A stretch of 64,000 nt of DNA from Acidobacteriaceae bacterium KBS 89 (GTDB taxonomy: Bacteria > Acidobacteriota > Terriglobia > Terriglobales > Acidobacteriaceae), in assembly GCA_000381605.1 (NCBI GenBank), contig KB906755.1:124001-188000 (forward strand). Reading direction: 5' to 3'. A program made the translations under genes and the position numbers. The notes under the pieces are model-generated. The model did no database searches. It saw only the letters and a program-made list of their open reading frames with translations, and was not told where the DNA came from. This document shows positions 1 to 64,000 of the stretch, piece after piece (position 1 is the stretch's first letter; each line of letters starts with the position of its first letter).

Positions 1-944
<944 letters not shown>

Positions 945-1030
945 CAGCTTGCCCAGTTTCGCATATTGTTCGTGTGGAGGCGAAGACTGGATGAAGGTGA
1001 GGAGTTGCTAGCTTGATGCGGTGTGTGGAT

Positions 1031-1531
1031 TCAGGGGAAGGATTTGAAATTGATTTCGACTCTCAGGTCGACTGCAACGGGTTTTCCTTGAAAGAGGGCT
1101 GGTTTGAATCGATATTGTTCGACAGCATCGAGGCAGATCATTCGTGTTTCGATCGCAAGGTCCCCGTTGTCTTGGTTTTTGGAGGCGGATGATGCCGGTG
1201 AAATATGCACATCGGTCGGTTTGCCGTCCGTGCCAACGGTAAAAGCAACGATGCACTGTTGGCGATTGATATTGTGCATTTTTTTCGCGAACTCCGGCTC
1301 TACAGAGTGGAAAAGGACGGGAGGTGTAACTTCGTCCCCAATGTGATACTTGCCGGAGGCATCCGGGTTGGGCTTCGGTTGGTGTGGGGTTGCTGTATTA
1401 ACTGGCTGGTTGCCGACGGAGGGAGAGATCGCAGATGGAGTTTGCTGAGCGGCTGCCACTCGGCCCGGCGAAAGTGCTACTGGCAAACCGCCAAGCAATA
1501 CAGTCAAACAAAGTCTTGAGAAAGCGGCCAT
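1031..1531 (-). CDS. Periplasmic TonB C-terminal-domain protein
   Basis: This 166-residue protein has a signal peptide at about residues 1-28 (hydrophobic LCLTVLLGGLPVAL, then an Ala-rich cleavage region). A Pro/Ser/Thr-rich linker follows, and then a domain at about 70-165 that resembles the TonB C-terminal fold. The pattern supporting this is PPVLFHSVEPEFAKK, then CIVAFTVGTDGKPTDVHI, then AVEQYRFKPAL and VAVDLRVEINF. In classical TonB this domain contacts outer-membrane receptors. Here there is no N-terminal membrane anchor or ExbB/ExbD neighbour, so it is probably a secreted stand-alone TonB-like domain, a type that appears common in Acidobacteriota. The start is ATG 1531, with GAGGG upstream. 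Two cysteines (CIVAF, MICLD) could form a disulfide. Confidence 0.7.
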   Translation of the reverse strand: MAAFSRLCLTVLLGGLPVALSPGRVAAAQQTPSAISPSVGNQPVNTATPHQPKPNPDASGKYHIGDEVTPPVLFHSVEPEFAKKMHNINRQQCIVAFTVGTDGKPTDVHISPASSASKNQDNGDLAIETRMICLDAVEQYRFKPALFQGKPVAVDLRVEINFKSFP

Positions 1532-1613
1532 CTTATCCCTCTTTATTTCAGGAAGAGGTTAGCATGTCTGCCTGAGACCAAATCACATCGGGTACTAAGT
1601 TGAGAGGAGCAAT

Positions 1614-2618
1614 ATGGCTCGTTCGCGACGAGGGTTCTTGACTGGAGCGGCAGCGACGATCGGGGCGATGCCGTTGGCGCGGCCGGCGATGGCTGTGGGT
1701 AAAGATCCGGTTTCGCCGGATGCGATTTTGTCGCTCTTCAAGTCGCTGCCCGGGGATGTGGCGATCAAGATTTTTGCGCCTGCGGTGAATGGGAAACCCG
1801 AGTTTCTGGTGGAGTCGAACGCTTCGAAGATGATGTTTGTGGGGAGCGCGATCAAGACGTTTATCTTGTGCGAGGCGTTGCGGCAGGCGGATTCGGCCGA
1901 TGTGGTGCAGACCCTGACGGCGAAGCAACTGACGCTTGACGCGAGCGTGTGGTCGGTGGATAGTGCGACGTTCAATCCGCCGAATTTGATCGGCAAGGTC
2001 TCGCAGCGTACTGCGCTCGAAGCGATGATTCTGCACAGCGACAATACGGCAACAGACATGTCCATTCAACAGGTGGGGCCGGAGAAGGTGCGCGAACAGA
2101 TTGCTTCGATGGGGTTGAAGAACACGATGGTTCCCGATAGTACGCGCGTGTTCTTCGGCTATCTTCTCGGGTCGAAGAGCTACAAGACGTTTAGCTGGGA
2201 GGAGATCGGAGCGGCGGCGAACCTTCCGATTGTCAATTCTCCGATGAACAAGGTGCAGACGCTGGCGTCTTCGGCGGACGATTTCGTGTCGTATTATTCG
2301 CGTGCGCTGCAGGGTGAGTTCTTCAAGAACAAAGCGACGCTGAGCGAGTTTAGGCGCATACTTGCGATGGGCGACGCCATATGGCTGTTACCACTTCCTT
2401 TAGGTATTAGTGCGTTTGTGAAGGGTGGAAGCATCGATGTTATCGGCTATCATGCAGTGTGTGTGCCGGGAGGGATGCTCTTTGATGGCCGGTGGGTCTA
2501 TTTCTGTCTAACCATCAACTGGTATTCAAAGGCGGAGACCGACGTGGATACAGTCAACGCATTTATTGCGGCCGGAAGCCGTGCACTGACAATGGTGAAG
2601 GAAGCTCTCTCTGCTTAA
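1614..2618 (+). CDS. Tat-exported class A beta-lactamase-like serine hydrolase
   Basis: This 334-residue protein belongs to the serine beta-lactamase/penicillin-binding fold (beta-lactamase2 type). A twin-arginine signal (RSRRGFLTG, residues 3-11) predicts folded export to the periplasm. The catalytic motifs occur in the right order: SxxK as S78-A-I-K81, SDN at 142-144, and KGGS near residue 270 in the KTG position. No clear omega-loop glutamate motif (ExxLN) was identified by eye, so hydrolysis of beta-lactams is uncertain and the substrate may be another ester or amide. The start ATG at 1614 has GAGGAG five bases upstream. It is divergent from the TonB-domain gene, about 80 nt away. It is followed by a rhodanese gene on the same strand. 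Confidence 0.78.
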   Translation: MARSRRGFLTGAAATIGAMPLARPAMAVGKDPVSPDAILSLFKSLPGDVAIKIFAPAVNGKPEFLVESNASKMMFVGSAIKTFILCEALRQADSADVVQTLTAKQLTLDASVWSVDSATFNPPNLIGKVSQRTALEAMILHSDNTATDMSIQQVGPEKVREQIASMGLKNTMVPDSTRVFFGYLLGSKSYKTFSWEEIGAAANLPIVNSPMNKVQTLASSADDFVSYYSRALQGEFFKNKATLSEFRRILAMGDAIWLLPLPLGISAFVKGGSIDVIGYHAVCVPGGMLFDGRWVYFCLTINWYSKAETDVDTVNAFIAAGSRALTMVKEALSA

Positions 2619-2698
2619 GAGACTGCTGGTGGGAAATCTGAGCATCTTTCAAGGGCCCTGATCAATCTGATATTGAATAATGTCAGTGGAGGTTGCCT

Positions 2699-3148
2699 AT
2701 GTATCTGATTGCGATTTGCGCAGTTGGGTTTATCGTCCTGATCTTCGGGATCTTCAGGATGAAGCAGCTGCGCGACAGGCAGAAGCTGGAGAGATACAGC
2801 ATCGACGCCGATGAACTGCATACACTGCTCGAGGCGAAGAAGGACATTCTTGTTTTGGATGTCCGGCAGCCGCTCGATCTGCTGGCGCACTCGGAGATTA
2901 TTCCTGGAGCGAGACGCCTACCACCGAAAGACGTTATGGAGCAGGCGGCGATGCTTCCCAAAGACAAGGACTCGGTGCTTTATTGCACGTGCGTGAGCGA
3001 GAAGACCAGCCGGATGATTCTGGAGCAAGCGCTGGCGTTGCAGTTCACGCGAATTAAATTTCTCAAAGGTGGATTAGCCGGCTGGAAGGCAAAAGGTTAT
3101 CCAGTAGAGCTGTATACCAAGCCTTTTCATCTCGATACCGCGAGTTAG
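2699..3148 (+). CDS. Membrane-anchored rhodanese-like protein
   Basis: This is a rhodanese-domain protein of about 149 residues, likely a sulfurtransferase or a persulfide- or redox-handling protein. Residues 2-20 form an N-terminal transmembrane helix, which is followed by a basic stretch. The single rhodanese domain spans about 34-140, with LVLDVRQPLDL, the G-A-R-R-L-P segment and the active-site loop starting at C96 (YCTCVSEKTS). The second cysteine, C98, makes a CxC in the loop. The ATG at 2699 was chosen over the in-frame TTG at 2693 because GGAGG at 2688-2692 sits six bases before the ATG and directly abuts the TTG. The domain should face either side of the membrane depending on helix topology, which is not resolved here. 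Confidence 0.82.
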   Translation: MYLIAICAVGFIVLIFGIFRMKQLRDRQKLERYSIDADELHTLLEAKKDILVLDVRQPLDLLAHSEIIPGARRLPPKDVMEQAAMLPKDKDSVLYCTCVSEKTSRMILEQALALQFTRIKFLKGGLAGWKAKGYPVELYTKPFHLDTAS

Positions 3149-3292
3149 CCAACGTGTGGGTGCAATGCGGACGGACAAAAAAATCTATGCTGAGTTAAAA
3201 TAGGTGCTGTCGGGCAGCAGGTGCTGTCTAAACATGTCAAAATCGGTATGAGTCGATGAGAAAGCGCCAAGTTAGTGGGGGACACTATATTG

Positions 3293-4012
3293 ATGCCATC
3301 GAAGACGACCACTGAAGCTGAAATTCAGCAAGAGTACTATGCTGAAAATGCTCACAGATATAACGAGATGCATGGCCGGAAAAAGGACGAGCATTACCTC
3401 GCGCTGGCTCTTCTGATTGCGACTCTTGACTATTTTGAGATTGAATCGATTCTTGACATTGGGTCGGGGACTGGACGCGCGGTCGCGTATGTGAAAGGGA
3501 AGTGCCCCGGGAAAAAGATCGTCGGAATTGAGACCGTCAGGGAGTTGCGTGAAGTGGGTTATCAGAACGGGCTCTCGCGTGAAGATTTGAAAGAAGGCAA
3601 TGCGCTGAACCTGGATTTTCAGGATGGCGAGTTCGATATGGTTTGCGAATTCGGAGTGCTGCACCATGTCAAGAGCCCGGAGAGGGTAGTGTCAGAGATG
3701 CTTCGCGTTGCGAAGAAGGCCGTTTATATCTCCGATTCGAATAATTTCGGGCAGGGGTCGGCTGCCGCGCGAATGATAAAACAACTGCTCAATTCGTTGG
3801 GTTTGTGGAAGGCGGCGACTCTCATTCAGACGAGAGGAAAGGGGTACTACCTTTCCAAGGAAGACGGGCTCGCTTACTCCTATTCCGTTTTCGACAGCTA
3901 CAAACAGATTGAGGAAAAATGTAAGCGCATTCACTTGCTAAATACGGCGCCAGGGAAGATCAATTCTTACAGAACTGCGACGCATGTGGCGCTCCTGGGC
4001 GTTAAAGATTAG
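3293..4012 (+). CDS. Class I SAM-dependent methyltransferase
   Basis: This protein of about 239 residues has a class I methyltransferase fold. Motif I reads ILDIGSGTGRA, followed by IVGIETV (motif II region), the post-motif segment DGEFDMVCEFGVLHHV, and RVVSEMLRVAKKAVYISDSNN. The HHV segment is typical of Methyltransf_11/25 proteins. The C-terminal half (KQLLNSLGLW onward) resembles small-molecule or glycan methyltransferases, but the substrate cannot be read from sequence. The start is uncertain: GTG 3275 and TTG 3290 are in frame upstream of ATG 3293. The ATG is listed because it is the only ATG near the conserved region. The downstream gene is convergent, so this appears to be a single-gene transcript. 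Confidence 0.75.
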   Translation: MPSKTTTEAEIQQEYYAENAHRYNEMHGRKKDEHYLALALLIATLDYFEIESILDIGSGTGRAVAYVKGKCPGKKIVGIETVRELREVGYQNGLSREDLKEGNALNLDFQDGEFDMVCEFGVLHHVKSPERVVSEMLRVAKKAVYISDSNNFGQGSAAARMIKQLLNSLGLWKAATLIQTRGKGYYLSKEDGLAYSYSVFDSYKQIEEKCKRIHLLNTAPGKINSYRTATHVALLGVKD

Positions 4013-4040
4013 GCCGCCGATAGCGCACTGTGCTTTGTTG

Positions 4041-4475
4041 TCAGGGTGTAGTGGTGGCGGGCTTGTTCTTCCATGCGCCTACGATTGCGCCGATGAGGAT
4101 GAGCTCGATGAGGTAGTAGCCCGTATAGATGAAATAGATCTGAAAGGTGCGGACTTCAAAGATGTATGCCTTGGCCCAGCTGGTTGCGATGAAGCCAAAC
4201 CAGATAGCGACCGCGCAGAGAATGCCGCGGCGGGCGGTCTGTTTGCCTAAGGCCTGGATGCAGATGCTGAGGACGGCAGCGACAATGATTGAGCAGATGA
4301 TGGCGGTGGCGTATTGAACGGCTGGGTTGAGGCCAGTGCTAACCAACCACTCTCTGGTGCGGCCGATGCCTGTGAGCCACTCATTCATGAAGACACTGAA
4401 CCAAAGCGCCTCGAAGATAAATGAGGCGATGGCCGCGACGAGGATCGCTACCCAGTTGAGTCGTATGTTGCTCAT
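4041..4475 (-). CDS. DUF1761-like four-helix membrane protein
   Basis: This 144-residue integral membrane protein starts with NWVAILVAAIASFIFEALWF, a pattern typical of the DUF1761 family: an N-terminal helix with Asn/Trp followed by F-E-x-x-W-F. Four hydrophobic segments are visible, at about residues 8-30, 53-75, 86-104 and 113-136. The function of the family is unknown. The start was set at the ATG at 4475, because the longer open frame upstream has no homology and overlaps the oxidoreductase gene. It lies downstream of the aldehyde oxidoreductase operon on the same strand, 68 nt away, and may be co-transcribed. Nothing ties it functionally to that operon. Confidence 0.72.
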   Translation of the reverse strand: MSNIRLNWVAILVAAIASFIFEALWFSVFMNEWLTGIGRTREWLVSTGLNPAVQYATAIICSIIVAAVLSICIQALGKQTARRGILCAVAIWFGFIATSWAKAYIFEVRTFQIYFIYTGYYLIELILIGAIVGAWKNKPATTTP

Positions 4476-4543
4476 CCTGCCCTCCGCTAAATTGTCCCTT
4501 GGTTGTTGCAGGGAGCATATAGCGGGGGCGAGGGATGCGCAAG

Positions 4544-6769
4544 TCAGGCGTTCATGATCTTGTCGAGCGTGATGGGAAGGTCGCGAACGCGTTTGCCGGT
4601 GGCGTTGTAGATGGCGTTTGCGATGGCGGCGGCGGCTCCGGTGATGCCGATCTCTCCGATGCCTCGGGAGCCGAGCGGGTTGAACTTGTAGTCGGGGATG
4701 TCGAGGGCGGTGACGTCGATCTGGTGGATGTCGGCGTTGACGGGGACGTGGTAGTCGGCGAAGTTCTCGTTGACGGTGCGGCCGAAGGTTGGGTCGATGA
4801 GGGTCTCTTCGTGGAGGGCCATGCTGACTCCCCAGACGACGCCGCCGACGAGTTGGTTGATGCCGGTCGTCTGATTGATGAGCGTGCCGATGTCGTAGGT
4901 GCCGACCATGCGGCACACTTGCACCATGTGAGTGTCGGCATCGACGGCGACCTCAGCGAAGATGGCGCCCCAGGAGTGCGAGGAAAACGTGTCGCGATCT
5001 TTGGCGAGCTCGGAAGTGGCGATGGCTTCTACGGGCGTGTCGCCGTTGCGGCCGAGGAGGGTAGTGAAGGTTTCAGATCTTTGCGGATTGGATTTGAGGA
5101 AGAGCTTGCCATCTTTGGTCTGGACGTCTTCTTCGGCGGCGCCGTGGAGAGGTGATTGCGTGTCGGCGATGGCTAGTTGGACGAGCTTGAGTTTTGCCTT
5201 TACGGCGGCATCGTAGACGCCTGGGCACACCGAAGCCGCTGTGGTTGAGCCGCCGGAGCCGCCCGAAGGGGGAAGCGTGGAGTCCCCGAGTTTGACGTCG
5301 ACGAGTGCGGGGTCGAGGAAGAGTGTATCGGCTGCGGTCTGGGCGAGGATGGTGTAAGTTCCGGTTCCAAGATCCTGCGTGCCGACGCCGACGAAGACGC
5401 GGCCATTCGGAAGGATGCGGACTATCGCCGAGGAGGGGCGGCGTCCTGCTCCGTAGTTGGCGGTGGCCATGCCATAGCCGATGAGCTTATTGCCTTCGCG
5501 GTGCTGACCGGTTTGTGCGGTGCGTTTGGACCAGCCGAAGCGGTCGGCGGCCTGAGTGTAGCACTCGCGGAGATGCTTACTGGACCATGGAAGGCCTTGG
5601 CGTGGATCTTTTTCGGCATAGTTGATGAGGCGAAGCTGGATGGGGTCGATGTTGAGTTTTTCGGCGAGTTCGTCGAGTGCGATCTCGAGGCCGACGCTGC
5701 CAGTGGCTTCGCCGGGCGCGCGCATCCAGGTGCCCATGCCGAGGTTGAGGTCGACAAGGCTGTGGCTGGTGGTTAGCGATTCGCTGTCGTAGAGGAGCGC
5801 GGTCGCACCTGCGGCGCTCTCGATCCAGTCGGAGATAAGAGAGGTGTAGCAGGTGGAGTCGTGCTGCTGCAGGAGGAGTTTGCCGTCGGAGGAGGCGGCG
5901 AGTTTGATGTGCTGGGAGGTGTTGGGACGTGAACCAACGGGGCCGAACATCTGGTTGCGGCCGAGAACGAGTTTCACCGGGCGCTGCGCAACCTTGGCAG
6001 CCATCGCTGCGAGGATAGTGTGGGACCAGACGTAACCCTTGGAGCCGAAGCCACCGCCGGTGAATGGGCACTGGACATGGACGTTGGCGGGTGGGATGGA
6101 GAAGGCGCGGGCGAGCGACGACTGGGCGCCGGAGATACCCTGAGTGGCGTCGTAGACGTTCAGTTTGTCTCCTTCCCATGAGGCTACGGTGGCGTGCGGC
6201 TCCATCGGATTGTGGTTCTGGATGGGCGTCGAGTAGGTCTGGTCGATGACGACTGTGGCTTTAGCGAGCGAGGCCTGAGGATCGCCGCGGTGCGAGTCGC
6301 CACCGCCTCGTTTGGGGGCGCGAGCGTCTTTGAGCACAGCATTGAAGTCGAGTTTGGCTGGCTGCGCCTTGTACTCGATGCGTAGGAGCTTTGCGGCTTG
6401 CTCGGCTTCGGGCAGAGAGCGCGCGACGACGACGGCGATAGGCTGGCCGCTGAAGAAGACGTTGGTGTCCTGAAGGATGTTCACGTTGCCAGGGACGGTG
6501 AGTTTGGGCGCGTTGAAGGGCGTAATGATGGAGTGGACGCCGGCTGCGCGTGTGGCGGCGGCCTGGTCGATGGAGGCGATGGTGCCTGAGGGTATGGTGG
6601 CCTGGACGACGTAGGCGTAGGCGATGTTTTCGACCGGGAACTCGGCTGCGTATTTCGCGCGGCCAGTCACTTTGGCGAGGCCATCGTAGCGGTGGCTGAG
6701 CTGGCGTCTTCCGAGCTTGGCGTGGGTCTGATGGTCCTGGGGGTCTTGATGGTCCTGGGGGGCGATCAT
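4544..6769 (-). CDS. paoC: PaoC-like molybdopterin-binding subunit of aldehyde oxidoreductase
   Basis: This is the catalytic large subunit (741 residues; E. coli PaoC is about the same length) of a xanthine-oxidase-family periplasmic aldehyde oxidoreductase, which oxidises aldehydes to acids with water as oxygen donor. Visible features are the alpha/beta hammerhead entry (YDGLAKVTGRAKYAAEF), the molybdopterin loops (CPFTGGGFGSKGYVW and GVGTQDLGTGTYT) and the C-terminal GSRGIGEIGITGA, whose Glu (about residue 706) corresponds to the catalytic base. The start at ATG 6769 overlaps the stop of the FAD subunit gene by four bases (ATGA). The open frame extends much further upstream but only as antisense or other-frame sequence. 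An insert between the hammerhead and later domains carries a Lys/Arg/Gly-rich loop. No Tat signal is present; export would be by hitchhiking on the small subunit. Confidence 0.88.
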   Translation of the reverse strand: MIAPQDHQDPQDHQTHAKLGRRQLSHRYDGLAKVTGRAKYAAEFPVENIAYAYVVQATIPSGTIASIDQAAATRAAGVHSIITPFNAPKLTVPGNVNILQDTNVFFSGQPIAVVVARSLPEAEQAAKLLRIEYKAQPAKLDFNAVLKDARAPKRGGGDSHRGDPQASLAKATVVIDQTYSTPIQNHNPMEPHATVASWEGDKLNVYDATQGISGAQSSLARAFSIPPANVHVQCPFTGGGFGSKGYVWSHTILAAMAAKVAQRPVKLVLGRNQMFGPVGSRPNTSQHIKLAASSDGKLLLQQHDSTCYTSLISDWIESAAGATALLYDSESLTTSHSLVDLNLGMGTWMRAPGEATGSVGLEIALDELAEKLNIDPIQLRLINYAEKDPRQGLPWSSKHLRECYTQAADRFGWSKRTAQTGQHREGNKLIGYGMATANYGAGRRPSSAIVRILPNGRVFVGVGTQDLGTGTYTILAQTAADTLFLDPALVDVKLGDSTLPPSGGSGGSTTAASVCPGVYDAAVKAKLKLVQLAIADTQSPLHGAAEEDVQTKDGKLFLKSNPQRSETFTTLLGRNGDTPVEAIATSELAKDRDTFSSHSWGAIFAEVAVDADTHMVQVCRMVGTYDIGTLINQTTGINQLVGGVVWGVSMALHEETLIDPTFGRTVNENFADYHVPVNADIHQIDVTALDIPDYKFNPLGSRGIGEIGITGAAAAIANAIYNATGKRVRDLPITLDKIMNA

Positions 6770-7755
6770 GCCTGAACTCCTTGTGCAGCGAGGGTGAGAG
6801 CGCGCACGATGCTTTGCTTTGCGAGTTCGATCTTGAAGGCGTTGTGCTCTGTGGGCTTCGCTCCGGCGACGGCCAGGTCGGCGGCTTTTTTGAAGGCTGC
6901 CGGGCTGGGCGTTGCGCCGACGAGAGATTTCTCCGCTTCGAGGGAGCGCCAGGGTTTGTGGGCGACGCCGCCGAGGGCGAGGCCAGCGGACTGGATGGTG
7001 TTGCCGTTCATCGCAAGGCCTGCCGCTACTGATACCAGCGCGAAGGCGTAGCTCTGGCGATCTCGCACCTTGAGGTAGTAGGAGTGCTTTGCGAACTTCG
7101 GCGCGGGGAGCTCGACTGCGGTGATGAGCTCGTCGGGCTGAAGGTTGGTGTCGAGTTGTGGTGTGGTGCCGGGGAGACGATGGAAGTCGGCGATGGCGAT
7201 GGTGCGTTGGCCCTTGGGGCCGGTGACGTGAATGGTGGCGTTGAGCGCGGCGAGGGCGACGTTCATATCGCTGGGATTGGTGGCGATACACTCATCGCTC
7301 GCTCCAAGGATGGCGTGGTTGCGGTTGAAGCCTTTGATTGCGGCACAACCGCTGCCAGGGGTGCGCTTGTTACAAGCGGGGAAGACGGTGTCCATGAAGT
7401 AGTAGCAGCGGGTGCGCTGGAGTAGATTGCCTCCGGTGGTGGCCATGTTGCGGAGTTGCGGGGAGGCTCCGCTGAGAAGAGCTTGAGAGAGGAGGGGGTA
7501 TTTGGTGCGGATGATCTCGTGGTTGGCCAGGTCGCTGTTGCGGACGCCGGCGCCGATGGTTGTGCCGTTGCCGGAGGTGATGACGTGGGTGAGGTCGAGA
7601 TGGGTGACGTCGATGAGTGCGGTGGGTTGCTCGACGTTCGACTTCATGAGGTCGACGAGGTTGGTGCCGCCGCCAAGGAACTTCGCTCCGCGAGCGGAGA
7701 CCGCGTGGACGGCTTCGTCGGGCGCGGTGGCTCGTTGATAGTTGAACGGGTTCAT
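6766..7755 (-). CDS. paoB: PaoB-like FAD subunit with extra [4Fe-4S] cysteines
   Basis: This is the FAD-binding middle subunit (329 residues) of the PaoABC-type aldehyde oxidoreductase, passing electrons from the Fe/S clusters. The CO-dehydrogenase flavoprotein motifs are clear: FLGGGTNLVDLM (about 27-38) and ATTGGNLLQRTRC (about 105-117). The region C117, C128, C137, C156 (RCYYF, ACNKR, GSGC, DEC) matches the extra four-cysteine loop known in PaoB, which binds a [4Fe-4S] cluster absent from xanthine dehydrogenases. That is the main reason for assigning the Pao type. It overlaps both neighbours by four bases, so translation is coupled. It should assemble in the cytoplasm and leave with PaoA through Tat. 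Confidence 0.88.
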   Translation of the reverse strand: MNPFNYQRATAPDEAVHAVSARGAKFLGGGTNLVDLMKSNVEQPTALIDVTHLDLTHVITSGNGTTIGAGVRNSDLANHEIIRTKYPLLSQALLSGASPQLRNMATTGGNLLQRTRCYYFMDTVFPACNKRTPGSGCAAIKGFNRNHAILGASDECIATNPSDMNVALAALNATIHVTGPKGQRTIAIADFHRLPGTTPQLDTNLQPDELITAVELPAPKFAKHSYYLKVRDRQSYAFALVSVAAGLAMNGNTIQSAGLALGGVAHKPWRSLEAEKSLVGATPSPAAFKKAADLAVAGAKPTEHNAFKIELAKQSIVRALTLAAQGVQA

Positions 7756-8471
7756 GCCAAGGCTCCTTTCGCTGCGGCGCGGACGGCGGCGACGATGTTG
7801 GGATAGGCTCCGCAGCGGCAGATGTTGCCGCTCATGCGCTCGCGAATCTCGTTGTCGGTAAGTTCGGGTTTGCTGGTGTGGCCGGTCTCAAAGGAGACGG
7901 TGCTGAGGGTTCCGTGCTTGTGTTCTTCGAGGAGGGCAACCGCGGAGCAGATCTGGCCGGAGGTACAGTAGCCGCACTGGAAGCCGTCGTGGTCGAGAAA
8001 GGACGCCTGAACGGGGTGGAGGGTGTCGCCGTGGGCGAGGCCTTCGATGGTAGTGATCTCGGCTCCGTTGGCCATCACGGCAAGCGTGAGGCAGGAGTTG
8101 ACGCGTCGTCCGTTGAGGAGGACGGTGCAGGCTCCGCATTGGCCGTGGTCGCAGCCCTTCTTGCTGCCGGTGAGTGCGAGGTGTTCGCGCAAGGCGTCGA
8201 GAAGAGAGGTGCGGGTGTCGAGAGAGATTGACTTCGATGTTCCGTTGACCTTGAAGGTCACGTCCATCATCTGCGGTGCGGTGGCGGCAGCGGCTTGATG
8301 ATCCTGGGCTGAGGCGAGATGCGGGATGCCGGTGGCGACGGCGGCGCTCAGAATGCCGGCCGTTTTGACGAAGCTGCGGCGGGAGAGTTCGATGTCGGTG
8401 AAGGGGTTTGGCTGATCAGGAAGAATGTCGTCGAGCTGGTCTTCGATGTCGGTGCAGCGTTCGGAGCTCAT
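7752..8471 (-). CDS. paoA: PaoA-like [2Fe-2S] subunit with Tat signal
   Basis: This is the small electron-transfer subunit (239 residues) and the first gene of the operon. A twin-arginine motif (SRRSFVK, residues 30-36) lies after an unusually long N-region and is followed by a hydrophobic stretch ending at ASA. The plant-type ferredoxin cluster ligands are C107, C112, C115 and C127. The second cluster ligands are C166, C169, C218 and C220 (CGYC and CRC). These match xanthine-oxidase-family small subunits. With PaoB and PaoC it predicts a periplasmic heterotrimeric aldehyde oxidoreductase. The usual molybdenum-cofactor chaperone (PaoD/XdhC type) is not adjacent, so it must be encoded elsewhere. 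The start is ATG 8471. A 170-nt divergent intergenic region separates it from the peptidase gene. Confidence 0.9.
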   Translation of the reverse strand: MSSERCTDIEDQLDDILPDQPNPFTDIELSRRSFVKTAGILSAAVATGIPHLASAQDHQAAAATAPQMMDVTFKVNGTSKSISLDTRTSLLDALREHLALTGSKKGCDHGQCGACTVLLNGRRVNSCLTLAVMANGAEITTIEGLAHGDTLHPVQASFLDHDGFQCGYCTSGQICSAVALLEEHKHGTLSTVSFETGHTSKPELTDNEIRERMSGNICRCGAYPNIVAAVRAAAKGALA

Positions 8472-8644
8472 GGCCGATCCTCATTTTGGGTGGATGGTGG
8501 ACGGTGGATGCCGTAGGGGAGCAACTCTACGTAGACGAAATTGCCAGCCGAAAAGATGCAGGCCAAGAATGCGCATTTCGCGGGTTATCCGCGAGGTATG
8601 ATGGTCGCATTCATCAAAACGTTATCCAAATTTAAGAGGGAAAG

Positions 8645-10270
8645 TTGGAGAGTGAATTGGGCCAGTCTCTTGTTTTCAAATTCTCAGTAATATCTCGCAT
8701 ATTACAGGTTGGGGTTGTCACAGTTCTGGTTGGGACAACGGTGGTTCCGGCGTTTTCTCAGGCGCCGGAGGGACGGCAACAGCGAGCGGCCGGGGAGACT
8801 CCGGCGGCGAAAGAGGAACAAACAGTTCCGATTCCTCCTGAGACCAACTCTGTTACCAAGCATGAGTGGACTGCGGGTGGACAGACGATTCATTACACGG
8901 CGACTGCCGGAAATTTGCTGATTCGCGATGATCAGGACAAGGCGAACGGGAGTATTTTTTACGTGGCGTACACGGAGGACGGAGCAGAGTCGAAGAACCG
9001 CCCGGTGACGTTCTTTTATAACGGCGGTCCAGGAGCAGCGACGATCTGGTTGCACATGGGATCGTTTGGGCCGATACGCGTGATTACGCAGAGTCCCGAC
9101 GCGACCGGGCCGGCACCGTTTGAGTGGGTGCAGAATCCGCAGAGCCTGATCGATAAGAGCGACCTGGTGTTTATTGACGCGCCGTTGTGCGGATTCTCAC
9201 GCGCGGTGGGCAAGGGGACGGCGAAGGACTTTGCCGGGACGGACCAGGACATCCACGCGTTCGAGAAGTTTATCGTTCGGTACATTACGGTGAACCAGCG
9301 GTGGAACTCGCCGAAGTTTCTGTTTGGTGAGTCGTATGGAACGACGCGATCTGCGGGACTGGTGGCGGCGCTGCAGAACGATGGGATTGAGTTCAACGGG
9401 GTAACGCTGCTGTCGTCGATTCTCAACTACAACCGTCGTGCCCCGGGGCTGGATTATGAGGCGATTGGGTATCTGCCGTCGTATGCGGCAATCGCTTATC
9501 ACTACAAAAAGGTGAAGACGAACGTCAGCATCGCGGAGTGGGTGCAACAGGCGCGAGTGTTTGCGCGAGGTCCTTACACGGAGGCGTTGCAACAGGGCGA
9601 TAAGCTGCCGGCTGCGGAGTTCGATGTGATGGCAGCGAAGGTGGCGGCGATCACCGGGCTGAGCGTGGAGTATGTGAAGGAGTCGAAGCTGCGGATTTCG
9701 GCGACGCGGTTTCGGAAGGAGTTGCTGCGTGGCGATGATCGGATACTTGGGCGATACGACGCGCGGTTTATGGGGTGGGATCCTGAGTCGGCAGGTGAGA
9801 ACCCGGGCTACGATCCTTCGGACACGGGAATCAGTGGTGTGTATGTAGGGGCGTTCCATGACTACGTCCAGAGAGAGCTGAAATATATGAGCCAGGAGCC
9901 GTACTACCTGTCCGGGCCGGGACTGAACCAGAGCTGGGACTTCAAGCACAGGCCCTCGGGTGCAGTTGGTGGTGGAGGCGGTGGACGCGGCGGGGAGCAG
10001 AACCAGCCGGATGTCGCGGTGGATCTTTCGGATGCGATGAGGAAGAACCCGAAGCTGAAAATCTTTTCGGCGAATGGATACTTCGATCTGGCCACACCGT
10101 TCTTTTCGACCGAATACGACTTGAGCCACATGGACCTTCCTGCGAACCTGGTGGGGAATGTGCAGTTTGGTTACTATCCGGCCGGACATATGGTGTATCT
10201 CAATGTTGAGGCGTTGAAGGAGTTAAAGGCGGACATGGCGAAGTTTTATGCCTCGGCCCAGCAGCGCTAA
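8645..10270 (+). CDS. Secreted S10-family serine carboxypeptidase-like protein
   Basis: This 541-residue protein is an alpha/beta-hydrolase-fold peptidase of family S10. The oxyanion-hole motif NGGPG is at 126-130 and the nucleophile motif GESYG has Ser230. The acidic residue lies in ANGYFDLATPF, and the terminal His is in YYPAGHMVYL near the C-terminus. A signal peptide is visible at about residues 12-40, ending in AFSQA. It therefore acts in the periplasm or outside the cell, trimming C-terminal residues from peptides or hydrolysing esters. The start is a TTG at 8645 with AAGAGGG just upstream. No ATG exists before the conserved domain. A Gly-rich loop (about residues 442-452) lies just before the acidic residue. 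Confidence 0.88.
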   Translation: MESELGQSLVFKFSVISRILQVGVVTVLVGTTVVPAFSQAPEGRQQRAAGETPAAKEEQTVPIPPETNSVTKHEWTAGGQTIHYTATAGNLLIRDDQDKANGSIFYVAYTEDGAESKNRPVTFFYNGGPGAATIWLHMGSFGPIRVITQSPDATGPAPFEWVQNPQSLIDKSDLVFIDAPLCGFSRAVGKGTAKDFAGTDQDIHAFEKFIVRYITVNQRWNSPKFLFGESYGTTRSAGLVAALQNDGIEFNGVTLLSSILNYNRRAPGLDYEAIGYLPSYAAIAYHYKKVKTNVSIAEWVQQARVFARGPYTEALQQGDKLPAAEFDVMAAKVAAITGLSVEYVKESKLRISATRFRKELLRGDDRILGRYDARFMGWDPESAGENPGYDPSDTGISGVYVGAFHDYVQRELKYMSQEPYYLSGPGLNQSWDFKHRPSGAVGGGGGGRGGEQNQPDVAVDLSDAMRKNPKLKIFSANGYFDLATPFFSTEYDLSHMDLPANLVGNVQFGYYPAGHMVYLNVEALKELKADMAKFYASAQQR

Positions 10271-10434
10271 GACAGGGTTGAAGTTACAGGCAATCGGGGA
10301 GCATTTGGGACGCGATTTACTCCCGGGCGTCCTTGCTTTTCGAGCATAACTGCCTTAGAATGAATACTGCTGTGTTTTTTCCAGTGTTCGCATAGCGTAG
10401 TGCGGAAATTAACTCTAAAGAGGTATCGATAAAG

Positions 10435-10662
10435 ATGGCAAAGCGTCGTGGAAATCCCAACTGGGGCAAGCCTGAGCCGATAGGGCCGGTCGTTCCGACG
10501 GTCACATCGTTCGAGCAGGTGGTGAAGGAGTTCAAGCTGACACCGGACCAGTACATTCGTTCGACCAGGCTTCGTGAATGGGCCCGGCGGAACAAGAATT
10601 CAAAGTACATTCCTGAGGCGCTGCTGGAGGCCTGGGGTTTTGAGATCGAGTCTACGCTGTAG
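10435..10662 (+). CDS. Small conserved basic protein, function unknown
   Basis: This is a 75-residue cytoplasmic protein with a basic N-terminus ([13 protein letters not shown]), a middle segment [18 protein letters not shown] resembling a short helix-turn-helix or helical pair, and a basic [13 protein letters not shown] stretch. No signal peptide or membrane segment is seen. The composition and compact helical pattern look like a real conserved small protein, possibly nucleic-acid binding; no family is recognised with certainty. The start is ATG 10435, after an AAAGAGG-like site. It is directly followed by a strong rho-independent terminator, so it forms its own transcript, 164 nt after the peptidase gene. 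Confidence 0.72.
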
Positions 10663-10681
10663 ATTTCAAATTGGATGTGAG

Positions 10682-10712
10682 ACGCCGCCTGTTGAAGGCG
10701 GCGTTTCTTTTT
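10682..10712 (+). terminator. Rho-independent terminator
   Basis: A perfect nine-base-pair stem (ACGCCGCCT / AGGCGGCGT, 10682-10690 and 10696-10704) with a five-base loop is followed by TTCTTTTT. It ends the transcript of the 75-residue protein gene before ribBA. Confidence 0.88.
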
Positions 10713-10766
10713 GCGACGCAGGTATCATGAGATGCGTCGAAAGAGATGAAAGCGGAAGGCGGAGTT

Positions 10767-11912
10767 ATGTTTGCTGACATGACCGAGGCAGTTGCGGAGA
10801 TCAAAGCAGGCCGGATGGTGGTGGTCGTCGATGACGAGGACCGCGAGAATGAAGGCGACCTGACGCTGGCTGCGGAGTTTGTTACGCCGGAGGCGATCAA
10901 CTTCATGGCGAAGTTTGGGCGCGGGTTGATCTGCCTGACCCTGACGGAAGAGCGTGCGGATTATCTGCGGTTGGGGCCGATGACACAGGAGAACACGTCG
11001 CGGTTTGGTACTGCGTTTACGGAGAGCATCGAAGCGCGCGAGGGTGTGACGACGGGGATCTCTGCTGCTGACCGGGCGCATACGATCAAGGTGGCGATCG
11101 ATCCGCGTTCGACTGCGTATGATCTAGCACGGCCTGGGCATGTGTTTCCTTTGCGTGCGCGCAAGGGTGGTGTGCTGGTGCGGGCGGGACAGACGGAGGC
11201 TTCGGTCGATCTAGCGCGGATGGCGGGGCTTGTCACTGCCGGCGTGATCTGCGAGATCATGAACGACGATGGGACCATGGCGCGAGTGCCCGATCTGGTT
11301 AAGTTTTGCGAAGAGCATGGGTTGAAGATGGTGACGGTGGCGGATTTGATTCGCTATCGGTTGCAGAACGAACGGTATATCCATCGCGTGGCGGAGTCGC
11401 AACTGCCGACGGCGCATGGCGAGTTTCGCATGATCGCGTATGAGAGCGAAGTGGATGGCGGAGAGTCGCATGTTGCGCTGGTGTATGGCGATGTGACTGG
11501 CGATGAGCCGGTGCTGGTGCGGGTGCATACGCATTGTCTGTCTGGCGATGTTTTTTCTACGACGCTGTGTGATTGCAGGGCGGTGGTGGAGAACTCGTTG
11601 CGCATGATTGCGGAGGCGGGCAAGGGTGCGCTGGTGTATCTGCACAACGGGAGCGCGGGATTTGGCGTGGATAAAGGAGTTACGCCGGCGCGTGTGGTGT
11701 TTCACCGGGAGCAGCGGTCGCGCGAAGGTTGTGACGATCGGGCGCACCGGACGTTGCGGCAGGTGGGGTTGGGTGGGCAGATTCTTTCGGATCTGGGGAT
11801 ACATAAGATTCGGCTGCTGACGAATACTCCGACGCATGTGCCAGCGCTGCAAGGGTTTGGGATTGAGATTGTGGAGCAGCTGCCGGTGGCGACTGGGTCG
11901 GTTCGGCGGTAA
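10767..11912 (+). CDS. ribBA: RibBA-like riboflavin biosynthesis protein with altered active sites
   Basis: The protein (381 residues from ATG 10767) has two domains. The N-terminal domain resembles 3,4-dihydroxy-2-butanone 4-phosphate synthase: [11 protein letters not shown] (RENE at 26-29), HVFPL, and [17 protein letters not shown]. The C-terminal domain resembles GTP cyclohydrolase II and retains the zinc-ligand pattern C-x10-C-x-C ([17 protein letters not shown], about 253-270). Two deviations stand out. The usual His of GHTEA, a metal ligand in characterised DHBP synthases, is Gln (about residue 142). The cyclohydrolase signature EGRGIGL is replaced by [11 protein letters not shown], with part of the following loop changed. 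It may be a RibB-only enzyme or a divergent paralogue. ATG 10767 is preferred over ATG 10746 because GGAAGG lies at proper spacing before it. No FMN riboswitch is visible upstream. Confidence 0.82.
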
Positions 11913-12198
11913 TTTTTTTTTGAAAAAAAATTCGGCGTGGTGGAGTGGGATAAGTACGTCCTTACGGGCGTTTTTGATGGGGGGTTGTGGGGAATTGGGT
12001 GTTTTTTGTATAGTGTTTTTTGTGGTGAAGTTGTGGTGGAATGCGTGGTAAACGTGGTGGCTTAGCGGCGCGTTTTATGGTGGCTAAAAATACGCCACGG
12101 TTTTCAACTTTATTTTCAATTGTCACCGTGAGATTGGCTGGCTTCCATGTTTGGAATGCACGTTCCGGCACTTTTTCCGGTTGCTGGCTGAAGTTTGA
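11913..12198. repeat. Intergenic region with GTGGT direct repeats and A/T hairpin
   Basis: This gene-free stretch of 286 nt lies between convergent genes. Just after the ribBA stop is an A/T palindrome (a run of T, then a run of A, about 11912-11932) that could form a weak terminator. Four GTGGT elements follow at 12022, 12033, 12045 and 12054, spaced 11, 12 and 9 nt apart, with further TGGTGG at about 12078. The spacing near one helical turn suggests a protein-binding array or a structured RNA rather than coding sequence. Short open frames across it on both strands have low-complexity translations and no plausible ribosome site. Confidence 0.5.
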
Positions 12199-14394
12199 CT
12201 ACTTCTCCTTCGGAGGGGGAGTGGACCCCGGAAGTATTCGCGACTCCGCCCGGAAGATGTGATATTTCTCGAACGCCACATCATTGAGGATCGTCTCGAA
12301 GGGTCCATAGACTCCGAAGCTTTCACCCCATTCCTGAAGTAGCTTTACTGTTCGCTGCCTTGAGATGGAGACGCTTCTTGTGGGGCAGATATAGGTCTTC
12401 TCCCCGATCACCACGGGACCGTACTCGACCATGATGCCGGAGCTTTGCATCGGCAATCGTGGCTCCAGGTTTGCGATCACCGTCAAGCGACGAATGGCTC
12501 CACTATCCGGATCGATGGCGATCTCTCCCTGATACGCGGCCGATGCCTTGAAGAGGATCGTACCGTCGGGATCTGCAAGGCAGCAGAACCCTACTTCGAA
12601 ATGAGACGTGTCGCGCGGGACCGCATAGCGGAAGACCGCCTGCTGTCCGTCCGTGCTCTTCTCCCAGTGACTCCACGCGAATTGGCTGCGACCCGACGCT
12701 ACACCCGCGAATACCATGGCAAGAATTGGCCCGAATGTCCCCTGAGTATCGAGCTGTCTCTCTCGTGCACTGAGCTTCTTCCCCTTCCTGGCCTCTGCAT
12801 CCACGACTTCTTTGCCGTTGCGGAAGGTTACGGTAGTGCTGGATGTCTCCGTCACGTGCAACGACTGGTCGCTCGGCACAGTCTTCCACTCCTCTTCATT
12901 TTTTTGTCGCGGTTCGTCGTACTGGACTGTGGTCCGCGTCGCGAAGAAGTCCGGTAGCTGCAGCATCGTCTTGCTCAAATGATCGATCGTGCGCGTGAGC
13001 ATCTGGTGTCGCACAGCAGGGTCCGGCGGCGCTGCAGCGGGAATGTCGGCTGCCGGCAGAGGCAGGAAGACAGACTTGTCGGCGAGCGCAACCAGTGCAG
13101 CCCGAGACCTTTCGCCCGGGAGACGAGCCATCGAGGACGACAGTATTGTACTGTTCATGCGCTCGGTCAACTCAACTCCGGAGAGCTGCTGCGCAATCTC
13201 GTTGTCCTTGTTCTCATGGGCCGATGCCAACATCTGCTCCAGTTGAGCTACCGTTATCCGTCTCGCCTCTGAAGGATGATCGTGATAGACCGGTTCGTTG
13301 TAGTAGCCGGCGTTGGTGCGTGCGCTCAAGCCGCCTTTGTTCACCAACACCTTCAAATCGTGATATTCATCCACCTGATTCGTGAGCGGCGGATCGAACA
13401 TCAACGTATAAAAGGCGGCTTCGTCTTCGATGCATTGGCCGATCATCGCGGCGAGTTCGCTGCTCGTATTCAGCAAACCTCCACCGCTTTGGATTGCGAG
13501 CACACCCAGGCTCAAATCACCAACCTGTGCATTCTTTTCCGCTGTCACCGGATTGAGATGGTTCATGGATTCAAGATCGCGATCCGGGTAAGGCCAACTC
13601 CAGAGGGCGATTCGTGCTTCGCGAAGCCGGGTTGAGAAGTCCGTGATCTCGTCGAACGATTTATCCCAGGCCCTCCAGCCTGGGCTCAGCCAAAACATCA
13701 GCTTTCTTCCGGGCCTCCGCCGCTCCGCCAGAACAATCGAACCAAGAGAGCTCAGTGAGGGGTTGAGTTCAGGGCGTCCTGTCCCAGATACCTTGATCCC
13801 AAAGGACCGATCCACATGGAACCGTGGAATCCCTCGAATCACTGGCAGATCGCCCCCCCGAGCAAGCGCGTCAGCCAGAGCGTTTCCATCCGTAGAGGGT
13901 TGGGGCATAGACGATAGCCGGGGGGCCGGATTGACCCTCGACAGAGAGACCCCACCGGAAAGAAGGTATAGCGATACGGGTTGAGCGAGATGTCCATTGT
14001 TCCGGCGCAGAAACTTCTCGGCTTCGCTCATTGCAAGCGGAATCTGTTGAGACTGCAGGTTCAAAGTATCGACGACGAGAATTACATCCACAGGAGGGTC
14101 GGGCCGGTGGGTGGTTCCGTCGAACGCCTGAAAGGAGAGAATCTTCTGTGGCTGATCGTTGTCGAGCAACGTTAAGTCGTCGGGTCCGAGGCCTGGCACT
14201 GGTTTTCCCGATTTATCCCTGACTACAACGTCTAGCTTGATTAATCCCTGAACCGCGTCTGTGGCGGGCGAGGACACCGCAGCGGGCGGCGATGCGCCGC
14301 CTGCGAGAGGTGGACTCTGCTGGGCCAATCCGATAGCAGGCACACACAAGAGCAGCGTTGCGCCGACGCGGAACGGTTTATGGATGCCAGTCAC
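12199..14394 (-). CDS. VWFA-related acidobacterial secreted protein
   Basis: This 731-residue exported protein belongs to the VWFA-related domain family described mainly from Acidobacteria. The signal peptide is at about 8-24 (LLLCVPAIGLAQ). An N-terminal domain with IKLDVVVRDKSGKPVPGL and FTLLDN-like DLTLLDNDQPQKILSF is typical of the family. A VWFA-like Rossmann domain begins at about 105 (PPVDVILVVDTLN); its first MIDAS residues DTLN deviate from DxSxS, so metal binding is uncertain. The second half (about 430-731) is a separate beta-rich domain with no recognised family. Such proteins are presumed cell-surface or periplasmic adhesion or assembly factors. It lies 50 nt downstream of the permease gene on the same strand and may share its transcript. 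Confidence 0.82.
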   Translation of the reverse strand: MTGIHKPFRVGATLLLCVPAIGLAQQSPPLAGGASPPAAVSSPATDAVQGLIKLDVVVRDKSGKPVPGLGPDDLTLLDNDQPQKILSFQAFDGTTHRPDPPVDVILVVDTLNLQSQQIPLAMSEAEKFLRRNNGHLAQPVSLYLLSGGVSLSRVNPAPRLSSMPQPSTDGNALADALARGGDLPVIRGIPRFHVDRSFGIKVSGTGRPELNPSLSSLGSIVLAERRRPGRKLMFWLSPGWRAWDKSFDEITDFSTRLREARIALWSWPYPDRDLESMNHLNPVTAEKNAQVGDLSLGVLAIQSGGGLLNTSSELAAMIGQCIEDEAAFYTLMFDPPLTNQVDEYHDLKVLVNKGGLSARTNAGYYNEPVYHDHPSEARRITVAQLEQMLASAHENKDNEIAQQLSGVELTERMNSTILSSSMARLPGERSRAALVALADKSVFLPLPAADIPAAAPPDPAVRHQMLTRTIDHLSKTMLQLPDFFATRTTVQYDEPRQKNEEEWKTVPSDQSLHVTETSSTTVTFRNGKEVVDAEARKGKKLSARERQLDTQGTFGPILAMVFAGVASGRSQFAWSHWEKSTDGQQAVFRYAVPRDTSHFEVGFCCLADPDGTILFKASAAYQGEIAIDPDSGAIRRLTVIANLEPRLPMQSSGIMVEYGPVVIGEKTYICPTRSVSISRQRTVKLLQEWGESFGVYGPFETILNDVAFEKYHIFRAESRILPGSTPPPKEK

Positions 14395-14444
14395 TCAACT
14401 CGGAGTTGGCCCATGTTCTCTCCGCGGGAAGTATAACCGCACCG

Positions 14445-16904
14445 TTACTCCGTTCGGAGGGCTTCCATCGGTTCGATCATGGCTGCGCGTCTGCACGGGA
14501 GGAATGTGGCGATGACTGCTGCGGTGGCGAATATGGCGATGACGGGGAGGATCACAGACAGGTCGGTCGGGGAGGTGCCGTAGAGCAGGGCGGTGAGGCT
14601 TTTGCCGATCGTGAGGCTTGCGGCGTAGCCAAGGGCGAGGCCCAGGAGGACAGGGGCGACGACGGTTCCGAGCATGAGGCGATAGACGCTTTGGCGAGTT
14701 GCTCCGAGTGCCATGCGAAGGCCGACCTCCTGGGTGCGGGCTTCGACGGAGTAGCTGAGGGTGCCGTAGATGCCGAGGAGTGCGAGTAAGAGTGCGGCTC
14801 CGCCAAATGCAACGAAGATGCCGGTTTCGAGATGCTCGGGTGCGAGCGAGTCGGAGAGCTGCGCGTCCAGAGTATGGATTCTCGCGATGGTTACGTTCGG
14901 GTTGTAGCTCCAAATGGTGTTGCGCACGGCTTCGGTGAGCAGGGTGGGGTCTTGTGCACCGCGAACGAGGAAGTATGTGCCGTAGGGGGGATTGTCCCAG
15001 TAGGGAAGGTAGACCATGTTGACGGGCGCGGCGCGGAGTGAGTTGTTGCGAGCGTCTGCGACGACACCGACGACGGTCAGGGTGTTTCCATTGCGCTTGA
15101 ACTGGCGGTTGATGGGGCTTTGTCCGGGCCAGACGGCTTTGGCGGTGGCCTCGGAGATGACTGCATTCTTCTGGTTGCGATCGTGCTCGTCGAGCGGGCG
15201 GCCTTCGACGATGCACTGTTGCAGCGTGGTGAAGTAGCCGGGACTAATCCAGCGATAGTTTGCCAGTTGGCTTTCGTTGTTGGTCTTCCCGGGGACTACG
15301 ACTCCGTCTATCCAGCTTTCGCCGGTAAGCAACATGGTACTGACGAGCGAAGCGGATTGAACTCCGGGCAGAGCACGGAGTTTTTCGAGGACGCCGTCAT
15401 CGAAGGTGGCGCGGTCTTTGTCGTTCGAGAAGTTGCTGCCTTGCAGGATGACGTCGGCGGAGACGATGTGGTCGACGGAGAAGCCTCTGTCCATGGAAGA
15501 GAGATGGATGAGGCTTTTGGCGAAGAGTCCGGCGACGAGCAGAAGGGTGGTGCAGGCGAAGACCTGCGCTCCGACGAGCGCGCGGCGCAACAGGCTGCTG
15601 CGGCGAGAGCCTGAGGTGCGGCCCATGCCTTGAAGGGCTTGCTGGGGCCTGATGCGTAGAACGCGCAGAGCGGGGAGCACCCCGAAGATGAAGGATGCGC
15701 CGACGGTTAGCAAGACGGAGAGGCAGAGCACGGTGAAGTTGACGGTGATGGCTCCGGTGCGCGGGATGGACAGCTGCGCGTATCCGGCGAAGCGATGGAC
15801 GGCGAAGATGGCGAGTGCGACGCCGAGGGTTCCGCCAACGAGCGAGAGGATGCAGACTTCGGCGAGGGCGGATTGCAGAAGGTGAGCGGTGGAGGCACCG
15901 AGTGCGGAGCGTACGGCGGCTTCGCGGTCGCGGCTGACGAAACGGGCGAGCTGTGCGTTGGCTAGATTAATGCAGGCGATGAGGAGGACGCTGAGGACGG
16001 CGGCCATGAGGAGCCAGAGGCGCGCGGAGGTGTGGCCTACGATGACCTCTTTGAGAGGCTGGACATAGACGGCGAGTGCGCCGCGAGGGTTGCCGTCCAT
16101 TTGATCAGGAGGGATCTGGCGGGCGATGTCGTCGGCCAGGACGTTGAGATTTTCTGTGGCCTGAGCGATGGAGAGGCCGGGCTTCAGGTGGCCGAGGGCG
16201 ACGTAGTTGCCATAGTCGCTGTTCCATCCGAAGTTGTTGAAGTCGATGACGAGAGGCGTGATGATTTCGGCTTCGGGCCACTGGCTGGGGACTGGGGAGG
16301 GCGAGAGCTCGGTGGCTTTGGGGAAGTAGAAGTTCTGGGGGAGGACGCCGACAATCTGGTAGTGCGCTCCGGCGATCTGAACGGATCTTCCGATTGCGGA
16401 GTCGCCGTTGAAGAGGCTCTGCCAGAGCCGGTAGCTGATGATGGCGACCTTCTCGTGGCCTTTGACGGTCTCTTCGGGCAGGAAATTGCGACCTTGTGAG
16501 GGCTGGACGCCGAGGATGTCGAGGAGGTTGGGTTGGGCGATGATTCGGCCGACGAGGCGGGGGTGATCGTTGCCGTTGCCAAGGCCGACGCCGGTTGCAC
16601 CTTGCTGGAGGAGGGTGAGGTCGGTGAAGGCGGTGGAGTGTTTGCGCCAGAGATCGGCGTGGCGGGGATTTGCTCCGGTGTAGGGGAAGAGTTTTTCGAG
16701 GAAGCGGACGCGCTCCCATACGACGACGAGGCGGCCGCTGTCACGGTAGGCGAGGGGCTTGAGGAGGACGCCGTCGACTACGCTGAAGAGGGCGGTGGTG
16801 GCACCGATGCCGAAGGCGAGGGTGAGGACCGCGGTCAGGGTGAAGCTGGGGGACTTGCGGAGCTGGCGTAGTCCGTAGCGGATGTCCTGAAGGATCGAGT
16901 GCAT
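14445..16904 (-). CDS. ADOP-type ABC transporter permease (MacB/FtsX-like)
   Basis: This 819-residue membrane protein belongs to the acidobacterial duplicated orphan permease family. The N-terminus ([20 protein letters not shown] followed by a first helix [22 protein letters not shown]) is characteristic. A periplasmic MacB-like core (about 50-270) is followed by an FtsX domain with helices at about 280-430. A second periplasmic domain and a final FtsX domain (about 690-810) then follow, ending in the conserved [15 protein letters not shown] tail. The duplication of the permease unit is what defines the family. No ATP-binding subunit is adjacent, hence 'orphan'. The transported substrate is unknown. 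The start is ATG 16904. Confidence 0.9.
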
Positions 16905-17086
16905 GCGATTACCTCGTGAGGCTGCCTGCTTTTGTTTAGCATTTTTGTTGCCACAGGTAGAGGTGTGTCGGGGCTTGATTTTGCGGGTTTTTCTGATGAT
17001 TGCGTTCTGTAGACAAGTTGCAGATTGTCCGGAATCGCTAATGTGTGTCCAGAAATGAACGGCCCTTCTTTTTCCTTTGGGACGAG

Positions 17087-18157
17087 TTAGAAGGCGTCGA
17101 CGTCGATGACAGCCTGGGCGAAGGACTGCGGAGCTTCCTGAGGGAGGTTGTGTCCGATACCACCCTGGATGATGCGGAAGGCATACTTGCCGGAGAATTT
17201 TTTGCGATAGCCTGAGTCGTCGTTTGCGTGGGGCGCACCGTTGGCATCGCCTTCAAGGGTCATTGCAGGCACGGTGATGACTGGAGCCTGGAACAGCTTT
17301 TGTTCGAGATCGTCGTACTTCGATTCTCCTTGAGCGAGGTCGAGCCGCCAGCGATAGTTGTGGATGACGATGGCGACGTGATCCGGGTTGTTGAAGGACT
17401 GTGCGGTGCGATCGTAGGTTGCATCGTCGAAGTTCCACTTCGGTGATGCGGTCTGCCAGATGAGCTTGTTGAAGTCGTGCGTGTTCTGCGCGTATCCGAG
17501 CTTGCCGCGATCGGTGGCGAAATAAAATTGATACCACCAGGGGAGCTCAGCTTTGGGCGGAAGCGGCTGTTTGTTGGCTGCCGGGTTGCCGATTAGATAA
17601 CCGCTGACGGAGACGATGGCTTTGCAGCGTTCGGGCCAGAGTACTGCCATGATGTCGGCGGTGCGCGCTCCCCAGTCGAAGCCAGCGATGATTGCTTTCT
17701 GAATTTTGAGAGCGTCCATCAGCGCGATGATGTCGACAGCGACGACGGACTGCTGGCCGTTGCGGACGGTGCTGTCGGAGAGAAAATGTGTGGTGCCGTA
17801 GCCGCGCAGGTAGGGAACAATCACGCGGTAGCCCTTTGCGGCCAACAGCGGTGCGACGTCGACGAAGCTGTGAATGTCGTAAGGCCAGCCGTGGAGAAGG
17901 ATGACAGGAGTGCCGCTGGTGGGGCCTGCTTCGGCGTATCCGACGTTGAGCAGGCCGGCGTTGATTTGTTTGAGTGAGGCGAAGGAGGTGTGTGTGCCGG
18001 GCTGGGTTGCTGGAGCGCGTGCGGGATTTGTTTTGGTGGATTGCGTTTCAGCGGAGGCGAAGATGCCGAGTTGGGCGGCCGCAACGGTTACGGCAGCGGA
18101 GCTTAAAAAACGGCGGCGATTGTGGTCGATCTCTCCGTGTGTTTTGAATGTGCTCAT
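17087..18157 (-). CDS. Tat-exported alpha/beta hydrolase (epoxide hydrolase/dehalogenase-like)
   Basis: This 356-residue protein has a twin-arginine signal ([11 protein letters not shown], about 13-23) and an alpha/beta-hydrolase fold. The oxyanion motif is HGWP (89-92). The nucleophile elbow is GFDWG with Asp161, the aspartate type used by epoxide hydrolases and haloalkane dehalogenases rather than the serine type. The catalytic His is in GGIGHNLPQ near residue 340. The cap domain lies between about 200 and 270. An exported epoxide hydrolase-like enzyme is the most likely reading; the substrate is not determinable. A 181-nt untranslated stretch separates it from the ADOP gene upstream; no motif was seen there. 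Confidence 0.85.
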
Positions 18158-18255
18158 GGGCGAACCTCCGTGGTTTACCGGTTTCGAAAGGATAGACCAT
18201 GGCGGACTCTTCGCTGCAACTGCGATCTTTTGAGATCGACTCGGGTTGATTGATG

Positions 18256-21200
18256 TTAGCGGGCGGTCACTGTCAGGTTGAGGGTGACGGTCTGGGTGAG
18301 TTGGACTCCGGTGGTGGAACTGGCGGTGATCTGATACTGGTAGGCGCCGGGTGGAGTGACGCGGATGTTGGGGTCGCCTCCTCTCCCGCAGCCGGAGGGC
18401 CAGAGGGTGGTCAGGGTGAGGACGAGCGCGCAGAGGAGATTGCGGGCTAGGTGGGTTTTCTTTTTGCGGAGGGTGCTCCAGAAGAAGAGGAGTGATGCAG
18501 GGAGGAGGCAGAGGAGAGTTCTGTTGCGCGCTGTGTTTGGGCGTGTGTGGGTTACGGTTGCGGCGGGGTTGACGGTGGTGATGGTGTTGATGGTTGCGAT
18601 GGCGTTTTGTGCGGTGCCGTTGATGGTGATGCTTGAGGGCAGGAGAGAGCAGGTGGCGTATTGGCCTGGGGTGATGGGGGTGCAGTTGAGGACTACGTCG
18701 CCGGTGTAGTTGTTCTGCGGGGTGAGTTGCAGGTTGTAGGTGGCGGGGCGCTCGCTGACGACGGTTGCGGAGGCAGTTGGGCCGCCGTTGACGGTGAGGA
18801 GGAAGGTGCCGTTGGGGACTCCGCTGCCGGTGAGGGGGACGAGTGCTGGGGAGTTGGCGTCGGAGCTGGCGATGGTGAGGGTGCTATTGCGTGGGCCGAG
18901 AGTGGTGGGCGTGAAGGTGATGGTGATTGTGCAGGTAGAGTTTGGAGCGAGGATGGTGAGGTTGCAGGGGACGGTGATGGCGTAGTCGCCGGTGATGGTG
19001 AGGGCGAGAGTGTTGACCGGGGCGGTGCCGGTGTTGGTGAGGGTGAGGGTTTGGTTGGCGGAGGCGCCGATGGCGATGCTGCCGAAGTTGAGGGCGGAGG
19101 GTGTGATCTGCAGATGCGACTGGATGCCGATGCCGGTAAGGGGCGCGTTGATGGGCAGGGTGGAGAGCGATGTGGCGATAGAGATGGTGCCGGGGCGCGG
19201 GCCGGTTTGTGTTGGGGTGAAGGTGATCTGTTCTGTGCAGCTCGTGGCGGGGGCTAGAGTGTTGCTGGCTGTGGGGCAGGTGCCGGTGGCGGTGTAGTCG
19301 CCTGTGGTGGTGATGGAGTTGAAGGTTGCGGCGATGGTGCTGGTGTTGGTGATTTGCAGAGGGAGTGTGGTGGTGCTGCCGAGTTGGACGGCGCCGAAGT
19401 CGACGGTGATGGGGGAGATGGTGAGGGGTGAAGGCGTTGCGGTGCCGAGGAGGCTGATGAAATCTAGCGCTGTGCTTGCGTCGGAGGTGATCTCGAGGGC
19501 GCTGATGCGTGTGGTTGCGTTGATTGCGGAGGGTTGCGGGGTGAAGGTGACGGTGAGGAGGCAGCTTGCGGAGGGGAGGATTGCGGTGCAGTTGCTTTGC
19601 GCGGTGAAGTCGGGTGTGGTGCGGAGGGCGGTGATGTGGATGGGGACGGTGCCGGTGTTGGCTAGGGTGATGGTTTGGGCTTGTGCAGCGTTGCCGACTT
19701 GCGTGGTGGCGAAGGTGAGGGAGCTTTCGGAGGCGCTGTAGGAGACGAGTGGGGCGATGTTGGTGGGAGTTGCGGTGGAGATGGGGGCGGCGGTGCCGGT
19801 GAGGTCGATGAAGTCTGGGCCGCTGAGGGCGTCGCTTTCGATGACGAGGGTGCCAGTGTCGCTTGAGGGCGGGGAGGCGGGGGAGCCGGTGGCGGTTTGG
19901 TTGAGCGGAGTGTAGGCAAGGGTGATGGTGCAGGTTTGGGTTATGGCGAGGGAGTCGCCGCAGGTGGTGTTGGTGATGAGGAAGGGCCACTCGCTGGTGA
20001 TGCGGCGGATGGTGAGCGGGTTTGTGCCGGTGTTTTTGAGAGTGAGGGTTTGGGTGGCGGATTGGCCGGAGCTGACCTGGCCGAAGTTGAGCACCGATTG
20101 GCCCGGGATGATGTTGCCGGTGATAGCGAGGGTGGCGGAGCCGGTGCCGTAGCCTTCGACGTAGCCGAGGCCGTTGATGGTTGCGGAGCCGTCGGTGGGT
20201 GTGGCCTGGGCGAAGAGAGTGCCGGTGATGTCGCCGTTGGTGAGGGGGAGGAAGGTGACGGCGAATTGGCAGCTGGCGTTGGGTGCGAGAGCTGCACACG
20301 GGGGACCAGAGAGGACGAACTGGCGCGGGAGGGCTACGTCGAGGGTGAGGGATTTGGCGGTGAGGTTGTTGATAGTGAACTGGCGCGTTGGGCCGAAGGT
20401 GCCGGTGGGGGTGGGGCCGTAGTTTGTCTGGTTGGGAAGGATCTGGAGGCCCGCGTCCTCGGTAGTGTAGGCGCCGGTGAGGGGAATGGTGTAGGTGGTG
20501 AGGCCCGTGAGGGAACTGGTGACGGGGATTTGTAGGGTGTCGGTGAGGAGTGAGGTTGTGGGGGCGAAGTTGATCGTGATGGTGCAAGTTGCGGTGGGAG
20601 CGAGCGTGGTGCAGGTGGTGGATGGGGCGAAGTTTGGGGATGTGTTGGTTGGGGGCGCGATCAGGAGCGTGGCGAAGCCGGTGTTGGTGAGGGTGATGGT
20701 TTGTTGTGTGGCGGTGGGGCCGGGAACGTTGTTGAAGATGAGGGCGGTGGGGCTGAGGGAGAGGCCGGGGTCGGGGCTGCCGAAGCCGGTGAGGGTAGCG
20801 TTGACGGGGAAGTTTGTGGTGGGGACCGTGAGGGTGGCGGTGACGGGGCCGGTGGTTGAGGGGGTAAAGATTACGTTGACGAAGCAGGAGGCGTTGGGGG
20901 CGAGGGGGCCGTTGCAGGCAGGGCCTCCGGTGGGCGACGTCGTTGGGTCTGCGATGGCGAAATCGCCCGTTGTGGCTGGGTTGGAGAGGGAGACTGTTGC
21001 GGGGGTGAGGTTGGTAAGGGTGAAGAGGGTGGGGGCGCTGGTGCTGTGGACTGGGACGGGGCCGAAGTCCTGCGTGAAGGGTGTGAGGACTAGACCTGAG
21101 AGGGCCTCGCCTGTTCCGGTGAGGGTGAAGGGCGCGGGGGTGCCGGAGTTTGTGGAGGTGAGGGTGAGGGTCGCGGTCTCGGGGCCGATGGTGGAGGGTG

Positions 21201-24183
21201 TGAACTGGACGCCGAGCCAGCAGTTGGTGCAGGGGCCGGTGAAGGTGGTGGCGAAGGAGGAGGTGGGTGGGTTGCCGTGGCCGAAGCCGATGTCTTCGAC
21301 GAGGATGGCCTTGTAGTCGGGTGTGGAGCTGGTGGCCGTGAGGGTGGTGAAGGGTGAGGTGATCTTGTTCCACTGGACGGATGGCTGGCCGAGCAGGACG
21401 TTACCGAATGCGAAGGTGTTGTTGGGCGTGGTAACGATGGAGGTGCCGGTTCCGGTGAGGCTCACGAAGGCGGGCGAAGTGCCACTGCCGGCGGTGACGC
21501 TGAGCAGGCCCTGGCGAGTTCCCGGTTGCGAGGGGGCGAAGGTGAGGAGGACGGTGCAGGTGCTGTTGCCGGGGAGATTGGTGAGGCAGTCGGTGGTGTC
21601 GGTGAAGTCGCCGGTGAGGGCTAGGGTGAGAGCGAAGGGTTGCGCGCCGATGTTGCCGATGGTGACGGATTGGGTGGTGGTGGAGGTGCCGGTGACGAGA
21701 ACTGGTGTGGCGAAGGCGATGGTTGGAGGGGTGACGGTGAGGTTGGGGTTGGCGGATTGGCCGATGCCGGTGGGCTGCGTGTGGGTGGTTCCGGTGATGA
21801 GGACGGTGAGGCCTTGATCGAGGGTGAGGGTGACGGAGTCGGCGGATGGGGCGACTGGGGATTCGTAGGTGATCTGGAGCCGGCAGACGGTGTGGGGGTT
21901 GAGGGTGGTGGGGCAGCGGTCGATGAGTGTGAAGGGGGTGGAGAGGGTGACTGGAGTGTGGGGGATTGGGATGGAGGAGTTGTTGGAGATGTAGAGGAAG
22001 CGTGGGAGGCGCGGGCCGGCGACGGGAGTGGTTCCGAATTGGGTGCCGAAGTCGATCTGGGTGGCGGAGAGGCTGAGGGCGGCGGCCTGGGTGTAGGCGG
22101 TGAGGAGGACGTTGCTGGGGCCGATGGTCCAGTTGGATTGGGCGAAGCCGTCGTCGGTTGGGGTGGAGGAGGCGGTGAAGCTAAGGGTGATGTGGCAGGT
22201 GGCTCCGGCGGCGAGGGTTTTGGTGTTGACGGTGGTGAGAGGGCAGTTGCTGGAGGATTCGGTGAAGTTGTATGGAGTGAGCTGGTTGCTGCCTAATTTA
22301 GAAGTAAAGGTTTGAGGCTGCTGGGTGAGGTTGGTGAGGGTGATGATGCGTGTGGAGGGTGCGCTGGTGGATGTTTCGATGCCGAAGTCGAGTTCTTTTG
22401 GTGAGAAGGCGATGGGGTTCGGCTGGGTGGTGGTGGGGGGGATGGTTGCGGTTTGCGAGGTGGCGTTGTCGGCTTGCGCGGTGAGGGTTCCGGGGTTGGT
22501 TGAATTGCTGGTGAGGGCGATGCTGCACTCGGCGGCGGGAGCAAGCGTGATGGGGCAGTTGTGGGCGAGGGTGAAGTTGGTTGCGGTGAGTTGGAGGTTC
22601 GTTGCGGCGAGGGCGCCGAGGTTGCGGAGGGTGATGTTGGGGGAGGCGTCGGTGGAGAGGGCGAGCGCGGGGGCCGCGGTGGGGCTGATTTTCGCGAGAT
22701 AGGCGGCGGCGCCCGAGCAGAGGCTGCCGCTGCAGCTTGTGGGTGTGAGCACTGCGTTGCGGAGGGCCGACGGGAGTGCGGGGGTGGGTGTGTTGTAGAG
22801 CGGGAGGTCGTAGGTTTCGGTGGCGAGGAGGCTGGCGCTGGCGGTTGGTGAGACGCTGCCGGCGACGATGGGTTGGCCGGTGGGGTCGGTTGCGATGGAG
22901 GTGAGGGTGACGGGTGCGCTTGCGAAGTTTGGGTTAGAGGTGGGAAGGCCGCCGAAGCGGATGGTCTGGTCGATGATGTTTTGTTGTGTGACGCGGATCG
23001 CGTAGCTGTTGCCGATGGTCGACAGCGGCGTGAGCGGGACGAGCCAGGAGGGAGTGGTGAGGGTGCTGGCGATCCATGTGTTTTCGTTTGGTGCTGAAGT
23101 GAGTGTTGATTGGGTGCCGGGGGCGAGGAGCGTGGAGTTGAGGACGGAGCTGCCGTCGAGTGGGAGACGGACGAGCGATTGATAGCTGGTGTTGACGAGC
23201 GGCGTTGAGACGTTGGCGATAGGGAACTGGCCGAGGGCGATGGAGCCGGAAAGGAGCAGATTTTGTGCGGCGGGATCCTGTATTCCGCGAGCCAGGGCAA
23301 TGGAGGTGATGCCGGGGCCGGGAATGAAAGTGGAGAAGAGGAGGCCATCGGCGGCGGGGGTGAGTTTGGTGAGGAAGCCGGAGGTGGTGCTGAGGATGGT
23401 GGGGACGAGTGCGGAGAGGGTGGGGTAGCCGGAGCTGGTGGTGTAGCCGGCGATGTAGGCGTTGTCGTTTGCGTCGGCGGTTATGGCTGCGGGGGCGGTG
23501 TTGCCGTTTTGGCCGCTGAGGTAGCTGGCATAGACGAGTGTGGTGCCGGTTGCGTTGAAGCGCTCGACGAAGCCGTTTTGCAGGCTGCCGGAGGCGGGGG
23601 ACTGGATGATGGCGGAGGGCGTGACGGGGAGGTTTGCGCCGAAGATGCTTCCGGTGAGGAAGACGGCGTCGGCGGTAGCGGCGATGCCGGTGACGGAGAG
23701 GCCACTGGCGCCGGCGAAGGTGATGAAGATCGGGTTCAAGTTCTGATCGAACTTGCCGATGAAGGCGTTTGTGGCGCCGGTTGCGCTGGGGAACGTCGCG
23801 CCTGATGTTGCAGAGATTGTGCCGGAGTTCGTTGTGCCGGCGATGTAGATGTTGCCGGAGGGATCGAGGGCCATGGCGAGACCGATGTCGCCTGCTGCGC
23901 CAAGCTGCGTTTGGGCGAGGACGCTGGTGGCGGTGGGGTCGGTCTTGAGGAGACGGACGCCGTCTTTCTGGTCGAGGAGGAGGTAGAGGTTGCCGGAGGC
24001 GTCGGACTGGACGGCGTTGAACTGGGCGTTGAATTGTGCGGGATTTGAAGAGCCGAGGAGGCCGGCGAAGACGAGTTGCTGTGGGGCGGTGGTTTGCGCG
24101 GAGAGAGATGTGGTGACGAGGGCCGGGGCCATGAAGGCGCAGAGACCGGCAAGGATGCGTCGGAGCGAGAGCGTTGTCTTCAT
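18256..24183 (-). CDS. Giant secreted protein: beta-propeller-like domain plus 11 choice-of-anchor D modules
   Basis: This 1975-residue exported protein has a signal peptide at about 1-29 (ending LSAQT). Residues 30-480 form SBBP/NHL-type propeller-like repeats (GNLYLLLDQKDG, GNIYIAGTTNSG, NAYIAGYTTSSG). Residues 600-1700 hold about 11 Ig-like modules of the choice-of-anchor D/ASH type. Each has a core like LNFGSIAIGASANQTLTLTN and a conserved cysteine pair near C-T-I-T-I-x-F-x-P. A further Ig-like domain, a hydrophobic stretch (RTLLCLLPASLLFFWS) with a KKK stop-transfer signal, and a C-terminal segment close the protein. It is probably a cell-surface adhesin or scaffold. The start is ATG 24183. 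Its repetitive, GC-rich coding strand creates many long false frames on both strands. Confidence 0.85.
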   Translation of the reverse strand: MKTTLSLRRILAGLCAFMAPALVTTSLSAQTTAPQQLVFAGLLGSSNPAQFNAQFNAVQSDASGNLYLLLDQKDGVRLLKTDPTATSVLAQTQLGAAGDIGLAMALDPSGNIYIAGTTNSGTISATSGATFPSATGATNAFIGKFDQNLNPIFITFAGASGLSVTGIAATADAVFLTGSIFGANLPVTPSAIIQSPASGSLQNGFVERFNATGTTLVYASYLSGQNGNTAPAAITADANDNAYIAGYTTSSGYPTLSALVPTILSTTSGFLTKLTPAADGLLFSTFIPGPGITSIALARGIQDPAAQNLLLSGSIALGQFPIANVSTPLVNTSYQSLVRLPLDGSSVLNSTLLAPGTQSTLTSAPNENTWIASTLTTPSWLVPLTPLSTIGNSYAIRVTQQNIIDQTIRFGGLPTSNPNFASAPVTLTSIATDPTGQPIVAGSVSPTASASLLATETYDLPLYNTPTPALPSALRNAVLTPTSCSGSLCSGAAAYLAKISPTAAPALALSTDASPNITLRNLGALAATNLQLTATNFTLAHNCPITLAPAAECSIALTSNSTNPGTLTAQADNATSQTATIPPTTTQPNPIAFSPKELDFGIETSTSAPSTRIITLTNLTQQPQTFTSKLGSNQLTPYNFTESSSNCPLTTVNTKTLAAGATCHITLSFTASSTPTDDGFAQSNWTIGPSNVLLTAYTQAAALSLSATQIDFGTQFGTTPVAGPRLPRFLYISNNSSIPIPHTPVTLSTPFTLIDRCPTTLNPHTVCRLQITYESPVAPSADSVTLTLDQGLTVLITGTTHTQPTGIGQSANPNLTVTPPTIAFATPVLVTGTSTTTQSVTIGNIGAQPFALTLALTGDFTDTTDCLTNLPGNSTCTVLLTFAPSQPGTRQGLLSVTAGSGTSPAFVSLTGTGTSIVTTPNNTFAFGNVLLGQPSVQWNKITSPFTTLTATSSTPDYKAILVEDIGFGHGNPPTSSFATTFTGPCTNCWLGVQFTPSTIGPETATLTLTSTNSGTPAPFTLTGTGEALSGLVLTPFTQDFGPVPVHSTSAPTLFTLTNLTPATVSLSNPATTGDFAIADPTTSPTGGPACNGPLAPNASCFVNVIFTPSTTGPVTATLTVPTTNFPVNATLTGFGSPDPGLSLSPTALIFNNVPGPTATQQTITLTNTGFATLLIAPPTNTSPNFAPSTTCTTLAPTATCTITINFAPTTSLLTDTLQIPVTSSLTGLTTYTIPLTGAYTTEDAGLQILPNQTNYGPTPTGTFGPTRQFTINNLTAKSLTLDVALPRQFVLSGPPCAALAPNASCQFAVTFLPLTNGDITGTLFAQATPTDGSATINGLGYVEGYGTGSATLAITGNIIPGQSVLNFGQVSSGQSATQTLTLKNTGTNPLTIRRITSEWPFLITNTTCGDSLAITQTCTITLAYTPLNQTATGSPASPPSSDTGTLVIESDALSGPDFIDLTGTAAPISTATPTNIAPLVSYSASESSLTFATTQVGNAAQAQTITLANTGTVPIHITALRTTPDFTAQSNCTAILPSASCLLTVTFTPQPSAINATTRISALEITSDASTALDFISLLGTATPSPLTISPITVDFGAVQLGSTTTLPLQITNTSTIAATFNSITTTGDYTATGTCPTASNTLAPATSCTEQITFTPTQTGPRPGTISIATSLSTLPINAPLTGIGIQSHLQITPSALNFGSIAIGASANQTLTLTNTGTAPVNTLALTITGDYAITVPCNLTILAPNSTCTITITFTPTTLGPRNSTLTIASSDANSPALVPLTGSGVPNGTFLLTVNGGPTASATVVSERPATYNLQLTPQNNYTGDVVLNCTPITPGQYATCSLLPSSITINGTAQNAIATINTITTVNPAATVTHTRPNTARNRTLLCLLPASLLFFWSTLRKKKTHLARNLLCALVLTLTTLWPSGCGRGGDPNIRVTPPGAYQYQITASSTTGVQLTQTVTLNLTVTAR

Positions 24184-24288
24184 GGGTTGTTGGCTGCGGG
24201 TGGAGCGCTGTTGCAGCCTGACCTTAACTATCCATGGGTTGTGAGACGGTTCTGGTGGAAGAAAATTTTGAAAGACGTTACCGAGGTA

Positions 24289-24966
24289 CTATAGCTTCCC
24301 GTTTTGGGAATCTGTATGACCATCTACTTGTAGCAGGTAGTCGAGTTGGCGGACGTGCATCTCGCGTTCGAAGGCGGGGTGAGTTGTGTAGTGGATGGCC
24401 TGCATGCCGACGACGAGTGCGGCTGTGATGTTTTCGGTGCGGTCGTCGATGAAGAGGATATTGGCGGGTGGTGTGCGGAGACCTTCGGCGGCGTGAAGGT
24501 AGATGGCTGGCTCGGGTTTGGCGAGGTGGAGGGCGTGAGACCACGTGTGGTGGTCGAAGGTTTCGATCCAAGGGTGGCGTGCGCGGAGACCGACTTCCAT
24601 GGCGTCGGGCATGTTGGAGAGGATGCCGGTACGGATGCCGGCGCGCTGCAGACGCTCGACCCATTCGAGGATGGGTGGGTTGAGGGTGGACCAGAAGTCG
24701 ACGTCGGCGGCGATGAGTTGAGTGAGTTGGGTAGGGGTGATTATGATTCCGGCACCAATGGAGACTTTGTGCCAGTAGGTTTCGGCCGAGAGATCGCCGC
24801 GATCGTAGGCGTGACGGTGCGCCCAGTACTCGCGGTGGAGTATGTCTTCGTCGAGGCCGGTGACCGCGCGTATGCGAGCCCACGCGGCGGGGTCAGGCGG
24901 GGCGGAGAGAACCATGCCGTAGTCGAAGAGGACGGCGTGGATTGGAGCTATTGGTTGTTGGTTCAA
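24289..24966 (-). CDS. HAD-superfamily hydrolase
   Basis: This haloacid dehalogenase-like phosphatase or hydrolase has about 225 residues. Motif I reads AVLFDYGMVL, with the nucleophile Asp followed at +2 by Gly rather than the usual Asp. The same Asp-x-Gly arrangement occurs in active relatives such as YihX-like phosphatases, so activity is not excluded. Motif II is ILSNMPD, motif III Lys is in LAKPEPAIY, and motif IV is ILFIDDRTENI. The first start codon in the frame is a TTG at 24966 with a stop codon close upstream. No ATG precedes motif I. It sits between the giant surface protein and a small unknown gene. Confidence 0.8.
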   Translation of the reverse strand: MNQQPIAPIHAVLFDYGMVLSAPPDPAAWARIRAVTGLDEDILHREYWAHRHAYDRGDLSAETYWHKVSIGAGIIITPTQLTQLIAADVDFWSTLNPPILEWVERLQRAGIRTGILSNMPDAMEVGLRARHPWIETFDHHTWSHALHLAKPEPAIYLHAAEGLRTPPANILFIDDRTENITAALVVGMQAIHYTTHPAFEREMHVRQLDYLLQVDGHTDSQNGKL

Positions 24967-25013
24967 AGTGATTCAAGGGTACATCGAAGCAAGCTGTGAA
25001 CGCGATTCGACAC

Positions 25014-25487
25014 TCAGATGCCGAGGGCGGAGTTGACCTTAGTGAGCGCGGTCTTTTCCTGGTCGGAGACGAGAACGCCGCCGACGCCAAGGAAGCCGCC
25101 CTCTTTGCTGGCTTCCGCTGTAGCCTGGGCGACCTTTGCAAGCCACTGCTTGATCTCGGTGGTCTCTTCGGGCGTGGCTTTCTGGGTCAGGAGCGCGGAT
25201 GTGCGTTTGAGAATTTCGCCTGCCGCGGACTGAACGTTTTCCGGAGTTGCGCCCGGCGGTGGTTTGGGAATCGACATGTGCTGGGTGAGGTCTTCGGCGA
25301 GTGACTTGAGTAAGGGCGACTGTGCTGTCTGCGCAGACTGAACGATCATTTTGCCTGCAGCTGTCGATTCCTGAATGAGGCCGACGGGTCCGCTGGGACT
25401 GGCGGCTACGACGAGAATGCTGGACATAAGGGGAGAGGAACGCAGGAGGTCCCACTCATCTGCGCTGAAATCTGCTTTTGTGCTCAT
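25014..25487 (-). CDS. Conserved helical protein of unknown function
   Basis: This is a 157-residue soluble protein. No signal peptide is apparent. Its N-terminus (FSADEWDLLRSSP) resembles the start of several helical bundle proteins. The rest is Ala/Ser/Lys-rich amphipathic helix, with a Pro-rich break (IPKPPPGATPE) and a Gly patch near the end (EGGFLGVGGVLVSDQEK). No catalytic motif is visible and no family is assigned. The start is ATG 25487. The next gene on the same strand is a PLD-domain protein about 150 nt away. Co-transcription is possible but not shown. Confidence 0.65.
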   Translation of the reverse strand: MSTKADFSADEWDLLRSSPLMSSILVVAASPSGPVGLIQESTAAGKMIVQSAQTAQSPLLKSLAEDLTQHMSIPKPPPGATPENVQSAAGEILKRTSALLTQKATPEETTEIKQWLAKVAQATAEASKEGGFLGVGGVLVSDQEKTALTKVNSALGI

Positions 25488-25643
25488 GGAGGATCGCTTT
25501 CGGCTCTCACGTCTTGCAGGAGGGCAATGGGGATTTGAACAGCAGAAAGATTGGCCCTGAGACGATGGTGAAGCTGAGGCTAGCGATCTGGATAGCCGGT
25601 GTCAAACGACGGAGATTAATTTTAGGAAAAATAGCGATGGTGT

Positions 25644-26498
25644 TTATGGCAGGGGCAGTTGGCGTGGAGCGGTGGCGGGTTTTTGTTGCGACCGCGCGAT
25701 CATGTGTTCGGCGATGAGCTCGGTCTGGAAGCGGACGATGGTGTCGGGGTCGGTGATGATTGCCTGGGTGTTGTTCTGGGCCTTGTAGCCGGGGCCTCCG
25801 GGTTTTCCGCTGATGACGAAGGTGCCTTCGCCGGAGTTCGACCAGTTGGTGGAGCCTTCGCCGGCGACACGTCCGTCGGCGACGAAACCCTTGGTGTGAC
25901 TGATCTGGTGGGACGCGGACTGGCCGATGACGAAGTAGGTGTTGAAGGCCGCAAGATTGTATGCGCGATCGGCTTCGAGGAGAGCTTTTTCGTGGACGCT
26001 GGAGGCCTGCAACTTGTCGAGCGTGATCATCATGGTGATGGCTGGGTCGAGAGCCTTCTCCATGAGGATGTTGTTCAGTTCGGAGTCGTCGTAGCCGAAC
26101 ATGTTGAGGTAGAGCGAGATTGTGACGCGCGAGAGGATGTACTTGAGGATGTCGTGGACGTCGTCGCGGCCTACGTAGAAGAGATGGACGTCTTTGCTGG
26201 CGTTGGTGGAGTAGGCGGCCTCTCTGGTGTATTGCTCGAGGTCTTTCAAGTCGAATGTCTGGAGGGTTTCGGTGGGGTTGCCGAGCGCGTTGCTTGCGCT
26301 TTTCCTTGCGGGTCTCGCGTAGTCCCGGCGCACGGCGGCCAGGTTGAAGGATTTTCCGGCCGCCAGGGGAGCCGTTCGCGAGGTGAGGATTTCGGGATCG
26401 ACGAAGGGCGGCGCGGGAGCTGTGGGTACGAAGGGGAGCGCGTTGCGCAGGGCTCGTGTTGTCGATTTTGCGGGTTTGGCGGACCTTTTTGGGGACAT
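25644..26498 (-). CDS. Phospholipase D-like domain protein
   Basis: This 284-residue protein has a single PLD-like catalytic motif: HTKGFVAD, then GSTNWSNSG, i.e. H-x-K followed by G-S-x-N (about residues 198-222). Such single-motif proteins usually act as dimers in phosphodiester hydrolysis, for example of lipids or nucleic acid. The basic, Pro/Ala-rich N-terminus (about 1-45) may be a disordered tail. The domain preceding the motif contains VHLFYVGRDDV and a helical region (MEKALDPAITMMITLDK). The substrate is unknown. It is divergent from the aminotransferase gene by about 165 nt. Confidence 0.78.
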   Translation of the reverse strand: MSPKRSAKPAKSTTRALRNALPFVPTAPAPPFVDPEILTSRTAPLAAGKSFNLAAVRRDYARPARKSASNALGNPTETLQTFDLKDLEQYTREAAYSTNASKDVHLFYVGRDDVHDILKYILSRVTISLYLNMFGYDDSELNNILMEKALDPAITMMITLDKLQASSVHEKALLEADRAYNLAAFNTYFVIGQSASHQISHTKGFVADGRVAGEGSTNWSNSGEGTFVISGKPGGPGYKAQNNTQAIITDPDTIVRFQTELIAEHMIARSQQKPATAPRQLPLP

Positions 26499-26663
26499 AG
26501 CGAGTTTCTTTCCTGTTGCAGACGAGCTACGGGATTTTGTGATTGGACTCGGGCCGGAGTTGAAGGTTCGGGATAACGAAATTGAACGGAGGATACCTTA
26601 GTCAGAAGTTCGAACGATATCAATTTTCCGAGGTTCGATCGGAGGGCGCATTAGCATGGAAGG

Positions 26664-27836
26664 GTGAGTACTCGGTTTTCGAAGCGGACGGGTTGGGATG
26701 TCGGGGAGAGCGGGTTTGCGGCTGCGATCCGTGAGGCGCGGGCGGCGGGGCGGGAGTTGATTGACCTGACAGTGTCGAACCCTACGGTGTGCGGGTTTGA
26801 GTATGATGCCGGGACGATTCTTGCGCCGCTGGGGAGTGCCGGGGCGTTGATTTACGATCCGGATCCTCGTGGGATGCGGTCGGCGCGGGAGGCGGTGGCG
26901 GAGTACTACGGCGACCATGGGGCGGAGGTTGATCCGGATGCCGTGGTGCTCACGACGAGTACGAGCGAAGGGTACGGGTATCTGTTCCGGCTGCTGTGCG
27001 ACGCGGGAGACGAGGTGCTGGTGGCGCAGCCGAGTTATCCGCTGTTTGATTTTCTGGCGGATCTGGAGGACGTAAGGCTGCGGCCTTATCCGCTGTTCTA
27101 TGACCATGGGTGGTGGATCGACTTTGGGGAGCTTGAGAAGAGGATTGGGCCGCGGACGAAGGCGATTGTGGTGGTGCATCCGAACAATCCGACGGGACAA
27201 GCGACCGGAGGAGAGGATAGGCGCCGGCTGGAGACGATTTGTGTGCGGCATGGGCTGGCGTTGATTGTGGATGAGGTGTTTCTGGATTATCCGTTGGGGG
27301 AGGAACGGCTGATGAGTTTTGCGGTGGGGCCGCATCCGGCGTTGACGTTCTGCTTGAGCGGCATGAGCAAGATTGCGGGGTTGCCACAGATGAAGGTGGG
27401 ATGGATTGTAGGGTTGGGGCCGGAGGCGCCTCGGCGGGAGGCGATGGGGCGGCTGGAGGTGGTGGCGGATACGTTCTTGTCGATGAACGCTCCGGTGCAG
27501 ATGGCGCTGCCGAGTTGGCTTGCGGGAAGGAATGGAGTTCAGGGGCAGATTCTGAAGCGGGTGAGGGGAAACCTTGCTGCGGCGCAGAGGAGTGGGGCGG
27601 AGGTGTTGCGGTTGGATGCGGGGTGGAGTGCGATTCTGAGGCTGCCGCAGGTGGGCGAGGAGGATGCGGCGGAGATTTTGCTGCGTGAGGTGGGGGTGGT
27701 AGTTCACCCGGGGTCGTTCTATGGGATTGCTGAATCGGGACGCGTGGTGGTGAGTTTATTGGGATTTGAACAGGGGTTTGCGGAGGGTTTGGAACGCATC
27801 GTGCATGGTCGGAAGTTGAACCACGGTAGTTACTAG
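26664..27836 (+). CDS. PLP-dependent class I/II aminotransferase
   Basis: This 390-residue fold-type I aminotransferase transfers amino groups between amino and keto acids. The substrate-binding N-terminus reads LIDLTVSNPT. The PLP-phosphate region is TTSTSEGYG, and the Asn/Asp/Tyr region is VVHPNNPTGQ with IVDEVFLDYP. The Schiff-base lysine is K236 in LSGMSKIAGLP. The late Arg motif (ESGRVVVSL) is consistent with a carboxylate-binding Arg. The start is a GTG at 26664 with GGAAGG close upstream. A/T-rich hairpin sequence lies just after it. Confidence 0.86.
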   Translation: MSTRFSKRTGWDVGESGFAAAIREARAAGRELIDLTVSNPTVCGFEYDAGTILAPLGSAGALIYDPDPRGMRSAREAVAEYYGDHGAEVDPDAVVLTTSTSEGYGYLFRLLCDAGDEVLVAQPSYPLFDFLADLEDVRLRPYPLFYDHGWWIDFGELEKRIGPRTKAIVVVHPNNPTGQATGGEDRRRLETICVRHGLALIVDEVFLDYPLGEERLMSFAVGPHPALTFCLSGMSKIAGLPQMKVGWIVGLGPEAPRREAMGRLEVVADTFLSMNAPVQMALPSWLAGRNGVQGQILKRVRGNLAAAQRSGAEVLRLDAGWSAILRLPQVGEEDAAEILLREVGVVVHPGSFYGIAESGRVVVSLLGFEQGFAEGLERIVHGRKLNHGSY

Positions 27837-27874
27837 TTCATGCGATACGTGTAAGGTGTTAGATCAACAAAACT

Positions 27875-27899
27875 ACATAAATATCTGATTTATTTATGT
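27875..27899. terminator. A/T-rich hairpin between convergent genes
   Basis: A perfect nine-base stem, ACATAAATA/TATTTATGT (27875-27883 and 27891-27899), with a seven-base loop sits between the aminotransferase and MBL-hydrolase ends and overlaps the latter's stop codon. It may serve as a weak bidirectional terminator. Confidence 0.4.
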
Positions 27900-28523
27900 T
27901 TGTAAAAATGGATTTGCGAGTCGCTCCGACCCAATAGTTGTAGACGCCCCGTGTCCTGGAATGACGATTGTTTCGTCGGGGAGTACTAGGAGGCGGTCGT
28001 GGATGGACGTGAGGAGCTTCCGGGTGTTGCCGCCGGGCAGGTCGGTGCGGCCTACGGATCCGGCGAAGAGAGTGTCACCGGCGAGGAGGAGGGTGTGGGC
28101 GGGGAGGTAGAGGCAGACGGAGCCTTCAGTGTGGCCGGGGGTGTGGAGGATGTTGCCAGTAAGGCCAGTGATGGCGATGAGCTTGCCGTCGTCAAGGGTA
28201 TCGTCGGGGGCCTGGACGTTGGGAGTGGGGACGCCTAGCCAGCCGGCCTGGACGTCCATCATCTTTACGAGGGGCAGGTCATTTTGGTTGTAGAGGACGG
28301 GTGCTCCGGTTAGCTGCTTGAGGCGCTGGGCGCCAGCGATGTGGTCGATGTGAGCGTGGGTGATGATGATCTGCTTGACGGTGAGCTGATGCTTGGTGAG
28401 GAGGGCGAGGATGCGGGGGATGTCGTCGCCTGGGTCGACGACGATGGCCTCGCGGGAGGTTTCGTCGCCGAGGATGGAGCAGTTGCATTGGAGGGGACCG
28501 ACCGGGAGAGTTTCGAGGATCAT
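27894..28523 (-). CDS. MBL-fold metallo-hydrolase (glyoxalase II-like)
   Basis: This 209-residue metallo-beta-lactamase-fold hydrolase contains HAHIDH at 56-61, a later GHTEG (histidine in LHTPGHTEGSV), AGDTLFAGSVGRTDLPGG and PGHG near the C-terminus, i.e. all five metal-binding motifs of the glyoxalase II group. The length and GDTLFAGSVGRTD motif match YcbL-like type II hydroxyacylglutathione hydrolases. It is likely cytosolic, hydrolysing a thioester such as S-lactoylglutathione. Start is ATG 28523. The upstream gap (28524-28661) shows no other gene. Confidence 0.86.
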   Translation of the reverse strand: MILETLPVGPLQCNCSILGDETSREAIVVDPGDDIPRILALLTKHQLTVKQIIITHAHIDHIAGAQRLKQLTGAPVLYNQNDLPLVKMMDVQAGWLGVPTPNVQAPDDTLDDGKLIAITGLTGNILHTPGHTEGSVCLYLPAHTLLLAGDTLFAGSVGRTDLPGGNTRKLLTSIHDRLLVLPDETIVIPGHGASTTIGSERLANPFLQT

Positions 28524-28661
28524 GGTTCTAGCTTAATGGCAAATTGGCGGCTGGATGATCTTGATTTGTGCGGATGGGATTGCATGAATAGAGGGAAAGC
28601 AGATCCGCTTCAGGGATGACAACAAGAAAGGTGAGGACAACTGCAGAATCAAGAGGGCTGA

Positions 28662-28692
28662 AAAAAGCGCAAGCCATTGGCCTGCGCTTTTT
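28662..28692 (-). terminator. Rho-independent terminator of secG
   Basis: The stem AAAAAGCGCA/TGCGCTTTTT (28662-28671 and 28683-28692), extended by an inner GCC/GGC pairing, gives a strong hairpin with T tracts on both strands. It lies 16 nt past the secG stop and can also block read-through from the other side. Confidence 0.85.
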
Positions 28693-28707
28693 CTGATTTC
28701 GGGGCGG

Positions 28708-29010
28708 CTACTTCTTCGCGGGCGTCGTCTGGGTGGCTGGGGTGGACTTGGTGCCGGAGAGGACGGAGTGGTCTGCAGTGGAGCGCGAGAGCAGGATGGT
28801 AAGGCCGATGGAGCTGAGCATGAAGATGATGGCGGAATAGGTGGTCAGCTTGGTGAGGAGGTTGGCTGCGCCGCGGGGGCCGAAGGCCGTCTGCGAGCCC
28901 TGACCGCCGAAGGCACCGGCGAGGTCGGCTGATTTGCCCTGCTGGAGGAGGACGACGCCGACGAGAAAGAGCGAGACGATAACGTGCAGGATAACGAGAA
29001 GAATGACCAT
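28708..29010 (-). CDS. secG: Preprotein translocase subunit SecG
   Basis: SecG is a 100-residue accessory subunit of the SecYEG translocon. It has two transmembrane helices, at about 2-22 (ILLVILHVIVSLFLVGVVLL) and 55-77, separated by the conserved LLQQGKSADLAGAFGGQGSQT loop region (shown here only in part) that defines the family. The C-terminal tail is Thr/Ala/Lys-rich. The start is ATG 29010; a longer in-frame extension upstream runs into the tRNA gene and is not coding. The tRNA-Leu gene lies 57 nt upstream on the same strand, a common arrangement. Confidence 0.95.
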   Translation of the reverse strand: MVILLVILHVIVSLFLVGVVLLQQGKSADLAGAFGGQGSQTAFGPRGAANLLTKLTTYSAIIFMLSSIGLTILLSRSTADHSVLSGTKSTPATQTTPAKK

Positions 29011-29067
29011 TGTGGAGCTTGCGACCTCTTGGATCCGGAGAGAGAAACCCGGAGAAAATGTGTGGAT

Positions 29068-29152
29068 TGGTGCGGAGGAGGGGACTTGAACCCCTATGCC
29101 TTGCGGCGCTAGCACCTCAAGCTAGTGCGTCTGCCAATTTCGCCACCTCCGC
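29068..29152 (-). tRNA. tRNA-Leu (anticodon GAG)
   Basis: The reverse strand folds into a class II tRNA of 85 nt. The acceptor stem is GCGGAGG/CCTCCGC with an encoded CCA end. The D arm contains AATTGGCAGAC, the anticodon stem is CTAGC/GCTAG around the loop TTGAGGT (anticodon GAG), and the TPsiC arm has GGTTCAAGTCC. A long variable arm (CGCCGCAAGGCA region) supports Leu identity. Confidence 0.95.
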
Positions 29153-29279
29153 GTTTGTGTCTCGACGCTGGTGGGCGTGAGTGCGGTAAGCAATCCGAAG
29201 GGTAGTATACCATCCCCCGATCCGAATGAAGGTGTTGCGCAGGGGCCGTCATGGGAGCAAAGGATATCGGGTTTAAGAG

Positions 29280-29322
29280 AAAAAGCGGAGGACGTGTGTC
29301 TGGCTGACACCGCGCCCTCCGC
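29280..29322 (-). terminator. Rho-independent terminator of SYLF gene
   Basis: On the minus strand GCGGAGG pairs with CCTCCGC (29316-29322 and 29285-29291), enclosing an inner GTGTC/GACAC pairing, and is followed by TTTTTCTC. It lies 18 nt past the SYLF gene stop. Confidence 0.75.
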
Positions 29323-29340
29323 CTCAGGTCCTTTCAGCTG

Positions 29341-30027
29341 TTAGTTAATCCACTTCGGCGATGTCTTGGTGAGAGTGGTGACCAGGGGTTGACCGGCTGG
29401 CGTCGCTTTCACTGCAGCTTCGCGTACGATCGATGTCGCCGTGATGTCTTTGCCATAGACAGACTTGTTAGCGTCGTCGTCGGTGTCGAGAGACGCACCA
29501 GCAAGTGACGCGCCGGCGAACAAGCCGCCCTTTGCTCTGGAGTAAGTGAGCAAATCGACGTTCGGGTCGTTGGCTCCAACGGCCTTGGCGCCGGTGGGGC
29601 CGGCAACGGCGGTTGCGTCAGCACCCATCTTCAACTTGCCGGAGAGAATCTTCTGCGCGCCTGTCTTGGTTTCGACGAGAATGACATAGTCTGTCGACGA
29701 AGTGCCGAGCTGTACGCCAAGGCTGCCGACGTCCAACTTGTACATTGCTGGCGCCGACCATGGACCGGTCATTCCGGCTCCGCCGCGGCATAGGATGACG
29801 CCACGACCATAAGACCCGCCGATTCCGACTGCTACTTTCTTGACGGCAGGGAAGACAAGGACGCATACGGCCTTATTGAGGTATGCATGTGGAATCTCAT
29901 CGGGTTTGGCGAGAATCTGTTTGAGGACTTCTTCCGAGTTGCCCAAGCGATCGTCGATCTTGTTTTGAGCAAGGGCCGGTAAGGTCATAGCGACGCTCAC
30001 TAGGGCTAGTAACGCGGTTTTCTTCAT
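29341..30027 (-). CDS. Exported lipid-binding SYLF (Ysc84) domain protein
   Basis: This 228-residue protein has a clear signal peptide (MKKTALLALVSVAMTLPALA) and a SYLF/Ysc84 domain: IPHAYLNKAVCVLVFPAVKK, GGSYGRGVILCR, VGSLGVQLGTSSTDYVILV and AKGGLFAGASLAGASL. SYLF domains bind phospholipids or phosphoinositides. In bacteria such exported proteins are of unknown role, probably at the envelope. The start is ATG 30027, with AAGAGAGG upstream; the frame extends further but without signal-peptide character. A strong terminator follows. Confidence 0.88.
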   Translation of the reverse strand: MKKTALLALVSVAMTLPALAQNKIDDRLGNSEEVLKQILAKPDEIPHAYLNKAVCVLVFPAVKKVAVGIGGSYGRGVILCRGGAGMTGPWSAPAMYKLDVGSLGVQLGTSSTDYVILVETKTGAQKILSGKLKMGADATAVAGPTGAKAVGANDPNVDLLTYSRAKGGLFAGASLAGASLDTDDDANKSVYGKDITATSIVREAAVKATPAGQPLVTTLTKTSPKWIN

Positions 30028-30255
30028 GATAAAAGACCTCTCTTGGTGTAGACCGGGAGCCTGCCCCCATGGCAGTCGTGACTCCATCGGTTATCTGGTT
30101 CAGATTCCAAGCTACCGAGCAATCGATTTCAGCGAAACTGGCAAAATTACTAGGGGGGCCGATAAAAAGATGGTGGTAAGGGGTTTAGCGCGCTGAAGGC
30201 ACGATTATTTGTCTGTGGCCGCGTCCAGATTGCCTTTCCCTTGGTGGCAAGACGA

Positions 30256-30286
30256 ATAAAAACCGGCCTCCTTACTAGAGGCCGGC
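30256..30286 (-). terminator. Rho-independent terminator of the decarboxylase gene
   Basis: The stem CCGGCCTC/GAGGCCGG (30263-30270 and 30278-30285) with a seven-base loop is followed on the minus strand by TTTTTATT. It lies 26 nt past the decarboxylase stop. Confidence 0.85.
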
Positions 30287-30311
30287 GGATGGGTCGAGAT
30301 GGCTGCGGATG

Positions 30312-32747
30312 TCATCTCTGAGAGGACAGGGCGGTCGGCGGCACTTCGGGGGTGGTAGTGGGCGTGGAGCGTTTCCTCTTCTTGACGGGGGGAGCCGCGT
30401 TGGGTGGGCGCTGCTTGCCGCTGCCGTTGCCGGGTTTCTTTTTGCCGTTGGTCTCGATGACGGCGCGCATCCAGTAGTTACCTTCGGCGTCAACCTCGAT
30501 GCCGTGGACCTCGCGTTCGAAGCCGGGGAAGCGCTTGCCGAACTCCTCGACGGCGAGGATGAGCTTGATGACGGGGCTCTCGGGGCTGCCGAGGCGTTCG
30601 CCAGGCATGGACATGGGGATACCCGGAGGATAGGGGACGAGCATAACGGCGGCGATGCGGCCAGGCATCTCGGAGAAACGAATCTTCTCAGTCTCGTTGC
30701 GTAACAGCTTTTGATAGGTCTGCGCGGGGGTGAGGATGGGGTCGAAGTCTTCGTCGCAGGCGTCGTTGACCAAGCCTGAGAGATTCAACTGAATCATGGC
30801 GGCGTGCATCTCGTCGGAGAGCTCTTTGAGAGTCTCGTTGCGATAGCGAGCGGGATACTTCAAGACGAGTTCAGGGAGTGCTTCTTCGAGCGAGGCTTCC
30901 GAGTCGTAGAGACGTTTGAACTCGAAGAGGTTTTCGAGGAGAGCGCCCCACTTGCCTTTGGAGGTGCCGACGGAGAAGAGGACGAGGACCGTGTAGTCGC
31001 CGGTGCGGGCGATCTCGACACGGCGGCCGTCGAGGAACTCGGTGATGATGGCGGCAGGAATACCCCAATCGCTGACAATACCCTGGGCGTTGACGCCGGG
31101 GGTGAGGATCGTGACCTTGGTGGGGTCGAGCATGCAGTAGCCGTCGGCGATGTCCTCGTCCTGGTACCCGTGCCATTCTTCGCCGGTCTTGAGAGTCCAG
31201 GCGCTGGAGCGGTTGGTGAGGAGGCCGTCGGCTGCTTCTTCGAGTAGGTAAGTCTGCCCGTCGAACGGATCGAAGACGTACTCGGGTTGATAGAGGCGGA
31301 AGAACCAGCCCTGCTCTGCGGCACGGAGGCGGTGGCCGATCGATGACATTGCCTTGCGGAAGCTGATGGCGTCTTGCAGAGTTTCGCTCATCAGAGTGGG
31401 GCCGGCGGGCTCGTCCATCATTGCCGCAGCGACGTCGAGTGAGGCGATGAGGGGATAGAACGGCGACGTGGTGCCGTGCATCATGAAGGACTCGTTGAAC
31501 TGGTCGTAGTCGAGCGGAGCGCGGGGGCTGAGCTTGACATGGATCATCGAGGCCATGGAGAAGGCAGCGAGCATCTTGTGAGTGGACTGCACCGCGAAGA
31601 TGGTGGGGCGGTCTTGTGTATCGTCAGGTACGCCCATGGCAAAACGACCCTGGTAGATCTCGTGAAATTTGGCATAGGCGTACCAGGCTTCGTCGAAGTG
31701 GATGCGCGGTACGGATTTGGCGAGCTCGGTGACGACTTTGTTGACGTCGTAGCAAAGGCCATCGTAGGTGGAGTTGGTGACGACGGCGTAGGTGGGATTT
31801 TGGTTCGCGACGCCGGTGGTGAGAGGACTCTTGTCGATAATGCCGCGAATGAATTCGGGCGAGAAACGCTTGAGGGGAACGAGGCCGATCATGCCGTAGC
31901 CGTTGCGCGTGGGCTTCATGTAGACGGGGCGCGCGCCTGTCACGGTGAGGGAGTGGCAGATGGACTTGTGACAGTTGGCGTCGGCGAGGACGATGTCGTC
32001 CTGCGCGATGACGCCGTGGCCAACGATCTGGTTGGAGGTGGAGGATCCTCCGAGGACGTAGAAGGTCCAGTCGGCGCCGAAGATGCGGGCGGCGTTGCGT
32101 TCGGATTCGCCGGGAGGTCCGAGGTGGTCAAGCCATGATCCGAGCGGCGAGGTGGAGATGCCGAGGTCGGAACGCATGATGTTTTCACCGAAGAATTTGT
32201 GGAACTCCATGCCGACGGGGTGCTTCAAGAAGGCGACGCCGCCCATGTGACCGGGAGCGTCCCAGGAGTAGGCGCCCTGGTCGTTATATTTTTTGAGCTC
32301 GCGGAAGTAGGGCGGGAGGAGTTGCTCGTGATAACGCTCGACCGCGAAGTCGACGCGATTGGCGATGAAGGCGGGGGTGTCGCCGAAGAGGTGGATGTAC
32401 TCGTGGACCTGCTTGACGACTTCGAGGGGGAGTTCGCTGACCAGGGTGCGGTCTGCGATGAGGAAGATGGGGATTTTTTTATTGCGGCGGCGGACGGCGC
32501 GGAGGATGGCAAGCGCCGCTCCTTCTGCAAACTGATTCTCGCCTTCGAGGTCCCAATCCAGAAGGATGGTGCTGTACGACGGATCGGATGTAACCAGCGA
32601 AAGACCATCCTCCGGTGTGGATGTTCGAACAACTTCGTAGCCTTCAAGACGAATTGCCTCGACTAATCGCTCCATGGCGCGATCCGATACGGAGTCCGTG
32701 CCACCAACTTCACTTGCAATCAAAAGAACCCAACGACCTTCGCTCAT
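30312..32747 (-). CDS. Orn/Lys/Arg decarboxylase, class I (full length)
   Basis: This 811-residue PLP-dependent amino acid decarboxylase is of the AdiA/CadA/SpeC/LdcC type, producing agmatine, cadaverine or putrescine with CO2. An N-terminal flavodoxin-like wing domain (about 1-130) is followed by the PLP domain with SWDAPGHMGG, LGGSSTSNQIV, DANCHKSICHS, IHFDEAWYAY and the PLP lysine K391 (QSTHKML). The C-terminal domain covers about 590-760, followed by a Lys/Pro-rich tail rich in KKK and PPT. Substrate choice cannot be read from sequence. Such enzymes consume protons and support acid tolerance, or feed polyamine synthesis. The start is ATG 32747. Confidence 0.9.
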   Translation of the reverse strand: MSEGRWVLLIASEVGGTDSVSDRAMERLVEAIRLEGYEVVRTSTPEDGLSLVTSDPSYSTILLDWDLEGENQFAEGAALAILRAVRRRNKKIPIFLIADRTLVSELPLEVVKQVHEYIHLFGDTPAFIANRVDFAVERYHEQLLPPYFRELKKYNDQGAYSWDAPGHMGGVAFLKHPVGMEFHKFFGENIMRSDLGISTSPLGSWLDHLGPPGESERNAARIFGADWTFYVLGGSSTSNQIVGHGVIAQDDIVLADANCHKSICHSLTVTGARPVYMKPTRNGYGMIGLVPLKRFSPEFIRGIIDKSPLTTGVANQNPTYAVVTNSTYDGLCYDVNKVVTELAKSVPRIHFDEAWYAYAKFHEIYQGRFAMGVPDDTQDRPTIFAVQSTHKMLAAFSMASMIHVKLSPRAPLDYDQFNESFMMHGTTSPFYPLIASLDVAAAMMDEPAGPTLMSETLQDAISFRKAMSSIGHRLRAAEQGWFFRLYQPEYVFDPFDGQTYLLEEAADGLLTNRSSAWTLKTGEEWHGYQDEDIADGYCMLDPTKVTILTPGVNAQGIVSDWGIPAAIITEFLDGRRVEIARTGDYTVLVLFSVGTSKGKWGALLENLFEFKRLYDSEASLEEALPELVLKYPARYRNETLKELSDEMHAAMIQLNLSGLVNDACDEDFDPILTPAQTYQKLLRNETEKIRFSEMPGRIAAVMLVPYPPGIPMSMPGERLGSPESPVIKLILAVEEFGKRFPGFEREVHGIEVDAEGNYWMRAVIETNGKKKPGNGSGKQRPPNAAPPVKKRKRSTPTTTPEVPPTALSSQR

Positions 32748-32857
32748 GAACCTCTCACTTCTACTTTGTAATCCTTATAGAGAATACAGGGAGTTTTCGT
32801 GAGAAGTTGACGGACTGTGAATGTTGGAGAAAAACGGCTCTGGAGGGAGAATTTAGG

Positions 32858-33390
32858 TCAATCGCAGGTACAGTTGGCGCACGCGAATTTGGCGCAGGTG
32901 CTGCAAACGCGGATGAGTTCCTTTTTTAGGGCCTGGCGGGCCCGATGAATGCGGACGGCCGCGTTTCCGCAGTGATTCCCGCTTTGGTGGCGAAGGCTTC
33001 GAGGCTTTGACCGGCGAGGTCGACGTTACGGAGAATCTCGCTGTAGGAAGGCTTGATGGTGGGCAGTACCTGGCCGATGCAACCGCAGACGATCTCCTCG
33101 GTGTGAGGGTCGAGTGCGGCGCCGGTTGCGAGGTCTTGCGCCCACTGCTCGAGAGCATGGTCTTCGACGGCGCGGTGACGGTAAAAGTCGATGACGGCGT
33201 TGCGCAGGATGCGATAGAACCAGGCGACGGCGGACTCTTCCTTGCGCAAAGCCGGCGCGTGTTCGATGGCGCGGATGTAGGCGCTCTGGATGATGTCTTC
33301 CGCGATGGCCGGGGAGTTGACTCGTCTCTGTACGAAATGGAGGAATTGATCTCGTTGGAGAACCAGGCCGGTAATTGCTTCTGCTTGCAT
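32858..33390 (-). CDS. ECF RNA polymerase sigma factor with Cys-rich tail (apparent frameshift)
   Basis: This is an extracytoplasmic-function sigma factor of about 177 residues once one frameshift is repaired. Region 2 is visible (FVQRRVNSPAIAEDIIQSAYI, then AWFYRILRNAVIDFYRHRA) and region 4 begins at VLPTIKPSYSEILR. In the sequence as given the frame runs into a stop at 32926 after SAFIGPARP. In the overlapping frame the expected region 4 continuation GNAAVRIHRARQALKKELIR appears, followed by a cysteine-rich tail (C-S-T-C, F-A-C-A-N-C-T-C-D) ending at 32858. The likely lost base is a G in a GGG run near 32967-32969. The start is ATG 33390 with GAGGA seven bases upstream; ATG 33405 is an alternative. 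It lies 56 nt downstream of the Cys-rich peptide gene on the same strand. Confidence 0.75.
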
Positions 33391-33446
33391 CGCGCCGTTC
33401 CTCATGAGAGAGCGGTGGGCCTTGCCGCCTCCCACCGCTGCTTTGA

Positions 33447-33560
33447 CTAGTTAGACGGGGGACAGGTTGAACAGGTGCAGCAGGGGCACGGGAGTGGGCA
33501 GGTGCACTGGAGTGGACAGGTGCACTCCGGGCAGCAGGTGCAGCTATCGGGAACAGTCAT
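33447..33560 (-). CDS. Metallothionein-like 12-cysteine repeat peptide (37 aa)
   Basis: This very short gene encodes a 37-residue peptide with 12 cysteines at 7, 9, 10, 13, 15, 19, 21, 25, 27, 28, 30 and 33. The body is a six-residue repeat of the type C-T-C-P-x-x (for example CTCPLQ, then CTCPLP), interspersed with Pro. No signal peptide or membrane segment is seen. The ribosome site AAAGGAG is seven bases before ATG 33560, and a TAG stop sits at 33447. The sigma-factor gene follows at once on the same strand, and that protein's tail has the same C-x-C-x-x-C style. A metal-binding or thiol-buffering peptide is the natural reading. A ribosomally made modified peptide is possible but less supported. 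Confidence 0.75.
   Translation of the reverse strand: MTVPDSCTCCPECTCPLQCTCPLPCPCCTCSTCPPSN
33463..33543. repeat. 9/18-bp tandem repeat inside Cys-rich gene
   Basis: Copies of CAGGTGCA(C/G) recur at 33472, 33499, 33517 and 33535 (18-bp period) with half-period copies at 33463 and 33481. The repeat encodes the six-residue Cys unit of the peptide, indicating growth of the peptide by tandem duplication. Confidence 0.7.
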
Positions 33561-33602
33561 TTTGTTTCTCCTTTGGTCGGATTTGCGTCCGACACAGATG
33601 CT

Positions 33603-33627
33603 GACGGATGAAAGCGGGGAATATTAC
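33603..33627 (-). promoter_or_regulatory. Candidate ECF-type promoter of the Cys-rich peptide gene
   Basis: On the minus strand GTAAT (33623-33627) and CGTC (33603-33606) are separated by 16 nt, the spacing and -10 form of many ECF promoters. The start codon is about 43 nt downstream. The arrangement would permit autoregulation by the neighbouring sigma factor. This is pattern-based only. Confidence 0.3.
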
Positions 33628-33763
33628 AGTCCGTCGGGAGAGGATAGGGATTGGGCACGGAGAGTCCGAAGTGTCAGGACAGCTTGGGGATATTTTGGTT
33701 TGTGAGCGTGAGCTTGTAACTTGAGGAATAAGCGATTCAGTGAATGTTGTGATTGGGCGGACG

Positions 33764-34927
33764 ATGGATAGACGGAGTTTTTTGCGGAATGTGAATATGG
33801 CGGCAGTGTCTCTGGCCGCTGGTGGCGGATTTCTGGGGTGCTTGAAGCGGCCTGTTGGTGCGGCAATTGCTGCCGGTGCGCTTCAGGTGAATCTGCCGGA
33901 GACGGCTTGTCATCTGCCGCGAGTGAGGGTTTCGGCGGAGCGGGAGATTCGAACAGTGGTGGGGTTGCGTCCCTTTCGGCCCTCGGGATTTCGTGTGGCG
34001 AAGGAGATGGTCGGCGAGACGGCTGTTGTGCATAACTATGGGCACGGCGGCGGTGGGATTACTTTGAGCTGGGGGACTTCGAAGCTGGCGGTGGAGCTTG
34101 GACTACCTGGGCATGTGGGGCCAGTGGCGGTGCTTGGGAGTGGCGCGGTGGGTTTGGCTACGGCGCGGCTGGTGCAGGAGGCGGGATTCCAGGTGACGAT
34201 TTATGCAAAGGCTCTGCCGCCGGAGACGACTTCGAATATCGCCGGCGGGCAGTGGTTTCCAGCGAGCGTCTACGATCCGGACAAGATACTGACACCAGAG
34301 TTTTCGCAGCAGTTTGTGGCGGCGGCGCAGTATGGATATCGGCGATATCAGATCATGACGGACCCGAAGTATGGGATTCGCTGGATGAGGAACTACTTCG
34401 TGTCGGATGCGCCGTGGCGCTCGTCGATCAATACGGGTTTGTTTGGGTCGCTTCAGGGGCTGCTGCCGGAGGTTCAGGATCTGCCGTCTGGGGCGCATCC
34501 GTTTGTGGGCCGTTTCGTGCGGCAGTTCGATGGAATGATCGTGGAGCCTCCGATCTACCTGCCGGCGATGTTGACGGATGTTCGGATCGCCGGGGGCAAG
34601 ATTGTGGTTCGGGAGATGAAGAGTCTGACGGACGTGCAGGGGTTACCGGAGAGGCTTGTCTTCAATTGCACAGGCTTAGGATCGAAAGCGCTGTTCGGTG
34701 ATGAGGAGATGACACCGATTCGCGGGCAACTGACTTTTCTGGTGCCTCAGCCGGAGGTGACCTATGCGACCAGCTATGAGAACACCTATATGTTTTCGCG
34801 GAGAGACGGTGTTTTATTGGGCGGGACGCATGAGATGGGGGACTGGAACCTTCAGCCGGATATGACGACGAAGGCGTCGATTCTGGCCAAGCAGGCGAAG
34901 CTGTTTGATGGGATGCGCGATTGTTGA
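33764..34927 (+). CDS. Exported FAD-dependent D-amino-acid oxidase-like protein, circularly permuted
   Basis: This protein of about 387 residues has a Tat-like signal (DRRSFLRNV) and a lipobox ending at C26 (GGFLGC), predicting a lipidated or periplasmic oxidase. It contains all DAO motifs but in rotated order. The segment GLRPFRPSG (67-75) and HNYGHGG (90-96), normally near the C-terminus, comes first. The FAD dinucleotide-binding GSGAVG (125-130) follows, then GGQWFP, the Asn-Cys-Thr-Gly-Leu-Gly flavin segment, the PIRGQ strand, and LLGGTHEMGDWN at the end. The final helix ends just where the N-terminal one would attach. It probably oxidises a D-amino acid or related amine. ATG 33764 is chosen over GTG 33740 because it starts exactly at the Tat motif. 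Confidence 0.82.
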   Translation: MDRRSFLRNVNMAAVSLAAGGGFLGCLKRPVGAAIAAGALQVNLPETACHLPRVRVSAEREIRTVVGLRPFRPSGFRVAKEMVGETAVVHNYGHGGGGITLSWGTSKLAVELGLPGHVGPVAVLGSGAVGLATARLVQEAGFQVTIYAKALPPETTSNIAGGQWFPASVYDPDKILTPEFSQQFVAAAQYGYRRYQIMTDPKYGIRWMRNYFVSDAPWRSSINTGLFGSLQGLLPEVQDLPSGAHPFVGRFVRQFDGMIVEPPIYLPAMLTDVRIAGGKIVVREMKSLTDVQGLPERLVFNCTGLGSKALFGDEEMTPIRGQLTFLVPQPEVTYATSYENTYMFSRRDGVLLGGTHEMGDWNLQPDMTTKASILAKQAKLFDGMRDC

Positions 34928-34954
34928 GAGATGTGCGATCTCCAGGTTGGCGGC

Positions 34955-35689
34955 TTAGAAGTAACGAGTCAGGTCGGCGAAGGCAGCTAGTTCGAGGAGC
35001 TGCTGGCCGGATGGGGGCTGGTTGACAACCTCGTGTTCGAGCACCCAAGTGAAGTCGTGAGGGATAAAGATGGCGTGGAAACCTGCCGCGAGGGCGGGGT
35101 TGATGTCGGAGCGGGGGCTGTTGCCGATCATCCAGGTAGTACATGCCTCGCATTGGTGGTGGTCGGCCAGGGTCCGGTAGGCGCCGTGGTGTTTTTCGCG
35201 AAGGACCTCGACAGCGGTGAAGTGCGGGGCGAGGCCTGAGCGCTGAAGCTTGTCGGTTTGTTCGTCGGGGTCGCCCTTGGTAACCATGATGAGTCGGTGG
35301 CGAGTGGCGAGGTCGGCGAGGGTGGTGGCGACGTTGGGGAGGAGCTCGATCTCCTGGTCGGCGATGGACTCGGCGAAGCTTTCGATGCGGCGATGCTTTT
35401 CTGCGGTGATGGGAATGTCGGTGAGCTGCTCGAAGCAGGTGACGAGTGAGCGGCGAAAGCTGTGGAGGCCATAGCCGTGGGCGACGACGGTGGCGTGCTC
35501 GACGCGGTTGAGGTGGCCGCGGACCTCTTCGGGGGTGTGGACGCGGTGGTCGAGGTACGAGATGAAGCTGGTGATGGCCCGCTCGAAGTAGATGTTGTTT
35601 TCCCAAAGAGTGTCGTCGGCATCGATCAGCAGGGTTTGGTTGGCCGGATGACGGAAGGGATGATTAGCGGTGTGATTGAGGGAGGGCAC
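34955..35689 (-). CDS. HAD-superfamily hydrolase
   Basis: This 244-residue protein carries the HAD motifs: motif I LLIDADDTLWENN (D23, D25), motif II LIMVTKGDPDEQ with a Thr, a motif III region with Lys around HFTAVEVLREK, and motif IV WMIGNSPRSDINPALAAG. It is a small-molecule phosphatase or related enzyme with a helical cap. The substrate is not predictable. The longer N-terminus before motif I (about 17 residues) looks disordered. It is convergent with the oxidase gene, 27 nt away, and divergent from the kinase gene. Confidence 0.84.
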   Translation of the reverse strand: MPSLNHTANHPFRHPANQTLLIDADDTLWENNIYFERAITSFISYLDHRVHTPEEVRGHLNRVEHATVVAHGYGLHSFRRSLVTCFEQLTDIPITAEKHRRIESFAESIADQEIELLPNVATTLADLATRHRLIMVTKGDPDEQTDKLQRSGLAPHFTAVEVLREKHHGAYRTLADHHQCEACTTWMIGNSPRSDINPALAAGFHAIFIPHDFTWVLEHEVVNQPPSGQQLLELAAFADLTRYF

Positions 35690-36019
35690 AGGCTGATTAT
35701 AAAGGCGGTTCCCGGGTCCGGCGTTACCAAAGTCTGGCGGGTCTGCCCCGGTTGGGGGATGTTTAGGGGGATTTGTGTGTGTGAAATTGGAAGCAATGAA
35801 AAAGGCAGATGTTGCACGACTGGATGGACTTACGGTGAAACGGGCGACCCACGATCGAAGAGCTTCGGCCGATGTCGGTTACCGAGTTTGGAATCCGTTC
35901 GAGGCAGAGCTGGAAACTAGTGCGGGTGGCCGACGTGATGAAGTTGCGAAGGGCTTTACCCGCGCATTGGATGTCTTCGAGCGATAACAGAAAAGAAAGA
36001 TAGAGAGCGAATCCGAGGT
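35690..36019. other. Divergent intergenic region, no gene recognised
   Basis: These 330 nt lie between the HAD gene and the kinase gene. A 70-codon open frame at 35775-35987 has no recognisable domain, so I do not call it a gene. The rest must hold the two divergent promoters; no clear -35/-10 pair stands out. Confidence 0.5.
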
Positions 36020-39000
36020 ATGGTTCCGCAGATAGGCCAGAGGTTCGGGCCGTACGAGGTCCTAGGAAGACTGGGTGGCGGCGGTATGGGCCACGTTTTC
36101 CTGGCCTGGGACGAACGTCTGCATCGCGAAGTCGCGATCAAACTGTTGCATGACGACTACACGATGCCGGGAATGAGGGAGCGCTTTCTGCAGGAGGCGC
36201 GGGCAGCGTCGGCGTTGAACCATCCAAATATCTGCACGGTCTTCGATATTGGCGAACAACAGGGCAATCCTTATCTGGTGATGGAGTTGCTGGAGGGAGA
36301 GACGGTCAGAGACCGCATTACTCATGGGGCGTTGCCGGTGGAGGAGATTGTCCGCTATGCGATCCAGATTGCAGATGCGCTGTCGGTTGCCCATGCCAAG
36401 GGCATTGTCCACCGGGATATCAAGCCGGCGAATATCTTCCTGGTGAAGCTGCCGAATGGCAGGAGTCAGGCGAAGGTATTGGACTTTGGACTGGCGAAGA
36501 TTGAGCTTGAGGCGCGGGTTGGACTGCAGCCTCGATCGCACGGCCTGACGCAGGCCGGGGCGACCGTGGGGACTTTGTCCTACATGTCTCCTGAGCAGGC
36601 GCGGGGCGAGTTTCTGGATATGCGGTCGGACCTGTTTTCGCTGGGGATCGTTCTGTATGAGATGGCGACTCGGCAGGTGCCCTTCAAAGGGGCGACGAGC
36701 GCTTTGCTGTTTATGCAGCTGTTCACTCATGATCCTGAGTCGATGCGAAATTGGAACGAGTCGATTCCACGGGAGTTGGAGAAGGTGATTCTGAAGCTGC
36801 TGGAGAAGGACCAGCAGAAGCGCTTTCAGACAGCGAAGGATCTGCACGAAGCACTGATGAAAGTGAGCAGCAAGCTGGGACGGGGAGGATGGCTTGGCAA
36901 AGAGCCGGACCCAGTAGTGCCTTTGGTGCGGGCGAGCGATCCAGTGGCCTGGCACAGAGGACAGAGACGCACTCCTTCGCAAAATGCGGATCTCGAATCA
37001 GATTCCGGCGTTGCAATGATTGGTTCAATGTTGGGGCAAGACGGAGATCGGGGGGGTGTCGAAGTCGCACTGTCGCGCGTGGCGCGACATAGCGCGATAG
37101 CGATCGAGAGTGGACAGAGGCCGACTCAACTGCGCAAGATCCAAAGCATAGTGGATGAGGCCGAGGCTGCTGCGTTTGCAGCAAAGCGAGAGTTGGCTTG
37201 GGCGCGGTCTCGGATCGGCACGACTCAGTTCGAGTATGACCTCGACGGCGAAACTCTCGTAGTACCTGTTGAGAACATCACGGAGGAGGGTGGCGTCGAG
37301 GAGCTGATTGCAGCTTCCTCGGCAGTGAATACGAGGACGCAGGTGAGGATGGTGGTGGCCGCGGCACTAATCGTCGCCGGCGTTGCGGTCGTGGCGCTGG
37401 TGTGCAGCGGGGTCTTTCGACCGCTCGTGCTGGGGCCGAACGATCACCTCTTGCTGACGGTCATTCAGAACAAGACCGGAGACAAGACGCTGGACGGAAC
37501 AGTGATGCAGGGGCTAGAGATTGCGCTGCGGCAGTCGAGGAGCCTGAATGTGCTGGGAGCTGAAGCGTATCGCGCGGGGTTGCGACAGGTTGAGGTCGAA
37601 GGTGGCGTTTCAGAGATGGCGCCCGAACAGCATGTCGCGCAAAACGTGGGGGCCAGGGCGTATCTGTATGGCGAGATCAGCGGAGCGCATGCTCCGTACT
37701 CGATCAGCGTGGATCTAGTGAAGGCGGACTCGAACGACAAGGTGGAGACGCTGGAGGAGACTGCAAAGAGCAGGGAAGACATTCCAGCTGCAATCGGAAG
37801 GTTGGCGCAAAATCTACGTGTCCAGGTGAGCGAGGACGGCAAGGCTGAGGAGCGGAGCAGTATCCCGTTAGAGCGTGAGGCGACCGCGAACGTCAAGGCG
37901 CTGCACGCGTATGCCGTAGGCGAGGCAGCAATGCACACCGATCGTACGGCCGATGCGTTAGCAGCCTACCAACAAGCAGTGGCGCTTGATCCGAGGTTTG
38001 TGCAGGCACAGATGCGGCTGGCGTGGATGTATGACTCTGAGAAGGCCGAAGTGGCGTCGGCAAATGCAGCAGAGCTGGCACGGAGTGGAGCGGCGAAGAG
38101 CAGCGAGAAGGTGAAGCTGCTGGCGCAGTTCTGCTATGAGATGAACACGAGCGGAAACTACGAACGCGCTCTGGAGATCATTCGCGAGTATGTGAAGCGC
38201 TATCCGACCGACATGGAGGGAGCGAAGGGGCTGGCGCGGGTGTTGCGGGTGACAGGAAAACTTCCAGAGGCGTTACGTGTGGCTCAGCAGGGCTATAGCG
38301 GCAATCCTTTCGATGCTGAGATGTATTCAGAGGCTGAACTCGCAATGATCGGTTTGGGCCGATATGACAACGCGCTGCAACTAGAGGCACAGGCAGAGCG
38401 CGTTGGGGTTGCCCCGAGCGGTAATGCGTTGATTGCTGGCTATCTGGCAGGAAAAGAAGAGGTCATCGCAGCGCAGGTAAATGCGTTGCAGGGCTCCTTT
38501 GAAGGAGCGACTGCCCCGAACGGTTCGGCGATCAGCTATGCAAAGCTCTACCGCTATGGTCTTTATCTGGACAATACGGGAAGAGTAGGAGCGGGTTCGG
38601 AGCTTTGGAGGGTGTCGGCAGCGATAGCGGGCAGCGTGCCTGAGCTCAGATCGGCGCAGGCATCAATGCTGGCGCAGGGAGCATTGAACCGTGCGCTTAT
38701 GGAAAGTTGCACCATTGCGCTGGAGATGGTTGAGGAGGTGAGGGGCCTTCAAAAGGGGCCAGTCGCAAGCTTCCATGCGGGGATGGCGGCAGCACTTTGC
38801 GGTGACCAAACCTACGCGGACAAGGTGATTGCAGCCCTGCAAGCGAGCTATCCGCAAAATACAGCGGTGGCACAATATTATGTGCCGCAGTTGCAGGCCG
38901 CCGCGGAGATTGGTGTCAACGAGCCGGAGAAGGCGCTTGGATCGTTGATCGCCTTGGAGCCCTACGACGACATATCGCTTACGCCGTATCTACGCGGAAT

Positions 39001-39250
39001 GGCCAATGCGGCGATGGGGCAGATGTCCGCCGCGATCATCGACTTTCAGACGGTGCTCGGTCATCGCGGCTTGGATATGACTCTGGGCAGCGACGTCTAT
39101 CCCATGGCGGAGGTGGGTATTGCACGGGCGGCTGCTATGAATCGCAATAAGGTGATTAGTGTGGAGGCTTATGGGAGGTTTCTTAAGCTGTGGGGAGAGG
39201 TTGATCCGGGGCAACCTCTGATAGCGGAGGCGCGGGCGAAGAGTAAATAG
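36020..39250 (+). CDS. Transmembrane Ser/Thr protein kinase with TPR-like sensor
   Basis: This is a 1076-residue Hanks-type kinase. The Gly loop is GRLGGGGMGHV (16-26), with the ATP-binding lysine K41. The catalytic loop HRDIKPANIF contains D133, and DFG is at 155-157. The activation and APE-like segments (SYMSPEQARG) follow, giving a full kinase domain of about 280 residues. A juxtamembrane region follows, then a transmembrane helix at about 444-466 (VVAAALIVAGVAVVALVCSG). The external part (about 470-1076) contains a TolB/PknB-related N-domain and several TPR-like helical repeats (for example ALAAYQQAVALDPRFVQAQ). Such Acidobacterial kinases sense extracellular signals; the target is unknown. 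The start is ATG 36020. Confidence 0.9.
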   Translation: MVPQIGQRFGPYEVLGRLGGGGMGHVFLAWDERLHREVAIKLLHDDYTMPGMRERFLQEARAASALNHPNICTVFDIGEQQGNPYLVMELLEGETVRDRITHGALPVEEIVRYAIQIADALSVAHAKGIVHRDIKPANIFLVKLPNGRSQAKVLDFGLAKIELEARVGLQPRSHGLTQAGATVGTLSYMSPEQARGEFLDMRSDLFSLGIVLYEMATRQVPFKGATSALLFMQLFTHDPESMRNWNESIPRELEKVILKLLEKDQQKRFQTAKDLHEALMKVSSKLGRGGWLGKEPDPVVPLVRASDPVAWHRGQRRTPSQNADLESDSGVAMIGSMLGQDGDRGGVEVALSRVARHSAIAIESGQRPTQLRKIQSIVDEAEAAAFAAKRELAWARSRIGTTQFEYDLDGETLVVPVENITEEGGVEELIAASSAVNTRTQVRMVVAAALIVAGVAVVALVCSGVFRPLVLGPNDHLLLTVIQNKTGDKTLDGTVMQGLEIALRQSRSLNVLGAEAYRAGLRQVEVEGGVSEMAPEQHVAQNVGARAYLYGEISGAHAPYSISVDLVKADSNDKVETLEETAKSREDIPAAIGRLAQNLRVQVSEDGKAEERSSIPLEREATANVKALHAYAVGEAAMHTDRTADALAAYQQAVALDPRFVQAQMRLAWMYDSEKAEVASANAAELARSGAAKSSEKVKLLAQFCYEMNTSGNYERALEIIREYVKRYPTDMEGAKGLARVLRVTGKLPEALRVAQQGYSGNPFDAEMYSEAELAMIGLGRYDNALQLEAQAERVGVAPSGNALIAGYLAGKEEVIAAQVNALQGSFEGATAPNGSAISYAKLYRYGLYLDNTGRVGAGSELWRVSAAIAGSVPELRSAQASMLAQGALNRALMESCTIALEMVEEVRGLQKGPVASFHAGMAAALCGDQTYADKVIAALQASYPQNTAVAQYYVPQLQAAAEIGVNEPEKALGSLIALEPYDDISLTPYLRGMANAAMGQMSAAIIDFQTVLGHRGLDMTLGSDVYPMAEVGIARAAAMNRNKVISVEAYGRFLKLWGEVDPGQPLIAEARAKSK

Positions 39251-39263
39251 GCCGCGATCGTCG

Positions 39264-40286
39264 CTAATCTTGACGATAGTTCAGTGAACAGACGCAGTGC
39301 TGACAGGTTGCATTCGTTTCGATGTCGAGCGTCCGTCTGAACTTTTCAGCAGAGTCTCCGTTGATGACTTCTTCGAGGGTGGAAGAGGTTACATTTCCTA
39401 TTGCACGATGAAAGAAGCACGGGCGCACGGAACCGTCGACTTCGACGACGGCAGAGACCCAAGGTGCGTTGCAGCTTGGAGATTGAGGTGCAAACTCGCC
39501 GAGGTGCTCACGAAAGCGGCGTGCAATCCTACGGAGTTTGGCGGGTGGTTCGACTATGTATTTGTGGTTGATGCCGGCTTTGTATTCCAGAATGAGCAGC
39601 TCTATTTCTTCCTCGAGTGCTCTCGTCTCTTCCGCCGTCAGAGCTATTTCAGACTGCTTTTCCGTCGGCCAGATGAGAAGGCGATTGAATGCCTGAGAGG
39701 TCAGGTCAGCTGCGAGGAAGGAGATGGAGTCGAGGCCTAGTGCTCTTGCGGCATCTACTGTTTCGCGGAGGTGGCGATGGTTGGCCTTCTGGACTGTTGT
39801 GCGACAGGTGATCGGGAGCGAAGGACTTCGGTGGCGGACTGCGGCGACTCCTCTATGGATGAGGTTGTAGGCGCCGTTGACGCGGCGAATAGCATCATGA
39901 ATCTCCGGTGGACCATCGAGCGAGATGATGATGTCGTCGAAGAGAGTAGCAACCTCGTCGGCGCGTTTGTGGAGGAGAAGACCTGTGGTGAGAAGTGTGA
40001 GATGAATGTTCTGCTCGCGAAAGAAGTTGCACAGGGCTGCGAGATCGCTGTGTAGCAATGGCTCGCCACCGGTGAGGACTACCTGGCGAACGCCAAGGTT
40101 CAGGAGAGACTCGCGATGGCGTTCTAAGTCCTGTGCATGGAGCTGATCGTTGGTTTCCCGTTTCCAGATATCGCACATGACACAACGGCAGTTGCAGCGA
40201 CTGTGAACATTGAGAATGAGAATCGGCAGAGTTGTAAGGCGCGCAGGAGACGATGGCGTTGTGTGAGATTCATGCAGCGCTGGCAT
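39264..40286 (-). CDS. Radical SAM/SPASM protein
   Basis: This 340-residue radical SAM enzyme with a SPASM-like C-terminus is the last gene of the operon. The [4Fe-4S] motif CNCRCVMC (ligands C31, C35, C38) follows an initial ILNVHSR strand. GGEPLL and the radical-SAM barrel are clear. The C-terminal part has Cys residues in CNAPW, VRPCFFHR and CQHCVCS that fit auxiliary cluster ligands. Such proteins catalyse peptide modification or serve in glycan or lipid tailoring. It overlaps the upstream fusion gene by 17 nt. No precursor peptide is adjacent. The start is ATG 40286. It is convergent with the kinase gene, 13 nt away. Confidence 0.85.
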   Translation of the reverse strand: MPALHESHTTPSSPARLTTLPILILNVHSRCNCRCVMCDIWKRETNDQLHAQDLERHRESLLNLGVRQVVLTGGEPLLHSDLAALCNFFREQNIHLTLLTTGLLLHKRADEVATLFDDIIISLDGPPEIHDAIRRVNGAYNLIHRGVAAVRHRSPSLPITCRTTVQKANHRHLRETVDAARALGLDSISFLAADLTSQAFNRLLIWPTEKQSEIALTAEETRALEEEIELLILEYKAGINHKYIVEPPAKLRRIARRFREHLGEFAPQSPSCNAPWVSAVVEVDGSVRPCFFHRAIGNVTSSTLEEVINGDSAEKFRRTLDIETNATCQHCVCSLNYRQD

Positions 40287-42219
40287 TGTCTACCTTCTTC
40301 CCGGCAAGGCGAACGTCCCTCCCCACTGCCTTTCTTGCCTCGGTGAGCAGGTTGTCGATGGGCGCGCGCAGCCACCGCAGGTGGCCGTCGACTGTAAGGG
40401 GTTGTAGTCCAACGTTGAGTGGGTCGGGCAGACGATGGTAGAGCGTGGCGCTGGCAAGCTGGACCCGGCCGGAGAGGATGACCAGTTCGATCTGGTCGTA
40501 GGTGAGCTGCGCGACAGTTTCGCCCGGTGATAGTCCCTTGTCCCGTACCGCGACGAGGTCTGCTATTGAGCCCGGCCGGAGGTGTCCCTCTCCGTTGCGC
40601 AGGCGCAGGACGCTCGCTGATCGTGCGGTGACCATCTCGTAGATGGAGTTAGCGTCGAGGCCGATCTCGTTTCGGGCGTAGTTGATCTCATCGAGCAGAT
40701 CGCCGGCAGAGGTGAGTGGCGAGTCGCTGCCCAGGACGACGGTGTTGATCGATTTGATCAGTGTGGAGGAGGGAGTGCAATGGAAGAGGAACTGATTGGA
40801 GGTGGGACAGACGACCAGGGCAGAGCGACGGCGATTGAGGAGAGCAACGGATTTTGGGTTCAGCGCAAGACCATGGACAAGCACTGTGCGATCGCCGAGG
40901 ACCTGCATACGGTCCAGATCAAAGATCTCCTGCGCACTCTTTGCGTCGACCCCTTCGGCCGCGTGGAGGATAAAGGGAAGGTTGGGCGGCGTGTGGTCAA
41001 AGTTGTGGATCAGGTTTGGATCCATCTCGAGTGAGTGAGCCCAGCCAAATCTGGATAGAACGCGGATGGGGAAGTCAGCAGAGATGAGATCGCGGGTAAG
41101 TGGGTTGTGATGGCAGACGGTGGTGACACCGGAGAGGAGATTGCGGATCGCTCCCCACCATAGCCGTGTGGCTTTCGGCACCTTGCGATGACGTGCGATG
41201 AGGGAGGCGTGAGTGCGATGGATCTCTTTTGCCCATTCAACGGAGTTTTGATATGGGCCGGCGCCGAGATTTGGGAAGAGGCCGAACTCCAGATGATCAT
41301 GGGCGTTGACGAGGCCGGGCAGGACAAGATAGCCCGATAGATCAATGAGGTCTGCCGAAGGGGCGCTTCTTTCGAGCCTGGGCGGGCCGCTTGCTATGGA
41401 TTGGAGATGCCCTCGTTCGATGACGAAGGACGCAGCGGTAGCGGCCTCTGGCCCGAGAGCGTAGCTTGCTCCGCTGATATGGAGCGTCTCGGTTTTCTCG
41501 GGGAGACCGTGCGTGTGGAGGGAGGGGGCCGATTTCTTTCGCAGCTGCAGGATGTAGATGGCGGGGAGATCTCTTGAGTCTTTGTAGGACTCGAGTTTTC
41601 CGGTTCGCTCAAAGGTCGTCTTCTCTGGAGAATCGAAGCAAGGCTCGATGCGAGTGAGAAGTTCGAATCCGCAGGCTTGAAAGGCGTCGGTGATTTGTTG
41701 AAGAGAGTGGCTTGTCGTGGTGACCTGTTCTTCCGTTCCGTTCGCTTTGAATGACCGCTTCCAGTTGCAGGAGATCGCGGTATCCGGATGCATGTCGGTG
41801 AGGAATACCATCGCGCCAGGGCGGGTGATTCGGTAGAGTTCGCGGGCGAAGGTGTCCACGTTTTCGATGTAGCTGAGGACGAAGGAAGACAGTACGAGGT
41901 CTGCTGCGGAGTTTTGAACGGGCAATGCGACACAGTTTCCGAGGCGTAGAGTTGCTGCCGTCCCGAGCTTGGCGGACGCGCGTTGCAGCATCTCGGAGGA
42001 GGTGTCGACGCCCAACAAGCTGGCGGGGTGGCGAGAAGCGAGGAACTGAAGCCATCTGCCCGTGCCGCAGCCTGCGTCGAGTATGTCGAGGCCACTGACG
42101 TCTGGAAGCATTCTGGTGAGAAAGCGCTGCTCCAGCGAGAGAAGCGGGTTTGGCTGCTCGTCGTATACCTGCGCCCAAGTGTCGAAGACATCGGATGGAG
42201 TGGCCATCATCGTCGTCAT
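40270..42219 (-). CDS. Methyltransferase-amidohydrolase fusion protein
   Basis: This 649-residue two-domain protein has an N-terminal class I SAM methyltransferase (about 10-225): motif I LDILDAGCGTGRW, then LGVDTSSEMLQRA, ADLVLSSFVLSYIENV and the MVFLTDMH strand. The second domain (about 235-640) is an amidohydrolase of the guanine-deaminase/TrzN type: PGLVNAHDHLEFG (metal H-x-H), FILHAAEGV, VHGLAL, VVCPTSNQFLF and GSDSPLTSAG (metal Asp). The fusion is unusual and fits one pathway acting on an N-containing ring or methylated purine-like or amine substrate. The start at ATG 42219 overlaps the upstream stop (ATGA), so the frame further upstream is not used. Confidence 0.84.
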   Translation of the reverse strand: MTTMMATPSDVFDTWAQVYDEQPNPLLSLEQRFLTRMLPDVSGLDILDAGCGTGRWLQFLASRHPASLLGVDTSSEMLQRASAKLGTAATLRLGNCVALPVQNSAADLVLSSFVLSYIENVDTFARELYRITRPGAMVFLTDMHPDTAISCNWKRSFKANGTEEQVTTTSHSLQQITDAFQACGFELLTRIEPCFDSPEKTTFERTGKLESYKDSRDLPAIYILQLRKKSAPSLHTHGLPEKTETLHISGASYALGPEAATAASFVIERGHLQSIASGPPRLERSAPSADLIDLSGYLVLPGLVNAHDHLEFGLFPNLGAGPYQNSVEWAKEIHRTHASLIARHRKVPKATRLWWGAIRNLLSGVTTVCHHNPLTRDLISADFPIRVLSRFGWAHSLEMDPNLIHNFDHTPPNLPFILHAAEGVDAKSAQEIFDLDRMQVLGDRTVLVHGLALNPKSVALLNRRRSALVVCPTSNQFLFHCTPSSTLIKSINTVVLGSDSPLTSAGDLLDEINYARNEIGLDANSIYEMVTARSASVLRLRNGEGHLRPGSIADLVAVRDKGLSPGETVAQLTYDQIELVILSGRVQLASATLYHRLPDPLNVGLQPLTVDGHLRWLRAPIDNLLTEARKAVGRDVRLAGKKVDNASAA

Positions 42220-43679
42220 AAACTCTCTCGTTTTGGTTTGCGCAGATTGATGAATTGATTGGCCCATTGCAGCTCGATCGGAAAGCGATAGATGCCAAGC
42301 GCGTACCGCCAGGAGCTAAGGGTTTTTAAGAGAGCACGGCTCCACTTCGGAGCGCGGATGTCCTGCACCGTGGGCCAACGCGAACCTATGACGATCTCGA
42401 AGTTATCGATGAGGTTTTTTGTTTTGCGTTGCAGCCACGGAGCCTTGGTGTCGATGCGCAGGATGAAGTCCATCCACTGCTTGGTGGCGAACTCGGCTGG
42501 GGTAGAGGGGAATTTGATCTCGGCGTCGACGTTGCCGTACATGTTACCGGGCTGGGGGACTGGAGTGTAGTGGTAGATGATGATCTCGGAATCAGGGTTG
42601 ATCTTTTTCAGTTTGCGGATGAAGGCGAGGGTTTCGCGGGTATCTCGTTCCGGATCACCTGGGTTGCCGATCACAAAGGAGAATTCGGGGATGATGCCGA
42701 ATTTCTTTGTTCGCTCTGCAATGGTCACGGTCTGATCGGTGGTGATGCCTTTCTTCATTTCTTTGAGTGCCCAGTCGGAGCCCGACTCCGCTCCGAAGAA
42801 GATCATGGTGCAGCCCGCGCGTTTGAGAGCGGCGAAGGTCTCGTCTGAGTAGCGTGACATGATGTCGACCCGAGCTTCACACCACCAGCGGAGTTTGAGA
42901 TGTTCGATACGTTTAGCGAGTTCGAGTGCGTGGTCTTCCCGGAGGAAGAAGTTCATGTCGTAGAACTGGACGGAGTCTGCGCCGTAGTTCGTTACTAGGT
43001 GCGAAAGTATCGCGGCGGTGCGCTCTGGCGATTCCATGCGCTCCTTGTTGCCGTAGGCGGCGTGGACGCCGCAGAAGCTGCAGTTGAAGGGACAGCCAAT
43101 GCTGGCGTGGTGAACGGCAGTTCGCTTACCGAAGAAGGATGGACGGAGATATTTTTCGACGGGCAAACGGTGGAAAGGATGCCAGGGGAACGCATCGGGA
43201 CCCTTCATTGGCCGTTCCGCATTGTTGCGGGGTAGGCCGAAGATGTCCTTGTAGGAGAGCCCGAGGATGGACTCGAAGAGCCGTTTTCCGCGGATCGCTT
43301 CGAGAAGCTCGAGCATAGTTTCTTCTCCCTGGCCGCGAACGATGTAGTCGACGTATTTTGCGTTGAGCGCGGAGTCGGGGTAGACCGAAGGAAAATATCC
43401 GCCCCATACGATCTTTACGTGTGGATGGAGACGTCGGATCTCGCGTGATGCTTCCATTGCAGCGACCATTTGCGGGCCGGGCATGACGGTGACGCCGAGA
43501 AGTTCAACATTATGTGTGGCGATGAGGCTGAGAATAGTGTCGACTGGAGTCTCGTCCAAGTTGCCATCGACGATTTCATAGTCTTCGCGTCCTTCGAGCA
43601 CGGCGGCGATGGCCAGGATCGCCAACGGGAGGCGGCGGTTGCGTGGTCTGGTGGCTCGCGGATTGAAGAGGATAATCAT
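42216..43679 (-). CDS. B12-binding radical SAM protein
   Basis: This 487-residue protein has an N-terminal cobalamin-binding-like Rossmann domain (about 1-125: ILFNPRATR, VTVMPGPQMV, IVWGGYFPS, YIVRGQGEE) without the DxHxxG motif. The radical SAM domain contains CPFNCSFC (C196, C200, C203). The C-terminal extension (about 420-487) with YRFPIELQW resembles that of the two most upstream enzymes in the operon. The probable reaction is radical methylation or another cobalamin-dependent alteration of an unactivated carbon; the substrate is unknown. The start is ATG 43679, overlapping the neighbour's end by four bases. Confidence 0.86.
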   Translation of the reverse strand: MIILFNPRATRPRNRRLPLAILAIAAVLEGREDYEIVDGNLDETPVDTILSLIATHNVELLGVTVMPGPQMVAAMEASREIRRLHPHVKIVWGGYFPSVYPDSALNAKYVDYIVRGQGEETMLELLEAIRGKRLFESILGLSYKDIFGLPRNNAERPMKGPDAFPWHPFHRLPVEKYLRPSFFGKRTAVHHASIGCPFNCSFCGVHAAYGNKERMESPERTAAILSHLVTNYGADSVQFYDMNFFLREDHALELAKRIEHLKLRWWCEARVDIMSRYSDETFAALKRAGCTMIFFGAESGSDWALKEMKKGITTDQTVTIAERTKKFGIIPEFSFVIGNPGDPERDTRETLAFIRKLKKINPDSEIIIYHYTPVPQPGNMYGNVDAEIKFPSTPAEFATKQWMDFILRIDTKAPWLQRKTKNLIDNFEIVIGSRWPTVQDIRAPKWSRALLKTLSSWRYALGIYRFPIELQWANQFINLRKPKRESL

Positions 43680-44677
43680 TTTCTTGCCCTGGCAGAATAG
43701 ATTCGAAGTTGCGCTGGATACTGGTCGCCTTGCAGTCTGGTAATGACCTGTCGCATGAGGCGCTGAACTCCATGGCTGGGTGTGTCGATCTGCCAGTGGA
43801 TGCCGAAAGACGCTTCCATGCGTTGCAAACGTTTATCGGTAAGGTATCCGAGGCTGTTGAGCGTGTCGGTGGGAAGAACGGAGTGTGTGGCGTAGGCCTC
43901 GCGGCGCTCTGCAAGGATTTGTTGCGCGACGCTCTCGTCGCTGTACCAGGGGGTATCGGCGATGAGGACGGTTCCGTTAGCGCGAGTGCAACGCAACGCT
44001 TCGGCTAGAGTCCGCTCGTAGTTTTCGGAGTAGTGGAACGAGGCGTTGTAGATGACCAGGTCGAACTCATCGTCGACGAAGGGAAGGGTATCGAAGTCCG
44101 TCTGAAAGCGGGGAAAGAGAGTGGTGAGATGCTTCCTGTAATGTGCGGCGGCACCCAGTCCATTGCGATTATTGGTCAGTAGATCCACGGCGATGGGCGA
44201 GTGGCCCTCGAGTGCAAGCCGGTAGCTTAGCCAACCTGTGCCGGCGCCGAGATCCAGGATCTTGAGTCGGCCGTCGGCGCTTGGGATGGCGCGGGGAAGG
44301 ATATGCCGCTTGATATACCGAAAAGTGCGAGCGCGGAGAGACCATTGTTGGCTATTGTGGTCTGAAAGATCGCGATAAGGAAGGGCGAGGTAGTATTCCG
44401 CGCCAGTGCTCGAGAAGCCTTGAGCTGTTTGATCGCACAGGTCCTCCTTGATGAATCGAGAAAAATGCGCAAAGCGTTCCGGCAAAAGTGAATTCCAAAT
44501 ACCGTCCTCGTTGACAATCTTGAAAGAGCAGTCCGTGCAGACAAGCGTTGTGCCTGCTCCAGCGTTCCTATCTAGGAGATTGCCAACCCAGCCGCCGCAA
44601 CGCGGGCATTGCAGGCGCAGCTCGTCATGCCCAAACTGCGCTCTGGAGGCTGCTTCGATATGACTGGACATGATCAT
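43676..44677 (-). CDS. SAM-dependent methyltransferase with N-terminal zinc ribbon
   Basis: This 333-residue methyltransferase has a Trm112-like or zinc-ribbon N-terminus (C24, C27, C47, C50: CPRC and CTDC). It then has motif I LDLGAGTGWLS, post-motif FVDDEFDLVIYNASFHYSENY and LADTPW-type features of class I methyltransferases acting on lipids or quinones. Both ends overlap the neighbouring genes by four bases, so it is translationally coupled with the adjacent radical SAM gene. Its role is probably a methyl transfer within the same pathway; the substrate is unknown. Confidence 0.83.
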   Translation of the reverse strand: MIMSSHIEAASRAQFGHDELRLQCPRCGGWVGNLLDRNAGAGTTLVCTDCSFKIVNEDGIWNSLLPERFAHFSRFIKEDLCDQTAQGFSSTGAEYYLALPYRDLSDHNSQQWSLRARTFRYIKRHILPRAIPSADGRLKILDLGAGTGWLSYRLALEGHSPIAVDLLTNNRNGLGAAAHYRKHLTTLFPRFQTDFDTLPFVDDEFDLVIYNASFHYSENYERTLAEALRCTRANGTVLIADTPWYSDESVAQQILAERREAYATHSVLPTDTLNSLGYLTDKRLQRMEASFGIHWQIDTPSHGVQRLMRQVITRLQGDQYPAQLRIYSARARK

Positions 44678-45492
44678 GCCTGCACACGTTCGAAGTGGAG
44701 TAGCATGTGATCGCCGATGACACGGAAGCCTGGGAGGGGCGAGATGACCTTGTCGACTGCACGCAGGAAGCCCAGCAACTGTGGGTAGTTGTGAATCCAG
44801 GATTCAACATAGGACGGTGGAACGGTGACGCCGATGCCTATGCAGGAGCGAAGAGCAAATGAAGGTGAGAAGAGTTGCTGGAGCTTTCGAAGGGTCGGGT
44901 AGTACACGTCGATCGTAAACTCTCCGACCTTCGCTGTGGCCCGGCCAGAGCATCTGCGGAAGGCTTTGCGAAATTTTCTATGAAGGAGAAACCAGATGAT
45001 CTCCCATGCGCAGAAGCGTGTGGAGAGACAAACCACCAGGGGAGCGTTGGGTGGCAGAAGGGCGGCAAGATCTTCTGCCGTCTGCTTGAGGTCCGCGACA
45101 CAGTTGAGGCCGGAGAAATTTGAGAATGCGCCATCAAACATGGGCGCCGCCTGGAGTTCGCGTAAACGCTCGGTGGGGAGCAGGGTGAACTTTACTGAGG
45201 CGGCCGGGTTTTCTGTCCGCAGGCGGTTGGTGGCAACTTGTATCATCCGCTCCGATGCGTCGCAGGCAGTAACCGCGACGTCGCGTTGTGCAAGGAAAAG
45301 CGCATCCTCGCCGGTGCCACAGTTGAGTTCGAGTATGTGGTCGCCGCTCCAAAATGTCTGGGTCAGCAGGTTCCACACGGCGTCACGTTGAGCTCGGCCG
45401 ATCATGGATCTTGTAAAGACTTCGTCGTACTCAGCGGCCATGTGATCAAAGGCGAGGGCCGCTTGCGGCTGCGTTATGGCAAGTGGGGTCAC
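44674..45492 (-). CDS. Class I SAM-dependent methyltransferase
   Basis: This 272-residue methyltransferase has motif I ILELNCGTGEDAL, then VTACDASERMIQ and FDGAFSNFSGLNCV. Its C-terminal half has a hydrophobic stretch (FCAWEIIWFLLH) and a loop region seen in lipid or small-molecule methyltransferases. It starts with GTG at 45492, overlapping the stop of the upstream radical SAM gene (GTGA). It is the fifth gene of the operon. Confidence 0.83.
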   Translation of the reverse strand: MTPLAITQPQAALAFDHMAAEYDEVFTRSMIGRAQRDAVWNLLTQTFWSGDHILELNCGTGEDALFLAQRDVAVTACDASERMIQVATNRLRTENPAASVKFTLLPTERLRELQAAPMFDGAFSNFSGLNCVADLKQTAEDLAALLPPNAPLVVCLSTRFCAWEIIWFLLHRKFRKAFRRCSGRATAKVGEFTIDVYYPTLRKLQQLFSPSFALRSCIGIGVTVPPSYVESWIHNYPQLLGFLRAVDKVISPLPGFRVIGDHMLLHFERVQA

Positions 45493-46886
45493 GCTTCAAC
45501 CTCCATTAAGGTGGAGTGCAGACCGGCGCGTGAGAGTTGAATCTGATCGCGTAGAGTGGCAGCGAGTTCGGAGTTGGCTGCGGGCGTTCCTGCAAGACGC
45601 GCAAGCTGTACTTCATCCTTGAGCAGCTTGTCCGCGTGGCTGTAGAACGTTCGGGAGTGACGGCCTTTGATCTTGATCTCGCGGTCGGAGCTGACGCTCC
45701 ACGGCTTGAGCTGTACGAGGCGTTCGGAGACTCGTTGGTAGTAAGGCGTGCCCTTTATCGGATAAGAGACAGTGGTGAAGAAGATGTCGGGCTTTGTGAT
45801 GCTGACGTGCTTGATGGTGGCTTCGATGTCGGCCAGTTCCTCGCCTTCGTAGCCCCACATGAGGAACATACCGCTCTCGATGCCACGCTCGCGAGTGAGA
45901 GCGACGGCCTGCTGGACTTGTTCAACTTTGACGCCGCGATCCATGGCGTCGAGGATGCGCTGGGAGCCGCTCTCCGAGCCGATCCACACTCGGAAGCAGC
46001 CGAGTTCGGCGAGGAGGTCGAGCATCTCTGCGTTGAGTCGATCCGCGCGTGAGATGCACTCGAAGGGAATACGCAGACCACGTCGGCGCATCTCGGCGGC
46101 GTAATCGCGGATCCACTTGTGATTGATGGTGAAGACGTCGTCGGATACCCAGACCATGTCGGGAGAGTAGGTCTGGAGTAGCCACTCCACCTCATCGACG
46201 ACGAGCAGCGGATCGCGGCGGCGGTGGGTTTGCCCAAAGACTTGATGGCTGCACCAACGGCATTTGTAGGGGCAGCCGCGGGCGGTGATGAAGTTGACTG
46301 AGCCTTTGCCGTGAGCGTCGCGCCAGGTCTTGACGTAGCGGCTGACGTCGATCGCATGACGAGCGGGCCATGGTTGGTTGTCGAGATCGGCGATCTGTTC
46401 GCGGTGCGGAGTCTCGCGCATGTTGCCCGTGTCGTCGAGATAAGCCAGACCTGGGATGCTGGAGCAGGAGTCGATTGAGTCTGCGCGGAAGGCCTCGAGG
46501 AGGTCTTGCATCGTCAGCTCGCCTTCACCGAAAACCACGAAGTCGGCACCAGCTTGGAGGTATTCGAGAGCGTATGCGCCTGGTTCGGGACCGCCGACGA
46601 TGGTCTTCCAGCCGGCTTCGCGGGCCACCTTGAGGACTTCGACGACATTGCCGCGTGTCATCAGATTGGCATAGATGCCGATTACGGACGGCTCTTCCGT
46701 ACGAAGATGTTGAAAGAGCGCCTCACGGTTGGAGAATGTTGTGTCGAATACTTCAACGTCAAAGCCTTGATTACGCAGATGGGAGCACAGATAAAGAATG
46801 CCAAGCGGAGCATAGGGCTTCATGATCTGAAGCTCCTTGGGATCTTCGAAGAGGAAGTATCCGTGAGTGAGGAGAAGGTCCGCCAT
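45489..46886 (-). CDS. B12-binding radical SAM protein
   Basis: This 465-residue protein has an N-terminal B12-binding fold (LLLTHGYFLFEDPKELQ, GIYANLM, IVGGPEPGAYAL, VVFGEGE). The radical SAM core has CPYKCRWC (C205, C209, C212), GSESGSQRILD and a conserved GYEGE segment. The start of the protein (MADLLLTHGY) closely resembles that of the next upstream enzyme, suggesting tandem duplication. It lacks DxHxxG, as do the other members. Start ATG 46886 overlaps the upstream stop by one base (TGATG). Confidence 0.86.
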   Translation of the reverse strand: MADLLLTHGYFLFEDPKELQIMKPYAPLGILYLCSHLRNQGFDVEVFDTTFSNREALFQHLRTEEPSVIGIYANLMTRGNVVEVLKVAREAGWKTIVGGPEPGAYALEYLQAGADFVVFGEGELTMQDLLEAFRADSIDSCSSIPGLAYLDDTGNMRETPHREQIADLDNQPWPARHAIDVSRYVKTWRDAHGKGSVNFITARGCPYKCRWCSHQVFGQTHRRRDPLLVVDEVEWLLQTYSPDMVWVSDDVFTINHKWIRDYAAEMRRRGLRIPFECISRADRLNAEMLDLLAELGCFRVWIGSESGSQRILDAMDRGVKVEQVQQAVALTRERGIESGMFLMWGYEGEELADIEATIKHVSITKPDIFFTTVSYPIKGTPYYQRVSERLVQLKPWSVSSDREIKIKGRHSRTFYSHADKLLKDEVQLARLAGTPAANSELAATLRDQIQLSRAGLHSTLMEVEA

Positions 46887-48382
46887 CAGACTTGCCTCGC
46901 TGCGGCAACTAGTGCGTGCAGAGGGATCAATTTCTCCATGCCGGGGTCACTGGAAGAGTCTGTCGTGAGTGTCGTTGCCTCGGTGTTCCTGGTCTTTGGT
47001 TCAAGCTCGAAGACCTGCTGCCAGAGAGAACCTGCATCTACTGCTTCGGACGAATCGATGTTTCTCCATGAGTTGACCTCGGCATGGAGGGCGTTCCTCA
47101 ATGCCATGTAGAACTCATCTTTGTAGGCTGCGCGAAACATGACGCATAGGTCGTCGCTGTGGGTCCAATTTCGTTTGGCTCCGATCTGTTCCTGAACGCG
47201 TTCATAAAAGACGGTGCCGGGAAGAGGATATGAAAAGGAGATTCCGATATCGTCAGGGCGAGTACTTCGGACCAGCGCTATGGTCTGCTCGATGTCTTCC
47301 CAGGTCTCTCCCGGATAACCGAATTGGAGAAAGTAGCATGCGCGTATTCCTACGTCACCGAGACGGGCTCGTGCAGTGACAACATCGGAGACACGCAGGC
47401 CTTTGTCCATTGCGTTAAGAACCTTTTGCGAGCCAGATTCCACGCCCATCCAGATCTCAGTGCACCCCGCTCGCTTAAGACCGGCAACGGTGGTGTGGGT
47501 CATTAGATCGGCTCGGGACTGGATCTTAAACGGCAACGCACATTGCATCGCCTCGATTTCGTCGGCAAAGTCTTGGACCCAACGATGATTGAGCGCGAAG
47601 ACATCGTCTCCAAACCAGAGATGTTGCACACCGTACATTTCCTTTAATTCACGAATCTCCGCCGCAACCAGATTGGCTGGGCGAATCTGGAATTTGTTGC
47701 CCGAGATTGGCTTGGCGCACCAGTTGCATCGGTAAGGACATCCGCGACTGGCGACGACGTTGGCAGAGAAGTGGCCGTGTGCTGAGATCCAGGCTCGACG
47801 GTAGGGTTCGAGGTCGATGAGTTCTCGGGCGGGTTTGGGCAACGTGTTCCAGGATGGGTTCTTCGATATCCTGTTGGCGCTCTGCGCGACTCTGCCTGCG
47901 CTATCGAGGTAGACGAGACCTGGGAGGTCCAGGTTGGGGCTGCCGGAGAGGATAGTCGTACAGAGTTCGACGAGTGTCTGCTCGGCTTCACCGCGAAGGA
48001 TAAAGTCGACGCCGTTGCGGAGGTACGATTCGGCTTGGTCTGTTGCGTCGGAGCCGTGCGCGATGACGACAGTCCCGGTTTCGCGGGCCTCGTGGGCGAG
48101 TTGCCACGCGAGCTCGCGCATGCGCGTGAGGCACATCTTGGAGAGGAAGTTGAAGTCATCTTCATAGATGACAACAATGTTGGGCCGAGATTGCTTCAGC
48201 GCGTTCGCGAAGCCGGGGTCGGGGGGCTCGAGCATTGTGTCGAAGACTGCGACGGAGATGTTGCCAGCTCGGAGAGCTGAGGCAGCATAGAGCGTGCCGA
48301 GCGGGGCGTAGGGCTGCATCTTGCGGACCTGCTTCGGGTCGTAGGGGAGATGATACGAATGTGTCAGGAGGACATCAGCCAT
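46886..48382 (-). CDS. B12-binding radical SAM protein
   Basis: This 498-residue enzyme has a B12-binding-like domain (MADVLLTHSYHLPYDPKQ start, VVIYEDDFNFL, VVIAHGSDAT, FILRGEAEQ) and a radical SAM core with CPYRCNWC (C215, C219, C222) and WMGVESGSQKVLNA. It is the probable duplicate of the following gene, sharing the N-terminal signature. The start is ATG 48382 with a very strong GGAGGAGG ribosome site six bases before. The 25-nt spacing to the preceding gene is the largest gap in the operon. Substrate unknown. Confidence 0.86.
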   Translation of the reverse strand: MADVLLTHSYHLPYDPKQVRKMQPYAPLGTLYAASALRAGNISVAVFDTMLEPPDPGFANALKQSRPNIVVIYEDDFNFLSKMCLTRMRELAWQLAHEARETGTVVIAHGSDATDQAESYLRNGVDFILRGEAEQTLVELCTTILSGSPNLDLPGLVYLDSAGRVAQSANRISKNPSWNTLPKPARELIDLEPYRRAWISAHGHFSANVVASRGCPYRCNWCAKPISGNKFQIRPANLVAAEIRELKEMYGVQHLWFGDDVFALNHRWVQDFADEIEAMQCALPFKIQSRADLMTHTTVAGLKRAGCTEIWMGVESGSQKVLNAMDKGLRVSDVVTARARLGDVGIRACYFLQFGYPGETWEDIEQTIALVRSTRPDDIGISFSYPLPGTVFYERVQEQIGAKRNWTHSDDLCVMFRAAYKDEFYMALRNALHAEVNSWRNIDSSEAVDAGSLWQQVFELEPKTRNTEATTLTTDSSSDPGMEKLIPLHALVAAARQV

Positions 48383-48407
48383 CGATTACCTCCTCCCTTC
48401 AGTTCGT

Positions 48408-49910
48408 TTAGCAGGCATTGGCAGGCTCCTTGGGAAGCTCCTGGCCGGTTACCAACGAACGACGCAGGATGATGCGCTCGGAGACGTTGGAGAGCCACAA
48501 CTCCCAGGGGAAGGAATAACGGCTGGATCGCAGTCGCCAGCGGATGGGGGTCTGGACGATGAACCGGACGGCTCGCCGCAACTGTGAGTTGTTTTTGTGA
48601 CGACGATCGATCTGGTTGTTTAAGAGGAAGTAGTTGAGCATTCGCTGCAGACGAGCGAGTTCCTTTCCTTTGAGCCACGGCAGCATATTCGCGCCGAGTG
48701 GCATGTCCATCCATTCGCGGAGGCTCTTTGGTTCGGGAACTCCCATCTCGCGAAGCTGCGGCCAGATTGGAATGCCGGGGTATGGAGTGAAGATGTTCGG
48801 CGAGAAGCTGACGTTGGGAAACTGGTGGCCGATGTCACTCATAGTCTGAAAGGTGACGATGCGGTCGGCTTCGGTTTCTCCGGGATAGCCAAAGATGAGG
48901 TTGAAGGTGACGCGGATACCGCCTAGCTGTGCCTTGCGTGCGGTCTCGTACATTTCGTCGACGCGCTGATGACGCTTGTTCATCAGCTTGAGGACCGACT
49001 CGGATGTTGACTCTGTACCGAAGCCCATGTGCGATACACCGCTGGCACCAAGCAGTCGCACATCGTCTTCGCTCATGCGGCAGAGGAAGTCAGTCGAGGC
49101 CTGAAATGTCCATTTGAATTTCACCCCGGAGGAAAGGATGCCGCGGGCAATTTCGAGTGCGCGTGGCAGTTGGACAGGGAAATTGGAGTCGAGGAGCGCC
49201 ACTTCTTCTGTGCGGTAACGAGTGACCAGGTCGATCATCTCCGCGACAACGCGGTCGGCAGAGAGAGCATTGAAGCGCCTTTTGTAGAAGACCTGGTCGG
49301 TGCAGTAGTTGCAGGCGTACGGACAGCCGACGCTGGTGGCGTATGCGAGCTTACGCACGCCGCAGAGTTTTTCGTAGGCGTCGAAGTCGGTGAGATCGAA
49401 GGCTGGTACGGGTAGATTGTCGAGAGGCTCTACTTTGCGATCGATGTTGTGGGTGCGCTGGCCGTTGTTCTTCCACGAAAGCCCTGCGATGGTATTGAGA
49501 TTGAGCTTTTGCGCAAGGGCTTGAGCTACCTCAACTATGGTGATCTCACCCTGGCCACGGACGACCATGTCGACGAAGGCTTCGCTCAGCGTCTCGTCAG
49601 GCAAAAGCGAAGGGTGCCAGCCTCCGAAGATGACCGGCAGCCATGGGCTGTAAGTTTTCACAGCGGTGGCGACTTCGATGGCGCCGCGAATCATCGGGCC
49701 GGTAAGAACAGAGATACCAAGGAAAAGAGCATCGACACTTTCGCATTGAATTCGCGTGAGGTAGTCAAGCTCGATTGCTGCGTCGATCATTACAACGTCG
49801 AAGTTGGCTTCGCGCAGAGAGGCAGCGAGAGCAAGCAGGCACAGGGGAGCACCCAATGGAGGTCCGTCGTAGGGCGGGTAGAAGAGGACGATCTTGTTCC
49901 GTGTCAGCAT
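48408..49910 (-). CDS. B12-binding radical SAM protein
   Basis: This 500-residue protein has the cobalamin-binding-like domain (NKIVLFYPPYDGPPLG, GISVLTGPMIRGAIEV, VIFGGWHPSLLPDE, VVRGQGE) and the radical SAM core CPYACNYC (C196, C200, C203). The C-terminal part has YSFPWELWLSN, as in the upstream enzyme, and the protein ends in Asn-Ala-Cys. The start was placed at ATG 49910, which overlaps the upstream gene's last codons by seven bases. The open frame extends further upstream but lies inside the upstream gene in another frame. Confidence 0.85.
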   Translation of the reverse strand: MLTRNKIVLFYPPYDGPPLGAPLCLLALAASLREANFDVVMIDAAIELDYLTRIQCESVDALFLGISVLTGPMIRGAIEVATAVKTYSPWLPVIFGGWHPSLLPDETLSEAFVDMVVRGQGEITIVEVAQALAQKLNLNTIAGLSWKNNGQRTHNIDRKVEPLDNLPVPAFDLTDFDAYEKLCGVRKLAYATSVGCPYACNYCTDQVFYKRRFNALSADRVVAEMIDLVTRYRTEEVALLDSNFPVQLPRALEIARGILSSGVKFKWTFQASTDFLCRMSEDDVRLLGASGVSHMGFGTESTSESVLKLMNKRHQRVDEMYETARKAQLGGIRVTFNLIFGYPGETEADRIVTFQTMSDIGHQFPNVSFSPNIFTPYPGIPIWPQLREMGVPEPKSLREWMDMPLGANMLPWLKGKELARLQRMLNYFLLNNQIDRRHKNNSQLRRAVRFIVQTPIRWRLRSSRYSFPWELWLSNVSERIILRRSLVTGQELPKEPANAC

Positions 49911-51451
49911 GCGGCCTCCACCGGCTCTGGGTTCGGCTCCGGGTTTGGCTCCAAGCGTCGCGCATCGACAACGGGTTTGTAGCCGGCGGTCCGCTCCTTG
50001 AGCTTGTCGTTGACCCAAAGCTCGACCGGAAATCGGTAGAGACTGTGATCGAGGCGGAAGCGTGCAGGAAACGAGATGCACTTCTGAGCGAGGCGGGTGA
50101 AGCGAGTGCGCCGGTCGGCGCCGATCGGAATGCGATCGAACGCGATGCGCAGATAGTCGCGCATAATTTGCAGTTCTTCGTGGTCGTGTCCGTTTAGCCA
50201 AGGCAGCTTGGTGTATCGAGGAAAGAACTCCGCCCACTTTTCGAAGGAGGTCGGGGCTTCAATGCCGAGTTCCTCGGCCCTGTTCATGACGTTGGTCCCG
50301 GGATAGGGAGTGAAAATATTGGTCCAGAATTCGGTTCCCGGGAAGCGTCGACAAACGTCCATGATGAAGTTCATGGTTTCTCGCCGTTCTTTTGGACCCT
50401 CGCCGGGATAGGCGAAGATGATGTTGAACGACGGGCGCATACCCGCAGACAGACAGCGTGCTGCACTCTCATAGATATCGTCGAAGTTCTGAAAAGTCTT
50501 GTTCATGGCCTTGAGAATCTTCGGCGAACCGGAGTCGACTCCCTGGCATATCTGGTGCAGACCGCCGCGTCGAAGGAGTTTCAAATCTTCAAGGGAGAGA
50601 CGGGAGGTGAGGTTGGTGGTTGCCTGAATGCTCCAGCTAAACTGGGCGCCGGCACGGACCAACCCTTCACCTATGGCGCGGGCGCGGTCGAGGTCGACAA
50701 GGAAGTTATCGTCCACCACCCAGAGCATCTCGAGGTTGTATCGGCGGCTGAGGTCGACGGTCTCCTCTACGAACTGCTCTGCAGGCAGAGCGTTCCACTT
50801 GCGCTTATAGACTGCTCCGTTGGTGCAATAGGCACAATCGAAGGGGCACGCCAGACTAGAGGTGTACATCGCCCAGCGTCGGCCGCACACGCGTTCATAG
50901 GCGTCGAAGTCAGCGAGGTGGTAGGCCTTTGGGGGCAAGTCTACGATTGGTTTGAGAGCGCGTTCCGGTGTGAAAATGAGCTTGTTGTCGCGTTTGAAGC
51001 CGATGCCTGCGACAAAATCCGGTGCAGAGTTGTTCTCGATGTGGCCGACGAGTTCGAGGAAGGACTCTTCGCCTTGCCCACACACGACATAGTCAATGTA
51101 TGGGGCCTGCAGTGTTTGGGTAGGAAGCAGCGATGGATGCCATCCGCCGAGAACGATAGGAAAGTCCGGGTTCCATGCCTTAATGGCCTTGGCGATTTCA
51201 ACGGTCTCGCGAATCATCGGGCCTGTGACGAGAGAGATGCCGAGGCATAGTGCATCGCGCACCTCTTCGAGTACACGCTTTTTGTAGTTTGGGGTGATGG
51301 TGGAATCGACCAGGACGACCTGGTAGCCGGCGCGAATCAGAGGTGTGGCAACGGCCAGTATTCCGAGCGGCGCCGTGGCGTCGGAGCTAGCGAACGACGG
51401 GAAGAAGAAGACAATTTTGCGGGACTTGGGCACTGCAAATTCCTCGCTCAT
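49904..51451 (-). CDS. B12-binding radical SAM protein, first gene of operon
   Basis: This 515-residue protein has the B12-binding-like N-terminus (KIVFFFPSFASSDATAPLG, VVLVDSTITPN, GISLVTGPMIRETVEI, VLGGWHPSLLP) and radical SAM motif CPFDCAYC (C202, C206, C209). It is clearly paralogous to the next enzyme (same GGWHPSLLP and FDAYE blocks). The end carries a short Glu-Pro-Asn-Pro repeat, encoded by a small tandem repeat, followed by a C-terminal Cys. The start is ATG 51451. It heads the nine-gene operon and is divergent from the HprK-like kinase gene. Confidence 0.87.
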   Translation of the reverse strand: MSEEFAVPKSRKIVFFFPSFASSDATAPLGILAVATPLIRAGYQVVLVDSTITPNYKKRVLEEVRDALCLGISLVTGPMIRETVEIAKAIKAWNPDFPIVLGGWHPSLLPTQTLQAPYIDYVVCGQGEESFLELVGHIENNSAPDFVAGIGFKRDNKLIFTPERALKPIVDLPPKAYHLADFDAYERVCGRRWAMYTSSLACPFDCAYCTNGAVYKRKWNALPAEQFVEETVDLSRRYNLEMLWVVDDNFLVDLDRARAIGEGLVRAGAQFSWSIQATTNLTSRLSLEDLKLLRRGGLHQICQGVDSGSPKILKAMNKTFQNFDDIYESAARCLSAGMRPSFNIIFAYPGEGPKERRETMNFIMDVCRRFPGTEFWTNIFTPYPGTNVMNRAEELGIEAPTSFEKWAEFFPRYTKLPWLNGHDHEELQIMRDYLRIAFDRIPIGADRRTRFTRLAQKCISFPARFRLDHSLYRFPVELWVNDKLKERTAGYKPVVDARRLEPNPEPNPEPVEAAC

Positions 51452-51574
51452 TGTGGACGATATGACTTGCCGTCAGAGCATTTGTCATGGTCGTGTCAGC
51501 GGATTGTAAAGATTTTCATCGACGTCAAGAATGCTTGTTTTCCTGAGTTAGAGTGAAGCCGTACAGGTGTTTCT
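51452..51574. promoter_or_regulatory. Divergent promoter region of B12-radical SAM operon and kinase gene
   Basis: The 123-nt gap between the divergent genes must hold both promoters. On the plus strand TTGTAA, then 17 nt, then AAGAAT (about 51505-51533) is a weak sigma-70-like candidate for the kinase operon. No cobalamin riboswitch box is seen. Confidence 0.35.
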
Positions 51575-52555
51575 ATGTCGTTTTTCTCGATCGATCAAAC
51601 CGTCTTGTCGCACTCGATGAAGCTATGCTTTGCAGGCGCCGGTTGCGACTTGCAAACAAATTCAGTGGATCTAGCGAGAGCGTTGGAGCTTCTATCCATT
51701 GCGGCGGATCCCTTGCGCGCGGGGCGATTTGAGATGCGGGTTGTTGTGGATGAATCGTCAGTTGAGGCGGTTGGCGAACCTCATTTTCGAGGGTTGCACC
51801 ACGTAGTAACAGCCTCCTTTGGCAGCACAAATTTGTTCGTGTTCGATATTCTTCGCCGTACTCTTAGTGCCAGAGTTTCAGGCGTAGTTGCCCGAGACGA
51901 CCTTTTCTGGAAGGAGAAGTTGATACCGATTACGCTGGGCGTCCTCGGAGCCGCGATGGGATTGGTTCCAGTTCACTGCGCGTGCCTGGAGTGGGAAGGC
52001 GACGGGTTATTGGTTGCCGGAGTATCGGGGGCAGGGAAGTCAACACTGTCGGTCGCACTTTCGGAGAACGGCTTTAACTATGTTTCGGATGACTGGACGT
52101 ATATCTCCCAGCGTCAAGGAAGTATCGTCGCACACGGTACGTCGGCGCCGGTGAAACTACTGCCGGATGCGGTGCAACACTTCCAAAGCTTGGAGAGACA
52201 TAGTTTGCAGGTGTCAATGAATGGAGAGTTGGCCTACGAAGTAGACATTGCAGAGGCGTTTGGGGCCCAGGTGGAACGAGAGTGCCAACCGCGGTGGCTA
52301 GTCTTCCTTGAGAGGATACAAGAGGCTGGAGCCGACTTCACGCCGATGTCATCAGCAGAGGCGCGAAGCTATCTCAATTCCAGTGTCGAGAGGCTTCCGC
52401 CGCAGCTATCCGAAGCGGGCGCAATGCGAGAGCGGACGATTCAAAGCGTATCCACACTACCCTGCTGGCGCTTTCGGTATGGTGGCACTCCGCAGTTTGC
52501 GGCGAACGAACTCCGGGAGTTTGTTGTAACTCGCAGGCAGGAGGTCTACGCATGA
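51575..52555 (+). CDS. HprK-like P-loop kinase
   Basis: This 326-residue protein has the HPr-kinase-type P-loop GVSGAGKST (149-157) in a C-terminal domain, followed by SDDWTYI, which fits the downstream catalytic aspartate region of HprK. The N-terminal part (about 1-120) is specific to the HprK-related proteins found with radical SAM, lasso-type or exosortase gene sets. No HPr protein is visible here. It probably phosphorylates a peptide or carrier in this system. The start is ATG 51575; the next gene overlaps its stop by four bases (ATGA). Confidence 0.72.
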   Translation: MSFFSIDQTVLSHSMKLCFAGAGCDLQTNSVDLARALELLSIAADPLRAGRFEMRVVVDESSVEAVGEPHFRGLHHVVTASFGSTNLFVFDILRRTLSARVSGVVARDDLFWKEKLIPITLGVLGAAMGLVPVHCACLEWEGDGLLVAGVSGAGKSTLSVALSENGFNYVSDDWTYISQRQGSIVAHGTSAPVKLLPDAVQHFQSLERHSLQVSMNGELAYEVDIAEAFGAQVERECQPRWLVFLERIQEAGADFTPMSSAEARSYLNSSVERLPPQLSEAGAMRERTIQSVSTLPCWRFRYGGTPQFAANELREFVVTRRQEVYA

Positions 52556-52983
52556 CGAGTGAGCCGCGATGGCATCCGGACCTGCTTCGGCGATTTGTTG
52601 CTACACCCTACGTCTTCAGTTCAGGCGATGACATTAACCAGCTTCGGGTCGAGTCGAATGACCTGGAAATCGCATTGGGTGTACGTAATTCCGACATCAT
52701 CCACCGCAAAGAGAGCCGAACTGGCGGCTTGCTATGCAGGTTGATTCGAGATATGGTCGGCCCGGTGGGTGGCTCAGAGATATCAATGCTCTCTGATGGG
52801 CCGCTTCGGATCCTCCAGCAGGGAAGAGGGACGGTCCTAATCCACGACCGGGAGAGAGCGGAGCTACTCGGATTTGTCTCGCGAAGAGTTCCGGTGGAAG
52901 AACTTGTTTCCTCGTTGATCCCGAGACTTCTGGGTGCGCAACCCGAAGAAAAAATTGATTCAACTGCTTTTACAAAGAAGTGA
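52552..52983 (+). CDS. Small protein of unknown function in kinase/nucleotidyltransferase module
   Basis: This 143-residue protein shows no recognised domain. The middle (NDLEIALGVRNSDIIHRKE) and the C-terminal segment (VLIHDRERAELLGFVSRRVPVEEL) look structured, with no signal peptide or membrane segment. Its position just after an HprK-like kinase gene and before a nucleotidyltransferase-family gene, with ATGA overlap upstream and GTGA overlap downstream, suggests a small partner (a PqqD-like peptide chaperone is a possible analogue, unproven). Confidence 0.6.
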   Translation: MTSEPRWHPDLLRRFVATPYVFSSGDDINQLRVESNDLEIALGVRNSDIIHRKESRTGGLLCRLIRDMVGPVGGSEISMLSDGPLRILQQGRGTVLIHDRERAELLGFVSRRVPVEELVSSLIPRLLGAQPEEKIDSTAFTKK

Positions 52984-53144
52984 CAAACGGCACATTGCGC
53001 GATGACAACTGGCATGGCGCACTCTACTACGTTGGGTATGCAGACGGGAAGTGGACGAGTGGTCCATTGTGGTCTCGACAGCTAAAGAGAGGTTGCCGTT
53101 TAGTCAGCTTTGGAAAAATAACTCTTCGACCAGAGAAAAGGTGA
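52980..53144 (+). CDS. Hidden 54-residue ORF with overlapping GTGA start
   Basis: A GTG at 52980 overlaps the previous stop (GTGA) and opens a 54-codon frame ending TGA at 53144, five bases before the cupredoxin start. The translation (MTNGTLRDDNWHGALYYVGY, then ADGKWTSGPLWSRQLKRGCR, residues 21-40) is rich in aromatic and Gly residues, has one Cys (residue 39), and has a Lys/Arg-rich tail. No domain is recognised. Its tight position suggests a translated gene. It may be a small structural or substrate peptide of the module; expression is not shown. Confidence 0.45.
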   Translation: MTNGTLRDDNWHGALYYVGYADGKWTSGPLWSRQLKRGCRLVSFGKITLRPEKR

Positions 53145-53149
53145 TGTAA

Positions 53150-53518
53150 ATGAAATTAGGCCTAGTTACAAAGACCGTCCTCTTGAGTTGCCTGGCTATG
53201 GGCTCATTGACGCTCTCCGGATTTGCTCCTGCTCCGGACGCGCCACGGCGTATCGAGGTTTCGGTAAAGAAATTTGCTTACAGTCCTGCAGACGTAACCC
53301 TGAAAAAAGGCGAACCTGTCGTTCTGGTGCTGAGTACCGAAGATGTAGGACATGGGCTGAAATTCAAGGAATTAGGCCTTGATGCGAAGTTCAACAAGGG
53401 TAAACCCGGCGAGCTCGCGTTCACGCCGGACAAAGCAGGAGATTTTGTGGGGCACTGTTCGGTGTTCTGTGGCTCTGGGCATGGCTCGATGACTCTTACT
53501 CTTCATGTAACGGAATGA
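53150..53518 (+). CDS. Cupredoxin-domain protein with CuA-like motif
   Basis: This 122-residue exported protein has a signal peptide (about 5-24, LLSCLAMGSLTLSGF) and a cupredoxin fold. The C-terminal motif CSVFCGSGHGSM (C103, C107, H111, M114), with H68 upstream, is the CuA dinuclear copper pattern of cytochrome c oxidase subunit II. No oxidase helices are present, so this is a soluble periplasmic electron carrier. The cytochrome c gene overlaps it by four bases, pointing to electron transfer between them. Start ATG 53150. Confidence 0.82.
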   Translation: MKLGLVTKTVLLSCLAMGSLTLSGFAPAPDAPRRIEVSVKKFAYSPADVTLKKGEPVVLVLSTEDVGHGLKFKELGLDAKFNKGKPGELAFTPDKAGDFVGHCSVFCGSGHGSMTLTLHVTE

Positions 53519-53991
53519 CGATGCGGCAAGTTGCCTTGGTTTCGACGTGCGCTTTTCTCGCCGCAATGGCGGGATGTAAGGCAAGTCCACCTGGCAAGGC
53601 GGAGCACAGCGTTATGAGATGGACAAAGCATACCGTGACGGTTCGTAACAAGGCAGAACGAAACCCACTCCTGCCTACTGACGAAAACCTAGCTGCGGGC
53701 AAGGAAGCTTTCTCACATTACTGCGTGGCTTGTCACGGAATGGATGGGCAGAATACTGGTGTTCCATTCGCAGACAACATGTCCCCGCCAGTGCCGTTGC
53801 TAAATTCTCAAGAGGTCCAGTCGTACACAGACGGTCAATTGAAATGGGTAATCGATAACGGCATAGAGCCTTCGGGAATGCCGGGATCTAAAGGGATTCT
53901 CAGCGATGAGGAGATATGGTCGACGGTCCTATTTATCCGGCATCTTCCGCCCGCAGGAAGCCAGGGCGATCCGCCCATGTATAGCAAATAA
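53515..53991 (+). CDS. Lipoprotein c-type cytochrome
   Basis: This 158-residue monohaem cytochrome c has a lipobox ending at C21 (AAMAGC) and one haem motif CVACH (C70, C73, H74). Met114-type ligands could come from [10 protein letters not shown]. The protein is expected to be membrane-anchored on the periplasmic face and to accept electrons from the CuA-type cupredoxin encoded just before. The start ATG 53515 overlaps the previous stop (ATGA). Confidence 0.85.
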
Positions 53992-54037
53992 GGCGTTAGA
54001 AGCGGAATTAGGGTCTAAAGAGGGGAGGTTCTCACGC

Positions 54038-55285
54038 ATGGACGATCGACTAGCAGAAGCCGTGATTGCCACCCTTCGCGGAGGGGAGACGGATGCCAGC
54101 TTTGGTCTGCTTGCAGGGTTTGACTATCGAACATGGGTTGGAGTCTATGACTGGCTGGATGCCAGTGGTCTTGCGCTGTATTTCCTTGACCGTGTTCGTA
54201 CCTTGGGTCTTAACTCTGCCATCCCCGATCGAGTGTTACGTCGTCTTGAAGAAAATGCTAATGACAATCGAGAAAAGACGGCCTGCATGTTTGACGATTT
54301 TGTCAGAATCAACCTCGCATTTCAGGCGGCCGGCTTGTCGTACGTCAATCTCAAAGGATTTACTCTAACACCCGAGGTGTCTCCGGACGCCGCTCTACGT
54401 TGTCAGTTTGATCTTGATTTTCTCGTGGCGTCCAGCAACATCCCTGAGTGCGAGAAAATATTAGAGCGCGAAGGGTATTTACTAACGGGTTCTGGTAAGA
54501 ACGTCAAAGAGTTCAAGGCGGGTAGTCGGCACCTGCCGCTGGTGCAGGATTTATATAAAGCGAAGCCACAAAAGTGTGTAGAGATTCACTTTGCCGATCC
54601 CACCGAGAAACATGGCGATATTCTGTGGGGCGACCAACTCTCGCGACGTCGATTGCAGAGATGGAACGAAACAGATTTTCCGGTGCCTTCGACGTGCGAC
54701 AAGTTTCTCGGCATGGCGCTTCATCTGTTCAAGCATCTTCAAAGTGAATGGACCCGCGCCTCATGGATACTTGAATTCGCTAACTTCATCGACTTCCATC
54801 GTGATGATGGGGAACTGTGGTTGGAGGTAGAGAAGTATACAGCGCACAATCGGGACGACAAGGTTGCTGTGGGTGCTGCGACCCTCATTGCGCACAGGAG
54901 TTTCGGGATACGTAATCTCCCCGGGACTTTGGCAAGGACCGTCTTTGAGTTGCCTCAACCAGTTCACTTGTGGGTTGAACGCTATGGAGAAAATGTCCTG
55001 TACGCCGCATTTCCTGGTACGAAGCTTTACCTTCTACTCCAAACCTCTCTCTCGGTAGTTGGAGATGCGCAATCACATGTGAGTTTCGCAAAATTATTTC
55101 CCTTACGTCGACCGCCTAAGGTCACCGTTGCCTCGAGAGAAAACAGCCTACTGGTGCGATTGAAGCAACAAAGAGCAGAGCTCAGCTACTTGCTCTTCCG
55201 ATTGCGATTTCACATAACTCAGGGCTTCGCTTACATGATTGAAATATCACGTTGGAAGAAGAGCATCGCCTCATTGCAGAACTGA
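54038..55285 (+). CDS. Nucleotidyltransferase-family protein (NTP_transf_5-like)
   Basis: This 415-residue protein resembles the uncharacterised nucleotidyltransferase family seen in lasso-peptide, HprK-related and exopolysaccharide clusters. The key region is [20 protein letters not shown] followed by FDLDFLV (Asp-x-Asp, the metal-binding pair). The helical N-terminus covers residues 1-90; C-terminal domains are helical. The start ATG 54038 has a good GGGGAGG site; the longer open frame upstream lies in the cytochrome gene. Confidence 0.75.
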
Positions 55286-55454
55286 ACGTCACTGATTCAA
55301 TTGCTTTGACGGACTTATCGCGAAGTGCAGTACGCAGGAATGGATGAACAGGGAAGGTCACTAATACCTAAGTGACAGGGCGAAGCTGTAAGTGGGTTTT
55401 TAAAAGTGGTTTGTAGTGGTATGCCCAGACGCGAGTAGCAGCCCGGGAGTTTCA

Positions 55455-56012
55455 ATGGCACAAGAAGGAAACAAATCGGCAGACTGCACGCGGCTTTCAC
55501 TGAACTGGTATGCGCTTCACATACGATCCAGACACGAAAAACGCGTTGCCGAACGGTTAGGTTCGCAATCGTTGGAGACGTTTCTACCTTTGCACCGGAG
55601 CCGGCACACATGGAAGAACGGAGTACATGTCGATGTAGACCTGCCCCTTTTCCCTTGTTACCTTTTTGCCAGAGCGTCTATCTATGATCGAATTCGACTG
55701 TTGCAGCATCCTGGAGTGCTTGGATTTGCAGCGTCGTCGGCGAGGCCAACGGTTATTCCCGATGAAGAGATTTCAGTATTGCGCACGGCAACAGAGAGCC
55801 TGAAGGCGGAGCCTCATCCCTATCTGAACAACGGGGACGCGGTGCGCATCGTGTCCGGACCCCTGACTGGAATGAGAGGAATTCTGACGCGACGCAAACA
55901 GGAGTATCGCGTCGTTCTCTCCATTGAAGCCATCATGAGATCGATTGTGGTTGAGGTGAGCGAGTTCGATATCGAACCGCAGGAAAAGAAGCGGCTAGCG
56001 GCTGGGGCATGA
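55455..56012 (+). CDS. NusG-family transcription antitermination factor (RfaH/UpxY-like)
   Basis: This 185-residue NusG paralogue has an NGN domain (SLNWYALHIRSRHEKRVAERL, LPLFPCYLFARAS) and a KOW domain (NGDAVRIVSGPLTGMRGILTRR). Such specialised NusG proteins head polysaccharide operons and stop premature termination. It precedes the export genes and has GGGAG just before ATG 55455. The upstream 169 nt may contain its loading site. Confidence 0.86.
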   Translation: MAQEGNKSADCTRLSLNWYALHIRSRHEKRVAERLGSQSLETFLPLHRSRHTWKNGVHVDVDLPLFPCYLFARASIYDRIRLLQHPGVLGFAASSARPTVIPDEEISVLRTATESLKAEPHPYLNNGDAVRIVSGPLTGMRGILTRRKQEYRVVLSIEAIMRSIVVEVSEFDIEPQEKKRLAAGA

Positions 56013-56043
56013 TCGTGAAGAGAGATAAGGGCAGGATAGACAA

Positions 56044-59013
56044 GTGACTATTGTGCAAGACCGATTTGTGATTCGGGGGCGGGCAGCACGACTGTGTTTG
56101 GCGTTGGGTCTTAGTTGCTTCCTCCTTTCGTTAACAGCGTTGGCTCAACAATCACAAACGCCGACATTGCCAGCTCTGCCATCTGCTTTGCCATCTGCCC
56201 CACTTCCTACCCCAGCGCGAACTGCAGCCGCGGCCGAGAATGACAGAGATAATGCTGCAAATACGAAAGCCGCTGCGCCGACTACTACCCAAAACACGAC
56301 TGGCATTCTGACCGCCAGCCAGATCATTGCAATTGTGCAGGCGCGGCCCGAGTTGATCGTTGATATCAAGCAGGTGATGGCAGATTATTTGGAGCAACAG
56401 GGGAACCCCGTCCAAGTCGATACAATTACGGATGACGCGATGTACAAGGGAATTGCGTCAGATGCTGGTCTGCGCGGCGCTATCAGCATCTGGTTGCGAG
56501 CTCGAGGGTATATTACGGATTCGGACTTCGACAAGTCGGATATGGATCCGAAGAGTTCCGACGATCTTACAAACAATGTTGCTGACGTCGCTTTACAAGG
56601 GCTTCCAAGTTCTCTGCCTGGAAGTAGTAGTTCCGTCGACTCAGCACTCCTTGATCCCAATAGAACGCAGAATGGCCTTTCTGGTGCCCATGGAAATCAA
56701 GTGAGAAGGACCACGACACGACAGCCGGGAAGAGAATCGACTCCAACGACCAAGCCCGATCGAAACAGCCCAAGTGCCGTCGAGGTCGTGCATCAAACTG
56801 CTCCGTACAATCTGCAATCTCTTCGCGATCTTTATACGCAGGTTCCTGAACAAACTGTGAAGCTCAAGCGCTTTGGTTCCGAGATGTTTCTGGAGCGTGG
56901 CCTCGCCACGAAACAGATGACTGTCGATATTCCAATAGGTCCCGACTACATCCTTGGGGTCGGAGACGGGCTCATCATTAATTTATGGGGAGGTGTTTCA
57001 CAAAGCTTTTCGCGGACTGTCGATCGTGAAGGTAAGATCGCTCTGCCCGAAGCTGGGACGATTGTTGTGGCGGGCCTATCCCTTGAACGGACGCAAGCTT
57101 TGATCCAGTCAGCTTTGAGTCAACAGTACAGAGATGCCAAAGTAGCTGTGACGATCGCCCGACTTCGCACTGTCAGGGTGTATGTTGTGGGCGACGTTCA
57201 GAGACCGGGTGCTTACGATATCAGTTCCTTATCGACACCTCTTAATGCGCTGTACGCAGCAGGAGGGCCAACAGGTGTTGGTTCGCTACGTGTGGCACGT
57301 CACTTCCGTGGCAAGCAACTGGTTCGCGAGGTGGATCTCTACGATTTTCTGTTGCGGGGCGTACGGCCAGACACCGAAAGAATCGAGGATGGAGATACGA
57401 TTCTGGCTTCGCCCGTAGGGAGGCAAGTCGCGGTCGCCGGGATGGTGAAACGGCCCGCGATCTATGAGCTGAAGGACGAGACGAGACTGTCCGATGTAGT
57501 GAACGATGCAGGTGGCCTCCTGGTAACTGCTGCATTGACCCACATCACTATCGAACGGGTCGAGGCACATGGGCACCGAACTACGTTGAATCTGAATCTG
57601 CCCGAGGGCAGCACCGTGGAGTCGTCTCGTAAGCTACTGGAGGCGTTTGTTATTCAGGATGGGGATCGAGTGACCATTGCTCCAATTCTGCCTTACAGCG
57701 AGAAGGTGATTTACATAGAGGGACATGTAGTTCGCCCGGGAAAGTTCCCCTATAGGGAGGATATGAAGCTTAGCGATATCCTTCGTTCCTATCAGGACTT
57801 GCTGCCTGAACCTGCTGATCGGGGTGAGATCATCCGGCTCCTTCCTCCTGATTTACGGCCCGAAGCGGTCGATTTCAACATCCCAGATGTATTGGCCGGC
57901 AACGAGCAGATTAAACTCCAACCATTTGACACAATTCGTATTTCGGGGCGATACGAGGTGGATGGCCCAAAGGTTTATGTGCATGGGGAGGTGCATCATC
58001 CGGGAATGTACCCGCTCTCCCAAGGGATGACCGTGGCGCAGCTTGTACGAATGGCTGGCGGGTTCAATCGGAGCGCGCTACTTACTGACGCCGACTTGGC
58101 TAGTTATGACGTTAAGGACGGCAAGCAAGTGTTGAGTCGGAGAGATACAGTCAAAATTGGTGAGGCCGTAAAGAACGTCGACTCGAATGCAGACGTACTG
58201 CTGAAGGCTGGGGACGTTTTAACCATTCATCAGATATCCGGGTGGAATGACATTGGAGCGTCTGTGACTTTGGAAGGAGAGGTTACCTATCCGGGTCCAT
58301 ATGGAATACAGGAGGGCGAGAGACTAAGTTCCGTCTTGAAACGCGCCGGTGGACTCCGAGCCACGGCATACCCGACAGGAGCGGTTCTTTCTCGCAATCA
58401 AGTCAAGGAACTTGAAGATAAGAGTAGGAACGAATTAATCCATCAGATAGAGACCACGCCGGCGGGCGCTAAGCTCGCTCCAAGCCTCTCCGCGCAAGAT
58501 GATGCTGCAACGCTGCAGCTCCTGATCCAACAGCAGAAGGAGGTAGTGGAGCGGCTGCGAAACCAACCGGCCATAGGGCGTCTCGTTATCAAGATTAGTG
58601 CAGACATTGCAAGTTGGGAGGGGACGCCTGCAGATATAGAGTTGCGCAGCGGGGACGTGCTTACTATTCCAAAGAAGCCAGGTTTCGTTCTAGTCAGCGG
58701 CCAGGTCTATAACGCGTCGGCCATTACCTTTGTTCCGGGTAAAAATGCGGGTTGGTATCTCAAACGTGCGGGAGGGAGCACCGAGGGCGGCAACATGAAA
58801 GAAGTTCTTGTCATTCGTGCCAATGGTTTGGTCGTAGGTCGGCGATCCGGCGAGTGGTATGACCCAAGCGTTCTCGAGACAAAACTTGAGCCCGGGGACG
58901 TTGTTGTTGTACCCCAAAAGGTCTTTGGAGGGTCGGCGCTTTTGAGGAACCTATTTGCTTCCGCCCAAATACTCTCGTCTGTTGGGTTCGCGGCGGCTCT
59001 TGCACTGCACTAG
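56044..59013 (+). CDS. SLBB-domain polysaccharide export protein (Wza-like)
   Basis: This 989-residue outer-envelope export protein begins with a signal peptide (about 15-34, LCLALGLSCFLLSLTALA) and a Pro/Ala/Ser/Thr-rich region. The poly-export domain includes YILGVGDGLIINLWGG and GKIALPEAGTIVVAGLSL. Several SLBB domains follow (VRVYVVGDVQRPGAYDI, VYVHGEVHHPGMYPLSQGM, VTLEGEVTYPGPYGIQEGE). The protein is much longer than E. coli Wza and probably spans the periplasm. It forms the export channel for the exopolysaccharide. The start is GTG 56044. Confidence 0.88.
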   Translation: MTIVQDRFVIRGRAARLCLALGLSCFLLSLTALAQQSQTPTLPALPSALPSAPLPTPARTAAAAENDRDNAANTKAAAPTTTQNTTGILTASQIIAIVQARPELIVDIKQVMADYLEQQGNPVQVDTITDDAMYKGIASDAGLRGAISIWLRARGYITDSDFDKSDMDPKSSDDLTNNVADVALQGLPSSLPGSSSSVDSALLDPNRTQNGLSGAHGNQVRRTTTRQPGRESTPTTKPDRNSPSAVEVVHQTAPYNLQSLRDLYTQVPEQTVKLKRFGSEMFLERGLATKQMTVDIPIGPDYILGVGDGLIINLWGGVSQSFSRTVDREGKIALPEAGTIVVAGLSLERTQALIQSALSQQYRDAKVAVTIARLRTVRVYVVGDVQRPGAYDISSLSTPLNALYAAGGPTGVGSLRVARHFRGKQLVREVDLYDFLLRGVRPDTERIEDGDTILASPVGRQVAVAGMVKRPAIYELKDETRLSDVVNDAGGLLVTAALTHITIERVEAHGHRTTLNLNLPEGSTVESSRKLLEAFVIQDGDRVTIAPILPYSEKVIYIEGHVVRPGKFPYREDMKLSDILRSYQDLLPEPADRGEIIRLLPPDLRPEAVDFNIPDVLAGNEQIKLQPFDTIRISGRYEVDGPKVYVHGEVHHPGMYPLSQGMTVAQLVRMAGGFNRSALLTDADLASYDVKDGKQVLSRRDTVKIGEAVKNVDSNADVLLKAGDVLTIHQISGWNDIGASVTLEGEVTYPGPYGIQEGERLSSVLKRAGGLRATAYPTGAVLSRNQVKELEDKSRNELIHQIETTPAGAKLAPSLSAQDDAATLQLLIQQQKEVVERLRNQPAIGRLVIKISADIASWEGTPADIELRSGDVLTIPKKPGFVLVSGQVYNASAITFVPGKNAGWYLKRAGGSTEGGNMKEVLVIRANGLVVGRRSGEWYDPSVLETKLEPGDVVVVPQKVFGGSALLRNLFASAQILSSVGFAAALALH

Positions 59014-59159
59014 TTATCTATGCTGCCAATTGATCTCCAGTCGTCCTCGTCTCTTGAAGAACGACCTCGCTCTGCCGCGAATATGGATCATGTCTCTGTG
59101 GGCCATTCCGCAGAGAGAAAAATATGGGCTTGTGAACTAGCAATATTGAGGTATGGCTG

Positions 59160-60449
59160 ATGCCAACAGGATCATTGGAGCAACTGCCTCAAATACAGGA
59201 ACAAAGGGGGCAGAACCTGCCACAAGCAGTGCACAAAAAGGCGAACTGGGTAACGAACACGTCGCTTTTCTGGGACCATCGACGTATGTTCCTACGCGTC
59301 GCAATGGTGGTATTTGTTCTGAGTATCTTGTTTGCATTGACCTTACCGAAAGAATTTGTGTCAACTGCACGGATCATGCCTCCCGAGCAGGGAGGAAGTA
59401 GCGCCGCGATGCTCGCCGCATTGGTTGGTAAGGGTTCCGCCGGTGGACTGGCTGGTCTTGCGGGAAGTCTGCTCGGTGCAAAGAATAACGGCGCCATGTT
59501 TGTGGCTCTGTTGCATAGTGGAACAGTCAGTGGGCATCTGATAGATCGCTTCGATCTGCAGAGGGTCTATCACAAGAAATACCGCATCGATACGGCGAAA
59601 CGACTCGGTCGTTTGACGAAGATAACCGTGGACACCAAGAGTGGCGTAATTACAATCGTCGTCACCGACGAAACGCGCGAACGCGCGCGTGACCTTGCAC
59701 AGGGGTATCTGGATGAGCTCAACAGTCTCGTTGCCAGGGTGAATACTTCGTCCGCACATCGCGAACGGGAGTTCATAGAGCAGCGCCTGAATACCGTGCA
59801 GGCTGAACTGCAACGCGCGCAATTGGAGTTGAGTGACTTCTCTAGCAAGAACACCACCATCGACATTAGGGAGCAGACACGGGCAACGGTGGAAGCGGGC
59901 GCAAAGCTCGAAGGTCAGCTCATTGCAAGCGAGTCTGAGCTTAATTCCTTGCGCCAGATCTATGGAAACCAGAACGTGCGAGTGCGTGCCGCAGAGGCGA
60001 GAAATACCGTCCTAAAGCGAGAACTTCAGCGCGCCAATGTAGGAAGCGGCCAGGACTTGGACGGAGGCGGTGTTGATAGTGGTATTCACCCCTACCCAGC
60101 CTTACGCCAGCTTCCACAGTTAGGTGCTAAGTGGGCCAATCTCTATCGAACTGTTCGTGTCCATGAGACAGTCTTTGACCTGCTCTCAGAAGAATATGAG
60201 ACGGCGCGGATCGAAGAGGTAAAGTCGATTCCAACGGTAAATGTTATCGACTTTCCTGGGCTTCCTGAGAGAAAAACGGGGCCTCATCGAACCTTGATCG
60301 TCCTAATATCGACATTTCTTGCAACTGTATTGACTGCGGTGTATCTGCTGGTAAGACGCTCATGGCTGGAGATGGACGAACAGGATGCACGTCGCGTCCT
60401 AGTCGCGCGGATCGGGGCAACAATGCGAAATAGGTGGGGTCGTGGTTAG
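59160..60449 (+). CDS. Wzz/chain-length determinant protein
   Basis: This 429-residue inner-membrane protein has transmembrane helices near residues 44-64 (MFLRVAMVVFVLSILFALTL) and near 385-405 (LIVLISTFLATVLTAVYLLV), with a periplasmic coiled-coil in between. The C-terminal PxxP-like motif (LPERKTGPHR) precedes TM2, as in Wzz proteins. It controls polymer length with the SLBB protein. No tyrosine kinase domain is fused. Start ATG 59160. Confidence 0.84.
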   Translation: MPTGSLEQLPQIQEQRGQNLPQAVHKKANWVTNTSLFWDHRRMFLRVAMVVFVLSILFALTLPKEFVSTARIMPPEQGGSSAAMLAALVGKGSAGGLAGLAGSLLGAKNNGAMFVALLHSGTVSGHLIDRFDLQRVYHKKYRIDTAKRLGRLTKITVDTKSGVITIVVTDETRERARDLAQGYLDELNSLVARVNTSSAHREREFIEQRLNTVQAELQRAQLELSDFSSKNTTIDIREQTRATVEAGAKLEGQLIASESELNSLRQIYGNQNVRVRAAEARNTVLKRELQRANVGSGQDLDGGGVDSGIHPYPALRQLPQLGAKWANLYRTVRVHETVFDLLSEEYETARIEEVKSIPTVNVIDFPGLPERKTGPHRTLIVLISTFLATVLTAVYLLVRRSWLEMDEQDARRVLVARIGATMRNRWGRG

Positions 60450-60481
60450 TATGGGCAATCTGTTGGAAACATGCGTCATAT

Positions 60482-61882
60482 ATGAAACTCAATGACCAGC
60501 TAGGCTCGCTCATGAGCGACAGACGGGGGCGGGGGTATGCGAATGCCGTCTACGGAGTTGCGGATTATCTGGCCTTACCGATAGGAATGTTGCTGGCGGC
60601 TCCATTCCTGTTGAGACATTTAGGCACTGGCCAATATGGGGTGTGGATCTTGGCAACTGCGGCGGTTAGCAGCGGTGGAATCATCTCTACAAGCTTCGGT
60701 GATGCCGCCATCAAATATGTCGGAGAGTGCCGTGGCCGAGAGGATGTGTCAGGCGTTATGCGCATTGTGCGCAATATGCTTTCAATTAATTTGACACTGA
60801 GCGGCATCTTGGCGATTACCCTTTGGTTCCTGGCACCTTTTGTGACTCGTCACATCGTGAAGAGCGACCTTGACCTCCAAGCAACGTGCCTGAAATCCCT
60901 TCGCATCGGGAGCGGGTTGCTCTTAGTGAAATCGATCGAAAGTGTCTTTAGCAGTGCGCTTCGTGCTTTTGAAACCTATGGATCAACCGTTCGAATCGGG
61001 ATTTGCTCTCGGAGCGCAGCCCTTGTAGCTGCAATTGTGCTGACCGAATATGGACGTAATATCGTCTGGATTATGGTCGCTACGTTGCTGATTGCAACCT
61101 CAGGTATGATGGCGCAAGCGCTGGCCCTTCAAAGGAAGATCGGGAGTTTTTCTCCGATACCGGCGTGGCACCCGAAGACAGTCTCCCATATCGCTTCATT
61201 TGGAACGTTCAGTTGGTTGCAGGCTATAGCCGGTGTGGCATTCAGCCAGGCTGATCGGTTCTGCGTGGGCTTCTTTATGGGTGCCCCGGCGGTTGCTTAT
61301 TACGGTCTTTGTGTTCAGGCAGCTCAACCGATCCACGGCCTGATCGCGTCCGGAATGCACTTCATGTTTCCGCACCTGAGTGCCCGCTATTCCGTTGCGC
61401 CGATTTCTGAGATAAGACGTAAGGTGATCGTGGCAATCAAAGTCAACATTATGTTGGTCGCTGGCCTCTCATTACCTGTCATGGTTCTGGGCAGGAATGT
61501 CCTCACAAGATGGATTGGGACGGCATTTGGCCAGCAACCGCCACTAATGTTCCCGCTAATTGTTTGCAGTTTCGCATTGCTGGGACTGAACGTCACTGCG
61601 CACTATGCCCTGCTTGCTGTGGGGCACGTGAGAGTTGTGACATATCTCAACCTCGTCGCGGGGGTAGGCGTGCTGGTTTTCATGGCGCTGTTGCTCCCTA
61701 AACTCGGATTGCAGGGGGCGGCAATGGCGAGGCTAAGCTATGGGCCGATTACTTGCCTGGCGTATTTCCAGTTATACCGGGTCATCTGGCGTGCCGAATC
61801 GCACACGTCTATGCCACAGCCACCAATGTATAGAGCAGTTAACCCGGGCACGGAATACTCTACGAGTAAAACGAGCCTATAG
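60482..61882 (+). CDS. Polysaccharide flippase (Wzx/MATE-like, PST family)
   Basis: This integral membrane protein of about 466 residues has 12-14 predicted helices, starting YANAVYGVADYLALPIGMLLAAPF. It translocates lipid-linked oligosaccharide units to the periplasm. The start is ambiguous: ATG 60482, with GTG 60434 upstream and ATG 60512 downstream. The upstream options overlap the Wzz gene. Confidence 0.82.
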   Translation: MKLNDQLGSLMSDRRGRGYANAVYGVADYLALPIGMLLAAPFLLRHLGTGQYGVWILATAAVSSGGIISTSFGDAAIKYVGECRGREDVSGVMRIVRNMLSINLTLSGILAITLWFLAPFVTRHIVKSDLDLQATCLKSLRIGSGLLLVKSIESVFSSALRAFETYGSTVRIGICSRSAALVAAIVLTEYGRNIVWIMVATLLIATSGMMAQALALQRKIGSFSPIPAWHPKTVSHIASFGTFSWLQAIAGVAFSQADRFCVGFFMGAPAVAYYGLCVQAAQPIHGLIASGMHFMFPHLSARYSVAPISEIRRKVIVAIKVNIMLVAGLSLPVMVLGRNVLTRWIGTAFGQQPPLMFPLIVCSFALLGLNVTAHYALLAVGHVRVVTYLNLVAGVGVLVFMALLLPKLGLQGAAMARLSYGPITCLAYFQLYRVIWRAESHTSMPQPPMYRAVNPGTEYSTSKTSL

Positions 61883-61891
61883 GTCGACAAG

Positions 61892-62770
61892 TTGAAAACT
61901 CATCCTCAATCCTTAATGAAACATCTTCCTTTTATCTCGATTGTCACACCTTCCTTTAACCAGGGGAGATTTCTCGGCGAGGCGCTGGCGAGCGTCCAGT
62001 TCCAGAACTATAGTAATTGTGAACATCTGATAATTGATGGGATGTCAACGGACGGTTCCATTGATATATTGCGCAACCTGACCTCCGACGGAGGTCTAGC
62101 TAACGTTCATTGGAGTTCTGAGCGAGACAACGGTCAAAGTGAAGCCTTGAACAAGGGGTTTCGACAGGCGAGAGGCGAAATCATAGGTTGGCTGAACTCG
62201 GATGATCGTTACCGGCCCGGTTGCTTTGAGTCTATAGTGCAGGTTTTTGAAAATAATCCCGAGATCGACATCGTCTATGGAGACTACCTCATCGTGGATG
62301 AGTCAGGTAGGCCACTTCAAATTCGCCGTGAGATTGAATTCAACGCTTTCATCCTTCTGTACCATCGCGTTCTATACATCCCGACGACCGCGACGTTTTT
62401 CCGTCGCAGAATATTTGAAGAAGGCAACTGGCTGGACGAAACGCTTCAGTATGCAATGGATTTGGATTTCTTTATTCGCTTATCGGCGCGAGGCTATGTC
62501 TTTAAACATATATCGGCGGTGCTTGCCGATTTTAGGCTACAGCCGAATAGTAAGACGTGCAGTTCTCCCGGACGGCAGAGGCTGGAACATGAGCAAGTTA
62601 TTTTTGCGGCAGCCCCTGTCCTCCGCCGTCTGAAGTCTCTACGAGCAAAGGCAGGCGTGCTTTCCCTTCTTCGGTCGATGGCGAGCGTCAGACGATACTC
62701 CGAAAAGACGTTGAGAGGCTATTACTGGGAACAGTTATGTTCGAAAGGTTCCAACCTGAGTGGTATGTGA
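61892..62770 (+). CDS. Glycosyltransferase family 2
   Basis: This GT-A enzyme of about 292 residues starts SIVTPSFNQGRFLGEALASV and contains the nucleotide/metal motif WLNSDDRYRPG and ERDNGQSEALNKGFR. It probably adds a sugar to the growing repeat unit. The start is TTG 61892 with AGG eight bases upstream, or ATG 61916. Confidence 0.85.
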   Translation: MKTHPQSLMKHLPFISIVTPSFNQGRFLGEALASVQFQNYSNCEHLIIDGMSTDGSIDILRNLTSDGGLANVHWSSERDNGQSEALNKGFRQARGEIIGWLNSDDRYRPGCFESIVQVFENNPEIDIVYGDYLIVDESGRPLQIRREIEFNAFILLYHRVLYIPTTATFFRRRIFEEGNWLDETLQYAMDLDFFIRLSARGYVFKHISAVLADFRLQPNSKTCSSPGRQRLEHEQVIFAAAPVLRRLKSLRAKAGVLSLLRSMASVRRYSEKTLRGYYWEQLCSKGSNLSGM

Positions 62771-62779
62771 AGTGTTGTC

Positions 62780-63916
62780 ATGAACCTTCTAATTACAGCA
62801 ATTTCTTCAGCTACTGGTCCCTCTGGTATCTGCAGACATGCCAGTAATCTTGTGCGTTGCGCCGTGAGCCGCACGGAGATACAGCGAATTACTCTAGCAG
62901 TAGGAAAGTGGCAGGAACCGTATTTTCAGAGATCATTCAAGCTGGAAGACGCAAGACTGTCTGTCGTGTCTGTCGATATAGCGAACGATGCCTTCGCACG
63001 GAATCTGTGGTATCTGCAAAAACTGCCGAACCTTGCCCATGACGTAGCCGCCGACATCGTCCATCTGTCATTCCCCGTTCCCATTCGGCGAAGGTCTCTG
63101 CGGTGTCCTGTTGTTGTTTCGCTGCACGATCTTTATCCCTATGACGAACCGGATAATTTTGGTTTCCCGAAGGTTTTTTTTAATAGAGTGTTCCTCCAAC
63201 AATGTTTGAAAGAGGTCGATAGTATCGCTTGCGTGTCAGAGGCGACTTTATCCAGAGTGAGAGAACGGTTTTCCAGATTGGCTCATAGGAAGGCAGTTGT
63301 GATCTACAACTGCGTGATTATCGGCGCCAATGAATCTGTCTGGACGGCGGGCGAACGATGTCGCTTTGTTCTCATGGTGGCACAGCATCGCGCAAACAAG
63401 AATATCGTGTTGGCAGTCAAGGCCTTTGAAGAACTTCTGCGGAGAAAGACGGTCCAAGAACAAACCATGCTGCTTGTGGTTGGGAACCGCGGACCGGAGA
63501 CGCCCGCGATCGAGTCTGCCATAAAACGGCGGGCTCTCGATAAGAATGTCAGGCTCGTGGATAGTGTCAGTGATGGAGAGTTACGGTGGCTGTATTCGAA
63601 TTGCGAGCTGCTCCTGGCTCCATCATTAGTTGAAGGTTTTGGTCTTCCCGTCGCAGAAGGACTGCTTTGCGGCAGCCGTGTTGTGTGTTCGGATATTCCG
63701 GCGTTTCGCGAGATCGGTGGGGAAGCTTGTCATTATTTTGACCTGCATGCAGAGTCAGGCTCCGCGACTATGGTCTCGGTCATTTCCGACGCATTGAGGG
63801 CACCCGTCGGGCCGACAGATACCCACGACAGGTTTTCTTTAGAGCATGTGGCAGGAGAATATGCGGTTCTATATTCGCGATTACAAGAAGCCTCGTTAGG
63901 CACGGTTGGGAGATGA
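62780..63916 (+). CDS. Glycosyltransferase family 4
   Basis: This 378-residue GT-B enzyme has an N-terminal acceptor domain (AISSATGPSGICRHASNLV) and the C-terminal donor motif PSLVEGFGLPVAEGLLCG, with VVCSDIPAFREIGGEA. It is the second glycosyltransferase in the operon. The start is ATG 62780, about 10 nt after the previous gene. Confidence 0.87.
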   Translation: MNLLITAISSATGPSGICRHASNLVRCAVSRTEIQRITLAVGKWQEPYFQRSFKLEDARLSVVSVDIANDAFARNLWYLQKLPNLAHDVAADIVHLSFPVPIRRRSLRCPVVVSLHDLYPYDEPDNFGFPKVFFNRVFLQQCLKEVDSIACVSEATLSRVRERFSRLAHRKAVVIYNCVIIGANESVWTAGERCRFVLMVAQHRANKNIVLAVKAFEELLRRKTVQEQTMLLVVGNRGPETPAIESAIKRRALDKNVRLVDSVSDGELRWLYSNCELLLAPSLVEGFGLPVAEGLLCGSRVVCSDIPAFREIGGEACHYFDLHAESGSATMVSVISDALRAPVGPTDTHDRFSLEHVAGEYAVLYSRLQEASLGTVGR

Positions 63917-64000
63917 ACGAGAGGGCTGCGGCACGGTCGTTTGAGCAGGTCAACGTGTTGGGTGTGGGAGTCCACGCTGTTGATATGCAGAGTACTGCCT
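63913..64000 (+). CDS. WecG/TagA/CpsF-type glycosyltransferase (5' end only)
   Basis: This gene starts at ATG 63913, overlapping the previous stop by four bases. The first 29 residues (VNVLGVGVHAVDM in the N-terminal part) match the start of WecG/TagA/CpsF transferases, which attach a sugar to undecaprenyl-linked carriers. The remainder lies outside the window. Confidence 0.65.
   Translation, partial: MNERAAARSFEQVNVLGVGVHAVDMQSTA

Follow-up and report, generated by a model that had tools for sequence, protein, structure and literature searches.

A nine-gene operon of Acidobacteriaceae bacterium KBS 89, together with a neighboring HPr-kinase-like gene and an NTP_transf_5 nucleotidyltransferase gene, may form a small-molecule cluster of the Acidobacteriota whose product would be a deaminated nitrogen heterocycle that is later phosphorylated and perhaps phosphoglycosylated. 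We give this reading, which is drawn from gene content and protein motifs, slightly less than an even chance. The gene set is common to many soil Acidobacteria and resembles a small-molecule assembly line, perhaps for a ring of nucleotide-type origin. To our knowledge, Acidobacteriota are common in soil and few natural products have become known from them; in the open-access literature, we found no description of the cluster. All coordinates refer to the window, the whole stretch of 64,000 nucleotides that was analyzed.

Gene content of the operon

The original prediction described nine minus-strand genes, linked by overlaps of 1-17 nt or a 25-nt gap, as one transcription unit. The ORF coordinates bear this out: all nine genes, termed A to I, are present on the minus strand between 39264 and 51451 (Table 1). 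A and B overlap by 7 nt (B read from 49910), B and C are separated by 25 nt, C and D overlap by 1 nt, D/E, E/F and F/G by 4 nt each, G and H by 4 nt (H read from 42219) and H and I by 17 nt, and the apparent co-transcription is supported. The predicted composition of five B12-radical SAM enzymes, one SPASM enzyme and three methyltransferase domains also agrees with Pfam, the B12 domain of C being weak: B12-binding and Radical_SAM domains were found in five proteins (A, B, C, D and G), Radical_SAM plus SPASM in one (I), methyltransferase domains in three (E, F and the methyltransferase-amidohydrolase fusion H), and Amidohydro_1 in H. Six of the 24 radical SAM matches and five of the nine B12-binding matches of the 6.0-Mb genome fall within this stretch, a clustering far above chance.

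Table 1. Genes of the operon and its divergent neighbors in the window.
Feature	Coordinates	Strand	Evidence
A, B12-binding/radical SAM, 515 aa, first in operon	49904..51451	-	PF02310 67.5 bits, PF04055 68.4 bits
B, B12-binding/radical SAM, 500 aa	48408..49910	-	Pfam, paralogy, presence
C, radical SAM with weak B12 domain, 498 aa	46886..48382	-	Pfam, PDB, AlphaFold2, Foldseek, presence
D, B12-binding/radical SAM, 465 aa	45489..46886	-	Pfam
E, class I SAM methyltransferase, 272 aa, GTG start	44674..45492	-	Methyltransf_25 44.2 bits
F, methyltransferase, 333 aa	43676..44677	-	Methyltransf_11 51.1 bits at 141-239
G, B12-binding/radical SAM, 487 aa, long-form marker	42216..43679	-	Pfam
H, methyltransferase domain M (about 1-240) and deaminase-type amidohydrolase (about 243-649)	40270..42219	-	Pfam
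I, radical SAM/SPASM, 340 aa, last in operon	39264..40286	-	PF04055 60.6 bits, PF13186 47.8 bits
HPr-kinase-like gene, 326 aa, divergent from operon	51575..52555	+	HprK_rel_A 48.5 bits, Hpr_kinase_C 28.6 bits, both below cut-off
orf143, hypothetical protein, 4 nt overlap with HPr-kinase-like gene	52552..52983	+	no Pfam or NCBIfam family
NTP_transf_5 nucleotidyltransferase	53906..55285	+	PF14907 113.3 bits

In A, B, C, D and G, a B12-binding domain is followed by a radical SAM domain with the CxxxCxxC motif. C is borderline for B12: one Pfam scan gave its domain 33.3 bits (cut-off 32.1) and another 31.2, under the cut-off, and all 28 C proteins that were scanned match at E ≤ 0.01. This two-domain fold (tested on C) and the cysteine motif are shared with TsrM, TokK, CysS, OxsB, MgmA and AprD4. 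The difference from these cobalamin-dependent radical SAM enzymes is that no curated family model was reached at its cut-off among the best 25 matches listed for the operon proteins, in line with the original statement that no known pathway could be recognized. The top NCBIfam models are BchE for A (117.8 bits) and D (169.1 bits; cut-off 481 for both) and HpnJ for G (121 bits, cut-off 577.6). The closest PDB sequences are TokK for A, 9ccb, named MgmA, for D, the sugar dehydratase AprD4 for both C and G, and cytosylglucuronate decarboxylase for I, while B is the nearest paralogue of A. The AlphaFold2 model of C (pLDDT 86.3) has TsrM, MgmA and AprD4 as Foldseek neighbors. In sets freed of identical sequences and of proteins with less than 85% of the length of the window copy, CxxxCxxC is intact in 43/44 A, 29/29 B, 72/72 C, 51/51 D, 63/63 G and 59/59 I proteins; the reading frames of the operon are conserved. 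Among the methyltransferases, F has an N-terminus that looks zinc-ribbon-like by eye (Zn_Ribbon_Prim, 17.3 bits, under the cut-off of 23).

An Rfam search of the window and 11 loci at gathering thresholds returned tRNAs only and no cobalamin, FMN or SAM riboswitch, and thus gives no riboswitch support for a role of any of these three. Sites found in a promoter and terminator scan were no more numerous than in shuffled sequence.

Long and short forms of the cluster

Conserved synteny in other Acidobacteriota, which had been named as a check of the system, was found: 94 distinct loci, window included, comprise 65 of a long form and 21 of a short form. A scan of species genomes yielded 379 relatives, of which the best 80 were kept; 79 of these loci belong to Acidobacteriota. 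The operon, with up to six radical SAM genes, recurs across several families of this phylum, with a patchy presence (28 of 60 genomes of the genus). C-D-E-F-G are contiguous in 40 of the 65 long loci, the others being partly cut by contig ends or missing a gene, and B is present in 30 (contig ends not corrected for). The short form retains E, C, F and H together with the nucleotidyltransferase and, in most cases, the kinase, so that both E and F persist and C is its sole B12-type radical SAM gene. Missing from it are A, B, D, G, I (0/21 loci) and the M domain, and gained are a dedicated GTP cyclohydrolase II (RibA), a UDP-sugar-type (MGT-type) glycosyltransferase and usually a PhyH oxygenase. 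An example of the short operon, ordered NTP_transf_5-E-RibA-C-F-H-UGT, is locus L074 of Terracidiphilus gabretensis S55.

In a midpoint-rooted tree, the short form is nested inside the long form, from which it appears to have been derived once. Locus L079 sits inside the short clade yet has an I-family gene, indicating that the gene losses were not one clean step, and at L076, the long locus closest to that clade, no RibA is in view. A Chloroflexi locus (L139), which pairs with L136 in the tree, carries an H homologue without the surrounding cluster. A single H match was found in each of 30 genomes; with kinship between genomes ignored, the two forms appear mutually exclusive, an observation that we do not count as proof.

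The extent originally given, 39264 to 51451, holds for the nine genes, but the system is larger: by conservation, the HPr-kinase-like and NTP_transf_5 genes also belong to it. At locus L124, twelve genes of the system, including these two, lie on one strand. With 48.5 bits against a cut-off of 200 for HprK_rel_A, the former protein is best classed as a relative of HPr-related kinase A, not as a member. Its family was seen at 20 of 65 long and 16 of 21 short loci (flanks often cut), on the same strand beside I in four long loci and divergent beside A or B in nine. The adjoining orf143 is confined to close relatives, as a family of six loci. NTP_transf_5 is present in all 26 cluster-bearing genomes versus 12 of 22 that lack the cluster; in 21 of the 26 it sits no more than 25 kb from H, and in five it lies elsewhere. 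At 19 of 21 short loci it immediately precedes E, and it was seen in 17 of 65 long loci, where flanks are often cut. In the window, its frame is open from 53906, where it overlaps a cytochrome gene, and the ATG at 54038 is the likelier start. A search of the PDB with its profile gave no match.

GTP cyclohydrolase II and the amidohydrolase H

RibA is present in 19 of the 21 short loci and lies between E and C in 18; at L085, the contig starts at RibA. The short clusters without it are L053/L080 and L099. It adjoins three of the 65 long loci, and none lies beside the window operon. The RibA of L052 scores 216.7 bits with TIGR00505 against an equivalog-domain cut-off of 205.85, and C62, C73 and C75, which we take to be the zinc cysteines, are invariant in 13 of 13 aligned sequences. 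All 14 genomes without a cluster-side RibA (eight long, six clusterless) have two GTP cyclohydrolase II genes, compared with three in 3/3 long-form genomes with an adjoining RibA and at least three in six of eight short-form genomes. The two exceptions are G016, with a RibA-less cluster, and G019, which is 74% complete. The RibA of the short form is an extra genomic copy. A second RibB was likewise found in six of seven short-form genomes tested versus none of seven others. Duplication of the whole riboflavin pathway was considered and rejected: lumazine synthase is single-copy in 14/14 genomes, and RibD_C copies show no cluster pattern in 14 genomes, none lying within 25 kb of H (the nearest seen, in G049, is about 28 kb away).

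Within the 407-aa amidohydrolase domain of H, whose numbering is used here, H65, H67, H177, E180, H207 and D257 are invariant in 35 of 35 sequences. These are presumably the catalytic residues of the amidohydrolase superfamily (HxH, H, E, H, D), and H is predicted to retain a complete deaminase-type metal site and proton-transfer set. Foldseek places the AlphaFold2 model (pLDDT 93.9) nearest to MTA/adenosine deaminases and triazine hydrolases, with SAH deaminases too among the closest solved folds; the substrates of these neighbors are purines, pyrimidines and triazines. While H thus shares its fold and HxH...HxxE...H...D with MTA/SAH, guanine, isocytosine and triazine hydrolases, it differs from them by low identity (14-20% in the 50 alignments listed), its own NAHDHL motif and the fusion to M, which is found in 34 of 65 long loci, M being a separate gene in the other 31. 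Its score with the 8-oxoguanine deaminase model (57.4 bits, cut-off 532) is above that with the 5'-deoxyadenosine deaminase model PRK07228 (37.2 bits, cut-off 522). Amidohydrolases in six plasmid records are only 24-28% identical.

The combination of a GTP cyclohydrolase II, a deaminase and methyltransferases is also that of the proposed pseudoiodinine/toxoflavin route (PMC9911603). The short form of the present cluster resembles it, since a single operon combines its own GTP cyclohydrolase II with a deaminase-type enzyme and methyltransferases. The cluster differs in the rarity of RibA beside long loci and in using an amidohydrolase, whereas the deaminase of that route is of RibD type. Moreover, the psd gene list names neither a radical SAM enzyme nor a kinase nor a nucleotidyltransferase (PMC9911603), all of which are present here.

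Proposed pathway and alternative readings

We infer what kind of substrate is used, in which order the steps occur and what each enzyme does as follows. A purine-, pyrimidine-, pteridine- or flavin-type nitrogen heterocycle from GTP metabolism would serve as starting material. A, B, C, D, G and I would methylate it at carbon or rearrange it, E, F and M would methylate heteroatoms, and H would deaminate the ring hydrolytically. The HPr-kinase-like enzyme would then phosphorylate a hydroxyl, and the NTP_transf_5 enzyme may add a sugar onto that phosphate. It is the recruited RibA and the deaminase-type H that point to a nitrogen-heterocycle or nucleotide-type substrate rather than a lipid or peptide; because RibA is so rare beside long loci, the substrate assignment for the window's own form leans on the shared C, E, F and H. 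The heavily methylated product of the original prediction is not supported as stated, since the B12-radical SAM fold includes non-methylating enzymes too. Against it also stands C, which, as the only such enzyme of the short form, has a weak B12 domain and the dehydratase AprD4 among its closest solved relatives.

We count in favor of the heterocycle the conserved gene set, the H motif, RibA, RibB, the NTP_transf_5 association, the kinase-nucleotidyltransferase pair and the nested short form. Against it count the few long loci with RibA, the single lumazine synthase, the patternless RibD-type domains, the RibA-less L053/L080 and L099, the lack of a RibA in view at L076, the I-family gene of L079, the limited presence of kinase and nucleotidyltransferase at long loci, and the five of 26 cluster genomes with the nucleotidyltransferase elsewhere. 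The closeness of C to a sugar dehydratase counts against it as well, and polysaccharide export genes (SLBB), found within the flanks seen beside seven long and ten short loci (17 in total) and at 56044-59013 in the window, fit another role. Both of these would suit modification of a nucleotide sugar or of a sugar residue of a neighboring exopolysaccharide with C-methyl, deoxy and phosphate groups, AprD4 being the best sequence match of G as well. We regard this as rather unlikely: the export genes are out of view at many long loci, and RibA, the deaminase motif and the MGT-type glycosyltransferase of the short form are left unexplained. Similarly doubtful is that another natural product or lipid is made and that H is a housekeeping deaminase of the by-products SAH, MTA or 5'-deoxyadenosine. 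The MTA/SAH/adenosine deaminases among its closest solved folds, its frequent fusion to a methyltransferase and a long operon with six radical SAM enzymes and three methyltransferase domains would agree with such a role. However, H is kept in the short form despite one B12-type radical SAM enzyme and two core methyltransferases, its 5'-deoxyadenosine deaminase score lies under that for 8-oxoguanine deaminase, and RibA is left unaccounted for.

The original prediction had also allowed for a lipid or peptide, neither of which gained support. There is a slim chance of a RiPP, with a ribosomal peptide substrate perhaps encoded elsewhere in the genome. RiPP radical SAM maturase models of NCBIfam are among the weak matches, and the lasso peptide clusters of paeninodin and pseudomycoidin likewise combine an HPr-kinase homologue with a nucleotidyltransferase; for pseudomycoidin, the kinase places a phosphate on a hydroxyl, and this phosphate receives a hexose through the nucleotidyltransferase (PMC8498205). 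In contrast to lasso peptide clusters, the window's genome has no match to the leader peptidase PF13471 (B2). In line with the original prediction that no precursor peptide fits within the operon, no conserved precursor-like family was found among the 15 largest groups of 1633 short ORFs compared within 3 kb of core genes, the main family being a CxxCH cytochrome-like protein. We also know of no RiPP role for a deaminase or RibA. Tailoring of hopanoids or other membrane lipids is slightly less probable still. Both C and G have HpnJ among their best family scores, and a ladderane-type lipid B12 family was also matched, but every score falls far short of its curated cut-off (at best 124 versus 577.6 for HpnJ and 105.9 versus 650 for HpnR), and this identity was rejected on that ground. 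Moreover, no recurring lipid-synthesis gene was seen in the cluster, and its presence in the genus is patchy.

Returning to the heterocycle, a bolder version, which we consider improbable, is that the cluster makes a new, undescribed class of GTP-derived metabolite or cofactor-like compound found throughout soil Acidobacteriota. This relative of pterin, lumazine or flavin would be C-methylated or rearranged at more than one position by a radical SAM relay, deaminated by an amidohydrolase that replaces RibD, and turned into a phosphoglycoside by the kinase-nucleotidyltransferase pair.

The retention of E, C, F and H in the short form is a natural experiment that reveals the core, and means that a small number of genes would suffice to test the pathway. 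Should the substrate derive from a nucleotide, the cluster would represent a new route from GTP with new radical SAM reactions, and would extend the kinase-nucleotidyltransferase pair beyond lasso peptides.

Gene content and extent of the cluster

The nine minus-strand genes A to I (A first, I last) were found where the original prediction had placed them, joined by overlaps of 1–17 nt at every junction but B/C, where a 25-nt gap lies (B taken from 49910, H from 42219). Pfam bears out the domain content that had been read from the sequence: the five proposed B12-radical SAM proteins, A, B, C, D and G, combine B12-binding and Radical_SAM domains, I is the SPASM enzyme (Radical_SAM and SPASM), the three methyltransferase domains are those of E, F and the N-terminal part of H, while the second part of this fusion protein is an amidohydrolase (Amidohydro_1). 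Of the 24 radical SAM and nine B12-binding matches in the genome (6.0 Mb in 13 contigs), six and five, respectively, fall in this stretch, C lying just below the B12-binding cut-off. In the NCBIfam match lists, with up to 25 models per protein, all nine proteins stay below the cut-off of every model.

Features of the window and of two compared loci
Sequence	Position	Strand	Feature	Remark
Window	10746–11912		Bifunctional RibB-RibA gene	About 27 kb from the operon
Window	18256–24183		1975-aa ORF	GC skew of this stretch unusually strong, at about 0.5
Window	36020–39250	Convergent with operon	Large kinase-type protein (by eye)	Cluster-adjacent match in L031–L036 only, among loci of the first ORF comparison
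Window	39264–51451	Minus	Genes A to I	
Window	51575	Divergent from operon	HPr-like kinase gene	
Window	53150–53991		Cupredoxin-like and cytochrome c genes	Between HPr-like kinase and NTP_transf_5; pair found again near several related loci
Window	53906	Divergent from operon	NTP_transf_5 gene	
Window	55416–63916	Plus	Exopolysaccharide-type locus past NTP_transf_5	Pfam: NusG-like, SLBB export protein, Wzz/GNVR-type protein; by eye: flippase-like, glycosyltransferase
L047	14412–14708		Small CxxCH-motif protein	Family in eight other loci, conserved near clusters
L052	162–2270		GT87 glycosyltransferase fused to WD40-like repeat	

The two divergent genes, encoding an HPr-like kinase and a nucleotidyltransferase (NTP_transf_5, PF14907), most likely belong to the system as well, which would thus extend beyond the coordinates first given. 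This view is based on the placement and co-occurrence of NTP_transf_5 and on locus L124 of Acidobacteriaceae bacterium KBS 96, where one strand carries, in series, A, B, C, D, E, F, G, M (the methyltransferase part of H as a separate gene), H, I, the HPr-like kinase and NTP_transf_5, with overlaps between the longest ORFs. We tested co-occurrence in 48 genomes of the genus, leaving out the other 12, each 90% complete or less. NTP_transf_5 is present in all 26 cluster-bearing genomes, within 25 kb of H in 21 and away from the cluster in G011, G034, G036, G053 and G055, and anywhere in the genome in 12 of 22 without the cluster. The intervening orf143, cupredoxin and cytochrome c genes occur in fewer loci.

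Distribution and two forms of the cluster

Among 100 genomes around that of the window, 30 (own included) contain exactly one match to H each (E≤1e-20): 28 belong to the window's genus (60 genomes examined) and two to another family of the class. The amidohydrolase was matched in 23 of 396 genomes sampled across the phylum (E≤1e-60), and a scan of a species-genome collection returned 379 relatives, the best 80 of which were retained; 79 of these are titled as Acidobacteriota, among them Edaphobacter, Granulicella, Silvibacterium, Terriglobus, Solibacter and Bryobacterales, and the remaining one is from Chloroflexi.

Flanks of 6–20 kb were taken around the 29 non-own H matches of the 100-genome set, and all loci were compared using our own ORF caller and blastp clustering. 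Family labels were mostly assigned by eye at first; one example each of PhyH, GT87, UGT, kinase, NTP_transf_5, M, RibA, RibB and the ABC gene was checked with Pfam. Loci identical in the C-terminal 200 residues of H were treated as duplicates, which left 94 distinct ones with the window counted: 65 long loci, which have G, 21 short loci, which lack G and have the glycosyltransferase UGT or GTP cyclohydrolase II (RibA), and 8 others, of which several lie at contig ends. The block C-D-E-F-G is unbroken in 40 long loci, the remainder being cut or missing a gene; in L048 and L100, B comes after H instead. NTP_transf_5 directly precedes E in 19 of the 21 short loci.

Gene families in the long and short forms
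Family	Long loci (n=65, uncorrected for contig ends)	Short loci (n=21)
A	44	0
B	30	0
C	51	21
D	54	0
E	52	20
F	48	21
G	Defining	0
H	34 methyltransferase-fused, 31 with separate M	
I	55	0
Kinase	20 (HPr-like)	16
NTP_transf_5	17	19
RibA	3	19
RibB (DHBP synthase)		5
UGT		21
PhyH (oxygenase)		17
GT87	7	8

In a midpoint-rooted maximum-likelihood tree of 93 amidohydrolase sequences, the short form is one group nested within the long form. Its label requires two changes, as L079, labelled other, falls inside; this locus holds C, F, H, GT87 and an I-family gene, so loss of I is incomplete in the clade. The nearest long locus is L076, with no RibA in view, followed by L065, L067, L046, L069 and L073 (support 92/80). 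L046 has RibA and GT87 alongside, L069 and L073 have GT87 in their shorter flanks, and RibA is visible in L043 and L045, whose H proteins have the same C-terminus as those of L069 and L073. This nesting and the gene content suggest that the short form arose by loss of A, B, D and G, usually of I, and of the M domain, with gain of RibA, a glycosyltransferase and PhyH, the direction depending on the root.

Additional RibA and RibB in the short form

The short-form GTP cyclohydrolase II scores 216.7, above the RibA equivalog-domain cut-off of 205.85, and the RibA cysteines are kept in 13 of 13 aligned sequences. E and C flank its gene in 18 of the 21 short loci; the L085 contig begins at RibA, which is missing in short clusters L053/L080 and L099. 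It is an additional genomic copy. Among 25 genomes, two copies are found in all six cluster-free and all eight long-form genomes without a neighboring RibA, and three copies in all three long-form genomes with RibA beside the cluster. The eight short-form genomes have three (four genomes), four (two) or two copies, the last being G016, whose cluster lacks RibA, and G019, which is 74% complete.

A second RibB was found in six of seven short-form genomes (G019 not among them) versus none of seven others. In four, the extra single-domain RibB lies about 6–8 kb from H, with PhyH and either an ABC transporter gene or an unassigned gene (f15) nearby. The second copy of G001 and G049 is a fusion, RibB-RibA, and sits 19 kb away or on a different contig. 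All 14 genomes examined have one lumazine synthase gene.

Enzymes and proposed pathway

Residues H65, H67, H177, E180, H207 and D257, a set characteristic of the metal-dependent deaminases of this superfamily, are kept in 35 of 35 amidohydrolase-domain sequences. The structures closest to the AlphaFold2 model of this domain (mean pLDDT 93.9) are MTA/adenosine deaminases, atrazine and triazine hydrolases and guanine/isocytosine deaminases, with 14–20% identity in the 50 matches listed and corresponding relatives at the sequence level; these likenesses do not identify its substrate. The CxxxCxxC motif is retained in nearly all copies of the radical SAM proteins. The model of C (pLDDT 86.3) resembles TsrM, MgmA, AprD4, CysS, OxsB and TokK, and its first PDB match by sequence is AprD4; the nearest PDB sequences are MgmA for D, AprD4 for G, TokK for A and cytosylglucuronate decarboxylase for I. 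Such matches establish the chemistry family and not the reaction. The heavily methylated product originally suggested is therefore no more than a possibility.

We favor a specialized-metabolite pathway that modifies a nitrogen heterocycle drawn from GTP metabolism, every step between substrate and product being our inference. The reasons are the complete deaminase-type site in H, the recruited GTP cyclohydrolase II, the extra RibB and the precedent of toxoflavin-like compounds, whose proposed builders in the pseudoiodinine paper (PMC9911603) are GTP cyclohydrolase II, a deaminase and methyltransferases. For the window's own long form, the substrate is argued indirectly, through the common genes C, E, F and H. 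In pseudomycoidin (PMC8498205), a homologue of HPr kinase transfers phosphate to a hydroxyl, to which a nucleotidyltransferase then attaches a hexose. The HPr-like kinase and the NTP_transf_5 enzyme would act on the same pattern, a parallel drawn at the level of enzyme role.

Against a GTP-derived heterocycle, RibA is rare beside long clusters and only parts of the riboflavin route are duplicated. In addition, exopolysaccharide export genes (SLBB) adjoin 17 of the 86 loci of the two forms (7 long and 10 short), which makes a role in sugar or polysaccharide modification possible. H might also act as a by-product deaminase. RiPP and lipid products are less probable.

Each enzyme family is already known, and we would place the cluster with a known kind, the radical SAM-rich natural-product clusters. 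We found no description of the gene set, its spread or its two forms in the open-access literature, most subscription papers being outside the scope of this search. There is a moderate chance that the cluster makes a new class of compound.
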